A DNA stretch of 46,762 nucleotides from Roseburia sp. GTDB taxonomy: Bacteria > Bacillota > Clostridia > Lachnospirales > Lachnospiraceae. The translations under genes were made by a program, and so were the position numbers. The DNA is taken from positions 1 to 46,762 of the forward strand of contig JALEKJ010000041.1 of the NCBI GenBank assembly GCA_022771695.1, given 5' to 3'. The notes beneath the pieces are model-generated. The model worked only from the letters and a program-made list of their open reading frames with translations. It was not told the DNA's origin and ran no database searches. Positions 1 to 46,762 of the stretch are shown here, one piece after another (within the stretch, counting starts at the first letter, position 1; each line of letters starts with the position of its first letter).

Positions 1-25
1 AAACGAATACTGGCGTAAAATAATG

Positions 26-61
26 AAGATTGGAGTGCTGCAACAAGTAGGCTCCAATCTT
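26..61. repeat. Inverted repeat, possible weak terminator
   Basis: Ten-base arms (26-35 and 52-61) are perfect reverse complements around a 16-base gap. Neither side has a clear uninterrupted T-run, so a terminator role is only possible. Nothing else is recognisable in positions 1-150. Confidence 0.3.
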
Positions 62-152
62 TACATTTGAGTGGAAAAATTTCTGGAAGTTAAGATATAG
101 GCTGTACGCTTTATTTTAGCAATGTTTTCTCTCAATATCAGCAATCAGTCAA

Positions 153-511
153 TTATTTATTCTTGGAACAGCAGATTTTTTCGAACTTGGCTACAGCCCA
201 ATAGTCAATCACTCGCCTGATTCTACTGCTTTTCACAAAAAAATCATGCATCTCGGGATGTGTGTTGTAATACTCTGCGAAGCTTGCAACAATGTCCTCA
301 TTATGATAGCGTTCACAAGACAAATATCCAGCCAATGACATCGCTCATCGCAATCCCGTCTGTAATTCTCACAAACTCATAGATGACATCATTCATAACT
401 CTCTTTTGTACTCCTTCTAATCTATGAACTAATATTTAACTCATACATATGATGACCTACTTCTTCTTTTGCCCCATTATTAAACACCATAAATTGCGGA
501 TTAGACAAAAA
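153..511 (-). pseudogene. Unidentified small reading frames, probably a decayed gene
   Basis: Between the methyltransferase stop and the window edge no intact gene is convincing. Reading leftward, three short frames follow one another. The first covers about 430-511, has a plausible protein-like composition, and ends in GHHMYELNISS and a stop. The second runs about 323-435 and includes MNDVIYEFVRITDG. The third is the frame from 341 to 153 (62 codons, rich in aromatic and charged residues). The second and third overlap at about 323-341, as expected if a frameshift broke one coding sequence. A GAAGGAG site sits 14 bases before the ATG at 396, which is too far for good initiation. I do not recognise the protein. 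It could also be two unrelated tiny genes. Confidence 0.25.
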
Positions 512-513
512 TC

Positions 514-1263
514 CTAGTCAACTGTCTTTTTCTCAGCAACAATTCGAATAATAGGCGGGTCACTTTCCCCGTAAGGTGCAAATCCTCTTTTCTCACATGA
601 ATATGCCAATTTCAAACCTGCATTTTTTAAAAGGTTCTCTAAATTTTCTTTACGAACAAATCGTCTATAATGTCCCTCGTAAATATACTCGTCGTCTCCT
701 ACCTTTTCCCCTTTTCCATACAATTCATCATTCACACTTCTCACTTCTATAAAGAAATATCCCCCTTCTTTCAATGCATTATATATATTACCAATTAAAT
801 TGTTTTGTTGCTTTTCATTGATTGCATGTAATGAGAATCTGCTATAAATGTAATCAAATTCATTACAATATTTTTCCGTTGAACTTACAAAATCCTCGCA
901 TAAAAAAGTTATATTTTTCCCTTCAAACTCACCTTGAAGCTTTTTCACCGATATGTCAGACGCATCAATCGCAGTCACATTTAATCCACGCCGAAAGAAA
1001 TATGTACTATCTCGGCCGTTTCCGCACCCCAGTTCCAAAAGTTTTTTCTCCTTTGGGTCAATAAACTCTTCCGCAACCCAGTCGGCAAATAATGATTGTT
1101 CCTTAGGCGCACCATTTTCTGCATAATAGCCGTTCCAATACTGCGTATCTCGCTTAAAACTATCCGAAAAATTACTCACACCTCCATGCAGTCGGTTATC
1201 TGCATCCCATTCTCTTCCATTTTCGTAAGTTTGAAAATTAACATCATTAATTCTTTTTTCCAC
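514..1263 (-). CDS. Class I SAM-dependent methyltransferase
   Basis: The protein is about 249 residues, with the SAM-binding motif LELGCGNGRDS near residues 75-86 and an acidic residue after the next strand (AIDAS), as in Rossmann-fold class I methyltransferases. The start chosen is GTG at 1263, because GGGAGG lies 7 bases upstream; a longer in-frame TTG at 1278 would place that site inside the gene. It is the last gene of the leftward phosphonate operon, 59 bases after a glycosyltransferase. Family membership is clear but the substrate is not. A sugar hydroxyl, an amino group or a phosphonate oxygen are all possible, and the operon position suggests late tailoring of the glycan or its phosphonyl group. 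Confidence 0.8.
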   Translation of the reverse strand: MEKRINDVNFQTYENGREWDADNRLHGGVSNFSDSFKRDTQYWNGYYAENGAPKEQSLFADWVAEEFIDPKEKKLLELGCGNGRDSTYFFRRGLNVTAIDASDISVKKLQGEFEGKNITFLCEDFVSSTEKYCNEFDYIYSRFSLHAINEKQQNNLIGNIYNALKEGGYFFIEVRSVNDELYGKGEKVGDDEYIYEGHYRRFVRKENLENLLKNAGLKLAYSCEKRGFAPYGESDPPIIRIVAEKKTVD

Positions 1264-1322
1264 CTTGTTTCCTCCCAATTATATTTTTTCTTTTCAAGCG
1301 ACATCAAAATTTCTCTCGCATC

Positions 1323-2444
1323 TCATTTTCCAATATTAGACAGCCTCCTCCTTGCCGGTTCATAATCTTTACACATTTTATAGTAAACCCGCGCCTCATC
1401 CATCTTCCCAAGACACTCACAAATTACACCAATATTGTAATATGCTGCATAAGAGTTCACTCCCTGATTCCTACACTCTTTATGTGTTGCAGCTTTTTGA
1501 AACTGTTCAATCGCTTCGTCAAAACGGGCATTATTCATATAAATCAATCCCATTAAGAATTGGAAATCCGCACCGTCTCCAAATTCTTCATAAATGTTTT
1601 CAAAAAAGAGCGCTTCCCCAGCATTTCCGCTATTAATAAGTGCATAACCATAAGTCTCAACCATATCAATAACGTATTCCAGCTTCGAATTCAAATCGTA
1701 CGAAAGCCCCTGCGAGAAATATTCACACGCCTGCACATAATCTTCCGCCATATAATAGCTCTTGCCAAGCTGATATAATATATACGGGATTTGTTCTCCC
1801 CTTTTTCCTTCGTTTCCAAACTTTTCGAGATCTTCCCGGACACAGGACACTCCGTTCTCTTCTAGCAAACGTGCCAGTTCCTGCTCAAGCAACGCAATGT
1901 TCCGCCGGGTCTTCTTCTTTCGTTCTTCCTCCGACAGATCATAGCCTGTATGCCCAATCACAATCGGTGTCCTGTAAGTATCATACTCTGTTCCATCTTT
2001 TGCAACCACCTGCTCGTGAATTCTACCTTCATAACAGAAGCTGTCCTTCGCAAAAATACGGTTAATCCATTCCTGATTTTCTTTCCTTATACCATCTCGT
2101 GAAAAGATATTTCTGCGTTTGATACGACCGACTTTCTCCGGATGTTCTTGCAACAACTGCTCCAGTGTCAGTATATCAAATTCCTCTATATACTCATCAC
2201 TGTCAAGCACCAGCACATACGGTTTCGCCGTTTTAGAAACGGCAAAATTCTTTGCCGCCGCAAAGTCATCGCACCAAACAAAATCGTAAAGGTTGTCCGT
2301 ATATCCAACAGCAATCTGCTTCGTATTGTCTGTGGAGCCGGTATCGACCACGACAATCTCCACATCATAAGGCTTTAGGCTCTCCAGGCACCGCGCGATA
2401 TTCTGTTGTTCGTTTTTGGTGATAATACATACTGATAATTGCAT
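1323..2444 (-). CDS. Glycosyltransferase family 2 with C-terminal TPR repeats
   Basis: The protein is 373 residues. The first ~100 are a GT2 fold: LSVCIITKNEQQNI at the start, VVVDTGSTDNT around 31-41 and a DSDE metal motif at 81-84. The C-terminal third holds tetratricopeptide-like helices (YYMAEDYVQACEYFSQGL; YNIGVICECLGKMDEA). GT2-TPR proteins of this layout often glycosylate proteins directly or extend protein-linked glycans, so it could act on flagellin in the cytoplasm. It starts 9 bases after the preceding GT2 gene, and the ribosome site overlaps that gene's end, indicating translational coupling. The acceptor and sugar cannot be read from the sequence. Confidence 0.85.
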   Translation of the reverse strand: MQLSVCIITKNEQQNIARCLESLKPYDVEIVVVDTGSTDNTKQIAVGYTDNLYDFVWCDDFAAAKNFAVSKTAKPYVLVLDSDEYIEEFDILTLEQLLQEHPEKVGRIKRRNIFSRDGIRKENQEWINRIFAKDSFCYEGRIHEQVVAKDGTEYDTYRTPIVIGHTGYDLSEEERKKKTRRNIALLEQELARLLEENGVSCVREDLEKFGNEGKRGEQIPYILYQLGKSYYMAEDYVQACEYFSQGLSYDLNSKLEYVIDMVETYGYALINSGNAGEALFFENIYEEFGDGADFQFLMGLIYMNNARFDEAIEQFQKAATHKECRNQGVNSYAAYYNIGVICECLGKMDEARVYYKMCKDYEPARRRLSNIGK

Positions 2445-2453
2445 TTCTTCGCC

Positions 2454-3470
2454 TTACTCCTGATGTATATTAGTTTCTGTTAATCCTATGCCCACAGCCG
2501 TTGCAAGTTTTCTATCTATACTATTAGGTTGCTCCTTCCATCGTTGACGTAAAAGCTGATTCTCCATAAAGTCCTTCTGATAAGGAGCAATCTTCGTTTT
2601 GACTTCCAATAAAAGATTGCCCTCTATTTTCCCATACCGAAGCAGATAGGTTTTTAACAGACCAATAGTTTCTAATGCAAGCATTTCACTGTATGACTCT
2701 CTATAATCCTTGTATAAATTTCGCTTCTCCAACTCCTGTAACAGCATAATTTGCACATCAAGATATCCCATCATATCTGCTTTTCTCGATTCATCAATCG
2801 ATGCCGACGTCTCAGAAAAAATATGATGATAATAAACTTTATCCACTATATAGACATGTCTCACATATTGTTTCACAAGCTCATAAAAATAGATATCATC
2901 ATAGATATATCCCTCAGGAAAACGAATATCATTTTTCTGAAGCATTTCTCTGCGGTAAATCTTATTCCAAATGCACCGGACACTATCCATTGTAATAAAT
3001 GCCAAACGTTCTTCTGCCGTCTGAACGTCATAAAACGCATCCTGCCGTTTAGAAGTATCCCAACCCCGCAATTCTTCGCTCACTACGGTTCCACTTTTTC
3101 TGTTATCATAACCGCATACAACCATGTCACATTGGAACAATTCTGCTTTTTCATACATCTGCGCAAACATTTCCGGTTCCAATATGTCATCATCGTCTAC
3201 AAAACCGACATACTTTGCCGTTGCATATCCTAATCCTATGTTACGTGCAGCTCCCTGTCGCCTATTTTCTTCGCAATGAATTGCCTTTACATTTTGTGGA
3301 TATCTTTTCTCAAAGTCACATATTTTCTCCCATGTTCTGTCGACAGACGCATCATCCACAAATATTATTTCAAGGTTTGAAATTCCAATCGACTGATTTT
3401 CTAATCCTTTAAAACAACATTCCATATACTGCTCTGCATTATAGCAGGGAATAATAATACTGATTTTCAA
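2454..3470 (-). CDS. Glycosyltransferase family 2
   Basis: The protein is about 338 residues with a canonical GT2 N-terminus (KISIIIPCYNAEQY), VDDASVDRT and a DDDD metal motif (GFVDDDDILEPEMF). The start is read as TTG at 3470: it overlaps the TGA stop of the upstream gene (TTGA) and GGGAG lies 7 bases before it. An upstream TTG in the same frame would add residues not typical of the family. Overlapping stop and start indicate coupling to the phosphotransferase upstream. It probably adds one sugar to the flagellin glycan; donor and linkage are unknown. Confidence 0.85.
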   Translation of the reverse strand: MKISIIIPCYNAEQYMECCFKGLENQSIGISNLEIIFVDDASVDRTWEKICDFEKRYPQNVKAIHCEENRRQGAARNIGLGYATAKYVGFVDDDDILEPEMFAQMYEKAELFQCDMVVCGYDNRKSGTVVSEELRGWDTSKRQDAFYDVQTAEERLAFITMDSVRCIWNKIYRREMLQKNDIRFPEGYIYDDIYFYELVKQYVRHVYIVDKVYYHHIFSETSASIDESRKADMMGYLDVQIMLLQELEKRNLYKDYRESYSEMLALETIGLLKTYLLRYGKIEGNLLLEVKTKIAPYQKDFMENQLLRQRWKEQPNSIDRKLATAVGIGLTETNIHQE

Positions 3471-4960
3471 CCAATCTCTCCCTTCACATATTCCCAAATC
3501 TGTTTTCCAACGTTCCCCTGTGCATTATAAACCAAGTTTGCGAATTCCATTTTTCTCCGGTTCGCCAGAACATCTTCTCCCTTCAGAATCATATCAACGT
3601 AATCCTCCAGGCAGATAACATCTTCATAATATGCCGTCTCAAATCTTCTTCCCTCAGAAATCTCTTCTTCCCTTTTCTGCAGCGCCGCCATTTCGCGAAG
3701 CTTTTGTCCACGTTCTTTCTGCAAAGTAACATCTCTGACAAAAATGGGTTTTCCCGTCACTCCAAACATGACTACCATTGAGCTCCAATCACCAATATAC
3801 GCATCTGCCAATGCGATTGCCAAATGCGGATCAGGTGTCTCGTCATACACCCCATTATCAAGTGCCTTAAATCGCTCAATAACTTTTTGATATCTATTAA
3901 GGATATCGGGATTCATCGCTTTCGCCGTCTCTATACTAAGTGGATGCGGGCGCCATAATACAGCAGCGCCCCCCCTGCCTTCAAACACTGTGATAATTTG
4001 TTCCAAACCGCAAATCATACAGTCTGCATCGTTGATAATGTGTTCCAAATGTGTATTAAGCAGAAATACCTTTCTCCCATCTACAGCTCTTTTCCATTCG
4101 TCCGGTGCTTCCGGTTTATGCAGTTGATTGTATACAACCTTATCGATTTTGGGTGAACCGGATATCACAATTTTTTCCGACTGATTATATTTCAAATAAA
4201 CTTCTCCCACCTGCTTGGACTGCACAAATATCCGCCATGCGTTTTTCACTCCCGGCATCACACAGTAAAAATCTTTTACCTTACCTCCGCAAACCTTGTA
4301 TGGTATATATACCAGATGGTCCGTGTATTTTTTCAGTTCTGAACTAAAGTAGCGCTCCGACAACGAAGTTACGCGATTTTTGTCGTCATATGGGTTATGG
4401 ATAAATATCACATCCGGTAACGCATCTTCAATCCTGTATTCTCTGTAATCGGTAATCGGAATTCCTTCCGGAAACTGTTCCCCTTCATATTCCATTTCCA
4501 AGGCCGCCCGGTCTTCTGTCACATGATAATATGGCACAGGCATAACCCGCACTTGACAGTCAGCTGCCTTTGCCGCCTCTAAGTAAACGGATTCTAGTGC
4601 ATCCCACATAGATGCTTTGTAGGGCATAAAAAGAATTTCATATACAGGCGGTAAAACCTTATCTACCTCTTGTTTTGCATTCTCGCAACACGCAGACACC
4701 TCGCTGCGCTTCATAAAATCCTCATGATTTCCATCAAGACTCAGCTCATATATCATCTCAGCAAGGTTCGTCAATGATGCAATCGCGCAATCAGAATCAG
4801 TAATGCAACGTTCAACAATATCTCCGATTGCAATAACTGTCTCCTGCATCGCCTGAAGAAGTGGCAACACCTCTCTCTGTTCTACGGTTGCAAGGTTCTG
4901 TATCCCTTCATTTACCGTTTCAAATAGCTGCTTTACCCTCTTTTTTTGTTTCTTACTCAT
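3467..4960 (-). CDS. CDP-glycerol glycerophosphotransferase-like protein with helical N-terminus
   Basis: The protein is 497 residues. The C-terminal ~330 residues resemble the TagB/TagF-type polyol-phosphate transferase fold: a central strand/loop VLWRPHPLS and a late motif LADAYIGDWSSMVVMFGVTG, matching the family's (D)xxIxDxSS region. These enzymes move a polyol-phosphate from a CDP carrier to a sugar. Residues 1-120 are an all-helical region without a recognised domain. ATG at 4960 has GGGAGAA upstream. The neighbours are phosphonate genes, so the donor may be a CDP- or CMP-linked phosphonate or alditol rather than CDP-glycerol; this is inference. A second family member lies at 39965-41857. 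Confidence 0.7.
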   Translation of the reverse strand: MSKKQKKRVKQLFETVNEGIQNLATVEQREVLPLLQAMQETVIAIGDIVERCITDSDCAIASLTNLAEMIYELSLDGNHEDFMKRSEVSACCENAKQEVDKVLPPVYEILFMPYKASMWDALESVYLEAAKAADCQVRVMPVPYYHVTEDRAALEMEYEGEQFPEGIPITDYREYRIEDALPDVIFIHNPYDDKNRVTSLSERYFSSELKKYTDHLVYIPYKVCGGKVKDFYCVMPGVKNAWRIFVQSKQVGEVYLKYNQSEKIVISGSPKIDKVVYNQLHKPEAPDEWKRAVDGRKVFLLNTHLEHIINDADCMICGLEQIITVFEGRGGAAVLWRPHPLSIETAKAMNPDILNRYQKVIERFKALDNGVYDETPDPHLAIALADAYIGDWSSMVVMFGVTGKPIFVRDVTLQKERGQKLREMAALQKREEEISEGRRFETAYYEDVICLEDYVDMILKGEDVLANRRKMEFANLVYNAQGNVGKQIWEYVKGEIG

Positions 4961-4987
4961 GCTAATTCTCCCGATGCCGCAATCACT

Positions 4988-6106
4988 CTAATATGTTGCT
5001 TTTAATATTTCCGCAACATCCCACGCATCCAGTTCTGTCGGATTGTTATCCATCCTTCCAAGCGTAAATGAACTATGTGCGATATCTGTAATCATTTCTT
5101 GTGTAATCTGGTAGTCCCGCAAACGAAGTGATACCTCAGCACCGCACACCCTCTCTAAATATGTGCGGATTCCTCCACACTCCGCAAACAATGCAAGCAA
5201 CTCTTCCTCTCCCTCATAATTGCCATGATTATGTTCCGCCACCTGCGCCAACGTCATAGCAACCGCTGTGCCATGCGGTATCTGATATTTCATTGTAAGA
5301 GGATACGAAATGGAATGACACGCCGTTGTCCTTGTCATCGAAAAAGCAAGCCCTGAAAGAACAGACGCCACACACTGCTTCTCTCGAAGCGATACATCTT
5401 CCGGTTTCTTTAAAATTTGCTCCAGATAGCAAACGGACATCCGAATGGATTCCCTTGCCAATGCTCGTACTAACGGGGACGTTTTCTTAGACCAATATGC
5501 CTCCATCGCATGTGCTATAGAATCTAATCCCGTAGTAATTGTAAGCTTTCTATCTGCTTTCGCAACAAACTCCGGCACAATATATGCCTTATCCGGCTTT
5601 AAGGTATCATGATCTATCGAGTACTTGCAGTTTTTATCATCGTCCCAGATGGTTGCCCACTTTGTCACTTCTGCACCAGTTCCCGCTGTTGTCGGAACTG
5701 CTATTATATCCATTCGATTCTCCCGAATCTCCTTTTTCTGTAAAAGCTCCGTAATTGCCTCTGCCGACATTTCTTCCCCGGGATTATAGAACGCTTTCAT
5801 TCCTTTTGCAAAGTCAATCGCGCTTCCTCCTCCAATCGCAAGAATTGCCTCCGGTTTAAAATTCCGCAGTGTATCCAGCCCTATTTTTAGCATTCCTTGT
5901 GTAGGATACGAAACAGATTCCTTCATCCACAAAAGTTCATACTGTTTTTCCAACTCGTCAACAAATTTCTCCAATTCGTATCTTACGCAAGCCTGTTCCG
6001 ACAAAATCAGTGCCAGTTTCTGATACGGAAGTTTCAGGCAACTATCCTGCAACCGCTGTGTGTTTACAAATTCTATATTTGTCCGGCAAAAATCACTGTA
6101 TACCAT
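4988..6106 (-). CDS. Fe-dependent alcohol dehydrogenase, probable phosphonoacetaldehyde reductase
   Basis: The protein is 372 residues, the normal length for group III iron alcohol dehydrogenases. Visible motifs are GGGSAID (92-98), PTTAGTGAE (138-146) and the metal ligands D195, H199, H264 and H278 (GLDSIAHA; ACHS; IPHGT). Encoded in the same leftward operon as PEP mutase and phosphonopyruvate decarboxylase, it most likely reduces phosphonoacetaldehyde to 2-hydroxyethylphosphonate with NAD(P)H, as PhpC-type enzymes do in phosphinothricin-type clusters. The family is certain; the substrate is inferred from neighbours. GAGGAAGAG precedes ATG at 6106. Confidence 0.8.
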   Translation of the reverse strand: MVYSDFCRTNIEFVNTQRLQDSCLKLPYQKLALILSEQACVRYELEKFVDELEKQYELLWMKESVSYPTQGMLKIGLDTLRNFKPEAILAIGGGSAIDFAKGMKAFYNPGEEMSAEAITELLQKKEIRENRMDIIAVPTTAGTGAEVTKWATIWDDDKNCKYSIDHDTLKPDKAYIVPEFVAKADRKLTITTGLDSIAHAMEAYWSKKTSPLVRALARESIRMSVCYLEQILKKPEDVSLREKQCVASVLSGLAFSMTRTTACHSISYPLTMKYQIPHGTAVAMTLAQVAEHNHGNYEGEEELLALFAECGGIRTYLERVCGAEVSLRLRDYQITQEMITDIAHSSFTLGRMDNNPTELDAWDVAEILKATY

Positions 6107-6126
6107 CTGTCGTTCTCTTCCTCACT

Positions 6127-6831
6127 TTATTTCAATATGCTTCTCACCGCAATCAAATCTTCTTCCTTGTCCACTTCCTGGCATAACATCTCGCCGAAAT
6201 CATATGGATACAATTTTATCTGATTCGTGACCTGATTCAGTGCATTTTCCGCATAACAAGAGACCTCTCCCGACTCACAGAACGTCGCAATCCGATCCAA
6301 CCATATCCCCCATGCCTTTTTCCCAAAATGATACAATGGTTGTGCAGCAACTGCACTTTCCATAAATTCAATGCCGACCGCCTTGATAAGTCCATCTTTA
6401 AGAACCGCCTTAAAATCTTTCTCCGGCAATTCCAGTGCAGAACTGACTGCCATACAGTCTACCTTTGATTTCATAACCTGCTCAAGAACTTTCTCTTCGA
6501 ACACTAAGTCACCATGCATCAGAAGAATCTCATCGTGCAACAATTCTCTTGCAAGATAGATGGAGTAAATATAGTTCGTTTCATTATATTGAGGATTATT
6601 CACAAACTCAATTTGCAACGGCAAACCAAGTTCTTTTATATGGTCTTTCAAAAGTTCCTCATAAGGTCCTGTTGTCATCACCACTTCGGAAATTCCCATT
6701 CGTGAGATTAGCCGAAGCTGCCTTGCAACAATTGTCTCCCCATCCGTCAGCTCTACCATACATTTGGGGGATGACGCCGTATATTTCCCCATTCTGCTAC
6801 CCAAGCCGGAATTAAGTATCAAAGCTTTCAC
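6127..6831 (-). CDS. LicC/PntC-like nucleotidyltransferase (candidate phosphonate cytidylyltransferase)
   Basis: The protein is 234 residues with a MobA/RmlA-like nucleotidyltransferase fold. It starts ALILNSGLGSRMG, a glycine-rich NTP loop, followed by a conserved lysine (SPKCMVEL), NETNYIYSIYLA near 83-94 and a metal-binding HGD at 106-108. The pattern is that of LicC (CTP:phosphocholine cytidylyltransferase) and of PntC, which activates phosphonates as CMP esters. It begins 3 bases after the phosphonopyruvate decarboxylase and is followed by the reductase, so the product of that branch, hydroxyethylphosphonate, is the simplest substrate. No choline uptake or choline kinase gene is nearby. 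A sugar-phosphate substrate cannot be excluded. Confidence 0.7.
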   Translation of the reverse strand: MKALILNSGLGSRMGKYTASSPKCMVELTDGETIVARQLRLISRMGISEVVMTTGPYEELLKDHIKELGLPLQIEFVNNPQYNETNYIYSIYLARELLHDEILLMHGDLVFEEKVLEQVMKSKVDCMAVSSALELPEKDFKAVLKDGLIKAVGIEFMESAVAAQPLYHFGKKAWGIWLDRIATFCESGEVSCYAENALNQVTNQIKLYPYDFGEMLCQEVDKEEDLIAVRSILK

Positions 6832-6834
6832 GTT

Positions 6835-7965
6835 CTACATCTCCTTTATATATTGCATAAAATTCTCTTTATTCTCTTCTGCCGTTGTTGTAGGCCGTCC
6901 CAAATCGCTTCTCGCTCCTAATGCGGTTTTGATTTCTATAAACGTCAATTCCTCTGCCTCTTTTGCCGTTTTAACCGCCAGCGCAACCTCCTCCAACGTG
7001 GATGCTTTTAGTATTCTCTTGTAGCCGCAGCCTTCCGCAATCTTGGCAAGGTCTATCTTTGCTGCAACCGTAGGCATCCCTCCCACTGTTTCATGAGACT
7101 CATTGTTGATTACAATATGCACATAATTGCAGGGTGCATTCGCTCCGATTACGGCCATCGCTCCCATGTGCATTAATACTGCTCCATCGCCATCAATGCA
7201 CCATACTTTTCGCTCCTTCTTTTCCAGTGCAATACTAAGTGCAATGGAAGAGCTATGTCCCATAGAACCGACTGTGAGGAAATCGTATTTATGCGACTGT
7301 CCATTCTGCTCCCTAATTTCAAACAGCTCTCTCGATGCCTTGCCCGTAGTCGATACAATTATATCCTCACCAATGTTTCTTACAATTTCTTTCAATGCAT
7401 CTTCCCGCTTAATCGTATATGGATTCGTATACTTTACGGGATTCTCGCTGGTCAGCGCACCCTTTTCCACAATAAACGCCACACATTTCCCTTCACAAAG
7501 CAAATCTTTGAAGCCTTCTGCCGCTTCTTTCAACGCATCTATTGCCATGTCTTTTCGTATGATGACTGTTTGGATAGTAAGCAGTTCCATCAGACTTTGT
7601 GTAATTTCACCTTGAAACACATGCTGTGGTTCATCCTTAGTCCCCGGCTCTCCTCGCCATCCTACAACAAAAACACAGGGGATTTTATATACCTCAGGTG
7701 CCATAAGCGACGCATACGGATTTAACATATTTCCCTCGCCGCTGTTCTGCATGTAGACGCAAGGTATTCTACCGGTTGCCAGATGATATCCTGCCGCAAG
7801 CCCGGTTGCATTTCCCTCGTTTGCCGCTACGATATGTTTGTCCGAAACACCATATCTGTTCATGATTTCTCCGGTGAAAGGACCAAGTAGCGAATCCGGC
7901 ACCCCCGTATACAACCCTATTCCAAACATTTCTTCTAATACATCAATAAAATCATCTGCCCTCAT
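6835..7965 (-). CDS. aepY: Phosphonopyruvate decarboxylase (Ppd)
   Basis: The protein is 376 residues and thiamine-diphosphate dependent. The catalytic glutamate sits in AANEGNA (E50). The ThDP/Mg motif begins IDGDGAVLMHMGAM (GDGA at 259-262) and closes with INNESHETVGG (NN at 287-288). Length and motifs match phosphonopyruvate decarboxylase, which makes phosphonoacetaldehyde and pulls the unfavourable PEP mutase equilibrium forward. Placement directly after PEP mutase (16-base gap) fixes the assignment over sulfopyruvate decarboxylase. GGAGG lies before ATG at 7965. Confidence 0.93.
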   Translation of the reverse strand: MRADDFIDVLEEMFGIGLYTGVPDSLLGPFTGEIMNRYGVSDKHIVAANEGNATGLAAGYHLATGRIPCVYMQNSGEGNMLNPYASLMAPEVYKIPCVFVVGWRGEPGTKDEPQHVFQGEITQSLMELLTIQTVIIRKDMAIDALKEAAEGFKDLLCEGKCVAFIVEKGALTSENPVKYTNPYTIKREDALKEIVRNIGEDIIVSTTGKASRELFEIREQNGQSHKYDFLTVGSMGHSSSIALSIALEKKERKVWCIDGDGAVLMHMGAMAVIGANAPCNYVHIVINNESHETVGGMPTVAAKIDLAKIAEGCGYKRILKASTLEEVALAVKTAKEAEELTFIEIKTALGARSDLGRPTTTAEENKENFMQYIKEM

Positions 7966-7981
7966 CTCTCTGCCTCCATGA

Positions 7982-9262
7982 TTAGATTAATGTCAGTATC
8001 TCTTTGATTGGCATGCAATCCTCATCCACTTCAAGAGAACGTTCATTCTCCAAGATTGTGTGTGCAACCTTATTCATCGCCGGAAATGCGCTTCGAATCA
8101 AGTGGTTCGCATAAATAATAATATTTACACCATATTTCCCGAGCTCTTTTTCTGTAATATGATTATAGGTAGTCGGCACGACAACAATCGGCACATCCTC
8201 ACACTTCTCTCTGAACTTCTCACAGAACTCCAATACCTCATCCGGCTCCTTATCCTTAGAATGAATCATGATACCGTCTGCTCCGGCCTCCACATAAGCA
8301 AATGCCCGCTTTAACGCATCTTCCATCCCCTTTGCCAGAATCAGGCTTTCAATTCTTGCGATAATCATAAAATCTTTTGTCATCTGCGCTGCTTTTCCCG
8401 CCCGTATTTTTTCACAAAAATGTTCGATAGAATCCTGCTGCTGCGCTGCATCTGTTCCAAAAAGCGAATTCTTTTTTAGTCCAATTTTGTCCTCAATAAT
8501 AATTGCGGATACCCCCATTCGCTCCAACGTCTTTACCCGATACACAAAATGCTCAATCAATCCGCCGGTGTCTCCATCCAGAATGATTGGTTTCGTCGTC
8601 ACTTCCATAATTTCGTTAATGGTATTTTCGCGCGAGGTCATATCCACAAGTTCAATATCCGGTTTCCCTTTCGCCGTAGAGTCACACAGGCTCGATATCC
8701 ACATCGCATCAAATTGTCTGATTTCATCCTCTTTTTCCACTTGTGTTTTTTCTACAATCAACCCTGTAATACCATTATGCGCCTCAAGAACACGAAGCGG
8801 TCTATCCGCTAACTGCAATGCTCTCCTTAGCTTCCCCCTGCGAATTTCCGGCATATAACGAAGCTGTTCCGCCTGCCTGTCAAATATTTCGTATTCGCTT
8901 TTGTCCGTATACGGGAACTCCACGAGTTCACCGCCGTACTGCTGCAGTAGTTTTTGAACCTTTTCCCTTGATTTTCCTCTCCACCTGTCACTATGTACCA
9001 CATAATCCGGTCTTAATTCTGCAATTATTTTATCATAGCTCAGTGTATCCTTCTTAATTACTCTGGATACCCCTTTTATATGGCTGATAATGTTGCATCT
9101 TTCCTCATATGTCAGTACCGGATACCCGCGATACGACATAAAAGCTTCATCCGATAAAACACCAACGGTCAGTTCTCCCAATTCAGCCGCTTTCTCAATT
9201 ATAGCGATATGACCCCCATGAATAAATTCTGCCCCTATACTTAAAAACACCGTTTTGGCCAT
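7982..9262 (-). CDS. aepX: Phosphoenolpyruvate mutase with N-terminal nucleotidyltransferase domain
   Basis: The protein is 426 residues. Residues 1-~135 are a cytidylyltransferase-like domain with the HxGH-type signature HGGH (15-18). Residues ~150-426 are the isocitrate-lyase-superfamily mutase, with LDGDTGG (228-234) and the PEP-mutase signature EDKIGLKKNS (257-266), which separates it from lyases and hydrolases of the family. It converts PEP to phosphonopyruvate, the entry step to almost all natural C-P compounds. The two-domain form is known in other bacterial aminoethylphosphonate pathways; the N-terminal domain's job is not established. It starts just after the LicD gene, whose last codons supply the ribosome site. 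Confidence 0.95.
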   Translation of the reverse strand: MAKTVFLSIGAEFIHGGHIAIIEKAAELGELTVGVLSDEAFMSYRGYPVLTYEERCNIISHIKGVSRVIKKDTLSYDKIIAELRPDYVVHSDRWRGKSREKVQKLLQQYGGELVEFPYTDKSEYEIFDRQAEQLRYMPEIRRGKLRRALQLADRPLRVLEAHNGITGLIVEKTQVEKEDEIRQFDAMWISSLCDSTAKGKPDIELVDMTSRENTINEIMEVTTKPIILDGDTGGLIEHFVYRVKTLERMGVSAIIIEDKIGLKKNSLFGTDAAQQQDSIEHFCEKIRAGKAAQMTKDFMIIARIESLILAKGMEDALKRAFAYVEAGADGIMIHSKDKEPDEVLEFCEKFREKCEDVPIVVVPTTYNHITEKELGKYGVNIIIYANHLIRSAFPAMNKVAHTILENERSLEVDEDCMPIKEILTLI

Positions 9263-9264
9263 GC

Positions 9265-10209
9265 CTACTCGCCCCTCCCTTTCTCCCAGTCTTCCTTGGT
9301 TAAATAAAGGTATTCTTTCTTCATTTGTTCTTCTATGCTACAGCCCCGCAAATCAATCTCCACATCCAAATTGTAGCTTTTCGGAGGATGTATCAAACGC
9401 TGTGACTCTGGTGGATATTTCCACGGTTCTGCATACTCACACTCGATATATGCCATACAGTCTTTGCATATGTAAACCATGAACCCTTCATACTCTATCT
9501 CAACAGCTTCCTCAAACCACTCTGACAAAACGGTTCCTCTCTCATACCATTTTCCATTTTTTCGGAATGCATCCTGACGATAAAATGACATACAGCACAT
9601 GCGTTTAGTCGCTTTTTTATTCGCCCTTTTTCCGAGCCACTCCATAATCCCCAGCGGAACTTCTTTTGGTACATGGCGCAAGCCTCTGTACAAAAACTTT
9701 TTCAGTAGATTGGATTCTGCCGTCACACCAATTACTGACCACAGGGTCTTTATGCATCCCCTTCGCACCAAATAGTAAATCCCTGCCATAATATTATTGT
9801 CCGGTATATTATCCATAATAAAGATATCTATGGATACACCAGAAACACACTTTATCGCTTCCTGTCCTGCTCGTAAATATTCCGTTCCCTTTCTTCTGAC
9901 CTTTGCATATCCCCATCGATACTCCGAATCTGTCCGAGCGGTCTGTAAGAAGAATCTGTCTGTATCCAGCTTTGTCTTGCAAACCCTTTCAAATTTCTCG
10001 AACTCTTTACGAGTCATTCTAATATCCAGATCATCATCCCATGGAATAAATCCTTTATGCCTTACTGCTCCCAATGCTGTCCCATACGCTATGAAGTACA
10101 TAATATTATTTTCCCTGCAGATACGATCTACTTCTAACAGCATCTCTAACTCGACAAGCTGTAACTTTCTCAAATCCTTCGCGGACATTGTCTTTTTCTC
10201 TGCTTCCAT
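9265..10209 (-). CDS. licD: LicD-family phosphotransferase, phosphonate operon copy
   Basis: The protein is 314 residues. The LicD core is at 43-62 (GTALGAVRHKGFIPWDDDLD), with the metal-binding aspartate run, followed by a second conserved block (VSIDIFIMDNIPD). LicD proteins transfer phosphocholine or similar groups from a CDP carrier to sugars in the cytoplasm. This copy differs from the four other LicD proteins in the window in its N-terminus (KDLRKLQLVELEMLLEVDRIC) and C-terminus, so it is an older lineage. As the first gene of the phosphonate operon, just before PEP mutase, its likely donor is CMP-hydroxyethylphosphonate or CMP-aminoethylphosphonate (inference). AAGGAG lies 11 bases before ATG at 10209. 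Confidence 0.88.
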   Translation of the reverse strand: MEAEKKTMSAKDLRKLQLVELEMLLEVDRICRENNIMYFIAYGTALGAVRHKGFIPWDDDLDIRMTRKEFEKFERVCKTKLDTDRFFLQTARTDSEYRWGYAKVRRKGTEYLRAGQEAIKCVSGVSIDIFIMDNIPDNNIMAGIYYLVRRGCIKTLWSVIGVTAESNLLKKFLYRGLRHVPKEVPLGIMEWLGKRANKKATKRMCCMSFYRQDAFRKNGKWYERGTVLSEWFEEAVEIEYEGFMVYICKDCMAYIECEYAEPWKYPPESQRLIHPPKSYNLDVEIDLRGCSIEEQMKKEYLYLTKEDWEKGRGE

Positions 10210-10246
10210 AACTTCGTTCTCTCCTTATTCCACTTTTGTCACCATT

Positions 10247-10275
10247 ATGCCATGCATGCTTCGCATCCATGGCAT
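10247..10275 (-). promoter_or_regulatory. Leader hairpin of the phosphonate operon
   Basis: Two 13-base arms (10247-10259 and 10263-10275) pair with one mismatch around a 3-base loop in the mRNA leader, about 40 bases before the LicD start. On the transcript the 5' arm contains CAUGGAUG, the same 8-mer found in the flagellin leader hairpin, but here it is in the stem. A regulatory role is possible but unproven. Confidence 0.4.
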
Positions 10276-10324
10276 TCGCCGTAGACGACCACTGCCCACT
10301 TCTGCGCATATAACGTCTAACGAC

Positions 10325-10333
10325 ATTATACCA
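10325..10333 (-). promoter_or_regulatory. Extended -10 promoter of the phosphonate operon
   Basis: Read leftward, the sequence is TGGTATAAT: a perfect TATAAT (10325-10330) with the TGn extension. The -35 is weak; the best TTGTAA lies 20 bases away. It is about 115 bases upstream of the LicD start, with the leader hairpin between. No sigma-D motif is seen here, unlike at several other operons of the island. Confidence 0.6.
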
Positions 10334-10365
10334 TACTCTCGTTCATATTTTTACAATTAGGCAGA

Positions 10366-10407
10366 AAGCCATTACAGAGCACTTCACACCATGTTCTGTA
10401 ATGGCTT
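10366..10407. terminator. Stem-loop after the small helical gene
   Basis: Perfect 13-base arms (10366-10378, 10395-10407) enclose a 16-base loop just past the stop of the small gene at 10429. There is only a short T-stretch leftward, so it may act as an inefficient terminator or a 3' stabiliser separating it from the phosphonate operon. Confidence 0.5.
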
Positions 10408-10428
10408 CCAAAATAATCCCGTATAAAA

Positions 10429-10791
10429 TTAAGCGATGACTTCTCTGGCTACCGCACCAAGTTTCTCCAATTCCGGTTCAAGCGCACAAAATGCATCTGC
10501 AATTTTCTGGTCTTCCCTTGACTTGACTGCCTCTCCCAACGCAACAACCTTCTCGTTGAAAGCATCCTTTGCAATTCGCTCTTCCCCTTCATTAAGCACA
10601 TCCATCGTCGCATTCAACACCTGAATCTCCCAGTTTATAGCGTTGATAATACTATCCTGAAACTTATCTGTATCATCCAAACGCTGTCCGGATAATTCCT
10701 TTACCAATATTCCTATATTCTTGATAACCTTGTCATTAAATGTAACAAGTGTCTCTAACGCCTCAATCTTTTCTACTCTGCTATCCTCCAT
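10429..10791 (-). CDS. Small helical protein under a sigma-D promoter
   Basis: The protein is about 120 residues, acidic, predicted almost entirely alpha-helical, with no signal peptide or membrane segment. I do not recognise a family. ATG at 10791 is chosen because AGGTGG lies 5 bases upstream; GTG at 10800 is possible. Its end (SREDQKIADAFCALEPELEKL) resembles the end of the small protein encoded between fliC and maf (LRDGLALADLLCYDISEELRLL), which suggests they are distant relatives. It follows the NeuA-KdsC gene after 91 bases but has its own flagellar-type promoter and a downstream stem-loop. A flagellin-binding or glycosylation-accessory role is a guess. Confidence 0.7.
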   Translation of the reverse strand: MEDSRVEKIEALETLVTFNDKVIKNIGILVKELSGQRLDDTDKFQDSIINAINWEIQVLNATMDVLNEGEERIAKDAFNEKVVALGEAVKSREDQKIADAFCALEPELEKLGAVAREVIA

Positions 10792-10846
10792 GATACCCAC
10801 CTGACCTTGCGGTCTTTTCCTTTCCTTGTATTTGTGTCTCTTTTAT

Positions 10847-10874
10847 TTATCGGTCATTTTCTTTAAATACATTA
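10847..10874 (-). promoter_or_regulatory. Sigma-D (flagellar) promoter of the small gene
   Basis: Read leftward: TAAT (10871-10874), 16 bases, then ACCGATAA (10847-10854). The consensus is TAAA-N15-GCCGATAT/A. The start would be near 10840, about 50 bases before the small gene. Confidence 0.65.
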
Positions 10875-10882
10875 GCGTCGTT

Positions 10883-12082
10883 TTACTCCTGTTTTTCCGA
10901 CTTCCCCAGAATGTACTCTATTACTTCGCGGACTGCACCGTTTCCCCCCGACCGCTTTGTCACATAATCTACGATTTCTTTGACTTCCTCCATTGCCCCC
11001 GGTACACTGGCGGAAAACCCCACGGCCTTTAAGAGTTCCTTATCATTAACATCATCGCCCACATATGCCACTTCCTGCATGGTAATCCCATACTGCATAC
11101 AGATTTCCTGTACTACAGATAGTTTGTCTGTTACCCCCATCTTTAAGATATCCAGTTTCAATTTCTGCGCACGACGTGCCACCAGAGTCGTATTCTCACC
11201 GGTAATAATTCCGCAAAGAATTCCCTTATCTCGCATCAACCGAAAACCCAATCCGTCCAGTGTAGAAAATTTCTTTAGTTCATCTCCGTTTTCAGAATAA
11301 TACATTCCTCCGTCTGTCAGACATCCATCGCAGTCTGTCAAAAACATCTTAATCGACTGTCTCTCACCGCTTAACTTATTCGGCTTCTCAGTACGCAAAC
11401 GCCGTTCCAGCATCTTTTCAATCATCTGCCAATCAGACGGCTCATCGATCTCAAAGAATGTATCCTCACTCATCTCCACCGCCTTAACCCTGCCGGAAAT
11501 GCGATTTCCGGTCTCAAGCAGGCACTTTTTTGATGTAATGTAAAAAGCGCCATTCTCCACGCAGTATCCATCAAAATCCTGCCGTCTTGGCCGATGAAAA
11601 TAGTCATAATTTAAGGCCCGCGCCGTACCGTCTGCCTCCACTGCCCAATTAAATCGTTTCTGCCGTACCACAGAAAGTACGCTGTCCGTATCCGCCTCCT
11701 CAAAAAGTGCAAATCCCCTATCCAAATCACCCTCCGTAAGAAGCGGTGAAGTTGCCTGAACCAACACAATGTGGTCAAAATCATAATTTGCCGCGAACTC
11801 AAGCATTGCAGATTCCGTAGAGGCTGTATCGGAAGCAGATTCCGCACTTCGCCCAATCACTTCCAACTTCTGAAAGACCGCATCATTTTCTGTTCTCTTT
11901 ATTTCAAGCAATGCCTCTCGTATCTTCTCACTGTCCGTTGCGACATATACACGGTCAATCTTATCACAGTTACAAGCTGCCGCCACAGTCCAATATACCA
12001 GTGGTTTTCCACACATCGGTTTTATATTTTTAAGCGGAATCGACTTGCTTCCACCTCTGACCGGAATAAATGCTACATTCAT
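10883..12082 (-). CDS. neuA: CMP-nonulosonate cytidylyltransferase fused to KdsC-type HAD phosphatase
   Basis: The protein is 399 residues. Residues 1-~230 are NeuA-like, with the CTP-binding loop IPVRGGSKSIPLKN (6-19) and the LVQATSPL strand. Residues ~243-395 are a KdsC-family HAD phosphatase with motif I LTDCDGCLTD (D250, D252 catalytic) and motif IV GDDVND (342-347), so the phosphatase looks active. The pair of activities fits removal of phosphate from a nonulosonate 9-phosphate followed by CMP activation for Maf or another transferase. The NeuB partner is encoded far away at 37870-38745. GGAGG lies 6 bases before ATG at 12082. The exact sugar (KDN, Neu-type or legionaminate-type) is unknown. 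Confidence 0.88.
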   Translation of the reverse strand: MNVAFIPVRGGSKSIPLKNIKPMCGKPLVYWTVAAACNCDKIDRVYVATDSEKIREALLEIKRTENDAVFQKLEVIGRSAESASDTASTESAMLEFAANYDFDHIVLVQATSPLLTEGDLDRGFALFEEADTDSVLSVVRQKRFNWAVEADGTARALNYDYFHRPRRQDFDGYCVENGAFYITSKKCLLETGNRISGRVKAVEMSEDTFFEIDEPSDWQMIEKMLERRLRTEKPNKLSGERQSIKMFLTDCDGCLTDGGMYYSENGDELKKFSTLDGLGFRLMRDKGILCGIITGENTTLVARRAQKLKLDILKMGVTDKLSVVQEICMQYGITMQEVAYVGDDVNDKELLKAVGFSASVPGAMEEVKEIVDYVTKRSGGNGAVREVIEYILGKSEKQE

Positions 12083-12104
12083 CTTTTGCCTCCATATATT
12101 TATC

Positions 12105-12509
12105 CTAACTGCTTTCTAACGGTATTTTCACGCGTGCTTTTCCCTGTATTACCTGCTCACCATTCTGATTATACACATCTGTTTTTAACGTAGCGCGTCC
12201 CTTTTCATCGATTCTCTCAATTTCAACCTTAGCAGTAATAGTATCGCCGATAAATACCGGCTTCAGAAAATTGCATTGCTGGCTAAGATAGATTGTTTGC
12301 GGCCCCGGCAAATACATTCCAAGAACTGTTGAAATAAAAGACGCAACAAGTGCTCCGTGCACAACTCGTTTTCCAAAAGCAGACTTTTCTGCCTCTTCCT
12401 CATCAATATGAATAGGATTGAAATCTCCACATATATCAGCAAAATTGTATACATCTGCCTCAGAAATCATTTTTGAATATTCTGCCGTTTGTCCTTCTCG
12501 GAATTTCAT
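12105..12509 (-). CDS. MaoC-like (R)-enoyl-CoA hydratase
   Basis: The protein is 134 residues, a single hot-dog domain. The hydratase-2 motif is visible as DFNPIHIDEEEAEKSAFGKR followed by VVHGALVASF, the D-(x)n-H dyad of PhaJ-type enzymes. These hydrate trans-2-enoyl-CoA (for example crotonyl-CoA) to (R)-3-hydroxyacyl-CoA. Its ATG overlaps the stop of the acyltransferase gene by 4 bases, so the two are probably made together. I infer that it supplies a 3-hydroxybutyryl-type acyl donor for the aminosugar built by the FdtA/FdtB-like enzymes next door. Butyrate-forming Lachnospiraceae have abundant crotonyl-CoA. Confidence 0.85.
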   Translation of the reverse strand: MKFREGQTAEYSKMISEADVYNFADICGDFNPIHIDEEEAEKSAFGKRVVHGALVASFISTVLGMYLPGPQTIYLSQQCNFLKPVFIGDTITAKVEIERIDEKGRATLKTDVYNQNGEQVIQGKARVKIPLESS

Positions 12510-13201
12510 CTCTCGTTTTCCCCTTTCACAGGAATATCCCTCACTACTCTTCCCGGCACGCCCATTACAACTTTATTGTCCGGCACATCTTTGGTAATAA
12601 GTGAACTTGCGCCTATAATGCAATTTTCTCCAATTGTGATGCCCGGTAATATATTTGCTCCCGCCCCAATTGTAGTATTTTTCTTTATATATGGTCCTCT
12701 CACATTCTCAGCATCATACCCCGCTCTTCCCATTGCATTATCATTTGTAGTGGCAACCAAAACGCTTATAAAAACATTATCTTCAATTACCGCATTTCCC
12801 GTAATATGCGTGTTATCCATTATCTTTGTCCGGTTCCCAATTACCGTATTATAATTAACAGTTACATTCCTGCTAATGATACAATAATCTCCTATTTTAC
12901 ACTCCTCCCGAATAGAACAATTATCCCCCAATAATGTATTGTGTCCTATTACAGTCCCTGTGTAAACTATGCTACCCGGAGAAACAATCGTATCTTCCCC
13001 AATTACGGTCTGCCTATATCCTGAAATGGTTTCCCGCGCAGTACACCCTGGTGCCTTTGGCATTTTCCCAATCACACTGTGTTCAAAAATCTCTGCACCT
13101 TTTTTTATGATTACATTTGGATAAATCACTACAAAGTCATGTATGATTGCGCCTTCCTCAATTACTGCGCCTTCATGAATTGTTACCATCTTACCCATCA
13201 T
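12506..13201 (-). CDS. Left-handed beta-helix (hexapeptide repeat) acyltransferase
   Basis: The protein is about 231 residues, nearly all imperfect hexapeptide repeats ([LIV]-G-x4: IGEDTIVSPGSIV, IGDYCIISRNV, IGAGANILPGITIGENC). The ATG at 13201 is preferred: AGGGGG lies 6 bases before it, while ATG at 13258 has no ribosome site and overlaps the radical SAM gene. Length and context (aminotransferase and ketoisomerase genes upstream) match the QdtC/FdtC/FdhC group, which N-acylates dTDP-3-amino-3,6-dideoxyhexoses. Coupling to the MaoC hydratase favours a 3-hydroxyacyl donor, as used by FdhC, over acetyl-CoA; that is inference. Confidence 0.85.
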   Translation of the reverse strand: MMGKMVTIHEGAVIEEGAIIHDFVVIYPNVIIKKGAEIFEHSVIGKMPKAPGCTARETISGYRQTVIGEDTIVSPGSIVYTGTVIGHNTLLGDNCSIREECKIGDYCIISRNVTVNYNTVIGNRTKIMDNTHITGNAVIEDNVFISVLVATTNDNAMGRAGYDAENVRGPYIKKNTTIGAGANILPGITIGENCIIGASSLITKDVPDNKVVMGVPGRVVRDIPVKGENER

Positions 13202-13247
13202 TCCTTGCCCCCTAATTTCTTCTTTCTCGGCGATTCCAGAATGCGCC

Positions 13248-15341
13248 TCAATTTCCATTTATAACACACGAGTTCAATATCTTTGTCAATTTCACTGCAC
13301 CAAGCTGCCCCAAGTGTTCAAAGTCACAAAAGTCCTCATCATCAAATCTCTCATCACACGCCAAATCCATAAAAGTCACATTTTTATATTTTTCGAATTT
13401 ATCAATAATTTTCTCATAAAATTCCTGCCGCAATTTTTTATCATATGCTGCAAATAAATATCGTGTCATAGGCGGCACAAAGAAAATTACTCTTTTCCCA
13501 CTCTTTTCCATCTTTCCAAGAAATCTTTCCAAATCACAGCACACTTCCGCATATCCTTCACATGTACAAACCCTCTCATTAAGTTCAGCTGTCTTCTTTG
13601 CAGCTTCCCATTTTTCTTCCTGTTTTAATTTTTTAAAATCAAACTTTAATCCGCCAAAACGAGGATAAGGATATTTCTCATTAAAATATTCCTGTGTTTG
13701 TAATTCTGACCGCAATTTCACGTCCCGCATCTGCACGTAACACTCCATATCGCATATTTCATCATAAATTGCTAATGAAGGCTCCTGCTTCAAATATCCC
13801 TTCCATATAACTTCCCCGTGATAATTTCTTTCTTTTTGAAGCAGCGGTATATCAATACGCGATACCACATCCTTATGTATCAGTCTATCATCTCCTGACA
13901 TATCATAAAATCCTTGATAATAAGTAAACGGTATAATAACACTATTTATTCCATTGTTTATTTCCAACACTTTTTCCGCCATCAAAACAGAGTAAGAAAT
14001 ATCCTGCCCAGTTACTGATAAATTCAGTGTGTTAACCGACATGTCCTTTTCTATAAAACCATATTGTGTATAAGATAATCCGCAGACAATACATTCCACC
14101 TTTTCTTTCTTTAACCGTTCCATCCTGCTTTCTATAAATAACCTATTGTACATAGTGTTATCTAATAAATATACTTTTCCAACTTCTCTGAAAAGTTCTT
14201 CCTCACCGACAAGCAAATCTTCTTGCCCCTCGTCTTTCGCATTTCCGACTGTAATTGTATTTCTAGGTTTTCGCTCTCCCCTTTGTCTCGCAAATGGTAT
14301 GTTAGAATTCACCTGATATGTGTAATCTTTGGTCAGCACATTTATTAACTTTCTCACTGTCTCCATAAAAATTTCAACGCTTTCCTTCGAACCTGTCCTA
14401 GTCCACGCTTCTAGTGCTGCAATACACACCCCATATTCATACATGTCATAGAGACGCTCTTTATTCTCTACAAACAAATCTTTTATTGCCAAGACTGTTT
14501 CTTCCCACGGCGCCTCTCCATCCTTCCATGCGCAATATCTTCCTAACAATTCCAAGAAGATATCTTTATCTAACATCTGAATCGCAGCTAATGCTGTCTG
14601 TTCTGTTGCACAACTGATGCCATCACAATAGTCACATGTACTGATATAAGGCAGGGCGTAAAACTCACGAATTTTTTGTGATAATTTTTTTTCTTTTCTG
14701 ACATCTATAAATTCTGCTTCTAAAGGGAAGGGATAAATCTCCGTCTCATATGCACTTGCAGATCTCGAGCAATAAAAAATTTTTCCCTCATGTTGCATAG
14801 CCACACAATCTCGCATACTACATGTCCGAAATACCTTTTTCAATTCTGACACTGGACGTTTTCTCTTATATGGTTCACCAATATCTGCCCATTGCATGTT
14901 TTCCAAATTTTCTATGCGCACACCGCTTGTTATATACCGTTCTATTATCTCTCTTCGATTTGGAACTACATATTCCGGATATCCACTTACTCTAACTAAT
15001 ACTTCTTCTCGCTTTAAGCATTCCAGTACTTCTTCTGTCGGACTGATTGAACCATTTGTGGTGATAATCAGCTTTCCAACTTTTTCTTGATTCCCACAAA
15101 AATCAAGAACCTCTTCAAGCCAGGGATACAGCAATGTTTCCCCTCCAATTACAAGAACCTCTTCTATATATGAAACTGCCGCCAGTACTTTTTCCATGTC
15201 CTGCTTCACGTCTTCCAAACGGTAATGAACATTTCTGCGCTTGGGTATCAAATCGGCACACCTTCTACAATTCAAATTACAGTATGATGTCACCAATATT
15301 CCCAAATGCGGAATAACCATCTTCTGCCTTTTTCCGTTCAT
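13248..15341 (-). CDS. Radical SAM/SPASM-like enzyme fused to an SGNH-like domain
   Basis: The protein is 697 residues. The N-terminal radical SAM domain has the cluster motif SYCNLNCRRC (C21, C25, C28) and GGETLL (66-71). Further cysteines at 174-191 (FRTCSMRDC, IFYCS) and 236-244 (STCDYCDGISC) look like an auxiliary-cluster SPASM region. Residues ~415-697 form a second domain: GLSYTQYGFIE, LNLSVTGQDISY, VIFFVPP and a terminal DFEHLGQLGAVKL, i.e. a GxS nucleophile region and a DxxH pair as in SGNH hydrolases. That half is homologous to the stand-alone protein at 36854-37813. AGAGG lies 8 bases before ATG. It sits between aminosugar genes; substrate and reaction are unknown. Confidence 0.8.
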   Translation of the reverse strand: MNGKRQKMVIPHLGILVTSYCNLNCRRCADLIPKRRNVHYRLEDVKQDMEKVLAAVSYIEEVLVIGGETLLYPWLEEVLDFCGNQEKVGKLIITTNGSISPTEEVLECLKREEVLVRVSGYPEYVVPNRREIIERYITSGVRIENLENMQWADIGEPYKRKRPVSELKKVFRTCSMRDCVAMQHEGKIFYCSRSASAYETEIYPFPLEAEFIDVRKEKKLSQKIREFYALPYISTCDYCDGISCATEQTALAAIQMLDKDIFLELLGRYCAWKDGEAPWEETVLAIKDLFVENKERLYDMYEYGVCIAALEAWTRTGSKESVEIFMETVRKLINVLTKDYTYQVNSNIPFARQRGERKPRNTITVGNAKDEGQEDLLVGEEELFREVGKVYLLDNTMYNRLFIESRMERLKKEKVECIVCGLSYTQYGFIEKDMSVNTLNLSVTGQDISYSVLMAEKVLEINNGINSVIIPFTYYQGFYDMSGDDRLIHKDVVSRIDIPLLQKERNYHGEVIWKGYLKQEPSLAIYDEICDMECYVQMRDVKLRSELQTQEYFNEKYPYPRFGGLKFDFKKLKQEEKWEAAKKTAELNERVCTCEGYAEVCCDLERFLGKMEKSGKRVIFFVPPMTRYLFAAYDKKLRQEFYEKIIDKFEKYKNVTFMDLACDERFDDEDFCDFEHLGQLGAVKLTKILNSCVINGN

Positions 15342-15363
15342 CTATTTTTCCTCTCATCTATCC

Positions 15364-16467
15364 TCAGCTATATCTATTAGCACATCTTACTACCCACTCA
15401 ATCTGCTCGTCGGTCAATCCCGGATAAAGTGGAATGCTTACTTCACGCGCACATATCCGGTTCGTCACCGGGTATGCATATGCCGTTTTGCAATAGGCTG
15501 CATATGCTTTCTGATGCATAATTGGTATCGGATAATGCACATTGGTTCCTATCCCGTTTTCCTGCAAGTAGTTGACAAAATCTGCTCTGTCTTCCACCAT
15601 GACCGGGTAAATGTGAAATACATGTTCGCTCTCATCCTCCGGCATATTGGGCAACATTATTTTCTCATTTCTTATCTCTTCTGTATATATCTTTGCAATT
15701 CTTCTTCGTTCCCCATTCCACTGGTTCAAATATTTTAGCTTTACTAACAAAAATGCCGCTTGAAGCTCATCCAATCTGGAATTACAGCCCTGATAGACGT
15801 GATTGTATTTCTCATAAGATCCATAATTACCATATGCCCTTATTTTCTTTGCTAACTGCTCATCGTTTGTCACCACAGCTCCAGCATCTCCCAATGCACC
15901 AAGATTCTTTCCCGGATAAAAGCTAAAAGCTGCTGCATCCCCCAAATTCCCAGCTCTTTTACCTTCGCACTCTGCTCCATGTGCCTGTGCTGCATCTTCG
16001 ACTATTTTAAGCGAATACTTGTCCGCCAATCTGCGCACCTCGTTCATTTTAACTACACGTCCATATAGATGAACTACTATAATTGCTTTTGTTTTTTCAG
16101 TAATTTTTTCTTCTATTTTGTCTGTATTAATCAAATATGTATCTGGATCTGCATCCACAAAAACCGGAATCGCCCCCACATAAGTAACCGCCAGGACCGT
16201 TGCAATAAATGTATTTGCCGGAACAATCACCTCATCTCCTTCACCCACTCCATAAGCCAGAAGAATTAACCGGATTGCATCCAATCCATTTCCTGTACCA
16301 ACGCAGTAGCCCGCTCCGCAATACTCTGCAAATGCATTTTCAAACTGTCTGTCCGCTTCTCCTCCAATAAACCACTGGTGTTCCATCACCTCATGATATG
16401 CAGCATCCAATTCCTTTTGTATTGGTCCATGAAGCACCTGCAAATCTAAATATGGTATCTGTAGCAT
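15364..16467 (-). CDS. fdtB: DegT/DnrJ/EryC1-family sugar 3-aminotransferase (FdtB/QdtB-like)
   Basis: The protein is 367 residues. Its N-terminus IPYLDLQ, the catalytic lysine in [14 protein letters not shown] and the [11 protein letters not shown] and [12 protein letters not shown] blocks near the end are typical of PLP sugar aminotransferases acting on dTDP-3-keto-6-deoxyhexoses. Its partner ketoisomerase is encoded immediately upstream (1-base gap), which fixes the position aminated as C3 rather than C4. The product would be dTDP-3-amino-3,6-dideoxy-hexose (Fuc3N or Qui3N). AAGGAGAAG precedes the ATG. Confidence 0.9.
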
Positions 16468-16468
16468 C

Positions 16469-16873
16469 TCACTTCTCCTTTTTTACCATTTCAAGGAATG
16501 CATCATAATCTCTGATATAATCCTCTTCTTTGTACACTTCAGATGCCAATACCATTAACACTGCATCCGGAGAAAAATCATACATCTCACGCCACATATT
16601 ATTCGGCACATACAAGCCCTCATATGGCTTTTCCAATGAAACAATCTTCTTCTCTGTTCCATTATCCAGCATTACCTTGCAACAGCCATGAATACAAATC
16701 AAAATCTGCTCCAAATTTTTATGCGCATGAAAGCCGCGGCGCACGCCTTCTTTCGTATCATACATATAATAAACACGCTTGATTTCAAAAGGGATATCTC
16801 CGAACTCCTCAAGCGCTACCAGCATTCCTCTCTCATCTCCATGCTGTTGAAATGCATACTTTATAATTTGCAT
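16469..16873 (-). CDS. fdtA: dTDP-4-keto-6-deoxyglucose 3,4-ketoisomerase (FdtA/QdtA cupin)
   Basis: The protein is 134 residues, a single cupin domain. Family motifs seen are [31 protein letters not shown] and [23 protein letters not shown], close to the FdtA/QdtA/WxcM group. It moves the keto group from C4 to C3 so that the next enzyme can place an amine there. Galacto (FdtA) versus gluco (QdtA) product cannot be told by eye. dTDP-glucose synthesis genes (rmlA/rmlB) are not in the window and must come from elsewhere. GGAGGAG lies 6 bases upstream. Confidence 0.9.
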
Positions 16874-16894
16874 CGTATTCTCCTCCGCATCACA

Positions 16895-18955
16895 TTATTG
16901 ATACTGATTTTCGTCCTTCTCTTCCCTCAAAAGCGGATAAAATGAATAGTCAAAATACATACCTTTCTTATTCATCTTATAAAAATCATTTAATGTAAAC
17001 ATGTATTCTTTTTCCAATATCTCCCTGCACGTCTCATCTTCCAACAGTTCTATAAAATTTTTTTCTGCGAAGCAGCAGCCAATCCCCCATAACAAAAACG
17101 CTTTTTCACATAAAATTTCTTTATGGCTTGTTGCATCTTTTTTTCTCAATCGCTCTTTAAAAACTGTAATAAAACGCTCATCCGGCATTCCGTTAATCAC
17201 GGATTCCAGAATCCACTGCATTTCGTGATGTTCGCCATTCTGCACGTCTTGGCTCGGGCTGGAAAGATTCTTTCCTTTCTTCTTAAAACGCCGGTACAAC
17301 GTCAGTTTCTCCTGCAATACATAAATGGATGTCTCACACAATATCCTAAGCCATAGCTCGTAATCCTGAAGTTGTAATAACCCATATCGATAATATCCAA
17401 CCCTTTCAAGCACATCTTTTCTGATACATGCACTCGGCGCGCAGGCCCAATTTGCTGTATTGAGTACCATAGAACTCAACCAATGGTCCGCACTCTTATT
17501 GTCTGCATTCATTGAAAGATACAGACCATAATAGTCATAATTTACAATATTAAAATTCTCATCTATAAAATCTGTCCATGTAAAGCACGCCCCCATCGAA
17601 GGATGTTCTTCCATAAATGCAACCTGCTTTTCTAGCTTATCTTCTTTCCAAATATCATCATGTCCAATCAACGCGATATATTTTCCTGCCGCTTTAGAAA
17701 AAGCAATATTGGACGCCCTGCATACATTTCCGCTTTCTTCCAGGAAAATTGGTTTAACCCTTGAATCCTTATAAGACTTAATAATCTCTCTGCTTTCATC
17801 CGATGAGCAATCATCCACTACCAGCAGTTCCAGATTTTGATAGGTCTGTTTCAAAATACTGTCAATTGTCTCACGGACAAAACTTACTCCATTATATACC
17901 GGTACACACACGCTGACCATAGGACTCTCCGCTTTCTGCTTCCAAAAATATTGAAAAACATTGGATGTCTCTACAAGCGATATATTGGCAACTTTGCGAA
18001 TCGCATCTCTGCTGACCTTCCCACTCTCTACCAAATCTCTCACCTCTGCAATCCGCTCATCCTCTTTTCCAAATCCCAACCGAATCAAAGACCAGTGAAC
18101 CTGCATGTAGTATGTATACATCTGTTCCCACGTCTGGAGATAGAACCACTCACTATGTATTCCTGTCTCACTCATTTCTTCTAATGTATAAATTTCCACC
18201 AGATTCATAATCTCGCGCAGTTGCGTATCCGCTCCCCAATTCTCCCTCTGCACTTCTACAATCTGACACAGCTCTTCATAGGCATGTAATTCCATATAGC
18301 GAACCAATAACTTGCGTAGATTGATTGCCTCATTCCTCTTCTCCGGCTCCTGCTCTCTTACCCCGCAATCATGGTAGCACCATGCCTGTTTTTGGTACGG
18401 TATCACCACTTGATATCCCCTTTTTCTCATGGCAGCCGACTGCGCGATATAATAAGCAACACCATCTTTTGATGCTACCTCATCCCATTCAATGTCGTGC
18501 TGTGTCATTATAAGTACGTCATCAACTGCTTCAACCAAACCATATGCTCCAGCATCAGGCTGCTTCAAATAGTCTGTATCCCTGATACATCTGCCATCGT
18601 ACTCCAGAATTTTTCCCACATTCCATTTTGGTTTTTTGTTACTATCCGGGATTTTAGTGTTTCCAACCACCCCAAGCATTCCAATATTTTCATTCTGTCG
18701 GAATACCTCCAACGCATCTTGGATAAAATACTGATTTATAACAAAAGTATTCTGCTGAAGATACACCTTATATTTTGCATCACTTGCATGCATTCCTTCA
18801 TTGTAAGCTTGTACTGTTGACTCGGCATCCTGTACACCCAAAACTTCTATCTCATACCCCTCAGGCACATAAAGGTCCTGTATATAGCGAATGCACTCCT
18901 TATAGTATTCTACATCATTGACACATATAATAAATGCTATCTTTCTGTCTCTCAT
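16895..18955 (-). CDS. Two-domain glycosyltransferase (PF13712-like plus GT2)
   Basis: The protein is 686 residues. Residues 1-~215 form a nucleotide-sugar-transferase-like domain starting KIAFIICVNDVEYYKEC with YNEGMHASDAKYKVYLQQN; the same domain opens the protein at 30984-32132. A second, classical GT2 domain starts near residue 345 with VSVCVPVYNGVSF, VVDDCSSDES and the metal motif GHDDIWKEDKL. It is probably a bifunctional transferase adding two residues of the glycan, or one active and one regulatory domain. GGGAG lies 7 bases before ATG at 18955, 103 bases after the opine-dehydrogenase-like gene. Confidence 0.82.
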   Translation of the reverse strand: MRDRKIAFIICVNDVEYYKECIRYIQDLYVPEGYEIEVLGVQDAESTVQAYNEGMHASDAKYKVYLQQNTFVINQYFIQDALEVFRQNENIGMLGVVGNTKIPDSNKKPKWNVGKILEYDGRCIRDTDYLKQPDAGAYGLVEAVDDVLIMTQHDIEWDEVASKDGVAYYIAQSAAMRKRGYQVVIPYQKQAWCYHDCGVREQEPEKRNEAINLRKLLVRYMELHAYEELCQIVEVQRENWGADTQLREIMNLVEIYTLEEMSETGIHSEWFYLQTWEQMYTYYMQVHWSLIRLGFGKEDERIAEVRDLVESGKVSRDAIRKVANISLVETSNVFQYFWKQKAESPMVSVCVPVYNGVSFVRETIDSILKQTYQNLELLVVDDCSSDESREIIKSYKDSRVKPIFLEESGNVCRASNIAFSKAAGKYIALIGHDDIWKEDKLEKQVAFMEEHPSMGACFTWTDFIDENFNIVNYDYYGLYLSMNADNKSADHWLSSMVLNTANWACAPSACIRKDVLERVGYYRYGLLQLQDYELWLRILCETSIYVLQEKLTLYRRFKKKGKNLSSPSQDVQNGEHHEMQWILESVINGMPDERFITVFKERLRKKDATSHKEILCEKAFLLWGIGCCFAEKNFIELLEDETCREILEKEYMFTLNDFYKMNKKGMYFDYSFYPLLREEKDENQYQ

Positions 18956-19058
18956 GTCGTCGCTCCCTGCTTACTTGCATTACCAATTGCCTTCTGTACA
19001 AGCATTCATACCTGTTTCGCTTTTGTTCATTTCAAAATGCATATCGTTCACACCGAAA

Positions 19059-20129
19059 TCAACTGTACAATCGGATAAATTCATCCCTATTGCAAATATT
19101 TAGTTCAAAGACCGGCATTTCCGAGTGAACCATAACATTTTTATACCACATCCACACCTCGTCAATGTGAGGGGTGGATACATTAAACAACTTTGCGATA
19201 TCTTTTATAATTTTTAAACCATAAGGAAAATCTGCCACAAAATATCTGGAATCAAAATCCGGAATCCAGCCTTGCTCTGTTTGTTTCATTGGGGATGTCA
19301 AACCTTTAAACGCTTTGATGCTCTTCAACTTTTTCGCCATTGCCTCGGCATCATAACTCTCATAATATTCCTGCAATGATTTTACTTCTTTCAGTTCTAA
19401 AGGAATCACTCCGCACAACGCCTGCAGTTCCCTATCGCAGGCAATCAACCATTCGGCAGATTCCACGTCCCATTCCTCGTAGAACAGAAAATTTCTCACA
19501 TAGACAACATTCGGACTATAGTCTTTAAACATAGAATAAAGTCTTGTTGTATGCAGAATTGGGTTAGACGGTGTCAATGTAACAGAAAGATAATTTGGTA
19601 GTGATATACATGGCATATCGAACATTTGCTCCAGAATCGTTCCAACCTTCACGCTGGCATCTGCCGGAATCGCCCCAATTTCCAGCAGATTTTTTCTCCC
19701 CAACATATATACAGATTTTCCATATTCTTTTAGTCGTGCAATGCTGTGCACTCTCTGTAAACCAAATAGCACACACCCCTCATTAATCAATTGCCGAAAT
19801 GCAAATTCCGCTCCGCCACTTCCCGGCACTACTCCTATGTATTGCCCTCTTTTGACATACGGTAAAAGCTTCCCTTCCAATTCCAAAAACGTCTGTGCAG
19901 GCATCGTAATCCATATGATAGTAGCATCGCATACCGCTTCTTGCATATTCGATGTAATCTTGTCCATTTCCCCGGTAAGAATCAGACGGTCCTGTGGGTC
20001 ATATACTTCAATTTCCCGGTTCCATTTCTCCGGTTTGGATGTATACACGGTTACTTCATGACCTTTTGCAGACATTTCTGCCGCCATTAATGTTCCGATA
20101 TTTCCGCCCCCAATTACTGTAACCTTCAT
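19059..20129 (-). CDS. Octopine/nopaline dehydrogenase-family oxidoreductase
   Basis: The protein is about 356 residues. The Rossmann motif GGGNIGTLMAAEMSAKGHEV is at the N-terminus when the ATG at 20129 is used. The C-terminal half carries the opine dehydrogenase signature SVTLTPSNPILHTTRLYSMF. Such enzymes reductively join an amine to a 2-oxo acid, or reduce a 2-oxo acid. The ribosome site is poor (AAGGGG, 15 bases away), while longer starts at 20216-20219 would overlap the upstream gene and add an atypical leader. The gene follows the nucleotidyltransferase-aminotransferase fusion, so it may act on the amine made there, for example aminoethylphosphonate. That is a hypothesis. Confidence 0.8.
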   Translation of the reverse strand: MKVTVIGGGNIGTLMAAEMSAKGHEVTVYTSKPEKWNREIEVYDPQDRLILTGEMDKITSNMQEAVCDATIIWITMPAQTFLELEGKLLPYVKRGQYIGVVPGSGGAEFAFRQLINEGCVLFGLQRVHSIARLKEYGKSVYMLGRKNLLEIGAIPADASVKVGTILEQMFDMPCISLPNYLSVTLTPSNPILHTTRLYSMFKDYSPNVVYVRNFLFYEEWDVESAEWLIACDRELQALCGVIPLELKEVKSLQEYYESYDAEAMAKKLKSIKAFKGLTSPMKQTEQGWIPDFDSRYFVADFPYGLKIIKDIAKLFNVSTPHIDEVWMWYKNVMVHSEMPVFELNICNRDEFIRLYS

Positions 20130-20181
20130 AGTCTGCTTTACTGTCCCCTTTATCTCTTTTTGCGCAGGATTGCTTCTGCCA

Positions 20182-21984
20182 TCACAGTCTTTTCTCAATG
20201 GCACTCCGCAATTCATCATTATCGGCGCAGTCTCTTATCGCAATTCTGATATACTGCTTTCCATTATCAATCTTTCCAGTAAGATCCTTAATAAGAATGT
20301 TATCCTTTAGTAACTCTGCTGCTAACGCTTCACTGCGTTTTCCATTCGTAAGTTCACACATAAAATAGTTTGCCGAAGACGGATAAACCTTAATTCCTTT
20401 TATCTTGCAGAGTTCCTGATAAAAACGGCTGCGTTCTTCTCTAAGCTGTACCAGCGCCTGCTGATAGTCGCTTCTGTATTTGTCCAATATCTGCATGAAA
20501 AATTCTCCTATAGAATTAATATTCCATATAGATACTTTTTTCTTTAGCACCGCAATCATCTTCTCATCATAACTAGCCAGAACCCCCAAACGCAGTCCCG
20601 GTACACCATAGGATTTTGATATGCTCTTAACCAGATATAAATTCGGATACTTTTTCAAAATATGCTCAGACAGCATAGATGCATTTGTCTCATCTGCAAA
20701 ATCAAGGAAACTCTCATCCAAAATCAATGCAACCCCGGTAGATTTACACCAATCCAAAATACGTCTAATTTCCTTCTTTTCCAAATAATGTCCGGATGGA
20801 TTATCCGGGTTAATCAAAACAAGCACATGAATCGGATGCTCTGTAAAATAAGTACATATACTCTCTGCATCATAGGCAAAATCACTCTCTCGACAATCAT
20901 ATGTCACATACTCACCATTGCATCGATGCGGATACTCCTCAAACGTCGGACGAATCACACCTACGGTTCCTTCCATTTCCGCCAAAAGCTCCTTAATTAA
21001 CTCTGCCGCTCCGTTTCCAATTACGATATGTTCCTCAGACACCGCAAAGCTTTTGGCCGCCAAAAGACTGTTTACCCTCATGCCGGATGGATACTGTCTG
21101 ACCAGCACGTCAAAGTTCGACTTTATTTCATTCATCATTCTGTCTGTCGGGAAATATGGATTTACCAGATAACAAAAATCCTTTAAATGCGGGAATCTCC
21201 AATATCCGCCATATCGTGATGTCAATGTCTTATAGCGTTCCACATCATCCTCAAGGAATAACAGTTCCGCAATATCCAAATCCTGAATATCATCAATTTC
21301 GTACCATAACTCACCCTGCAGTCGTTTTGCCTTCATGGTATTTTTATCCAGAGTCAAGATTAGTTTGATCACAGTCTCATAGTATTCGTTATTGCCCATT
21401 ACCTTAGCATAGGCTTCCAGAAACGGAACGTAAACGTTTCGTGAAAAATCAGCACTGAGTTTATAAATATTTACCGTCTTATAATAATGCTCCTTATCTG
21501 TGTACTTAAGCAGTTTCCCCGGAATAAAATCTATAATATTATCATCATCATCTACCATGATGCAGGTTCCATCCATCCAGTTTTCAAACTTATCTACGAG
21601 CGCCAATGTTTCGCGTTTATCCTCAAGTATTAAATCTATCAGATGTTCCTCAAAAATCAAATCCGATTCCAGCAGAAGAGTGTCCTCCTGCCCCATCTGT
21701 TCCTTCGCCAGAGAAAGCGAGAAAATATTGTTTGTTTTATCATACACATCATTGACAATATATTCTATCGGCGTATTTATGCCAAGGCCGTCCACAAATG
21801 CCGTCAAATTCTCATGCCGGTAACCGACCACCATAATAATTCTTGATAAGCCCTTTTTATCTAGAATCCTTAACGCACGCTCTACCAGTTTAACTCCTCC
21901 GACTTCCACCATGCACTTCGTGTTTTCTTTCGTCAATTTTCCCAAACGTTTTCCCATTCCTGCTGCTAAAATAATCGCCTGCAT
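20182..21984 (-). CDS. Nucleotidyltransferase-aminotransferase fusion (PntC-AEP transaminase-like)
   Basis: The protein is 600 residues. Residues 1-~240 are a LicC/PntC-type nucleotidyltransferase: ILAAGMGKRLGKLT, lysine in TKCMVEVGG, TNNIFSLSLA, and metal aspartate in LLESDLIF (~104-111). Residues ~265-600 are a class I/II PLP aminotransferase: NPDNPSG (392-398), DESFLDF (423-429), SISKSYG with PLP lysine K457, and GLRLG. The architecture matches the PntC-transaminase fusion described from Treponema denticola phosphonate biosynthesis. It would therefore make aminoethylphosphonate from phosphonoacetaldehyde and CMP-activate it. The aminotransferase is also CobD/HisC-like, so an amino-acid phosphate substrate is an alternative. 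AAGGAGG precedes the ATG. Confidence 0.85.
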   Translation of the reverse strand: MQAIILAAGMGKRLGKLTKENTKCMVEVGGVKLVERALRILDKKGLSRIIMVVGYRHENLTAFVDGLGINTPIEYIVNDVYDKTNNIFSLSLAKEQMGQEDTLLLESDLIFEEHLIDLILEDKRETLALVDKFENWMDGTCIMVDDDDNIIDFIPGKLLKYTDKEHYYKTVNIYKLSADFSRNVYVPFLEAYAKVMGNNEYYETVIKLILTLDKNTMKAKRLQGELWYEIDDIQDLDIAELLFLEDDVERYKTLTSRYGGYWRFPHLKDFCYLVNPYFPTDRMMNEIKSNFDVLVRQYPSGMRVNSLLAAKSFAVSEEHIVIGNGAAELIKELLAEMEGTVGVIRPTFEEYPHRCNGEYVTYDCRESDFAYDAESICTYFTEHPIHVLVLINPDNPSGHYLEKKEIRRILDWCKSTGVALILDESFLDFADETNASMLSEHILKKYPNLYLVKSISKSYGVPGLRLGVLASYDEKMIAVLKKKVSIWNINSIGEFFMQILDKYRSDYQQALVQLREERSRFYQELCKIKGIKVYPSSANYFMCELTNGKRSEALAAELLKDNILIKDLTGKIDNGKQYIRIAIRDCADNDELRSAIEKRL

Positions 21985-22004
21985 CCCTTTTTCCTCCTTA
22001 ATCT

Positions 22005-22985
22005 CTAAACATATAATTTTCCTGTTGATACTTTATCGCAAAACTCTTCTACGCTTCCCGTAAAACCAACTGCCGCAATCTGCTTCTTCAATTCATTTTC
22101 CATATGACCATAAAATGGGTAATCATGTCCGGCAGTTCCTCTTACAGGTCTCATGTAGTCGCCGTATATCAAGGTCAGAAACTCGTCGTATCCAACCGGA
22201 ACGGGAACTTTGATATTTTCGAAAGGCAAATACACCACCTCATCAAACCATTCTTTTTTTAGGCGAAATGCATCTCTGTCTATCCAAACATCATATTTGG
22301 TCAACTCCTCCGCCTCATCTATCCGGTACAGAGAACTAACAGCGTCAAGCATACGCCAAATCCAATTCCTGCTTCCCTTTCCTCGCGGTATCTGCATACC
22401 TGATAATTGCTCCAGTTTCTGCAATGCACTCTCTAATCTCTGCTCTTTTTCCAATATCTCCCAATCCCGCAAAAGCGGAATTCCATATCGGATAATATCT
22501 TTCTGCTGTTTCGCCCGCTCAATGTCCTGCGGAACCGCATCTAATGGAAAAATATCAATTCCCACCCTCTGATATGGGAACCCGTGAAACCGTTTCATAT
22601 AATCGTTAAAGTTCCATAAAGTCTCATCCGCAATCACTCGGAGCTGTGGAACATACGCCGCCATCTGCAGGCGTTCGTTCGCCGCATACATACCGGCAAC
22701 GACAAACCCATATGGTAATCCCTGTGGAAGAATTCTTATCAGAGCATCATAGTCATTCCGTTTCATACATATATCGATGTCATCATCCCATGGAATAAAT
22801 CCCTGATGCCGAACCGCTCCAAGTAAGGTTCCCGCATACGCAAAGTACTGTAATCCATGCCTTTGACACACTTCATCAACAACCAAAAGTACTTCCATCT
22901 GTGCTGTCCATGCCCGTTTCATCATCTCATCGATTTCAAATCCATCCCGTATTTCCCGTTTCAGGAAATCTTTTGAAAAAATCAT
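22005..22985 (-). CDS. licD: LicD-family phosphotransferase (paralogue 1)
   Basis: The protein is about 326 residues, with the LicD core YAGTLLGAVRHQGFIPWDDD and IDI plus a C-terminal MRPVRGTAGHDYPFYG block. ATG at 22985 is chosen, 8 bases after AGGAG; the GTG two codons upstream sits too close to that site. It is the first gene of the long leftward operon under a sigma-D-type promoter, with the nucleotidyltransferase-aminotransferase fusion directly behind it (20 bases). The simplest reading is transfer of CMP-aminoethylphosphonate or a related group to a sugar. It shares its whole length with the two rightward copies at 23081 and 24085, so the divergent pair arose by duplication. Confidence 0.88.
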   Translation of the reverse strand: MIFSKDFLKREIRDGFEIDEMMKRAWTAQMEVLLVVDEVCQRHGLQYFAYAGTLLGAVRHQGFIPWDDDIDICMKRNDYDALIRILPQGLPYGFVVAGMYAANERLQMAAYVPQLRVIADETLWNFNDYMKRFHGFPYQRVGIDIFPLDAVPQDIERAKQQKDIIRYGIPLLRDWEILEKEQRLESALQKLEQLSGMQIPRGKGSRNWIWRMLDAVSSLYRIDEAEELTKYDVWIDRDAFRLKKEWFDEVVYLPFENIKVPVPVGYDEFLTLIYGDYMRPVRGTAGHDYPFYGHMENELKKQIAAVGFTGSVEEFCDKVSTGKLYV

Positions 22986-23007
22986 TGCCACTTCTCCTAA
23001 AAATATA

Positions 23008-23035
23008 TATATATTTCGTCCATTTTTGCCGATAT
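23008..23035 (+). promoter_or_regulatory. Sigma-D-type promoter, rightward
   Basis: A perfect GCCGATAT -10 element (23028-23035) has TATA 16 bases upstream (23008-23011), 3 of 4 matches to TAAA. It drives the two LicD genes and the sulfatase-like gene. The two divergent elements interlock in an extremely A+T-rich stretch. Confidence 0.55.
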
Positions 23036-23040
23036 ATTTA
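23013..23040 (-). promoter_or_regulatory. Sigma-D-type promoter, leftward
   Basis: Read leftward: TAAA (23037-23040), 16 bases, GACGAAAT (23013-23020), 6 of 8 matches to GCCGATAT with a perfect -35. It drives the 22985-10883 operon and overlaps the opposing promoter. Confidence 0.5.
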
Positions 23041-23080
23041 GTGTATATTTATTTTAACATAATTAAGGAGTTATATATAT

Positions 23081-24070
23081 ATGGAATTTCCAGAAGGATT
23101 TTTTCAAGATGAATATCGTTGTGATTTTCTGATACCGGAATTGATGAAACGTGCATGGGCAGCTGAAATTGAAATTTTAGAGATTATCGATAATATCTGT
23201 CAAAAATACCATCTGCAATATTTTGCCGATTACGGTACTCTGCTCGGTGCAGTTCGCCATCAGGGATTTATTCCATGGGATGACGATATCGACATAACCT
23301 TAAAAAGAAACGACTACAATACGCTGGTTTCCGTTCTTCCGAAAGAGCTCCCAAAAGGATTTCTCGTAGACGGTTTGCACGCCCCAGATCCCACGCTAAG
23401 ATTGCACACAAATATCGGACATACTTCTGTCAAAACAGATTCCGGCTATTGGTCTCTTACCGATTATATCAAGCGTTTTCACGGCTTTCCTTTCCGCGGA
23501 ACCAGCATCGATATCTTTCCACTTGATTATATTCCACGAGATCCGGATACTGCGCTAATAGAGAAATTTTTGCTTCAAAGCATTCTATCTCTTCTTCATG
23601 ATTATGATACCTTACCGGAAGATATCCGTGAATCGAGACTGTCTGACGTTGAGACAAATGCTGCAGTGAAGCTTCCCCGGAATGAAACTACTAAATGGTC
23701 TCTGTTTCATCTCATGGAGTCGCTTGCGTCCATGTTTGATGAGAATGAATGTGATGAATTAGACTATTGTTTCCGGATTCCCTACGACGACAAACTGCAT
23801 CTAAAAAAAGAATGGTATAATGAAACGGTTTTTCTGCCTTTTGAAGTTTGCAAAATTGCTGTACCAAAGAATTTTCACGAAATACTGACTTCATATTATG
23901 GAGATTACAAAACACCGGTCAAATTCACGCAAGCACATGACTATCCTTTTTATGCAAAAGGTGAACAGGAATTAAAAGAAACACTGGCACAACAGGGATT
24001 TTCCGGCAGCATCAATGATTTTATCCGGAATATTGATTCCTTTCATATTATTGATTCCAAACATGAATAA
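23081..24070 (+). CDS. licD: LicD-family phosphotransferase (paralogue 2)
   Basis: The protein is 329 residues. The LicD signature is at 52-71 (YGTLLGAVRHQGFIPWDDDI then D), and IDIFPLDYIP and the terminal HDYPFYAKGEQ are also present. AAGGAG lies 10 bases before ATG. It is the first gene of a three-gene rightward operon, 14 bases ahead of a tandem copy. The N-termini of the two (FxxEYRxDFLxPxxMKRAWAA) are almost the same, so this is a recent duplication, but loops between residues 90 and 130 differ, suggesting distinct acceptors. Confidence 0.88.
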   Translation: MEFPEGFFQDEYRCDFLIPELMKRAWAAEIEILEIIDNICQKYHLQYFADYGTLLGAVRHQGFIPWDDDIDITLKRNDYNTLVSVLPKELPKGFLVDGLHAPDPTLRLHTNIGHTSVKTDSGYWSLTDYIKRFHGFPFRGTSIDIFPLDYIPRDPDTALIEKFLLQSILSLLHDYDTLPEDIRESRLSDVETNAAVKLPRNETTKWSLFHLMESLASMFDENECDELDYCFRIPYDDKLHLKKEWYNETVFLPFEVCKIAVPKNFHEILTSYYGDYKTPVKFTQAHDYPFYAKGEQELKETLAQQGFSGSINDFIRNIDSFHIIDSKHE

Positions 24071-24084
24071 AAGAGGCCGCTATC

Positions 24085-25044
24085 ATGAAATTTACTCAAG
24101 ATTTTTTTCAAGCTGAATACCGCAGCGATTTTCTTGTTCCGCAAATGATGAAACGTGCATGGGCAGCTAAGCTGGAACTATTACAAATTATTATCGATAT
24201 CTGCCACAGGCATAGCCTTACTTACTTTGCTGATTATGGCACATTGCTGGGTGCTGTCCGTCATCAGGGTTTTATACCTTGGGATGATGATATAGATATT
24301 TCCTTAAAGAGAGACGACTACAATAGACTCCTTCAGCTTCTTCCCAGCGCATTGCCGGATGGAATTGCAGTTGCCGGACTTCATGCAAAATCCGATGCTC
24401 TGTTTCTTCCTACCTGTCAGTCCTTGGTTGTAACAGTTTCGACTGATTGGAATCTTACTGATTATATGCAACGTTTTCACGGTTTTCCATACCGGAATAT
24501 AGGAATTGATATCTTCCCCCTAGACTATGTTCCTATCGACTTGGAAGTAGGGAAACTGCAGAAATATCTGATTCAGAAAATTATTGTATGTGTCCGTGAC
24601 TGGAATCTCTACAGCGCCTCTGAGCAAGAAGAAAATATTAGAGAAATTGAATCCCTGTGTAATGTCACTCTCATACGTGATTCCCACATTTTGCAGAGCC
24701 TGTTGTGTCTGCAGGATTCCATACGTGCCTTATACACAGAATCCGAATGTAACAGCATTACCAATTATAGTCTCTGGTGCCTACAAGACAATGCCTCCAT
24801 GAAAAAAGAATGGTTCAGCGAAACTATGTCTGTTCCTTTTGAAAACATTATGCTTGATATTCCCAAAGGCTATCACGAAATTCTCTCTGTTGAATATGGC
24901 GATTATATGACTCCGGTCCAATCTCCTTCTCTTCACAATTATCCGTTTTACGCTGCAGAAGAACAGTCGCTAAGAAATTATCTAAACTCTCACGGATACA
25001 CCGGCAGCATCGATGATTTTTTGAAGGAACATTATTCTGAATAA
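24085..25044 (+). CDS. licD: LicD-family phosphotransferase (paralogue 3)
   Basis: The protein is 319 residues. It has the same core (YGTLLGAVRHQGFIPWDDD, then IDI), IGIDIFPLDYVP and a C-terminal YMTPVQSPSLHNYPFY. Note HNYPFY where the other three similar copies have HDYPFY, a change next to a conserved position. GAGG lies 8 bases before the start. It is coupled with the previous LicD gene and followed after 19 bases by the TPR-sulfatase gene. Confidence 0.88.
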   Translation: MKFTQDFFQAEYRSDFLVPQMMKRAWAAKLELLQIIIDICHRHSLTYFADYGTLLGAVRHQGFIPWDDDIDISLKRDDYNRLLQLLPSALPDGIAVAGLHAKSDALFLPTCQSLVVTVSTDWNLTDYMQRFHGFPYRNIGIDIFPLDYVPIDLEVGKLQKYLIQKIIVCVRDWNLYSASEQEENIREIESLCNVTLIRDSHILQSLLCLQDSIRALYTESECNSITNYSLWCLQDNASMKKEWFSETMSVPFENIMLDIPKGYHEILSVEYGDYMTPVQSPSLHNYPFYAAEEQSLRNYLNSHGYTGSIDDFLKEHYSE

Positions 25045-25063
25045 TTCGAAACGAGGAAATCTA

Positions 25064-27082
25064 ATGAAGCAAGCACTTGAACAAGCAATCTTACAAAAAG
25101 ACATCCAAGAAATTGAAAAATATTTAGCTCGCTATGAAGCAGAAAATCCTAGTGACTTTGATATCTATTCCTATAAGACGTCCTTGTCTCTGCTAAAAGA
25201 GGACTTTCAAACAGCCTATTGCTTTGCCAAGGCTGCGATTGACCACAATCCTTTTGACATAGAAGCAAATTATAATCTGATGCTTTGCGCTAAATTAACC
25301 TCACAGTATCCTATCGCTTATCAGTCCTTCCTTATGATTCAATTTCTACAGGCAAGGTATCAGATACAGATTATCGATACCGAAACTCTGACAATCTGGG
25401 AACAGGGTTTTCAATCGCTGACTGCTGAGTCTGCGCAGCTAAGGGACGAATTTTCACGTATAGAACGTAACCATCGTTATGCTATGTTGGATCCGTTTAA
25501 GAATTATCAGGAAAGCTTGTGCGGAAAAATATTGGAAAGTTATAATGGTCAATTTTATTATATTGGTCTTGCCGACAACTGGTATGAATCCTACTTTAAT
25601 CACTCTTTTGTCAAGGATCCTATCCATGCGAAGTGCGAGTTATTTCGCATCGCAGATATCAACACGAAATATGATATTTCTGCGGATTGCGGCAAAGTGT
25701 TGGTACCTGTCTGCCTAAATTATGATGTTACTCAAAAGGATTCTAACTATATCATTGATGCCAACCAAAATCCCAAGACGTTTTATCTGGAATCCGGAAG
25801 AGAAAAATACAGCTATCTCCCCATTGAAGGCGGCGCAACACTGCGGACGGGTTACCCTGCCGTCTTTGGTGCTCCGATTCCTCTGGAGCAAAAAGACACG
25901 AACAGACAAAAAAAGATTGTATTAAGCATCTTTATTGATAGCTTTAACTATTATCTTATAAAAGAAAAGGGCTTAGAAGCCCTGATGCCGGAGACATACC
26001 AATATTTTTCAAAAGGAGTCATCTGTAACAATTATTATTCCGGTTCCGAATGGACACTTCCCTCTATTGCAACTTATTGGACCGGAAAGCATTCCGGGCA
26101 CCATATGAATCTCATGGAAGATTATCGCTTTGATTTCATGAAAGATTCTAAAGTACTGGCGGAATATTTTCATGATGCCGGATATGTTACCGCAAAGATT
26201 GGCGGAAACGATGCTGTGACGCCATGGCAGGGATACATCCGCGGAATCGATCGCTTTACCTATCAATATTCGTCACAGCTTTTCCGCGCCAAAGAGGTCA
26301 TAGAAGATGTCATACAGCAAATAGAAACCTTCAAAGATACCTGCCAATATATTTGGTTTGATTTAGTTGATCTGCACGATATCGCCGGCGGATTTATGTG
26401 CTCCCTTCCGGTGCAGTCTAAAATTCCGTTGGCGAAACGAGCCATCGATAATAACATTAAGACGACTGTCAAACAAACCTATAGCCCTAATCGCAAAGAA
26501 ATTTTTATTCAACAATTACGGGAACTGGATTTTTACCTAGGCAGTTTATATCGCTATCTGGAACGAAACTATAAAGATGATGAAATAATCGTCTCGCTGT
26601 TTTCCGATCACGGAACCGCCTTCATGGTAGAAGATGAAAAACCATTCCTGTCAAATCAACGGATTAACGTGCCTTTCATGATTCGGGGTGGTAATGTTTT
26701 ACCTCAAACCTGCAATGAGATTATTGAATCCGCCGATTATGCATCTATCCTTTGCAAACTTGCAGGTATTTCGTATAGCTTTGATGGAACGGATGCCAAT
26801 CTTCCAATTACTTTCGGCGGCACAAGTGAGCGTGAGTTCGCCTTCTCCCAAAGTATTTTCCCCGGTGATTCTTACCGCGCTGCTTTGCACGGAAAAAACG
26901 TTCACTATTACGTAGAATCCAAGGAACCTGTCACGCCATGTCTTCGCATTGATTTAAGCCAAAAAACAAGTTTTCTTACAGACAATGAAGGCAATGTCAT
27001 TCAAAATCAAACTTTATTAGAAAAGTGTGAAGATATCATAAAAAATGAAATCTCTCATCTTCTGATTCATCCGATTGACTAA
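25064..27082 (+). CDS. Cytosolic TPR plus sulfatase/alkaline-phosphatase-superfamily protein
   Basis: The protein is 672 residues. Residues 1-~110 are TPR-like helices. Residues ~283-640 have an alkaline-phosphatase-superfamily fold: FIDSFNYY (metal ligand D292), SGSEWTLPS with a candidate nucleophile T331, WFDLVDLHD (431-439) and SDHGTAF (514-520). No signal peptide or membrane helices are visible, unlike LTA synthase or EptA-type phosphoethanolamine transferases, so it works in the cytoplasm. Companion LicD genes suggest a phospho- or phosphonodiester substrate, as a hydrolase or as a transferase moving the group between carriers. A sulfatase role is less likely because the Cys/Ser-x-Pro-x-Arg site is not seen. 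GAGG lies 8 bases before ATG. Confidence 0.78.
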   Translation: MKQALEQAILQKDIQEIEKYLARYEAENPSDFDIYSYKTSLSLLKEDFQTAYCFAKAAIDHNPFDIEANYNLMLCAKLTSQYPIAYQSFLMIQFLQARYQIQIIDTETLTIWEQGFQSLTAESAQLRDEFSRIERNHRYAMLDPFKNYQESLCGKILESYNGQFYYIGLADNWYESYFNHSFVKDPIHAKCELFRIADINTKYDISADCGKVLVPVCLNYDVTQKDSNYIIDANQNPKTFYLESGREKYSYLPIEGGATLRTGYPAVFGAPIPLEQKDTNRQKKIVLSIFIDSFNYYLIKEKGLEALMPETYQYFSKGVICNNYYSGSEWTLPSIATYWTGKHSGHHMNLMEDYRFDFMKDSKVLAEYFHDAGYVTAKIGGNDAVTPWQGYIRGIDRFTYQYSSQLFRAKEVIEDVIQQIETFKDTCQYIWFDLVDLHDIAGGFMCSLPVQSKIPLAKRAIDNNIKTTVKQTYSPNRKEIFIQQLRELDFYLGSLYRYLERNYKDDEIIVSLFSDHGTAFMVEDEKPFLSNQRINVPFMIRGGNVLPQTCNEIIESADYASILCKLAGISYSFDGTDANLPITFGGTSEREFAFSQSIFPGDSYRAALHGKNVHYYVESKEPVTPCLRIDLSQKTSFLTDNEGNVIQNQTLLEKCEDIIKNEISHLLIHPID

Positions 27083-27086
27083 AACC

Positions 27087-27122
27087 AAAAGAGGTAACTC
27101 AATATTATGAGTTACCTCTTTT
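27087..27122. terminator. Bidirectional terminator between convergent genes
   Basis: Perfect 15-base arms (27087-27101, 27108-27122) enclose a 6-base loop. Rightward it is followed by more T; leftward it ends in CTCTTTTGGTTTT. The stop codon of the leftward LicD gene lies in the loop. Confidence 0.85.
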
Positions 27123-28007
27123 TTTCGATACATTTTTTAGTTGTTTTTTATAAAAAGGATAATCATGCTTCTGTCCACCTCTCACCGGCGTCATGTAATC
27201 CTCCCCATATTCTGCTTTCAAGACAGTGTCCCAACCAACCGGCACCGATATATCCATCCCTTCAAATACCATCGATACGGCTTCATCAAACGCCTCCTGT
27301 GGCATACGGCAAGAACTTATTCGCGAGAAAGAATCCAGTTTCGTAATCTCTCCTTTGGCTTCCTCATCGTACATTGTGCGGATTCCTTCCATCAACATCG
27401 CTAACTGTTTCTTTAGATTGCCCGACCGTTCTAACGTCGCACCGCACAATTCTTCTACCGAATCTAATAATTTTTCTGTTTCCTCTGTATGCTTTTCACA
27501 CACTTCCCTGGCACTCTTCACAATGACATACAGGTTTTTCTGTAACTGTACATCCTCCTCCTCTACCGGCATATAATTTAAAGGAAAAATGTCCACTCCT
27601 ACCGCAAATGGGCATCCATACCATTCTTTCAACCACTCCGGTGAACCGTTTATCTTATTGGAATTCACGACTCTCGCAAAAATTTCTGTATATTGATCAT
27701 GCGTATAGAGCGAAAGTAATTTCCATCCCTCCGGCAATTCCGCTTCTGCAACCTTTAAAAAGCGCTTATAATCACAGGGTTTCATGGCAATGTCAATATC
27801 ATCATCCCACGGTACAAAGCCATGATGGCGTACCGCTCCAAGAAGCGTACCACAATCCGCGAAGTACGTGATATCATATTTTTTACATATGCGTCCTATT
27901 TCTTCAAGGACTTTCATCTGCGCAGCCCATGCTCTTTTCATCATCTCTTCTACTAAAAAGCCGTCCCGCTCTTCATCCTCAAAAAATCCCTCTGGAAATT
28001 CCAGCAT
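27105..28007 (-). CDS. licD: LicD-family phosphotransferase (paralogue 4)
   Basis: The protein is about 300 residues. Core: CGTLLGAVRHHGFVPWDDD then IDIAMK; VGVDIFPLNYMP; C-terminal YMTPVRGGQKHDYPFYKK. ATG at 28007 is preferred, because GAGGAGGG lies just upstream and the protein then begins LEFPEGFFEDEERDGF like its paralogues; ATG at 28040 has no site. It is a single-gene unit facing the sulfatase operon, driven by the palindromic promoter. It is the most divergent of the four related copies. Confidence 0.87.
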   Translation of the reverse strand: MLEFPEGFFEDEERDGFLVEEMMKRAWAAQMKVLEEIGRICKKYDITYFADCGTLLGAVRHHGFVPWDDDIDIAMKPCDYKRFLKVAEAELPEGWKLLSLYTHDQYTEIFARVVNSNKINGSPEWLKEWYGCPFAVGVDIFPLNYMPVEEEDVQLQKNLYVIVKSAREVCEKHTEETEKLLDSVEELCGATLERSGNLKKQLAMLMEGIRTMYDEEAKGEITKLDSFSRISSCRMPQEAFDEAVSMVFEGMDISVPVGWDTVLKAEYGEDYMTPVRGGQKHDYPFYKKQLKNVSKKRGNS

Positions 28008-28057
28008 ATCTTCCCTCCTCTGTACCGTATCCTTAACCATATCAATTCATAATATTT

Positions 28058-28087
28058 ATTGTACCATTTATTCCAAAATGGTACAAT
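28058..28087. promoter_or_regulatory. Palindrome acting as two overlapping divergent promoters
   Basis: Perfect 12-base arms (28058-28069, 28076-28087) surround 6 bases. Each arm reads outward as TGGTACAAT, a good extended -10 (TACAAT), and inward as TTGTAC, a partial -35. The -35/-10 spacing is 17 in both directions. Rightward it serves the gene at 28117, leftward the LicD at 28007. An operator function is also possible. Confidence 0.6.
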
Positions 28088-28116
28088 CATAATAAAAACA
28101 GGAGTATCATGATACC

Positions 28117-29280
28117 ATGAAAATACTTTTTTTAGACAGCCCCTCTTTTGGCAAGTATGACCTGATTTCCGCATTTGAACAAGCAGGCTATGAGATACAA
28201 TTATTTAATCATACCCAACTACATGATTACCGTAGCAGGGATTTCGACAATTATTTTGACGAACTAGTTAGTGTCAAGGACTTTTCCTTTGTTTTTTCAC
28301 TGAATTACTATCCCTCCATCTCAAACGGCTGTAATCGCAATCACCTGAAATATCTGTCATTCGTGTATGACAGCCCCCTGGTCTCCCTGTATTCATACAC
28401 TTTGATTAATCCCTGTAACTATATTTTTCTCTTTGACAAAGCCAGTTACCTTGATTTTGCCAAAGAAGGTATTGATACCGTATATTATCTGCCTCTGTGT
28501 GCAAACACCTCGCGTCTTAGCGCCATGCATCTTCCTGCTGAAAAACGTGCCATTTTGTCCAGCGATGTCTCTTTTGTAGGCGCACTGTACAACGAAGACC
28601 ACAATTTTTTAGACCGCATGACAGATTTGGACGAATATACAAAGGGCTATATTGATGCCATCATGCAGTCACAACTCAAAGTAAACGGCTATTTTTTCAT
28701 TGAAGAACTCCTTACGCCGGATATTATTGCCGCCATGAAGAAGTCTTTAGAATACAATACGCAGCCCGGCGGCACCGAATCTGATGCTTACGTCTATGCC
28801 AATTATTTTATTGCCCGAAAAATCACATCCATAGAGCGACAGGATATTCTGAAGTCAGTATCCAGTCACTATGATACCAAATTATATACCCATAACGCCA
28901 CACCTATGCTTCCTGATGTTCAGAACATGGGGGCTGTGGACTATTACGATGTAATGCCTCATGTATTCAAAAACAGCAAGATTAATCTAAACATTACGCT
29001 GCGTAGCATCCGCTCCGGCATGCCGCTTCGTGCATGGGATATTCTTGGTACCGGCGGTTTTCTGCTCAGTAATTATCAGGAAGATTTCTTTGACTTCTTT
29101 GTTCCCGGAGAGGACTTTGATTTCTTCGACGGCACAGAAGACTTGCTATCCAAGATTGAATACTATCTTTCTCACGAGAAGGAGCGAAAGGATATTTCTG
29201 AAAACGGTTTCCGGAAAGTTGTAGAAAATCATACCTACCTGCATCGCGTAAAAACTATGCTTGAAATTGCGGGTTTCTAA
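28117..29280 (+). CDS. CgeB-like glycosyltransferase (short type)
   Basis: The protein is 387 residues with a DUF3880/CgeB-type layout. N-terminal MKILFLDSPSFGKYDLISAFEQ is a Rossmann start, FVYDSPLVSLYSY is a family block, and a C-terminal GT-B half carries NITLRSIRSGMPLRAWDILG, NYQEDFFDFFVPGEDF and YYLSHEKERK. Close paralogues are at 33879 and 38760. ACAGGAGT precedes the ATG by 11 bases. It is paired with a longer CgeB-like gene 36 bases downstream. Its role is probably adding one sugar of the flagellin glycan; donor unknown. Confidence 0.8.
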   Translation: MKILFLDSPSFGKYDLISAFEQAGYEIQLFNHTQLHDYRSRDFDNYFDELVSVKDFSFVFSLNYYPSISNGCNRNHLKYLSFVYDSPLVSLYSYTLINPCNYIFLFDKASYLDFAKEGIDTVYYLPLCANTSRLSAMHLPAEKRAILSSDVSFVGALYNEDHNFLDRMTDLDEYTKGYIDAIMQSQLKVNGYFFIEELLTPDIIAAMKKSLEYNTQPGGTESDAYVYANYFIARKITSIERQDILKSVSSHYDTKLYTHNATPMLPDVQNMGAVDYYDVMPHVFKNSKINLNITLRSIRSGMPLRAWDILGTGGFLLSNYQEDFFDFFVPGEDFDFFDGTEDLLSKIEYYLSHEKERKDISENGFRKVVENHTYLHRVKTMLEIAGF

Positions 29281-29316
29281 ATGAAACACAGACATATTTG
29301 TAAAGGACGGATTTCT

Positions 29317-30948
29317 ATGATACAAAATGACTTGCATATTACCATTTGCAAAAACAATCATACTAAGGCCCTGTCTTTGCAATTTTTAGACATCCTTTTA
29401 GATGAGACACTGCTTTATGGCACGGTCTACATACCGACAGTCTGCTTTCGCAATGTAAGCACCTTAAACCATCGGCTTCCCGGCAAGCAGGTCTACGAAC
29501 TTGTACTGCGCCTTGCTTCCGAATATCCGGTAGTTCTTACTGACACCCCTCCTGCCAATGATAAAGAATGCATGGTTCTCGTCTTTGAACCGGAACCGCT
29601 TGGAATGGATTCCCTAAAATCCGACTGTTATATCATTTCGCGCTACAAAAGCCTTCTGCAGGAGCATCATTTTTTCGACGCTGCCGTTACCAGTATCTTA
29701 GATGCAGCCCAGTCTATCGACGCACAGAGTGAAATCATCTCTTTTTTGTCTGATATGTTGTCTGAGGCACCTGCTTACGAATACTTGTATGCCGGAAGTC
29801 AACCATTTTTAATTTATACCGGAGATACTGTCTGTTATCAGATACTATCTGTATTTGCTGAACAGTTCGGCGCAGCACTTCGCCGCCTCGGCTATCTCGT
29901 GGAATATTTTGATTTGTCTCAAGAAGATTTTACAGAAGCATATCGCTTCATTGGGAAAAACTATCAGGCTGTAATTGGCGTCCAGAGCTATATGTTCTCC
30001 GCAAAACTTAACCACGATATGGGATTTTTACACGATAAGATTATAGGACCCAAATACAACTTTATTCTCGACCATCCATCCAGAGTAGAAAATCATCTGA
30101 AAGAAGTTCCTAAACAGCTTACTATACTTGCAGTAGACCGGAATTATGCTGCCTACGCCAAAAAAACCTATCCCGTCAATGCCATCTTCTTCCCACCGGG
30201 TGGCATATGTACTTCATTTGAACCGCAAGAACGCATTTTTGATGTAACCTTTATCGGAAGTTACTTTGATAATTTTTCCTTTGTTCTGGAGCGATTCTCT
30301 GAATTTAGTCGCCAGGACCGCTTTCTCGCCAACCGTTTCTGGCTGATCATGAAAAAATCGCCTGCTCTACCGGCAGAGGAAGCTCTATCAATGGCATTGG
30401 AACATTATCATATGCAGCTTTCCTGGGCTGAATTTGCAGAGCTTTTCCACAGGTTCCGGGATTTGATTGTATATATGGCAACCTATTACCGTATGAAAGT
30501 ACTTAGGACTCTGCTAGAAGCCGGCATCCCTGTTCATGTATTTGGAACGAGTTGGAAATCATGCCCTCTTCGTGCAAACCCCAACTTTATCTGGCATAAT
30601 GAGGACCTTTCCACCGATGAGTGCCTTTTGGTTTGGCAACAATCAAAAATTGCCTTAAACACTATGACCTGGCATAAAGATGGCATTACAGAACGTATTT
30701 TGAACAGTATGCTTCAAAAGGCCGTTGTGCTCACAGAACGGAATCCCTATATGGAAGAAGCTTTCTGTGACGGAAAAGATGTTCTGCTGTATGATCTTGA
30801 TAAGCTTAACGAGCTTCCCAAAATAATTCAAAACACACTGCCTTATCCGGAAAAACTTTCTGCTATTGCCAAAAACGGCTATCTCAATGCACTTGAGAAT
30901 CATACATGGGACAGCCGTGCAAAAGAATTTATTCATATTTTAACCTAA
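29317..30948 (+). CDS. CgeB-like glycosyltransferase (long type)
   Basis: The protein is about 543 residues when ATG at 29317 is used, chosen because AAAGGA lies 9 bases upstream while ATG at 29281 directly abuts the previous stop with no site. An ~170-residue N-terminal extension is followed by QPFLIYTGDTVCYQIL, GPKYNFILDHPSRVEN, VDRNY, FPPGG and a C-terminal NTMTWHKDGITERILNSMLQ block, typical of this transferase group. It is the paralogue of the protein at 35012-36763 and always neighbours a short CgeB-like gene, so the two types may work as a pair. Confidence 0.78.
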   Translation: MIQNDLHITICKNNHTKALSLQFLDILLDETLLYGTVYIPTVCFRNVSTLNHRLPGKQVYELVLRLASEYPVVLTDTPPANDKECMVLVFEPEPLGMDSLKSDCYIISRYKSLLQEHHFFDAAVTSILDAAQSIDAQSEIISFLSDMLSEAPAYEYLYAGSQPFLIYTGDTVCYQILSVFAEQFGAALRRLGYLVEYFDLSQEDFTEAYRFIGKNYQAVIGVQSYMFSAKLNHDMGFLHDKIIGPKYNFILDHPSRVENHLKEVPKQLTILAVDRNYAAYAKKTYPVNAIFFPPGGICTSFEPQERIFDVTFIGSYFDNFSFVLERFSEFSRQDRFLANRFWLIMKKSPALPAEEALSMALEHYHMQLSWAEFAELFHRFRDLIVYMATYYRMKVLRTLLEAGIPVHVFGTSWKSCPLRANPNFIWHNEDLSTDECLLVWQQSKIALNTMTWHKDGITERILNSMLQKAVVLTERNPYMEEAFCDGKDVLLYDLDKLNELPKIIQNTLPYPEKLSAIAKNGYLNALENHTWDSRAKEFIHILT

Positions 30949-30983
30949 GGCGAATAAATCTGCAGCAGTCTGTCGAAAAAACA

Positions 30984-32132
30984 TCATTTATGGATGAAAG
31001 AGCCTCCCTTTTTCATCCATAAATCACCCTGTGCATCCATATGGTTTTTCATATAATATTCCAAAATTTTTTCAAAGACCAGCTCTTTGTAGACCACATA
31101 TTCGCCATATACCAATACTATCGCATATACTGAGTACTCCCCACATAGCTCCTCAAAAACATTTTCCTGATCATAAGCCCCGTATTCCAGCCGTTTCAGC
31201 AAATACTTTATTCTTCGGAGGTTCCTCAGAAGTTCCTCTGCAGACAATTCCTGTCTCCACAGTCGCTTTACTACACCGGCATTCTCTTCACATTCATCAA
31301 TGTCCGCCAACAGTTGATATTCCCGTAAATGAAGCCATCCGCGATTTTCTTCCTTCTGAAATATAGCTTTTATCTGTGCATGTCCCCCCATATCTGTCAA
31401 TGCATAAAGTTCCTCTCTCGCCCGTTCCTTGCTTTCTGCCAAATTCAATGCCTCTTCGCTGGGTGTCACTGCCTTAAACGGTCTGATGTCTGCATATTCT
31501 CTAGCAAAAACCAAGTTATAATCGTAATAGTTTCTCATCTTGCTGTATGAATTATCATGGTAGCACCAGGGAGTCTTCTGCCCCGCCACAACGCAGCGAT
31601 ACCCTGCCCGTTTATATTCCATGCACTGTGATATATCATAGAAATCCCAACCATCAAATAAGTCTTCCCTCCATGCGACATCGCCATGCGTTGCAATTAG
31701 CAGACCATCTACTGCCTCCACATCCATACAGCCTTCCTGTGTACCAGACAATTCCATCAATGCCGGTGTACAATTGTGCAGAATTTTCCCTGTATCCCAG
31801 TCTGTAACCGCTCTCGCATATTCGTCCAAATGTGACACACCAATGCACCCCATAAGCCCAATTTGCCTATCCTTTGCAAATACTGCCAACATATCCTGAA
31901 TAAAATATCTGTTAATAATAAATACATCCTGATGCAGGTATATTTTATATGCCGCATCTGTACTCTGTCTCCCTGCGTTATACCCTGCCGCCATCGAGGG
32001 TGCTTCCCGGACCACAAGTGTGTCTGTAACATACCCCTTAGGCACAATTAAACGATCCAGATAGCGCTGACATTCCATGTATTCCATCTCGTCGTTCACA
32101 CATAAAATGAACGCAATCTTTTTTTGATCCAT
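30984..32132 (-). CDS. PF13712-like glycosyltransferase
   Basis: The protein is about 382 residues. The N-terminal domain (KKIAFILCVNDEMEYMECQRY; AAGYNAGRQSTDAAYKIYLH; VEAVDGLLIATHGDVAWRED; WCYHDNSYSK) is clearly homologous to residues 1-215 of the 686-residue enzyme at 16895, but the GT2 second domain is absent. The start at 32132 aligns with that paralogue (MxxxKIAFI); an ATG at 32147 overlaps the upstream stop and its GGAGG abuts it. Residues 240-382 are helical and unrecognised. It is the last gene of the leftward operon from 36763. Confidence 0.75.
   Translation of the reverse strand: MDQKKIAFILCVNDEMEYMECQRYLDRLIVPKGYVTDTLVVREAPSMAAGYNAGRQSTDAAYKIYLHQDVFIINRYFIQDMLAVFAKDRQIGLMGCIGVSHLDEYARAVTDWDTGKILHNCTPALMELSGTQEGCMDVEAVDGLLIATHGDVAWREDLFDGWDFYDISQCMEYKRAGYRCVVAGQKTPWCYHDNSYSKMRNYYDYNLVFAREYADIRPFKAVTPSEEALNLAESKERAREELYALTDMGGHAQIKAIFQKEENRGWLHLREYQLLADIDECEENAGVVKRLWRQELSAEELLRNLRRIKYLLKRLEYGAYDQENVFEELCGEYSVYAIVLVYGEYVVYKELVFEKILEYYMKNHMDAQGDLWMKKGGSFIHK
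30986..31024 (-). terminator. Terminator overlapping the 3' end of a leftward gene
   Basis: 14-base arms (30986-30999, 31011-31024) enclose an 11-base loop; leftward it is followed by GATGTTTTTT. The stem includes the last codons and part of the stop of the gene at 30984. Rightward there is no T-run, so it mainly serves the leftward operon. Confidence 0.7.
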
Positions 32133-32143
32133 ATATCTGCCTA

Positions 32144-33844
32144 TCATCCTCCAATTCTTGCAATATTTTCTACAAAACTTTCTCGTTTGGGATTGCAGAA
32201 TGCCATCCTCTCTTGATATGCATCCATATCCAAAATTGACATACCAAATAATTCCTCAAGTTGTTTTAATTCCTTCAATATTGGTATCAGTCCAAAATCT
32301 TTCGCCACTTTTTCAAACGGAAGATATTCATCTATATCTGAGAATGACTTATACGTCTCTGCCAAAGCTCGATAGAATACAAACTTTGCCGGAACATTTT
32401 CTAGCATCCACTCCTGATCAAACCAGCGAAAGCGCCCATTTTCCCATACCGCATTTCGCAGAATCATATCCAAATATCCTTTTCTTAAAATCGGTCCATA
32501 TTTCTCTGAATCAGCAGTTCCAATCCCCAATACATACAAAAGATTTTTCTCCGAATCCGTTTGCTCGGATGACTTTAGGATCTCCTTCCACAGCATTTCA
32601 AACATTTGCGATGCCCGTTCCGCTTCGCCTGCACGGCAAGCTTCTATAAGCACTTTTTCTGCAAGTGGTGCCGTAAGATAATCTACCGATAATCTTCCCT
32701 CTGAGAATTCGCTACAAAGTACATCAAGTCCCTCTGCTGACATTTCCTTCTCATTCATCAGAATCTGTTGTATATGCACATCCTCTATTCCATCAAGTAA
32801 TTGAAATTTTTCGACTTTTCCATCCTTTGTAAACCGCGTTCCCATCCGATACTCTCTCGCTCGCATATCGTTCAATAATGCAAACGTAATCTCCCCAATA
32901 TCAGTTGCATCCGAACACTCCACCAAAAACGAATTTGCCATAAACTCAAATGCATTATTCTCAAGAATATCTTTATACAATGCCGCCTCATCCGCAATTA
33001 ACGTCTTCTTATCCGGTGCATAATAGCACTTCATGTTGTGCATATTGGCATCTTGTGGCAGATAATCCTGTGAATAAATAACCACTGGCAACTTATAGTC
33101 CGGCATCGGATAATAAAAAAATGTATGCAAAAATCCGCTTTCCCGAATCATTCTCTCAAGGTATTTTCTCGAGAATGTCCTTCCACTCCCGCTTCCAATA
33201 TTGTATTGATTAATACCGTCAAAAGGAACTCCTGTGTGATCTTCCCGTGCTCCGCACCAGTACTTTAGTCCATACTGATTTTCAATCGCTATCAGAAGTT
33301 TTCCATTCGGCTTTAACAACGCCTTAATTTTCTTTAAAAAATCTACATATGGATGCGCCATATCCGTATAGCTCCCCTGATATTCCAGCACACCAATTAG
33401 CGTAATATAATCAAATTTTTCTTTAAATTCAATATCGTTCAGATTCCCAACAATAATTTCAAGGTTCTCCCGTTCTCTACACCGCAACAATGTCGCCGCT
33501 GCTCTCCGTTTGGACAATTCTACCGCTGTCACTTTCCTGCACCGTTCACATAACATATTTGTAATTGCTCCGAGCCCACAGCCAATTTCCAACACATTTG
33601 CCTCTTTTTTAAACGGATACCAATTTAAAATATTTCTTCTGGTATGGGTCAGATGATAGTAGGTAGACCAATGAAAGTGATCCGCAATCGCCTTCACATA
33701 ATCTTCCTCTGCATTTGCAGCAATCAGCTCAATTATCAAATCCTCTACATCGCCTTCTGAATACTGATCGTTATTCTTATAGTATTTCAGATTAAATACC
33801 GGCTTGGGATTCATTTCCTTTATTAGTTCTTCATACCTTGTCAT
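32144..33844 (-). CDS. Class I SAM-dependent methyltransferase with long C-terminal region
   Basis: The protein is 566 residues. SAM motif I VLEIGCGLGAIT is at 84-95, acidic VELSKRRA follows, then DYITLIGVLEYQGSY and LLIAIENQYGLKYWCGA. The last ~280 residues have no domain I recognise and end helical. Proteins of this size and start are frequent in surface-glycan clusters of Clostridia. It may methylate a sugar hydroxyl or acidic group. GGAGGG lies 10 bases before ATG. Its stop overlaps the longest possible start of the next gene. Confidence 0.8.
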   Translation of the reverse strand: MTRYEELIKEMNPKPVFNLKYYKNNDQYSEGDVEDLIIELIAANAEEDYVKAIADHFHWSTYYHLTHTRRNILNWYPFKKEANVLEIGCGLGAITNMLCERCRKVTAVELSKRRAAATLLRCRERENLEIIVGNLNDIEFKEKFDYITLIGVLEYQGSYTDMAHPYVDFLKKIKALLKPNGKLLIAIENQYGLKYWCGAREDHTGVPFDGINQYNIGSGSGRTFSRKYLERMIRESGFLHTFFYYPMPDYKLPVVIYSQDYLPQDANMHNMKCYYAPDKKTLIADEAALYKDILENNAFEFMANSFLVECSDATDIGEITFALLNDMRAREYRMGTRFTKDGKVEKFQLLDGIEDVHIQQILMNEKEMSAEGLDVLCSEFSEGRLSVDYLTAPLAEKVLIEACRAGEAERASQMFEMLWKEILKSSEQTDSEKNLLYVLGIGTADSEKYGPILRKGYLDMILRNAVWENGRFRWFDQEWMLENVPAKFVFYRALAETYKSFSDIDEYLPFEKVAKDFGLIPILKELKQLEELFGMSILDMDAYQERMAFCNPKRESFVENIARIGG

Positions 33845-33878
33845 ATATGTCTTTCCCTCCCCATTCTATATTTTTTCA

Positions 33879-35015
33879 TTAGCACTCTACTTCTCTTAAA
33901 ATTTTCTCCATCTGCTGCCGGAACGTATAATATTTCCGTACTGTCTCCAGTCCATGCTTTGCTATACGGTTCCGTTCACTCTCATTTCTCAAGTAAAAAT
34001 CTGCCTTCGCATACAGATCCTCGATACTCTCATAAACAACAAAGTCCTCTCCCAGTGAAAAACACTCCGGCATCTCCGCCTGAAAATTTGTCAATAAAAA
34101 ACCACCGCATCCTAACACATCGAAGACACGAAGAGGAATCCCGCTTTGAATGATTTTTAAAGAAATATTCAAATTAATCTTACTGGACTTAAAGACCTCC
34201 GGCATCTGTTTGTAATAATCTGCATATCCCATGTATTCTACCATATCAAGGCGTTCGTCCTTATCGGTAGAATATAATTTGACCGCATGATGATTTGACA
34301 GCAAAGCCAATGCCAGATAACGCTCCCTGCCCGTAATCTCACATGCCATCATATATTCCAGTTCCTCCCTGGTGATAGATACATCGCCGTTGGATACTCT
34401 GCCATAGCATTCATTCAGCTCATGCAAAAGTGCATCATCCAACAAATCCCCCAGAAAATATCCCCCGTACACTTTCATCTGTGCCCGAATGATTCCATCG
34501 AGATAGCCCCTCAAGTACCTGCTTAACGGTCCCAAATAATAATTATATTCCGTCTGATACAGTTTTCCTACCAGCGAAATATCTGTCTGGTATTGGCTCC
34601 TCACGCCATATCGTTCAAATGTTTCCACATCCGCTGCCAACGGCATATGATATGCTGCAATTCCTTGTCTTGCATATTCTTCTGCCTGCATCCTGTCAAA
34701 GAAAAAAATTCGGTTACAGGAATTTTTCATGGATTCAGTATTGCGAATGTGAATTGGTGCATCATACACCCACGACACGTACAAAAGCTGTTCCCTTTCG
34801 CATACCATAGATACCAATGGAGCATAGTTGATGGAAAATACCATATCATATCTGTTTTCTTTTATTTTTCGCTCAAGCAAATCGACAATTCCGGTATCCG
34901 ATTCCCAATCTGTCTGTTGGAAAAAGAATGTATCATATTCTATCCCCAACTGTTTCCATGCCCGCTCAACACCTTCATTCATAAAAGAATGCCATTGATA
35001 GAATAATATTCTCAT
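33879..35015 (-). CDS. CgeB-like glycosyltransferase (short type)
   Basis: The protein is about 378 residues starting at ATG 35015 (MRILFYQWHSFMNEG), which overlaps the upstream TGA as ATGA. Longer frames would run into the neighbour. Family blocks are WVYDAPIHIRNTESM, FFDRMQAEEY, NISLKIIQSGIPLRVFDVLG, NFQAEMPECFSLGEDF and FYLRNESERNRI. It is paralogous to the proteins at 28117 and 38760 and coupled to the long-type partner upstream. Confidence 0.82.
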   Translation of the reverse strand: MRILFYQWHSFMNEGVERAWKQLGIEYDTFFFQQTDWESDTGIVDLLERKIKENRYDMVFSINYAPLVSMVCEREQLLYVSWVYDAPIHIRNTESMKNSCNRIFFFDRMQAEEYARQGIAAYHMPLAADVETFERYGVRSQYQTDISLVGKLYQTEYNYYLGPLSRYLRGYLDGIIRAQMKVYGGYFLGDLLDDALLHELNECYGRVSNGDVSITREELEYMMACEITGRERYLALALLSNHHAVKLYSTDKDERLDMVEYMGYADYYKQMPEVFKSSKINLNISLKIIQSGIPLRVFDVLGCGGFLLTNFQAEMPECFSLGEDFVVYESIEDLYAKADFYLRNESERNRIAKHGLETVRKYYTFRQQMEKILREVEC

Positions 35016-36763
35016 CTGTTTCTGCTCTCTTCCTCGATTATTTGCAATAATTCTTTTGCACGTGCCTCCCACGTGACCGTCGTGCTTGCCTTCTTTTTGG
35101 CTGCCTCTGCAATGCTCCTGCGCCTGCCCTCATCTGCCAATAATTCTTTCAGAAACTCCGGCAATTTTCCCAGCTGTCGCAAGTCAAATAATACAGTTTC
35201 CGCCCCGAAAAGTTCTTCCAGCTGCGTACTATAATCACTGACAACCACCGCACCTGCAAGCATACTGTCCGCAATGCGCTCCGTAAATCCATCCTTATGC
35301 CATGCCATAATGTTTAAAGATATTTTCGATTTTCTCAAGGCATCTATTGCATCTTCCCCGTAAACTGCTCCATGCAGTTTCAAAAACGAATTCTGTGCAA
35401 AGGGGCTTTCCCTCCACGAGTCCCCAAATACATGAAGCTCAATTCCCGCTTTTAAAATCTGCTCCACAGTTTTTTCCCGGTAATAATACATAACGCATTG
35501 AATAACCGCCTTCAATTCACCAAATAAGTCCAAAAACTCTTCTTGATTCAGTCTAATCTTGTAATAGTCAAGCGTTCTCTGGAATGCCATTTCCGCCGTG
35601 ATATCAGGATTTTTCTTCATATATAATAAAAACCGTGCTGCCAAAAACTTTACCTGTGGCACACAGTCTGCGATGACGGCAAGTTTCTTACGGTAATCCC
35701 CGTACGTACCCAGGAATGCAACATCATAAGTTCGTTTTTCACCATCCTCTCCGCTTTCTGCATCCCTGCCTCCGGGTGGCAATATGTATACATCCTTTAC
35801 TCCGCTGTCATACTTTTTGATAAATGACTGATAATTTCTGTCATGTGTAAGGACATAATAACGCTCCGGCACATGCCGTAGTTGCTCCTGCATCCAGATA
35901 GGATGATCAAAGATAAAATTGTATTTCGGTCCTCCAATCATATCCTGGAAATATTTCTTCTCGTCCTTTCGTTGTACCGACAATATCCAAGCCTGAAACC
36001 CCACGGAAGCCTTATAACGCTTTCCCAGCAGCCTTGGCAGCCCCTGTACATCTTCTAATGCAGTATCATAAAACTCAATACAATTCCCCTGCTTCTGCAA
36101 TGCCTCCGCGAGCCTACCTGCAAATATATTCAAAATATTATAGCAACAAGCATCTCCGCGGTATACAAGAATCGGCTGCGTGGCATCATAATAATAATAG
36201 TATTGTTCTGCATGTGTAATCATATCTTCCAAAAATTGCTGTACCTCATCCACCTTTTTCACTGCAAGCCCTTCTGCCAACACTGCCTCCAAAGCCGCTT
36301 CAAATTGATTGCATTTCTTCAAGAATTCACAATACCTTCCCACTATGTAAGCATCAACACAAAAATCTTCCCATGTATTCTGTGTCATTCCTGCCGTCTT
36401 TTCTTCCCCCGTATCTGTTTGTGCGTTCACATAATTTTCAAAAGGAGCAACCTCTCCAAATACCGCAAAGGGAAGTTGCATAATCTCGGTTTTTCCCGCT
36501 ACACGAAGAGCCAATTCATATTCCCATTTTGCCTGAATACGTGTATTTTTTCCACCCACTTCACACAAAAGTTCTTTATCTAGCAAAATACCATTTTCAA
36601 CCAGCCGCTCGTCCAATAATAGTTCTTCTATGATAAGGCCCCTACTTTCGCCTTGCCGACATAAGCATGCTGCTCTTATATCATTTTTCTCCAGCGCCAT
36701 TATGATGGATTGCTGTAATACAGGGATTTCTTTTCCTTCGTACAACCATAGATATTCTTTCAT
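35012..36763 (-). CDS. CgeB-like glycosyltransferase (long type)
   Basis: The protein is 583 residues. N-terminal extension, then QPILVYRGDACCYNIL, GPKYNFIFDHPIWMQ, THDRNY, LPPGG and NIMAWHKDGFTERIADSMLA, matching the protein at 29317 block by block. The only ribosome-site-like sequence, GGGAGG, is 17 bases from ATG 36763. No other in-frame start exists before an upstream stop, so initiation may be inefficient. It is the first gene of the leftward four-gene operon, behind a sigma-D promoter with a leader of about 30 bases. Confidence 0.8.
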   Translation of the reverse strand: MKEYLWLYEGKEIPVLQQSIIMALEKNDIRAACLCRQGESRGLIIEELLLDERLVENGILLDKELLCEVGGKNTRIQAKWEYELALRVAGKTEIMQLPFAVFGEVAPFENYVNAQTDTGEEKTAGMTQNTWEDFCVDAYIVGRYCEFLKKCNQFEAALEAVLAEGLAVKKVDEVQQFLEDMITHAEQYYYYYDATQPILVYRGDACCYNILNIFAGRLAEALQKQGNCIEFYDTALEDVQGLPRLLGKRYKASVGFQAWILSVQRKDEKKYFQDMIGGPKYNFIFDHPIWMQEQLRHVPERYYVLTHDRNYQSFIKKYDSGVKDVYILPPGGRDAESGEDGEKRTYDVAFLGTYGDYRKKLAVIADCVPQVKFLAARFLLYMKKNPDITAEMAFQRTLDYYKIRLNQEEFLDLFGELKAVIQCVMYYYREKTVEQILKAGIELHVFGDSWRESPFAQNSFLKLHGAVYGEDAIDALRKSKISLNIMAWHKDGFTERIADSMLAGAVVVSDYSTQLEELFGAETVLFDLRQLGKLPEFLKELLADEGRRRSIAEAAKKKASTTVTWEARAKELLQIIEEESRNR

Positions 36764-36794
36764 ATAAAGTCGTTATTATTCCTCCCTATTATAT

Positions 36795-36821
36795 TAATTT
36801 TTATCGGCAATTTTCCGATAT
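36795..36821 (+). promoter_or_regulatory. Sigma-D promoter, rightward
   Basis: TAAT (36795-36798), 15 bases, TCCGATAT (36814-36821). The same element spacing is seen upstream of fliC. It interlocks with the leftward sigma-D promoter, so only one can be occupied at a time. Confidence 0.72.
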
Positions 36822-36828
36822 ATAATTA
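36801..36828 (-). promoter_or_regulatory. Sigma-D promoter, leftward
   Basis: Read leftward: TAAT (36825-36828), 16 bases, GCCGATAA (36801-36808), a perfect -10 of flagellar type. The predicted start is near 36794, just upstream of the GGGAGG of the 36763 gene. Confidence 0.75.
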
Positions 36829-36853
36829 GATATAAATGCACATGGTGATTTAC

Positions 36854-37813
36854 ATGAAAAAGAATACAGTATCCGAAACTCTGGTTGATAGTACTGCAAT
36901 AAAAATTATAAGAAATAACTACAATTATTGTTACTTGCAGGCTATGCAGAAAAAGATTCAGCTCGTTCCTATTGAAAACTTAATTGTTGGCTCTTCCTAT
37001 GGCTTATATGGCATTCTCGAATCCATATTCCAAAATGGTGCACTGAATCTATCTATGCACAATCAAGATATCTATTATAATTATTTTGCAGTCAGACAAG
37101 CATTAAAAAATTGTAACGCAAAACCCAAACGATGTTTTATTCTACTTGGATATTACGCCTTGGCACAGGACTTATCCTCTCAAACGCGCCTTGGTCATAC
37201 CTTGATAAAACATATTTATTATCCGCTATATTGCGACTCACATAATTGGGAATCTCCTGAAAGCTTTGATATCTGGGAATGGGCCGGTGTTTATCAGTTA
37301 TTTGATTCCCCTGATATCGCCATATCAGAACTCAAACAAACGATTAATTATTTTATTTGGCAACAGGGTTCTTATTTTAATTCTCATTGCCAGCGAGCTA
37401 CTTCCATGACCGAAAAATTAAATGGCATCCCTTGGGCTGAGTGCAATCATTCTCTTCGGACTCAACTCGCCCAGGAACGCGCAGAGGCTCATAATAAATT
37501 AATACACTATGAGGATTCCTTAGCTGAAAACAAACAGCTTATGCATGAATTTATGGAATATTTATCTTCGGAAGGAATTCAGCCTATCGTTGTAATTCCT
37601 CCGTTTTCAAATGAGTACAATAGTTTCGTGCTTCCGACTTATCATCATCAGATTTTAAACACGCTTGACGAAATGCCTTATGATATTCATTATGTTGATT
37701 TTAATCAATATGATATCTGGTCGCCTTATGACTTTTTTGATGCAGATCATTTAAGTCAGCAAGGAGCGATTCGATTATCTGCTTTTTTAAATGACATGTT
37801 TGTCTCAGATTAA
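36854..37813 (+). CDS. Stand-alone SGNH-like protein
   Basis: The protein is about 319 residues. ATG at 36854 is preferred: the predicted transcript starts near 36828, leaving no room to initiate at 36836, and GGTGAT lies 4 bases upstream. Motifs are IVGSSYGLYGILE (GxS region, 45-57), LNLSMHNQDIYYNYF, QPIVVIPPFS and terminal FFDADHLSQQGAIRLS (DxxH), the pattern of SGNH esterase/acyltransferase folds. It is homologous to residues ~415-697 of the radical SAM fusion at 13248. It has no signal peptide, so it is probably cytosolic. It could add or remove an acyl group on a glycan precursor, or bind the same substrate as the fusion. Confidence 0.68.
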   Translation: MKKNTVSETLVDSTAIKIIRNNYNYCYLQAMQKKIQLVPIENLIVGSSYGLYGILESIFQNGALNLSMHNQDIYYNYFAVRQALKNCNAKPKRCFILLGYYALAQDLSSQTRLGHTLIKHIYYPLYCDSHNWESPESFDIWEWAGVYQLFDSPDIAISELKQTINYFIWQQGSYFNSHCQRATSMTEKLNGIPWAECNHSLRTQLAQERAEAHNKLIHYEDSLAENKQLMHEFMEYLSSEGIQPIVVIPPFSNEYNSFVLPTYHHQILNTLDEMPYDIHYVDFNQYDIWSPYDFFDADHLSQQGAIRLSAFLNDMFVSD

Positions 37814-37869
37814 TGATAAATATTGATAAATATTGACAGATAATAATTTTTATAATGGAGGTTTTATAT

Positions 37870-38745
37870 ATGAATAACTATCAAAAGCCATATGTCATCG
37901 CAGAAGCCGGCTGTAACCATAAGGGCGATATGGAAATCGCCAAAGAACTCATCAATGTTGCCGCTATGTTCTGCCATGCGGATGCCATCAAGTTTCAGAA
38001 GCGCTGCCCGAAGGAACTTCTGACTCCTGAACAATACAACGCACCTCACCCAAATCCGTGTAATTCTTATGGCGACACATACGGTGCTCATCGGGAATTC
38101 TTGGAATTTACCGTGGACCAGCATGCACAATTAAAAGAATGGTGCGAGGAAGCGGGTATCACCTACGCAACCTCCGTATGGGATATGACCTCTGCAAAGG
38201 AAATTGCATCCTTGAAGCCAAGTTTTATCAAGATTCCTTCCGCCTGCAACACGCACTATGAAATGCTGCAGTGGCTCTGCGACAATTACCAAGGCGAAAT
38301 TCAGCTGTCTTTCGGTATGACTACGCACGACGAGGAAGAAGAGATTGTCAGACTGTTTGAAAACAACGGGCGCGCTAAAGATCTTGTTCTTTTCAACTGT
38401 ACCTCTGGTTACCCCGTGCCATTTTCTGATATCTGCCTATTGGAAATTGAACGTATGCAAAAGAGCTACGGTTCCCGCGTGAAAAAAATCGGTTTTTCCG
38501 GTCATCATCTTGGTATAGCTGTCGATGTTGCCGCCTATACCTTAGGTGCAAGTGTCATTGAACGTCACTATACTTTGGACCGTACCTGGAAGGGCACTGA
38601 TCACGCCGCCTCCTTAGAGCCGGACGGTGTCCGTAAGCTCGTGAGAAATCTGAATGCAGTCTATGATTCCCTGACCTACAAGTCTGAGGAAATTCTACCT
38701 ATTGAGCAAGTACAGAGAGACAAATTAAAATATCGAAAACACTAA
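37870..38745 (+). CDS. neuB: Nonulosonic acid synthase (NeuB family) without SAF domain
   Basis: The protein is about 291 residues. NeuB blocks are YVIAEAGCNHKGDMEIAKEL, DAIKFQKR, GITYATSVWD, KIPSACN and the terminal VIERHYTLDRTWKGTDHAAS. The start is ATG 37870 with GGAGG 8 bases upstream; an ATG at 37855 contains that site. The usual C-terminal antifreeze-like SAF domain (~60 residues) is missing and the gene ends cleanly, so this is the short form. It condenses PEP with a hexose derivative or hexose phosphate. No PseB/LegB dehydratase, NeuC epimerase or pseudaminate genes accompany it; the NeuA-KdsC fusion at 10883 is the obvious partner. Confidence 0.88.
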   Translation: MNNYQKPYVIAEAGCNHKGDMEIAKELINVAAMFCHADAIKFQKRCPKELLTPEQYNAPHPNPCNSYGDTYGAHREFLEFTVDQHAQLKEWCEEAGITYATSVWDMTSAKEIASLKPSFIKIPSACNTHYEMLQWLCDNYQGEIQLSFGMTTHDEEEEIVRLFENNGRAKDLVLFNCTSGYPVPFSDICLLEIERMQKSYGSRVKKIGFSGHHLGIAVDVAAYTLGASVIERHYTLDRTWKGTDHAASLEPDGVRKLVRNLNAVYDSLTYKSEEILPIEQVQRDKLKYRKH

Positions 38746-38759
38746 ACAGGAGCGTCCAC

Positions 38760-39935
38760 ATGAATATACTATTTTATCAATATGGCAGCATTTGCGAACC
38801 GGATATCATTGAAGGATTTGAGGAATTGGGATTTCACGTGGACTCTATCTCTGATGAGATTTTGAACAAATCCCTGACCGGCAAGGAACAAATCCGGCTT
38901 ATGCATCAGGCTCTTTCTAAAAAAGACTATCAATTTGTCTTTACCGTGAATTTTTTTCCTGCCATATCCGAATGTTGTAATATCTACCACATTCCCTATT
39001 TATGTCTGATTGTTGACAGTCCTGTGCTGGAACTCTACTCTGATGCAATCAAAAATCCCTGCAACCGTATCTTTTTATTTGACCGCGCACTTTATGAAGA
39101 ATTTTTACCGGACAATCCGGATTGTATTTTCTATATGCCGTTGGCAACAAACGTCAAACGCTGGAATACGGTTTTAGCTAAGGCTTCCTCCTTACAAAGG
39201 TCCTCTTTTACCTCAGATATTTCGTTTATTGGTTCTCTTTACTCTGAGAAATGTCCTTACTATGAATTGAATTTCCCTTCAGACTATAGCAGGGGCTACA
39301 TCGAAGGGTTGTTGCAGGCGCAGAAAAAAGTGTATGGATATTTTTTTCTGGAAGAAACATTAGATTCGTCGCTGGTTAACGATATCATCACATACACGCC
39401 AACATTTTATCAATTCCCGGAATGCTCACGCAAAGATTATCGTGCTGCCTTGACACAATTTTATCTCGGTCCCAAAATCACAGAGATGGAACGCATCGAA
39501 ATGCTTACTGCACTCGGCTCTCGTTTCTCTGTGGACTTGTACTCCGGCAGCAACGCTGCCAACCTTCCGGTACGCTTCCGCGGACGCGTTAAAACTCATA
39601 CCGAGATGCCCCTCGTTTTTCATGAGAGCTGCATCAATCTGAATATGACTGCAAAATCCATCCGTACCGGTGTCCCATTGCGAGTCTGGGATGTACTAGG
39701 GTGTCAGGGATTCTTAATTTCCAACTATCAAGCAGAAATTCCGGAATATTTTGTTCCCGGCGAAGATATTGTTCTGTATTCTTCCAAGGAAGAACTTTTA
39801 GATTTGACGGATTATTATCTTTCTCATCCTAAAGAACGAAGGGAAATCGCGCATAATGCCTATGAGAAAGTCAAAGTCCATCACACCTATCCCATTCGTC
39901 TCACTGAAATGCTAGAAGCAGCATTCCGACTTTAG
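38760..39935 (+). CDS. CgeB-like glycosyltransferase (short type)
   Basis: The protein is 391 residues. It starts NILFYQYGSICEPDIIEGFEE and carries LIVDSPVLELYSD, FLFDRALYEEF, NMTAKSIRTGVPLRVWDVLG, NYQAEIPEYFVPGEDI and YYLSHPKERREI. It is the third member of the short type, here without a long-type partner; a glycerophosphotransferase-like gene follows instead. AGGAG lies 7 bases before ATG, 14 bases after neuB, so it may act on or after the nonulosonic acid. Confidence 0.82.
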   Translation: MNILFYQYGSICEPDIIEGFEELGFHVDSISDEILNKSLTGKEQIRLMHQALSKKDYQFVFTVNFFPAISECCNIYHIPYLCLIVDSPVLELYSDAIKNPCNRIFLFDRALYEEFLPDNPDCIFYMPLATNVKRWNTVLAKASSLQRSSFTSDISFIGSLYSEKCPYYELNFPSDYSRGYIEGLLQAQKKVYGYFFLEETLDSSLVNDIITYTPTFYQFPECSRKDYRAALTQFYLGPKITEMERIEMLTALGSRFSVDLYSGSNAANLPVRFRGRVKTHTEMPLVFHESCINLNMTAKSIRTGVPLRVWDVLGCQGFLISNYQAEIPEYFVPGEDIVLYSSKEELLDLTDYYLSHPKERREIAHNAYEKVKVHHTYPIRLTEMLEAAFRL

Positions 39936-39964
39936 TCAAAAATGTATCTAGGAGGACATATATC

Positions 39965-41857
39965 ATGCAAACACCACAGGAAGAAATGCAACAACTTATC
40001 GACGGCTGTCTCGCAAATTACGACTTTAAAACTGCCCGTGAATGTCTGAATATTTATAGGAACTCTTTCGGCTGTGATTCCTTTTATGAATCCTGTACCA
40101 TCTCACTTCTCAGCTGTGATGGTCCGAAAGTAACACTTATTGGTCTGGATATTATTGATTCCACTTTAGAAAATTATCTTGCTGCAGAAACTTACCGGAA
40201 TCTTGAATTCGTTCATTTTACCGGCAACGATTATATCAATGATCTCGTTTCTTTTCTTCCGTCTTGTGACAGCAAATATTTCTGCTTTCTGGAAGAGAAC
40301 CAGCGCTATGCATCCTCCCGCATTGCTTCTATGATTTATCACATGCAAGAGATGTCGGAACTTGATGCTGTTGTCTGCACCCGTAATCATATTGACAGTA
40401 GCGGAACGACGATTGCACATCCGGATTACGCTTATGAGGAAACTCTTGGCAACAAAGTCCTTCAAGGAAAACTGCTTCTGGAATATTCCATTAATACAAA
40501 TGTAAATCTTTATGGAACTCCATCCACACTGATGGTATCTACCGCCTATGCCAAGACACTTTCACTATCTGATACACAGGTAACACCAGACCTTTGCTCC
40601 ATGGCGCTTTTATACCAACTGTTACTTCCGGCACGCATTGGTTATCTATATACCCCTTATGTCTCGACTATCCTGGAAGAATACCGTGATACCTCCGCAA
40701 CTCAGGAACATTACAAGTCCTATATTCGCTTTCTTTCCAATGCCGGACAACTTTCGTGTAGCATACCGGAATTTTCAAAAGTTTCACCGTCTTCTAGACA
40801 AAAAGAGCCGCTAGCACGCGATATTACATTTATTACCAATCAAGCGGATGGCGGTTATTACAATATCCTGCCGGTTATCGAAGAAGCCAGACGACGGGGT
40901 TTTCAAGTTCATCTTACAAACAACCGATATGCAAAAGCTGATATCTGTGTTTATTCCCAGCATATCTGTCATCCTGAGAACGCCAAGTTCTCCATAATCC
41001 TGCTTCATGACATGACACAGGGAAGCCTTTCATGGCCAAATTTCTGGGAGGTAGAGCGTTGGAACAATTTTGACCTTGGCATTCTCCCCGGCAAAACATG
41101 GGCAGAGCGTTGGAAGCAGTGCAGCTGTTTTTATTACACGCATCCACGCCAAGGAGTTTTCACCCTCGGTTATCCAAAGAGCGATCAGATACATAGCGAT
41201 GAACTACAAGCGCGTGCTGAAAAACTTCGTCAAAAACTTAATCTGAAATATGACTACACCATTCTCTATGCCCCCTCCTGGGAAAACGATGGCAAGGAGG
41301 ATGATTTCATACAGGCATTAGCCTCCCTTAAAGTCAATCTGATTATCAAACAGGGAAATTGGAAACTCCATCCTGAAATTCAGGAAAATATTGATAAAAT
41401 GCGCAAATTGCATGAGTATAAATATGACAATGTCTATTACATTGCACCCGAAGAAAGTATTATGACAGCTATAGCGCTCTGTGATTTACTTGTGTCTGAC
41501 GAGTCAAATGTTATGACAGATGCAATTTTGCTCAATAAACCAAGTATTGCAATAACTGACTGGCTGATTCCGGATGAAACTCCAAGTCGTCCCACCTGTA
41601 TTCCGATTGACTATGTCATTAAATGCCGTAAGTCCGAATTGCGACAAACCGCAGAAGCTGTCATGACACATACCCTTCCTTATGAAGACTATATCCAGAA
41701 AGGCTGGGACACCTTTAGTAACGTGGGTAATTGCTGTCGCGAAATTATAGATGCCATTGAGTACTTTACGCAGAAAGTACCGGATAATTATTCCCCTGAC
41801 TTCCTTACCAAACAAGTGACTTCCTCCCGATACACACTCTGCACTATGTGGAATTAA
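39965..41857 (+). CDS. CDP-glycerol glycerophosphotransferase-like protein with GT2-like N-terminus
   Basis: The protein is 630 residues. Residues ~50-200 look like a decayed or atypical GT2 domain (VTLIGLDIIDSTLENYL; FLPSCDSKYFCFLEENQ, no clean DxD). From ~275 onward the TagF-like fold starts with ITFITNQADGGYYNILPVIEE, then LAPSWEN-type YAPSWENDGKED, LIIKQGNWKLHPEI and a late SDESNVMTDAILLNKP in place of the usual DYSS. It probably transfers a phospho- or phosphono-alditol group from a nucleotide carrier to the glycan. AGGAGG precedes ATG. It is the last gene of the rightward operon and ends in a bidirectional terminator. Confidence 0.75.
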   Translation: MQTPQEEMQQLIDGCLANYDFKTARECLNIYRNSFGCDSFYESCTISLLSCDGPKVTLIGLDIIDSTLENYLAAETYRNLEFVHFTGNDYINDLVSFLPSCDSKYFCFLEENQRYASSRIASMIYHMQEMSELDAVVCTRNHIDSSGTTIAHPDYAYEETLGNKVLQGKLLLEYSINTNVNLYGTPSTLMVSTAYAKTLSLSDTQVTPDLCSMALLYQLLLPARIGYLYTPYVSTILEEYRDTSATQEHYKSYIRFLSNAGQLSCSIPEFSKVSPSSRQKEPLARDITFITNQADGGYYNILPVIEEARRRGFQVHLTNNRYAKADICVYSQHICHPENAKFSIILLHDMTQGSLSWPNFWEVERWNNFDLGILPGKTWAERWKQCSCFYYTHPRQGVFTLGYPKSDQIHSDELQARAEKLRQKLNLKYDYTILYAPSWENDGKEDDFIQALASLKVNLIIKQGNWKLHPEIQENIDKMRKLHEYKYDNVYYIAPEESIMTAIALCDLLVSDESNVMTDAILLNKPSIAITDWLIPDETPSRPTCIPIDYVIKCRKSELRQTAEAVMTHTLPYEDYIQKGWDTFSNVGNCCREIIDAIEYFTQKVPDNYSPDFLTKQVTSSRYTLCTMWN

Positions 41858-41893
41858 AAAGAGTGTTCCGGATTTAACCGGAACACTCTTTTT
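41856..41893. terminator. Bidirectional terminator between convergent genes
   Basis: Perfect 16-base arms (41856-41871, 41878-41893) around a 6-base loop are flanked by A5 and T5. It overlaps the stop codons of both the rightward phosphotransferase and the leftward maf gene. Confidence 0.92.
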
Positions 41894-43736
41894 CTAATGC
41901 AGGCTTTAGAATTGTCCTTACTTTCTCTATCGCAACTTCTATTCCTTTTTCGTATCCGCCAAGCAGTTTGACCCCTCGCTCTGCAATCTCTTTTACTGTT
42001 AATTCCTGTGCTACATAGATATCTTCTGCAACTGCATACTCCGTCTGTTTTGCATATAACTTAATAAAGTTCATGAATGGTTCCTGTTCATCTATCTCAT
42101 TGACATGACCAATCTGCCGAATCACTTCCTGATACTCTCTCGTATTCTGTCCGTTACTCTCCTCCAATCGAATCAATGTCTGATATGCCTCTTCCCCTTC
42201 CACAATTTGGTTCTTCAACTTTATAAAGCAACTATCCAACGCATAAAATTCCCTGCTCAAAGTAATTCTTTCATTCTCTGTCAATAGCTTTGGCGCATTT
42301 TTGATAATCGCCGGGAAATCCAAATCTCTGTTACACAGCTGTTCCACTGCTTCCTGCAATGTCAACTCTATTGCCCCATGTATTCTGGCACCACCTTCCG
42401 TGGCATTATACACAGTTATCTTTCCTTCATTACGCTTAATTGCCAATTCAAACCATTTTCGATAGGAATCCATCTGCATATCGGTACGAAGCATGCTTCC
42501 ATCCATTCCTTCTACTTCCACAAGCAAATTTTCATCACGTCTATTTGCTTCACTCTCAGCAAAGCCGCTTACATGCATTTTGCCGCCTGTATACGCCAAA
42601 TCCTGCCCTATCAGTATAATCTGCCGAAAACCCAAATACTCTGCCAGAGAAAAGGCATCTGTCGCCACAGATCCCCCTGTTTTTAGTTCCCCTAATTTCT
42701 CTCCAGTCTGCTCCTTTAGCATTTCCTGAAATCCTTCAAATCCCAACGGAGACTGAAAAAAGAGGCGACTCCGATTCCTTCCGGCAATCACCGGAATCGA
42801 ATTTGCAGATAACACAAGTGGATAACGGTTGATTGTCTCATCTTCAAACACCGCAGGATTCTTTCTTGGGTCTACGCTGATTCCGATATGAAAATCAATT
42901 CCTTCACGTATCAATGCTTTTAATGCTGAATCCACGCCGATAATAAATGCTTTATTTCCTACCGCTCTTAGTTGTCTGATATTCTTATCAAGTGAAGGTC
43001 CTGCTGAGACGATAATTGCAGGTATTCCGGATATATCACATTTTTCTATTGCACTTTTCAAGTTATTGAGAGAGCTTCCCTGTAAAATATGAGGCAGGCT
43101 ATAGAGCATATTATCTGCCAATTGTTCGCCAAATGCCACCTCTGTATTCATATTAAATACATGCTTTTTTACACAATAAAGCATTTTTTCAATATAATCC
43201 TGCCCTTGCGTCAAATACAAAACATCATAATTAGGCAGGATACATTCTGTCACCAGATTTCGATTCTCATAACGAATCAATTCATCCAGCTTTCCATGAA
43301 GATGCTCCTCATTAATCCCCTCTACAATCAGATGCACCCATTCTTTTTCTATGATATCCTCTAACGGGAAATGTTTCATTGCCATAACAAAATTCTCGTG
43401 ATCCGGCTCATAGATTATAAGGTTCTGCGTTCCGTTACAATTCTCACACAGCCGTCTTACTACTCTGCCATCTGATATACCAAACACACAAATAATTGCA
43501 TAATCATTGAACCTATCACGTTTCATTGCATATTTTTCTGCCGCTTGCTCCGGCTCATAGATACTATTTAAACGCCAGTTATATCCATCTCTCTGCTGGC
43601 ATATTATTTCCTGATGGTTCACGGTCTCTGTCACAAAGCAATGTTCAAAGTTACATTCCTTTATTGACTGATACCTCAAAACAAACTTTTCTCCCAAACG
43701 CTTTAGCGCCTGCTCGTTCCGTTCCAATATATTCAA
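41874..43736 (-). CDS. maf: Motility accessory factor (Maf/DUF115) flagellin glycosyltransferase
   Basis: The protein is 620 residues, normal for the family. The MptE-like DUF115 core begins near residue 238 with IPAIIVSAGPSLDKN and continues IGVDSALKALIREGI, GISVDPRKNP and IILIGQDLAYTGGKMHVSG; the N-terminal domain has CVFGISDGRVVRRL (83-96). Maf proteins attach nonulosonic acids directly to Ser/Thr of flagellin before export. Its position two genes after fliC, and the neuB/neuA genes in the island, support this. The start must be TTG at 43736: an in-frame stop lies two codons upstream, and AGGGGG is 7 bases before it. Low-efficiency initiation is expected. Confidence 0.9.
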   Translation of the reverse strand: MNILERNEQALKRLGEKFVLRYQSIKECNFEHCFVTETVNHQEIICQQRDGYNWRLNSIYEPEQAAEKYAMKRDRFNDYAIICVFGISDGRVVRRLCENCNGTQNLIIYEPDHENFVMAMKHFPLEDIIEKEWVHLIVEGINEEHLHGKLDELIRYENRNLVTECILPNYDVLYLTQGQDYIEKMLYCVKKHVFNMNTEVAFGEQLADNMLYSLPHILQGSSLNNLKSAIEKCDISGIPAIIVSAGPSLDKNIRQLRAVGNKAFIIGVDSALKALIREGIDFHIGISVDPRKNPAVFEDETINRYPLVLSANSIPVIAGRNRSRLFFQSPLGFEGFQEMLKEQTGEKLGELKTGGSVATDAFSLAEYLGFRQIILIGQDLAYTGGKMHVSGFAESEANRRDENLLVEVEGMDGSMLRTDMQMDSYRKWFELAIKRNEGKITVYNATEGGARIHGAIELTLQEAVEQLCNRDLDFPAIIKNAPKLLTENERITLSREFYALDSCFIKLKNQIVEGEEAYQTLIRLEESNGQNTREYQEVIRQIGHVNEIDEQEPFMNFIKLYAKQTEYAVAEDIYVAQELTVKEIAERGVKLLGGYEKGIEVAIEKVRTILKPALEKECSG

Positions 43737-43753
43737 TGCCTAACCCCCTGTTT

Positions 43754-44050
43754 TCACTCCTCTAACAGCCTTAATTCTTCTGAAATATCATAACACAGCA
43801 AATCTGCTAATGCCAGACCATCTCTAAGCTGATAGGCCATTACAAGCTCCTGTAAATCATCCCTCACCTTCTGTTGCATTTTCATCCCGGCTCCATCCGG
43901 CAATTCCGTAAGCTTCTCCGTCAGATTCTGCAACTGTCTATTTAGTTCCGGCAGTATGCTTGCCAGAGTTTCATATGCTGCCTTCTCACTATTCTGATAA
44001 AATAAATCGGCACATTCTTTCAAACTCTGTGTCAGTCTCTGTTCTTCCAT
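43754..44050 (-). CDS. Small helical protein between flagellin and maf
   Basis: The protein is 98 residues, acidic and helical, with no membrane or signal segment. I cannot name a family. Its C-terminus (LRDGLALADLLCYDISEELRLL) resembles that of the sigma-D-driven protein at 10429. AGGAGAA lies just before ATG 44050, and its stop is 17 bases from maf, so the two are co-expressed. No promoter is evident between the flagellin terminators and this gene, so it may rely on read-through. It could be a chaperone or adaptor presenting flagellin to Maf; unproven. Confidence 0.7.
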   Translation of the reverse strand: MEEQRLTQSLKECADLFYQNSEKAAYETLASILPELNRQLQNLTEKLTELPDGAGMKMQQKVRDDLQELVMAYQLRDGLALADLLCYDISEELRLLEE

Positions 44051-44080
44051 ATCTGCTTCTCCTGTTTGATAAAAAAGTGT

Positions 44081-44102
44081 GCTCTGCGCATCCCCGCAGA
44101 GC
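44081..44102 (-). terminator. Third stem-loop downstream of flagellin
   Basis: 8-base G+C-rich arms (44081-44088, 44095-44102) are followed leftward by ACACTTTTTT. It would end read-through past the first two hairpins, or attenuate expression of the small gene and maf. Confidence 0.6.
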
Positions 44103-44103
44103 G

Positions 44104-44136
44104 TTTTGCTTCATAGGAATTTCCTATGAAGCAAAA
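44104..44136. repeat. Perfect 33-base palindrome
   Basis: Two 16-base arms (44104-44119, 44121-44136) surround one base. It begins and ends with A4/T4, so it could form a bidirectional terminator-like hairpin or be a protein-binding site. It lies between the other two flagellin 3' hairpins. Confidence 0.7.
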
Positions 44137-44137
44137 A

Positions 44138-44167
44138 ATAAAACCGGCAGCGAACTGCCGGTTTTAT
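44138..44167 (-). terminator. Flagellin rho-independent terminator
   Basis: 13-base arms (44138-44150, 44155-44167) with a TTCG tetraloop in the transcript sense are followed by a T-rich tail leftward (TTTTATTTTTT). It lies 26 bases after the fliC stop. Confidence 0.92.
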
Positions 44168-44193
44168 TATGTTCGTACGACTGTCTCTTACAA

Positions 44194-45006
44194 TTACTGT
44201 AACAGAGAAAGTACACCCTGAGTAGACTGGTTAGCCTGAGCAAGCATAGACTGTCCTGCCTGAGCAAGGATGTTGTTCTTGCTGTACTCAACCATCTCTT
44301 CTGCCATATCTGTATCACGGATACGAGACTCAGCAGACTGAGTATTCTCAGAAATGTTGTCCAAGTTAGCAATGGTATGCTCCAGACGGTTCTGGATAGC
44401 ACCAAGCTTAGATCTCATCTCAGATACCATGCTGATAGCTTTCTGAACAGAGCACATTGCTGAACCTGCACTGGAGAAAGAAGAAACCTTCAAAGAGTCT
44501 ACTCCTAAGCTTGAAGCAGACATAGAGTCGATTGTGATTGTAATGGTCTGTCCGCAAAGAGAACCAACCTGAAGGTTCTTCTTTGTGAAGCTTCCATCGA
44601 TCAAGTTCATGGTGTTGAACTGAGTTGTAGAAGAGATTCTTGTAATCTCAGACTGTAACTGATCAATCTCCTTCTGAACTGCTGTTCTATCAGCTGTGGT
44701 ATTGGTATCGTTTGCTGCCTGTGTAGCAAGCTCGTTCATACGCTGTAAGATAGAGTGAGTCTCGTTTAATGCACCCTCAGCAACCTGAATAAGAGATACA
44801 CCATCCTGTGCGTTGTTAGATGCCTTGTTAAGACCACGAATCTGGCTTCTCATCTTCTCGGAAATTGTTAAGCCTGCAGCGTCATCGCCTGCACGGTTGA
44901 TTTTGTATCCAGAAGATAACTTCTCAGAAGACTTTGCCTGTGCGTCTGTTGTGATACCTAACATTCTGTTAGCGTTCATTGCTGTAAGATTGTGCTGTAC
45001 TACCAT
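44194..45006 (-). CDS. fliC: Flagellin
   Basis: The protein is 270 residues starting MVVQHNLTAMNANRML at ATG 45006, 8 bases after AGGAGG; a longer frame upstream is not typical. It has conserved N-terminal D0/D1 (SSGYKINRAGDDAAG at ~31-45; TLR5-type LQRMNELA at 87-94) and C-terminal D1/D0 (NRLEHTIANLDNISEN; ending QGVLSLLQ). Only ~40 residues (about 148-187) separate them, so there is no D2/D3 domain. That short segment is rich in Ser and Thr and is the likely glycan site. Two cysteines, C151 and C185, are unusual for a flagellin. It is transcribed alone from a sigma-D promoter. Confidence 0.97.
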   Translation of the reverse strand: MVVQHNLTAMNANRMLGITTDAQAKSSEKLSSGYKINRAGDDAAGLTISEKMRSQIRGLNKASNNAQDGVSLIQVAEGALNETHSILQRMNELATQAANDTNTTADRTAVQKEIDQLQSEITRISSTTQFNTMNLIDGSFTKKNLQVGSLCGQTITITIDSMSASSLGVDSLKVSSFSSAGSAMCSVQKAISMVSEMRSKLGAIQNRLEHTIANLDNISENTQSAESRIRDTDMAEEMVEYSKNNILAQAGQSMLAQANQSTQGVLSLLQ

Positions 45007-45030
45007 AATTATTTTCCTCCTTGAATATAC

Positions 45031-45048
45031 TGCAGCATCCATGCTGCA
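45031..45048 (-). promoter_or_regulatory. Flagellin leader hairpin, candidate CsrA site
   Basis: 8-base arms (45031-45038, 45041-45048) form a hairpin in the fliC leader. In the mRNA its tip reads GCAUGGAUGC, matching the CsrA consensus CANGGANG with GGA exposed. A second GGA lies in the AAGGAGG ribosome site 17 bases further on. In Bacillus subtilis the hag leader is controlled by CsrA through two such sites. Confidence 0.55.
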
Positions 45049-45145
45049 AAACTTTGTTGGTGTGTGGTTTCCATCTGCTCTGGCCGTACGCTCCATTGAG
45101 ACTTCAACCGCAAGTAACAATTGTTATCTTGTTTACTTGTTATAT

Positions 45146-45172
45146 ATATCGGACGAAAGTCACGATACTTTA
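45146..45172 (-). promoter_or_regulatory. Sigma-D promoter of fliC
   Basis: Read leftward: TAAA (45169-45172), exactly 15 bases, TCCGATAT (45146-45153), 11 of 12 consensus positions. The predicted start is near 45139, giving a leader of about 130 bases. Confidence 0.88.
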
Positions 45173-45213
45173 TAGAAAAAAGAAAAAAATTTTTCTTTTT
45201 ACTATCTGTAGGA

Positions 45214-45693
45214 TTACTTTTTCTTATCCGTAAACTGCGGCTCCATGTAGCTTCCTTTCATCATGCTCTTATAATACTGGTTGACTACCTTCTGACTTTT
45301 TCGAACTTCTTTGACCTGTTTTCGAACTGTCGCAAATTTCTGTTGCATTAAGTCTTTATTTCTGGCTTCCTGCGTCTGAATGTCTGCACTCTTCTCCGTC
45401 AGTCTGCGAATATAGTCCTGCATCTGATGAATCTCTTCACGATATGTCTCTTTGTTTCCCTCTAACTCGTTCCGAACACGCTCAAACAATTCTTGAAATC
45501 CATTGTCTAACGTCTCTAATGATTCAATCAACTCTGCCTTTTTCGCAAATGTCTTGTCAAAATCATCCGGATCCAATGCAGGATTTTCGAGTTCTTCCCT
45601 TTGCTGCTGGTTTATTTGTATAATCTGATCCAGAATCTGTTCCTTTTTCTTCAGACTCTGTATCATAATCGGAAGATACTTGCTATTCTCCAT
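45214..45693 (-). CDS. FlgN/FliT-like flagellar export chaperone
   Basis: The protein is about 159 residues, nearly all coiled coil (KKKEQILDQIIQINQQQREEL; AKKAELIESLETLDNGFQ), with a basic C-terminus. Such long-helix proteins next to fliS and fliD are FlgN- or FliT-type chaperones for hook-associated proteins or the filament cap. ATG at 45693 is preferred over GTG 45699, since AGGAG is 5 bases before it. It is encoded 21 bases after fliS and is the last gene of the fliD-fliS operon. Which client it binds cannot be read. Confidence 0.65.
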   Translation of the reverse strand: MENSKYLPIMIQSLKKKEQILDQIIQINQQQREELENPALDPDDFDKTFAKKAELIESLETLDNGFQELFERVRNELEGNKETYREEIHQMQDYIRRLTEKSADIQTQEARNKDLMQQKFATVRKQVKEVRKSQKVVNQYYKSMMKGSYMEPQFTDKKK

Positions 45694-45714
45694 ATACACT
45701 CCTATTTTTATACT

Positions 45715-46092
45715 TTATTGTACCTTCGACAGGCGCATAACTTCCTTCCATGTATCTCTCATGGTTCTAAGATGCTTTAATACCTCTTCCATGATTTCTT
45801 TATCTTTTTTCATATTTGCTTCCTGCAAACGCATCAAGAGATAAGAATAAACTTCATCAAAATCTTTTGCCACCGGATAATTGTGGTTTAATGTTCCCTG
45901 AAATTCCTGAATAATATGTTCAACCTTCATAATATTTTTATGAGCTTTCACAATATTATTCTCCTCAATCGCTGTAATTGCAATGTTGCAGAATTTAATT
46001 GCTCCCTCATAAAGCATGAGTGTAAGCTCTGCCGGTGATGCGGTCATTATTTTATTATTGGCATATGCTGCATATCCCTGATTTGCTAACAT
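45715..46092 (-). CDS. fliS: Flagellin export chaperone FliS
   Basis: The protein is 125 residues. YAAYANNKIMTASPAELTLM at the start, LYEGAIKFCNIA and the helical remainder are the classic FliS pattern. It binds the flagellin C-terminal D0 in the cytoplasm, preventing premature polymerisation and giving the glycosylation machinery access. GGGAGG lies 7 bases before ATG. It sits between fliD and the FlgN-like gene. Confidence 0.95.
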   Translation of the reverse strand: MLANQGYAAYANNKIMTASPAELTLMLYEGAIKFCNIAITAIEENNIVKAHKNIMKVEHIIQEFQGTLNHNYPVAKDFDEVYSYLLMRLQEANMKKDKEIMEEVLKHLRTMRDTWKEVMRLSKVQ

Positions 46093-46114
46093 GTATAAAC
46101 CTCCCTGTTATGCA

Positions 46115-46138
46115 GGGCTTGCCGGATACAGCAAGCCC
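46115..46138 (+). terminator. Stem-loop between fliD and fliS
   Basis: 8-base arms (46115-46122, 46131-46138) with an 8-base loop are followed rightward by GCTTTTTT. Its terminator polarity is opposite to the flagellar genes, so it may stop antisense transcription, or serve as a processing hairpin in the leftward mRNA. Confidence 0.5.
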
Positions 46139-46175
46139 GCTTTTTTATGTCTGGCCATTATGTCGTATTCTTTTA

Positions 46176-46762
46176 TCAGCCACCAAGCATGCTGCTTAAG
46201 GATGATGTCTGGCTGTTCAGCTTCGCTAACGCAGTCTCCATCGCAGAGAACTTTTGATAATAATAGTCTTCCTGTGCTTCCAGTTTTTCTTCCCACTTCT
46301 TAATCAAATCCGTATAGTCACTATACTCGGAAGCCATCTCCTTGTCATTATATACCTTATAGACACTGCTTAAGGAAGTAGACTTCATCTTCGTGTCAAT
46401 TGCATCGTAGAGATTTGATGCCAACCCTTGCATGAATTCCATCACAGTATCCGGATCTGATGCAATAGCTGCCATCAGCTTATCTTCTTTGCCCGAAGTA
46501 GCTTCATCATCTTCGTCACCGTTGATATGATATGCGTTGTGCTGATTCTCCGGTGCATTCAGATATCCCAATGTGTTGATACCAAAGCTGGAGAGATAGT
46601 AGGTCTTACCATTAATCTCAACTCCCTTGCTCATGGAAGATGTCATCGCATTCATAATGCTCTCAAGGCTGTCATCACGGCGAAGCAGAGATGCCTTAAT
46701 TTTCTCTTCCCACTTTTCAATTTCGGTATCAGACATCTGATCCTTCTCATCATCTGTAAGCG
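46176..46762 (-). CDS. fliD: Flagellar filament cap FliD (C-terminal part)
   Basis: The gene is cut by the window edge; the frame stays open to 46762. The visible ~195 residues contain the conserved LTDDEKDQMSDTEIEKWEEK and LLRRDDSLESIMNAM (F-type FliD C-domain), then a coiled-coil end (KKWEEKLEAQEDYYYQKFSAM; LNSQTSSLSSMLGG). The ATG at 46736 is internal, not the start. FliD caps the growing filament and folds exported flagellin. Its stop is 83 bases before fliS. Confidence 0.95.
   Translation of the reverse strand, partial: LTDDEKDQMSDTEIEKWEEKIKASLLRRDDSLESIMNAMTSSMSKGVEINGKTYYLSSFGINTLGYLNAPENQHNAYHINGDEDDEATSGKEDKLMAAIASDPDTVMEFMQGLASNLYDAIDTKMKSTSLSSVYKVYNDKEMASEYSDYTDLIKKWEEKLEAQEDYYYQKFSAMETALAKLNSQTSSLSSMLGG

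Follow-up and report, generated by a model that had tools for sequence, protein, structure and literature searches.

A predicted phosphonate-tailoring gene set within a Maf-type flagellin glycosylation island of Roseburia

Gene content of the island

The window analyzed here is a stretch of 46,762 bp from a Roseburia sp. that constitutes a complete contig (C25), and fliD is therefore cut at the contig end. Its relevant features are:

514–1278, minus: methyltransferase, 3′-terminal gene of the run (PF13489)
1323–2444, minus: GT2-TPR glycosyltransferase (PF00535 and TPR)
2454–3497, minus: GT2 glycosyltransferase (PF00535), overlapping the TagB-like gene
3467–4960, minus: TagB/TagF-like GT-B protein, candidate phosphonate/phosphoalcohol transferase (PF04464 in orthologues; neighbourhood)
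4988–6106, minus: Fe-ADH, presumed phosphonoacetaldehyde reductase giving 2-HEP (PF00465/PF25137)
6127–6831, minus: MobA/LicC-like nucleotidyltransferase (PF12804)
6835–7965, minus: phosphonopyruvate decarboxylase, Ppd (TIGR03297, 450.7 bits, cut-off 312.5)
7982–9262, minus: PepM, Fom1-like cytidylyltransferase–PEP mutase fusion (TIGR02320, 419.5 bits, cut-off 319.55; PF01467 and PF13714)
9265–10209, minus: LicD-family phosphotransferase, first gene of the run, candidate transferase (PF04991, 126 bits)
10429–10800, minus: small protein with a relative upstream of fliC in Kineothrix sp. MSJ-39 (G177; 52 bits) and one in Roseburia (213 bits)
10883–12082, minus: fusion of CMP-nonulosonate synthetase-like (PF02348) and KDO-8-P/KDN-9-P phosphatase-like (TIGR01670, 152.5 bits, cut-off 106.95) domains
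20182–21984, minus: nucleotidyltransferase fused to a CobD/HisC-like PLP enzyme, second phospho-decoration module (PF12804 and PF00155; 6oux, 163 bits)
22005–22991, minus: LicD of the second phospho-decoration module (PF04991)
37855–38745, plus: NeuB nonulosonate synthase (PF03102)
39965–41857, plus: CDP-glycerol glycerophosphotransferase-like protein (PF04464, 53 bits)
41874–43736, minus: Maf flagellin glycosyltransferase (PF01973, 121 bits)
44194–45006, minus: flagellin FliC, 270 aa (PF00669/PF00700)
45147–45172, minus: sigma-28-like promoter site upstream of fliC, the only exact match in the window
45214–45699, minus: FliT/FlgN-like protein (PF05130)
45715–46092, minus: FliS (PF02561)
46176–46760, minus: C-terminal part of FliD (PF07195)

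The genes for LicD, PepM, Ppd, the nucleotidyltransferase and Fe-ADH form one tight minus-strand run (4988–10209) that extends past Fe-ADH into the TagB/TagF-like gene, with intergenic gaps of 2, 16, 3, 20 and 27 bp from LicD through the TagB-like gene. Profile searches and the PEP mutase motif recovered every gene named in an earlier note on this DNA, each on the minus strand and where that note had placed it; absent from it were the N-terminal cytidylyltransferase domain of PepM and the continuation of the run into 3467–4960. Its description of a locus ending at fliC, fliS, fliD and Maf also holds: the island terminates at Maf–fliC–fliS–fliD, and maf (PF01973) lies beside fliC together with sugar genes, as in Maf-type islands. 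Within the window, roughly 36 kb, including genes on the opposite strand, separate PepM from fliC. Nothing in the fetched loci convincingly matched the contig's first 520 bases.

Scanning with what we take to be the sigma-28 consensus returned the single exact site at 45147–45172, which is suggestive by its place only because 0.63 such sites are expected by chance (at least one occurred in 46 of 100 shuffles). With a looser pattern, 55 matches were found where 53.6 are expected, which gives no support. A sigma-28 promoter tying fliC to the pepM genes was rejected, the one exact site lying at fliC, and generic promoter/terminator and Rfam scans of the window yielded nothing usable.

Linkage to flagellin and probable destination of the phosphonate

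The earlier note had proposed looking for the same pepM neighbourhood in other Lachnospiraceae, and the search found the island kept in Roseburia sp. RGIG9039 and flagellin near pepM elsewhere. By a hand count, 27 of the 40 window genes keep their order in RGIG9039; one end carries Maf–orf98–fliC and fliT–fliS–fliD, and another fliC follows LicD–PepM–Ppd–NTP–FeADH–TagB–GT2 on the same strand. Genome G398 holds two flagellin-headed runs, each comprising GT2TPR–GT2TPR–TagB and a different PepM, and G139 carries fliD–fliS–fliT–fliC–fliC–Maf and LicD-like–PepM–FeADH–Ppd on one strand. Two further flagellin-linked loci (G315 and G177) show no Ppd, Fe-ADH or PhnW near PepM, so that the pathway is incomplete in the stretches retrieved for them.

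Among 32 flagellated pepM genomes, nine have a flagellin-domain gene no more than 40 kb from PepM, where chance would give at most 2.6; the rmlA control gave 2/31. When the discovery genome was left out and flagellin matches of at least 100 bits were required (sorted by hand), linkage at 40 kb stood at 6/31 (P about 0.035). Proximity within 10 kb was not significant (2/32, P = 0.15), and FliC is absent from the fetched flanks, of up to 10 kb, in 77 of 80 related PepM loci. Relatives of the window PepM with 63–64% identity also occur in MAGs labelled [Clostridium] leptum, a non-motile species. That the flagellin-linked PepMs form one clade was rejected: a quick tree of 113 PepM rows, built after removal of duplicates and of one row lacking the EDKXXXXXNS motif, requires at least 10 label changes for its 12 labelled rows (weak cases G135 and G381 included), the unlabelled rows including contigs too short for linkage to show.

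In the Lachnospiraceae sample, all 66 genomes that carry the TagB-like family are flagellated, against a baseline of 212/397. In at least 16 of them no more than 10 kb separates the gene from flagellin; among the matches listed, and with contigs broken, 39/66 do not show it within 40 kb of a flagellin. In L052, L149, L160 and L162, GT2-TPR relatives (56–101 bits) separate flagellin from the TagB-like gene, and relatives of the window LicD (185–570 bits) occur near flagellin in L051, L052, L108, L149 and L162; a further LicD relative, in L090 (214 bits), has no FliC nearby. The window copy of the TagB-like protein has no match to PF04464 (TagB/TagF) and none in a PDB sequence search. Against the PF04464 cut-off of 22.1 bits, its orthologue in L051 scores 25.0 bits, more distant relatives in L052 and L149 reach only 21.5 and 18.9, L160 scores 25.5 and L162 gives no match. 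The fold is GT-B, with TagF and UDP-GlcNAc 2-epimerase tied by VIA-align and epimerases first in Foldseek. Since a PDB sequence match is absent and the fold is tied, the reaction assigned to this protein rests on PF04464 in the orthologues and on gene neighbourhood.

Possibly, the phosphonate is made here but destined for teichoic acid, capsule or another envelope glycan, the proximity to flagellin being a hotspot effect. Relatives of LicD and TagF are familiar chiefly from wall polymers, and PepMs of this family are encoded both by Lachnospiraceae that lack flagellin (14 of the 46 pepM genomes) and in Bacteroidales and Methanosphaera records. However, the 46.8 kb of the window encode no polytopic membrane protein (flippase, polymerase or exporter), whereas such a protein is present in 30/34 pepM loci without nearby FliC (none in 4/34; 43 of the 77 named FliC-less loci, each under 20 kb, are omitted from this test) and in 20/23 other Lachnospiraceae pepM stretches (none in 3/23). 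Flagellin-linked pepM loci have no polytopic membrane protein within 10 kb in 8 of 10 cases; outside this test, the weakly linked loci of G135 and G381 contain three and zero polytopic ORFs, respectively. Export genes for an envelope glycan could sit elsewhere in the genome, beyond the window, but the restriction of the TagB-like partner to flagellated genomes in the sample and the retention of the Roseburia island with flagellin at both ends also argue against this destination, which we consider unlikely.

Instead, we favor, with a probability of about two in three, a dedicated phosphonate-tailoring gene set within a Maf-type flagellin glycosylation island, with its chemistry inferred. Because the phosphonate genes sit in an island that decorates flagellin and relatives repeat the arrangement, the flagella of the source organism and of related bacteria probably carry phosphonate groups. 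The core idea of the earlier note, phosphonate-decorated flagella, thus gains support from comparative genomics, namely the conserved island, the linkage, the flagellate-only TagB-like family and the lack of membrane export machinery.

Predicted pathway and identity of the phosphonate

PepM bears the motif EDKIGLKKNS, which fits EDKXXXXXNS, and comprises a cytidylyltransferase domain (residues 13–109) and a PEP mutase domain (about 147–426). The former aligns with PDB 5x3d, which we take to be Fom1, with 53/117 aligned residues identical (109 bits) and HGGH aligned with HPGH, presumably the HxGH cytidylyltransferase motif. Two nucleotidyltransferases accompany the PEP mutase: one (PF01467) fused to it, the other (PF12804, 6127–6831) two genes off and matching the triple-fusion PepMs of G188, G139 and G022 (259–285 bits). 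The top NCBIfam match of the Fe-ADH is TIGR03405, the phosphonate Fe-ADH, at 200.9 bits and under the cut-off of 423.7.

In a set of 103 PepM loci, which counts at least one place twice, Fe-ADH and PhnW never occur together, and the window's type of nucleotidyltransferase accompanies Fe-ADH in 39 and PhnW in none. No window ORF reaches the cut-off for PF00266 (class V aminotransferase), a DegT protein scoring 19.8 bits against 21.5. With no AEP transaminase above this cut-off and an Fe-ADH instead, we provisionally assign the locus to the HEP branch: the gene set resembles Fom1-type 2-hydroxyethylphosphonate (HEP) synthesis with CMP activation, and the PepM fusion probably makes CMP-HEP.

We propose that PepM, by its strong family match, would convert PEP to phosphonopyruvate and that Ppd, likewise strongly matched, would decarboxylate this to phosphonoacetaldehyde, which the Fe-ADH may reduce to 2-hydroxyethylphosphonate. 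By analogy with Fom1 and PntC, the cytidylyltransferase domain, the stand-alone nucleotidyltransferase or both would then supply the CMP-phosphonate. Family and neighbourhood suggest the TagB/TagF-like protein and/or LicD for cytoplasmic transfer of the phosphonate onto the flagellin sugar chain, after which the decorated flagellin would be exported and assembled into the filament.

The flagellin phosphonate could alternatively be 2-aminoethylphosphonate (AEP) or another derivative. AEP is the sole phosphonate that we found reported on a flagellin (PMC8861647), and PhnW exceeds its cut-off in one other island sampled (G157). The PF00266 result and the mutual exclusion of Fe-ADH and PhnW speak against AEP in the window, whose aminotransferases belong to other families (DegT and CobD/HisC-like), and we rate this alternative slightly below the envelope-glycan destination. 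A small diffusible phosphonate is very improbable: PepM, Ppd and Fe-ADH resemble what we take to be the first fosfomycin steps, but Pfam finds neither a cobalamin-binding domain nor an epoxidase (cobalamin radical SAM methylase, HPP epoxidase) in the 40 window ORFs, a fosfomycin-type antibiotic is rejected on these later genes missing from the window, and the run also contains LicD, TagF-like and glycosyltransferase genes, which indicate transfer to a glycan.

Significance and relation to known systems

In gut Lachnospiraceae, flagellin stands out as an antigen and a surface target. The C–P bond withstands enzymes that split phosphate esters, and a phosphonate cap would alter charge; the earlier note suggested that phage adsorption or host TLR5 sensing could change as well. 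The present analysis would locate dedicated flagellar phosphonate pathways and predict the phosphonate type for each. At even odds, we suggest that gut Lachnospiraceae have in common a chassis for modifying flagellin (GT2-TPR, TagB-like transferase and LicD) with exchangeable phospho-donor modules, into which CMP-phosphonate modules (HEP via Fe-ADH, AEP via PhnW) were recruited repeatedly; hydrolysis-resistant phosphonate caps would then be common and genetically programmed on gut flagella, and such bacteria a possible source of the AEP on C. difficile flagella.

Searches of the open-access PMC literature listed no paper that places pepM in a flagellin locus. What appears new is the dedicated pathway inside flagellin islands, its predicted HEP route and its recurrence; phosphonate on a flagellin, as minor 2-AEP on C. 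difficile FliC, is already known (PMC8861647), and the earlier note's premise that no flagellum was known to carry phosphonates is outdated by that 2022 description of the type A FliC glycan. As described there, C. difficile is pepM-negative and AEP makes up a small fraction. The type A system resembles the window in its phospho-linked, partly phosphonate-linked flagellin decoration and in a glycosyltransferase as the cluster's first enzyme; unlike it, the window island encodes the pathway, a comparison that takes the cd0240–cd0244 cluster as described in PMC8861647.

The phosphonyl tailoring (Pnt) pathway, which uses CMP-AEP (Rice et al. 2019, PMC6697681), shares with the window an EDKXXXXXNS PEP mutase, Ppd, fused and nearby nucleotidyltransferases, LicD and glycosyltransferases. 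The window differs in its predicted HEP route via Fe-ADH, rather than PhnW and AEP, and in its flagellin-island setting; "flagell" occurs nowhere in the main text of that paper. Fom1 is described there as the bifunctional cytidylyltransferase–PEP mutase of fosfomycin synthesis, and the window PepM shares its domain order, 53 of 117 cytidylyltransferase residues, HxGH and, as partners, Ppd and an Fe-ADH that is a candidate phosphonoacetaldehyde reductase; the later fosfomycin genes were not found in the window, which has tailoring transferases instead. With Maf-type islands, the window has in common Maf beside fliC–fliS–fliD, NeuB and CMP-nonulosonate synthetase-like genes, to which it adds the phosphonate genes and a second phospho-decoration module.

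Phosphonate genes in flagellin islands

The window is a complete contig (C25; 46,762 bp) in a 3.28-Mb genome. It contains a single minus-strand run from a LicD gene to a TagB/TagF-like gene, with intergenic gaps of 2 to 27 bp:

9265-10209, minus strand: LicD
7982-9262, minus strand: cytidylyltransferase-PEP mutase (CyT-PepM) fusion, passing the curated NCBIfam cut-off
6835-7965, minus strand: phosphonopyruvate decarboxylase (Ppd), passing the curated NCBIfam cut-off
6127-6831, minus strand: MobA/LicC-like nucleotidyltransferase
4988-6106, minus strand: Fe-alcohol dehydrogenase (Fe-ADH); best match TIGR03405 (phosphonate Fe-ADH), below cut-off
3467-4960, minus strand: TagB/TagF-like protein

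The opposite end of the contig encodes Maf, flagellin, a FliT/FlgN-like protein, FliS and the end of FliD. The window's sole exact sigma-28-like site lies ahead of fliC (0.63 expected by chance).

The closest named relative of the window PepM (92% identity) is that of Roseburia sp. RGIG9039. The pepM-licD-maf neighbourhood, from which the earlier note had proposed phosphonate-decorated flagella, was sought in other Lachnospiraceae and recurs in this genome, where 27 of 40 window genes (manual count) are present in conserved order and the island middle differs. One end of the Roseburia island comprises Maf, orf98, FliC, FliT, FliS and FliD; the other carries LicD-PepM-Ppd-nucleotidyltransferase-Fe-ADH-TagB-GT2, and after this run, in the same orientation, comes a second flagellin with 50% identity to the window flagellin. 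An uncultured Eubacteriales genome (G398, stretch L052) encodes FliC, two GT2 glycosyltransferases with TPR (GT2TPR), TagB, LicD and CyT-PepM on one strand. Some 40 kb beyond these, a mirrored FliC-GT2TPR-GT2TPR-TagB run leads to a second, different PepM near a second flagellin; this protein (L149:9040-10632) has a fused C-terminal nucleotidyltransferase and exceeds the TIGR02320 cut-off. Flagellin-linked islands with PepM also occur in G139, G188, G157, G315, G022 and Kineothrix sp. MSJ-39 (G177); Kineothrix, like Roseburia, belongs to the Lachnospiraceae, the family of the window. Because the aminoethylphosphonate (AEP) transaminase PhnW scores above cut-off in the G157 island, a predicted AEP-type flagellin island also exists. 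In the vicinity of the G315 and G177 PepM genes, neither Ppd nor Fe-ADH nor PhnW was seen.

The island interior holds further features. At 13248-15341 a radical SAM domain is fused to a DltD-like C-terminal part; this fusion was not seen at the corresponding position in Roseburia, which has genes of ATP-grasp, RraA-like, asparagine-synthase-like and GNAT type there instead (L051:4715-9030), and the island middle is therefore variable. A second phospho-decoration module (19059-22991), conserved in the Roseburia stretches L051 and L131, encodes a nucleotidyltransferase-CobD/HisC-like PLP enzyme fusion, an octopine-dehydrogenase-like protein and LicD; its product may be a CDP-amino-alcohol or opine-like decoration, perhaps, as a guess, resembling the C. 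difficile type A phospho-threonine. Between 22005 and 28040, four LicD genes (22005, 23081, 24085 and 27105) flank a sulfatase-fold protein (25064-27082), giving five in the contig with that at 9265. Two small proteins (10429-10800 and 43754-44050) have no Pfam match; other genomes encode their relatives either upstream of fliC or in the interval from fliC to Maf, and both are possible flagellin-modification accessory proteins.

Linkage of PepM and TagB-like genes to flagellin

PepM (E <= 1e-60) was present in 46 of 397 Lachnospiraceae genomes, with flagellin in 32/46 of these versus 180/351 others (P = 0.014). A flagellin-domain gene lay within 40 kb of PepM in 9/32 (chance at most 2.6; P = 0.0007) and within 20 kb in 6/32 (at most 1.34; P = 0.0018); at 10 kb the linkage was not significant (2/32, at most 0.70; P = 0.15). 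The surface-sugar control rmlA was near flagellin in 2/31, 0/31 and 0/31 at 40, 20 and 10 kb. Excluding the discovery genome left a 40-kb linkage of 8/31 (P about 0.003). Two of the nine cases are weak (G381, FlgL-like, 63 bits; G135, partial, 99 bits); with flagellin matches of >=100 bits only, linkage was 7/32 (P about 0.013), and 6/31 (P about 0.035) when the discovery genome was also excluded. The family also occurs away from flagellin, FliC being missing from the examined flanks of 77/80 PepM-family loci, and flagellin-linked cases are scattered in the PepM tree. Every phosphonate-flagellin link is genomic.

The TagB-like family (E <= 1e-30) was found in 66/397 genomes, all with flagellin (11 plus 55/55), versus 212/397 overall (flagellin at E <= 1e-20; Fisher P = 4e-21). 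At least 16/66 genomes had a TagB-like gene no more than 10 kb from flagellin (chance ~3% per genome, assuming five flagellin loci per 3.2 Mb), and at least 27/66 had one no more than 40 kb away. The sample includes one further member of the window's genus, G292, which is without PepM at the cut-off and encodes on a single strand fliD-fliS-fliT, three copies of fliC, GT2TPR and TagB.

Cytoplasmic and envelope targets

A glycan on a lipid carrier needs a flippase, exporter or polymerase; in Maf systems, flagellin modification occurs in the cytoplasm. A simple hydropathy count found no ORF with >=2 membrane segments in the window, and this lack of a polytopic membrane protein is the main argument against capsule or teichoic acid as the target, such genes being possible elsewhere in the genome. 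At least one protein with >=4 membrane segments was encoded in 30/34 named pepM loci without FliC (loci >=20 kb; 43 shorter ones left out) and, as a closer control, in 20/23 other Lachnospiraceae pepM stretches (L146 in this set being the same place as L058 in the first). Of 10 flagellin-linked pepM loci, several of which are truncated by contig ends, 2 encoded such a protein in the flanking 10 kb (Fisher P = 1e-4 and 4e-4 against the respective controls). The weakly linked loci kept outside this test had three (G135) and none (G381).

The predicted phosphonate and known systems

The N-terminal domain of the window PepM aligns over 117 residues (53 identical, HxGH motif present) with PDB 5x3d, which we take to be the cytidylyltransferase domain of Fom1. 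Passages of PMC6697681 give CMP-2-hydroxyethylphosphonate (CMP-HEP) as the product of Fom1's fused domain. PhnW-type loci also have a CyT domain, which alone is therefore no proof of HEP. Across 103 PepM loci (L058 and L146 being the same place), Fe-ADH and PhnW never occurred together: 39 Fe-ADH loci had the window's nucleotidyltransferase type and 3 lacked it, 25 PhnW loci had a PntC-type enzyme and 7 neither type, and the other 29 loci lacked both dehydrogenase and transaminase (window's nucleotidyltransferase type in 7, PntC type in 1, none in 21). The window-type nucleotidyltransferase is fused into a longer PepM protein (668-670 aa; 259-285 bits) in G188, G139 and G022. This mutual exclusion, the tracking of Fe-ADH by the window's nucleotidyltransferase type, and these fusions place the window, as predicted from gene content, in a HEP-type branch having its own nucleotidyltransferase. 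The same set of CyT-PepM, Ppd, Fe-ADH and nucleotidyltransferase was observed in two MAG contigs labelled as the archaeon Methanosphaera (L076 and L099), which suggests inter-domain transfer or binning errors.

The literature searched yielded no report of a phosphonate pathway within a flagellin locus. Parts of PMC6697681 define CMP-AEP tailoring and report triple fusions; 'flagell' is absent from its main text. Phosphonate glycoproteins have been proposed for marine microbes in sections of PMC8931226. Passages of PMC8861647 describe C. difficile as negative for pepM, so that the origin of 2-AEP was left open there, and report that a small part of its FliC type A glycan carries 2-AEP.
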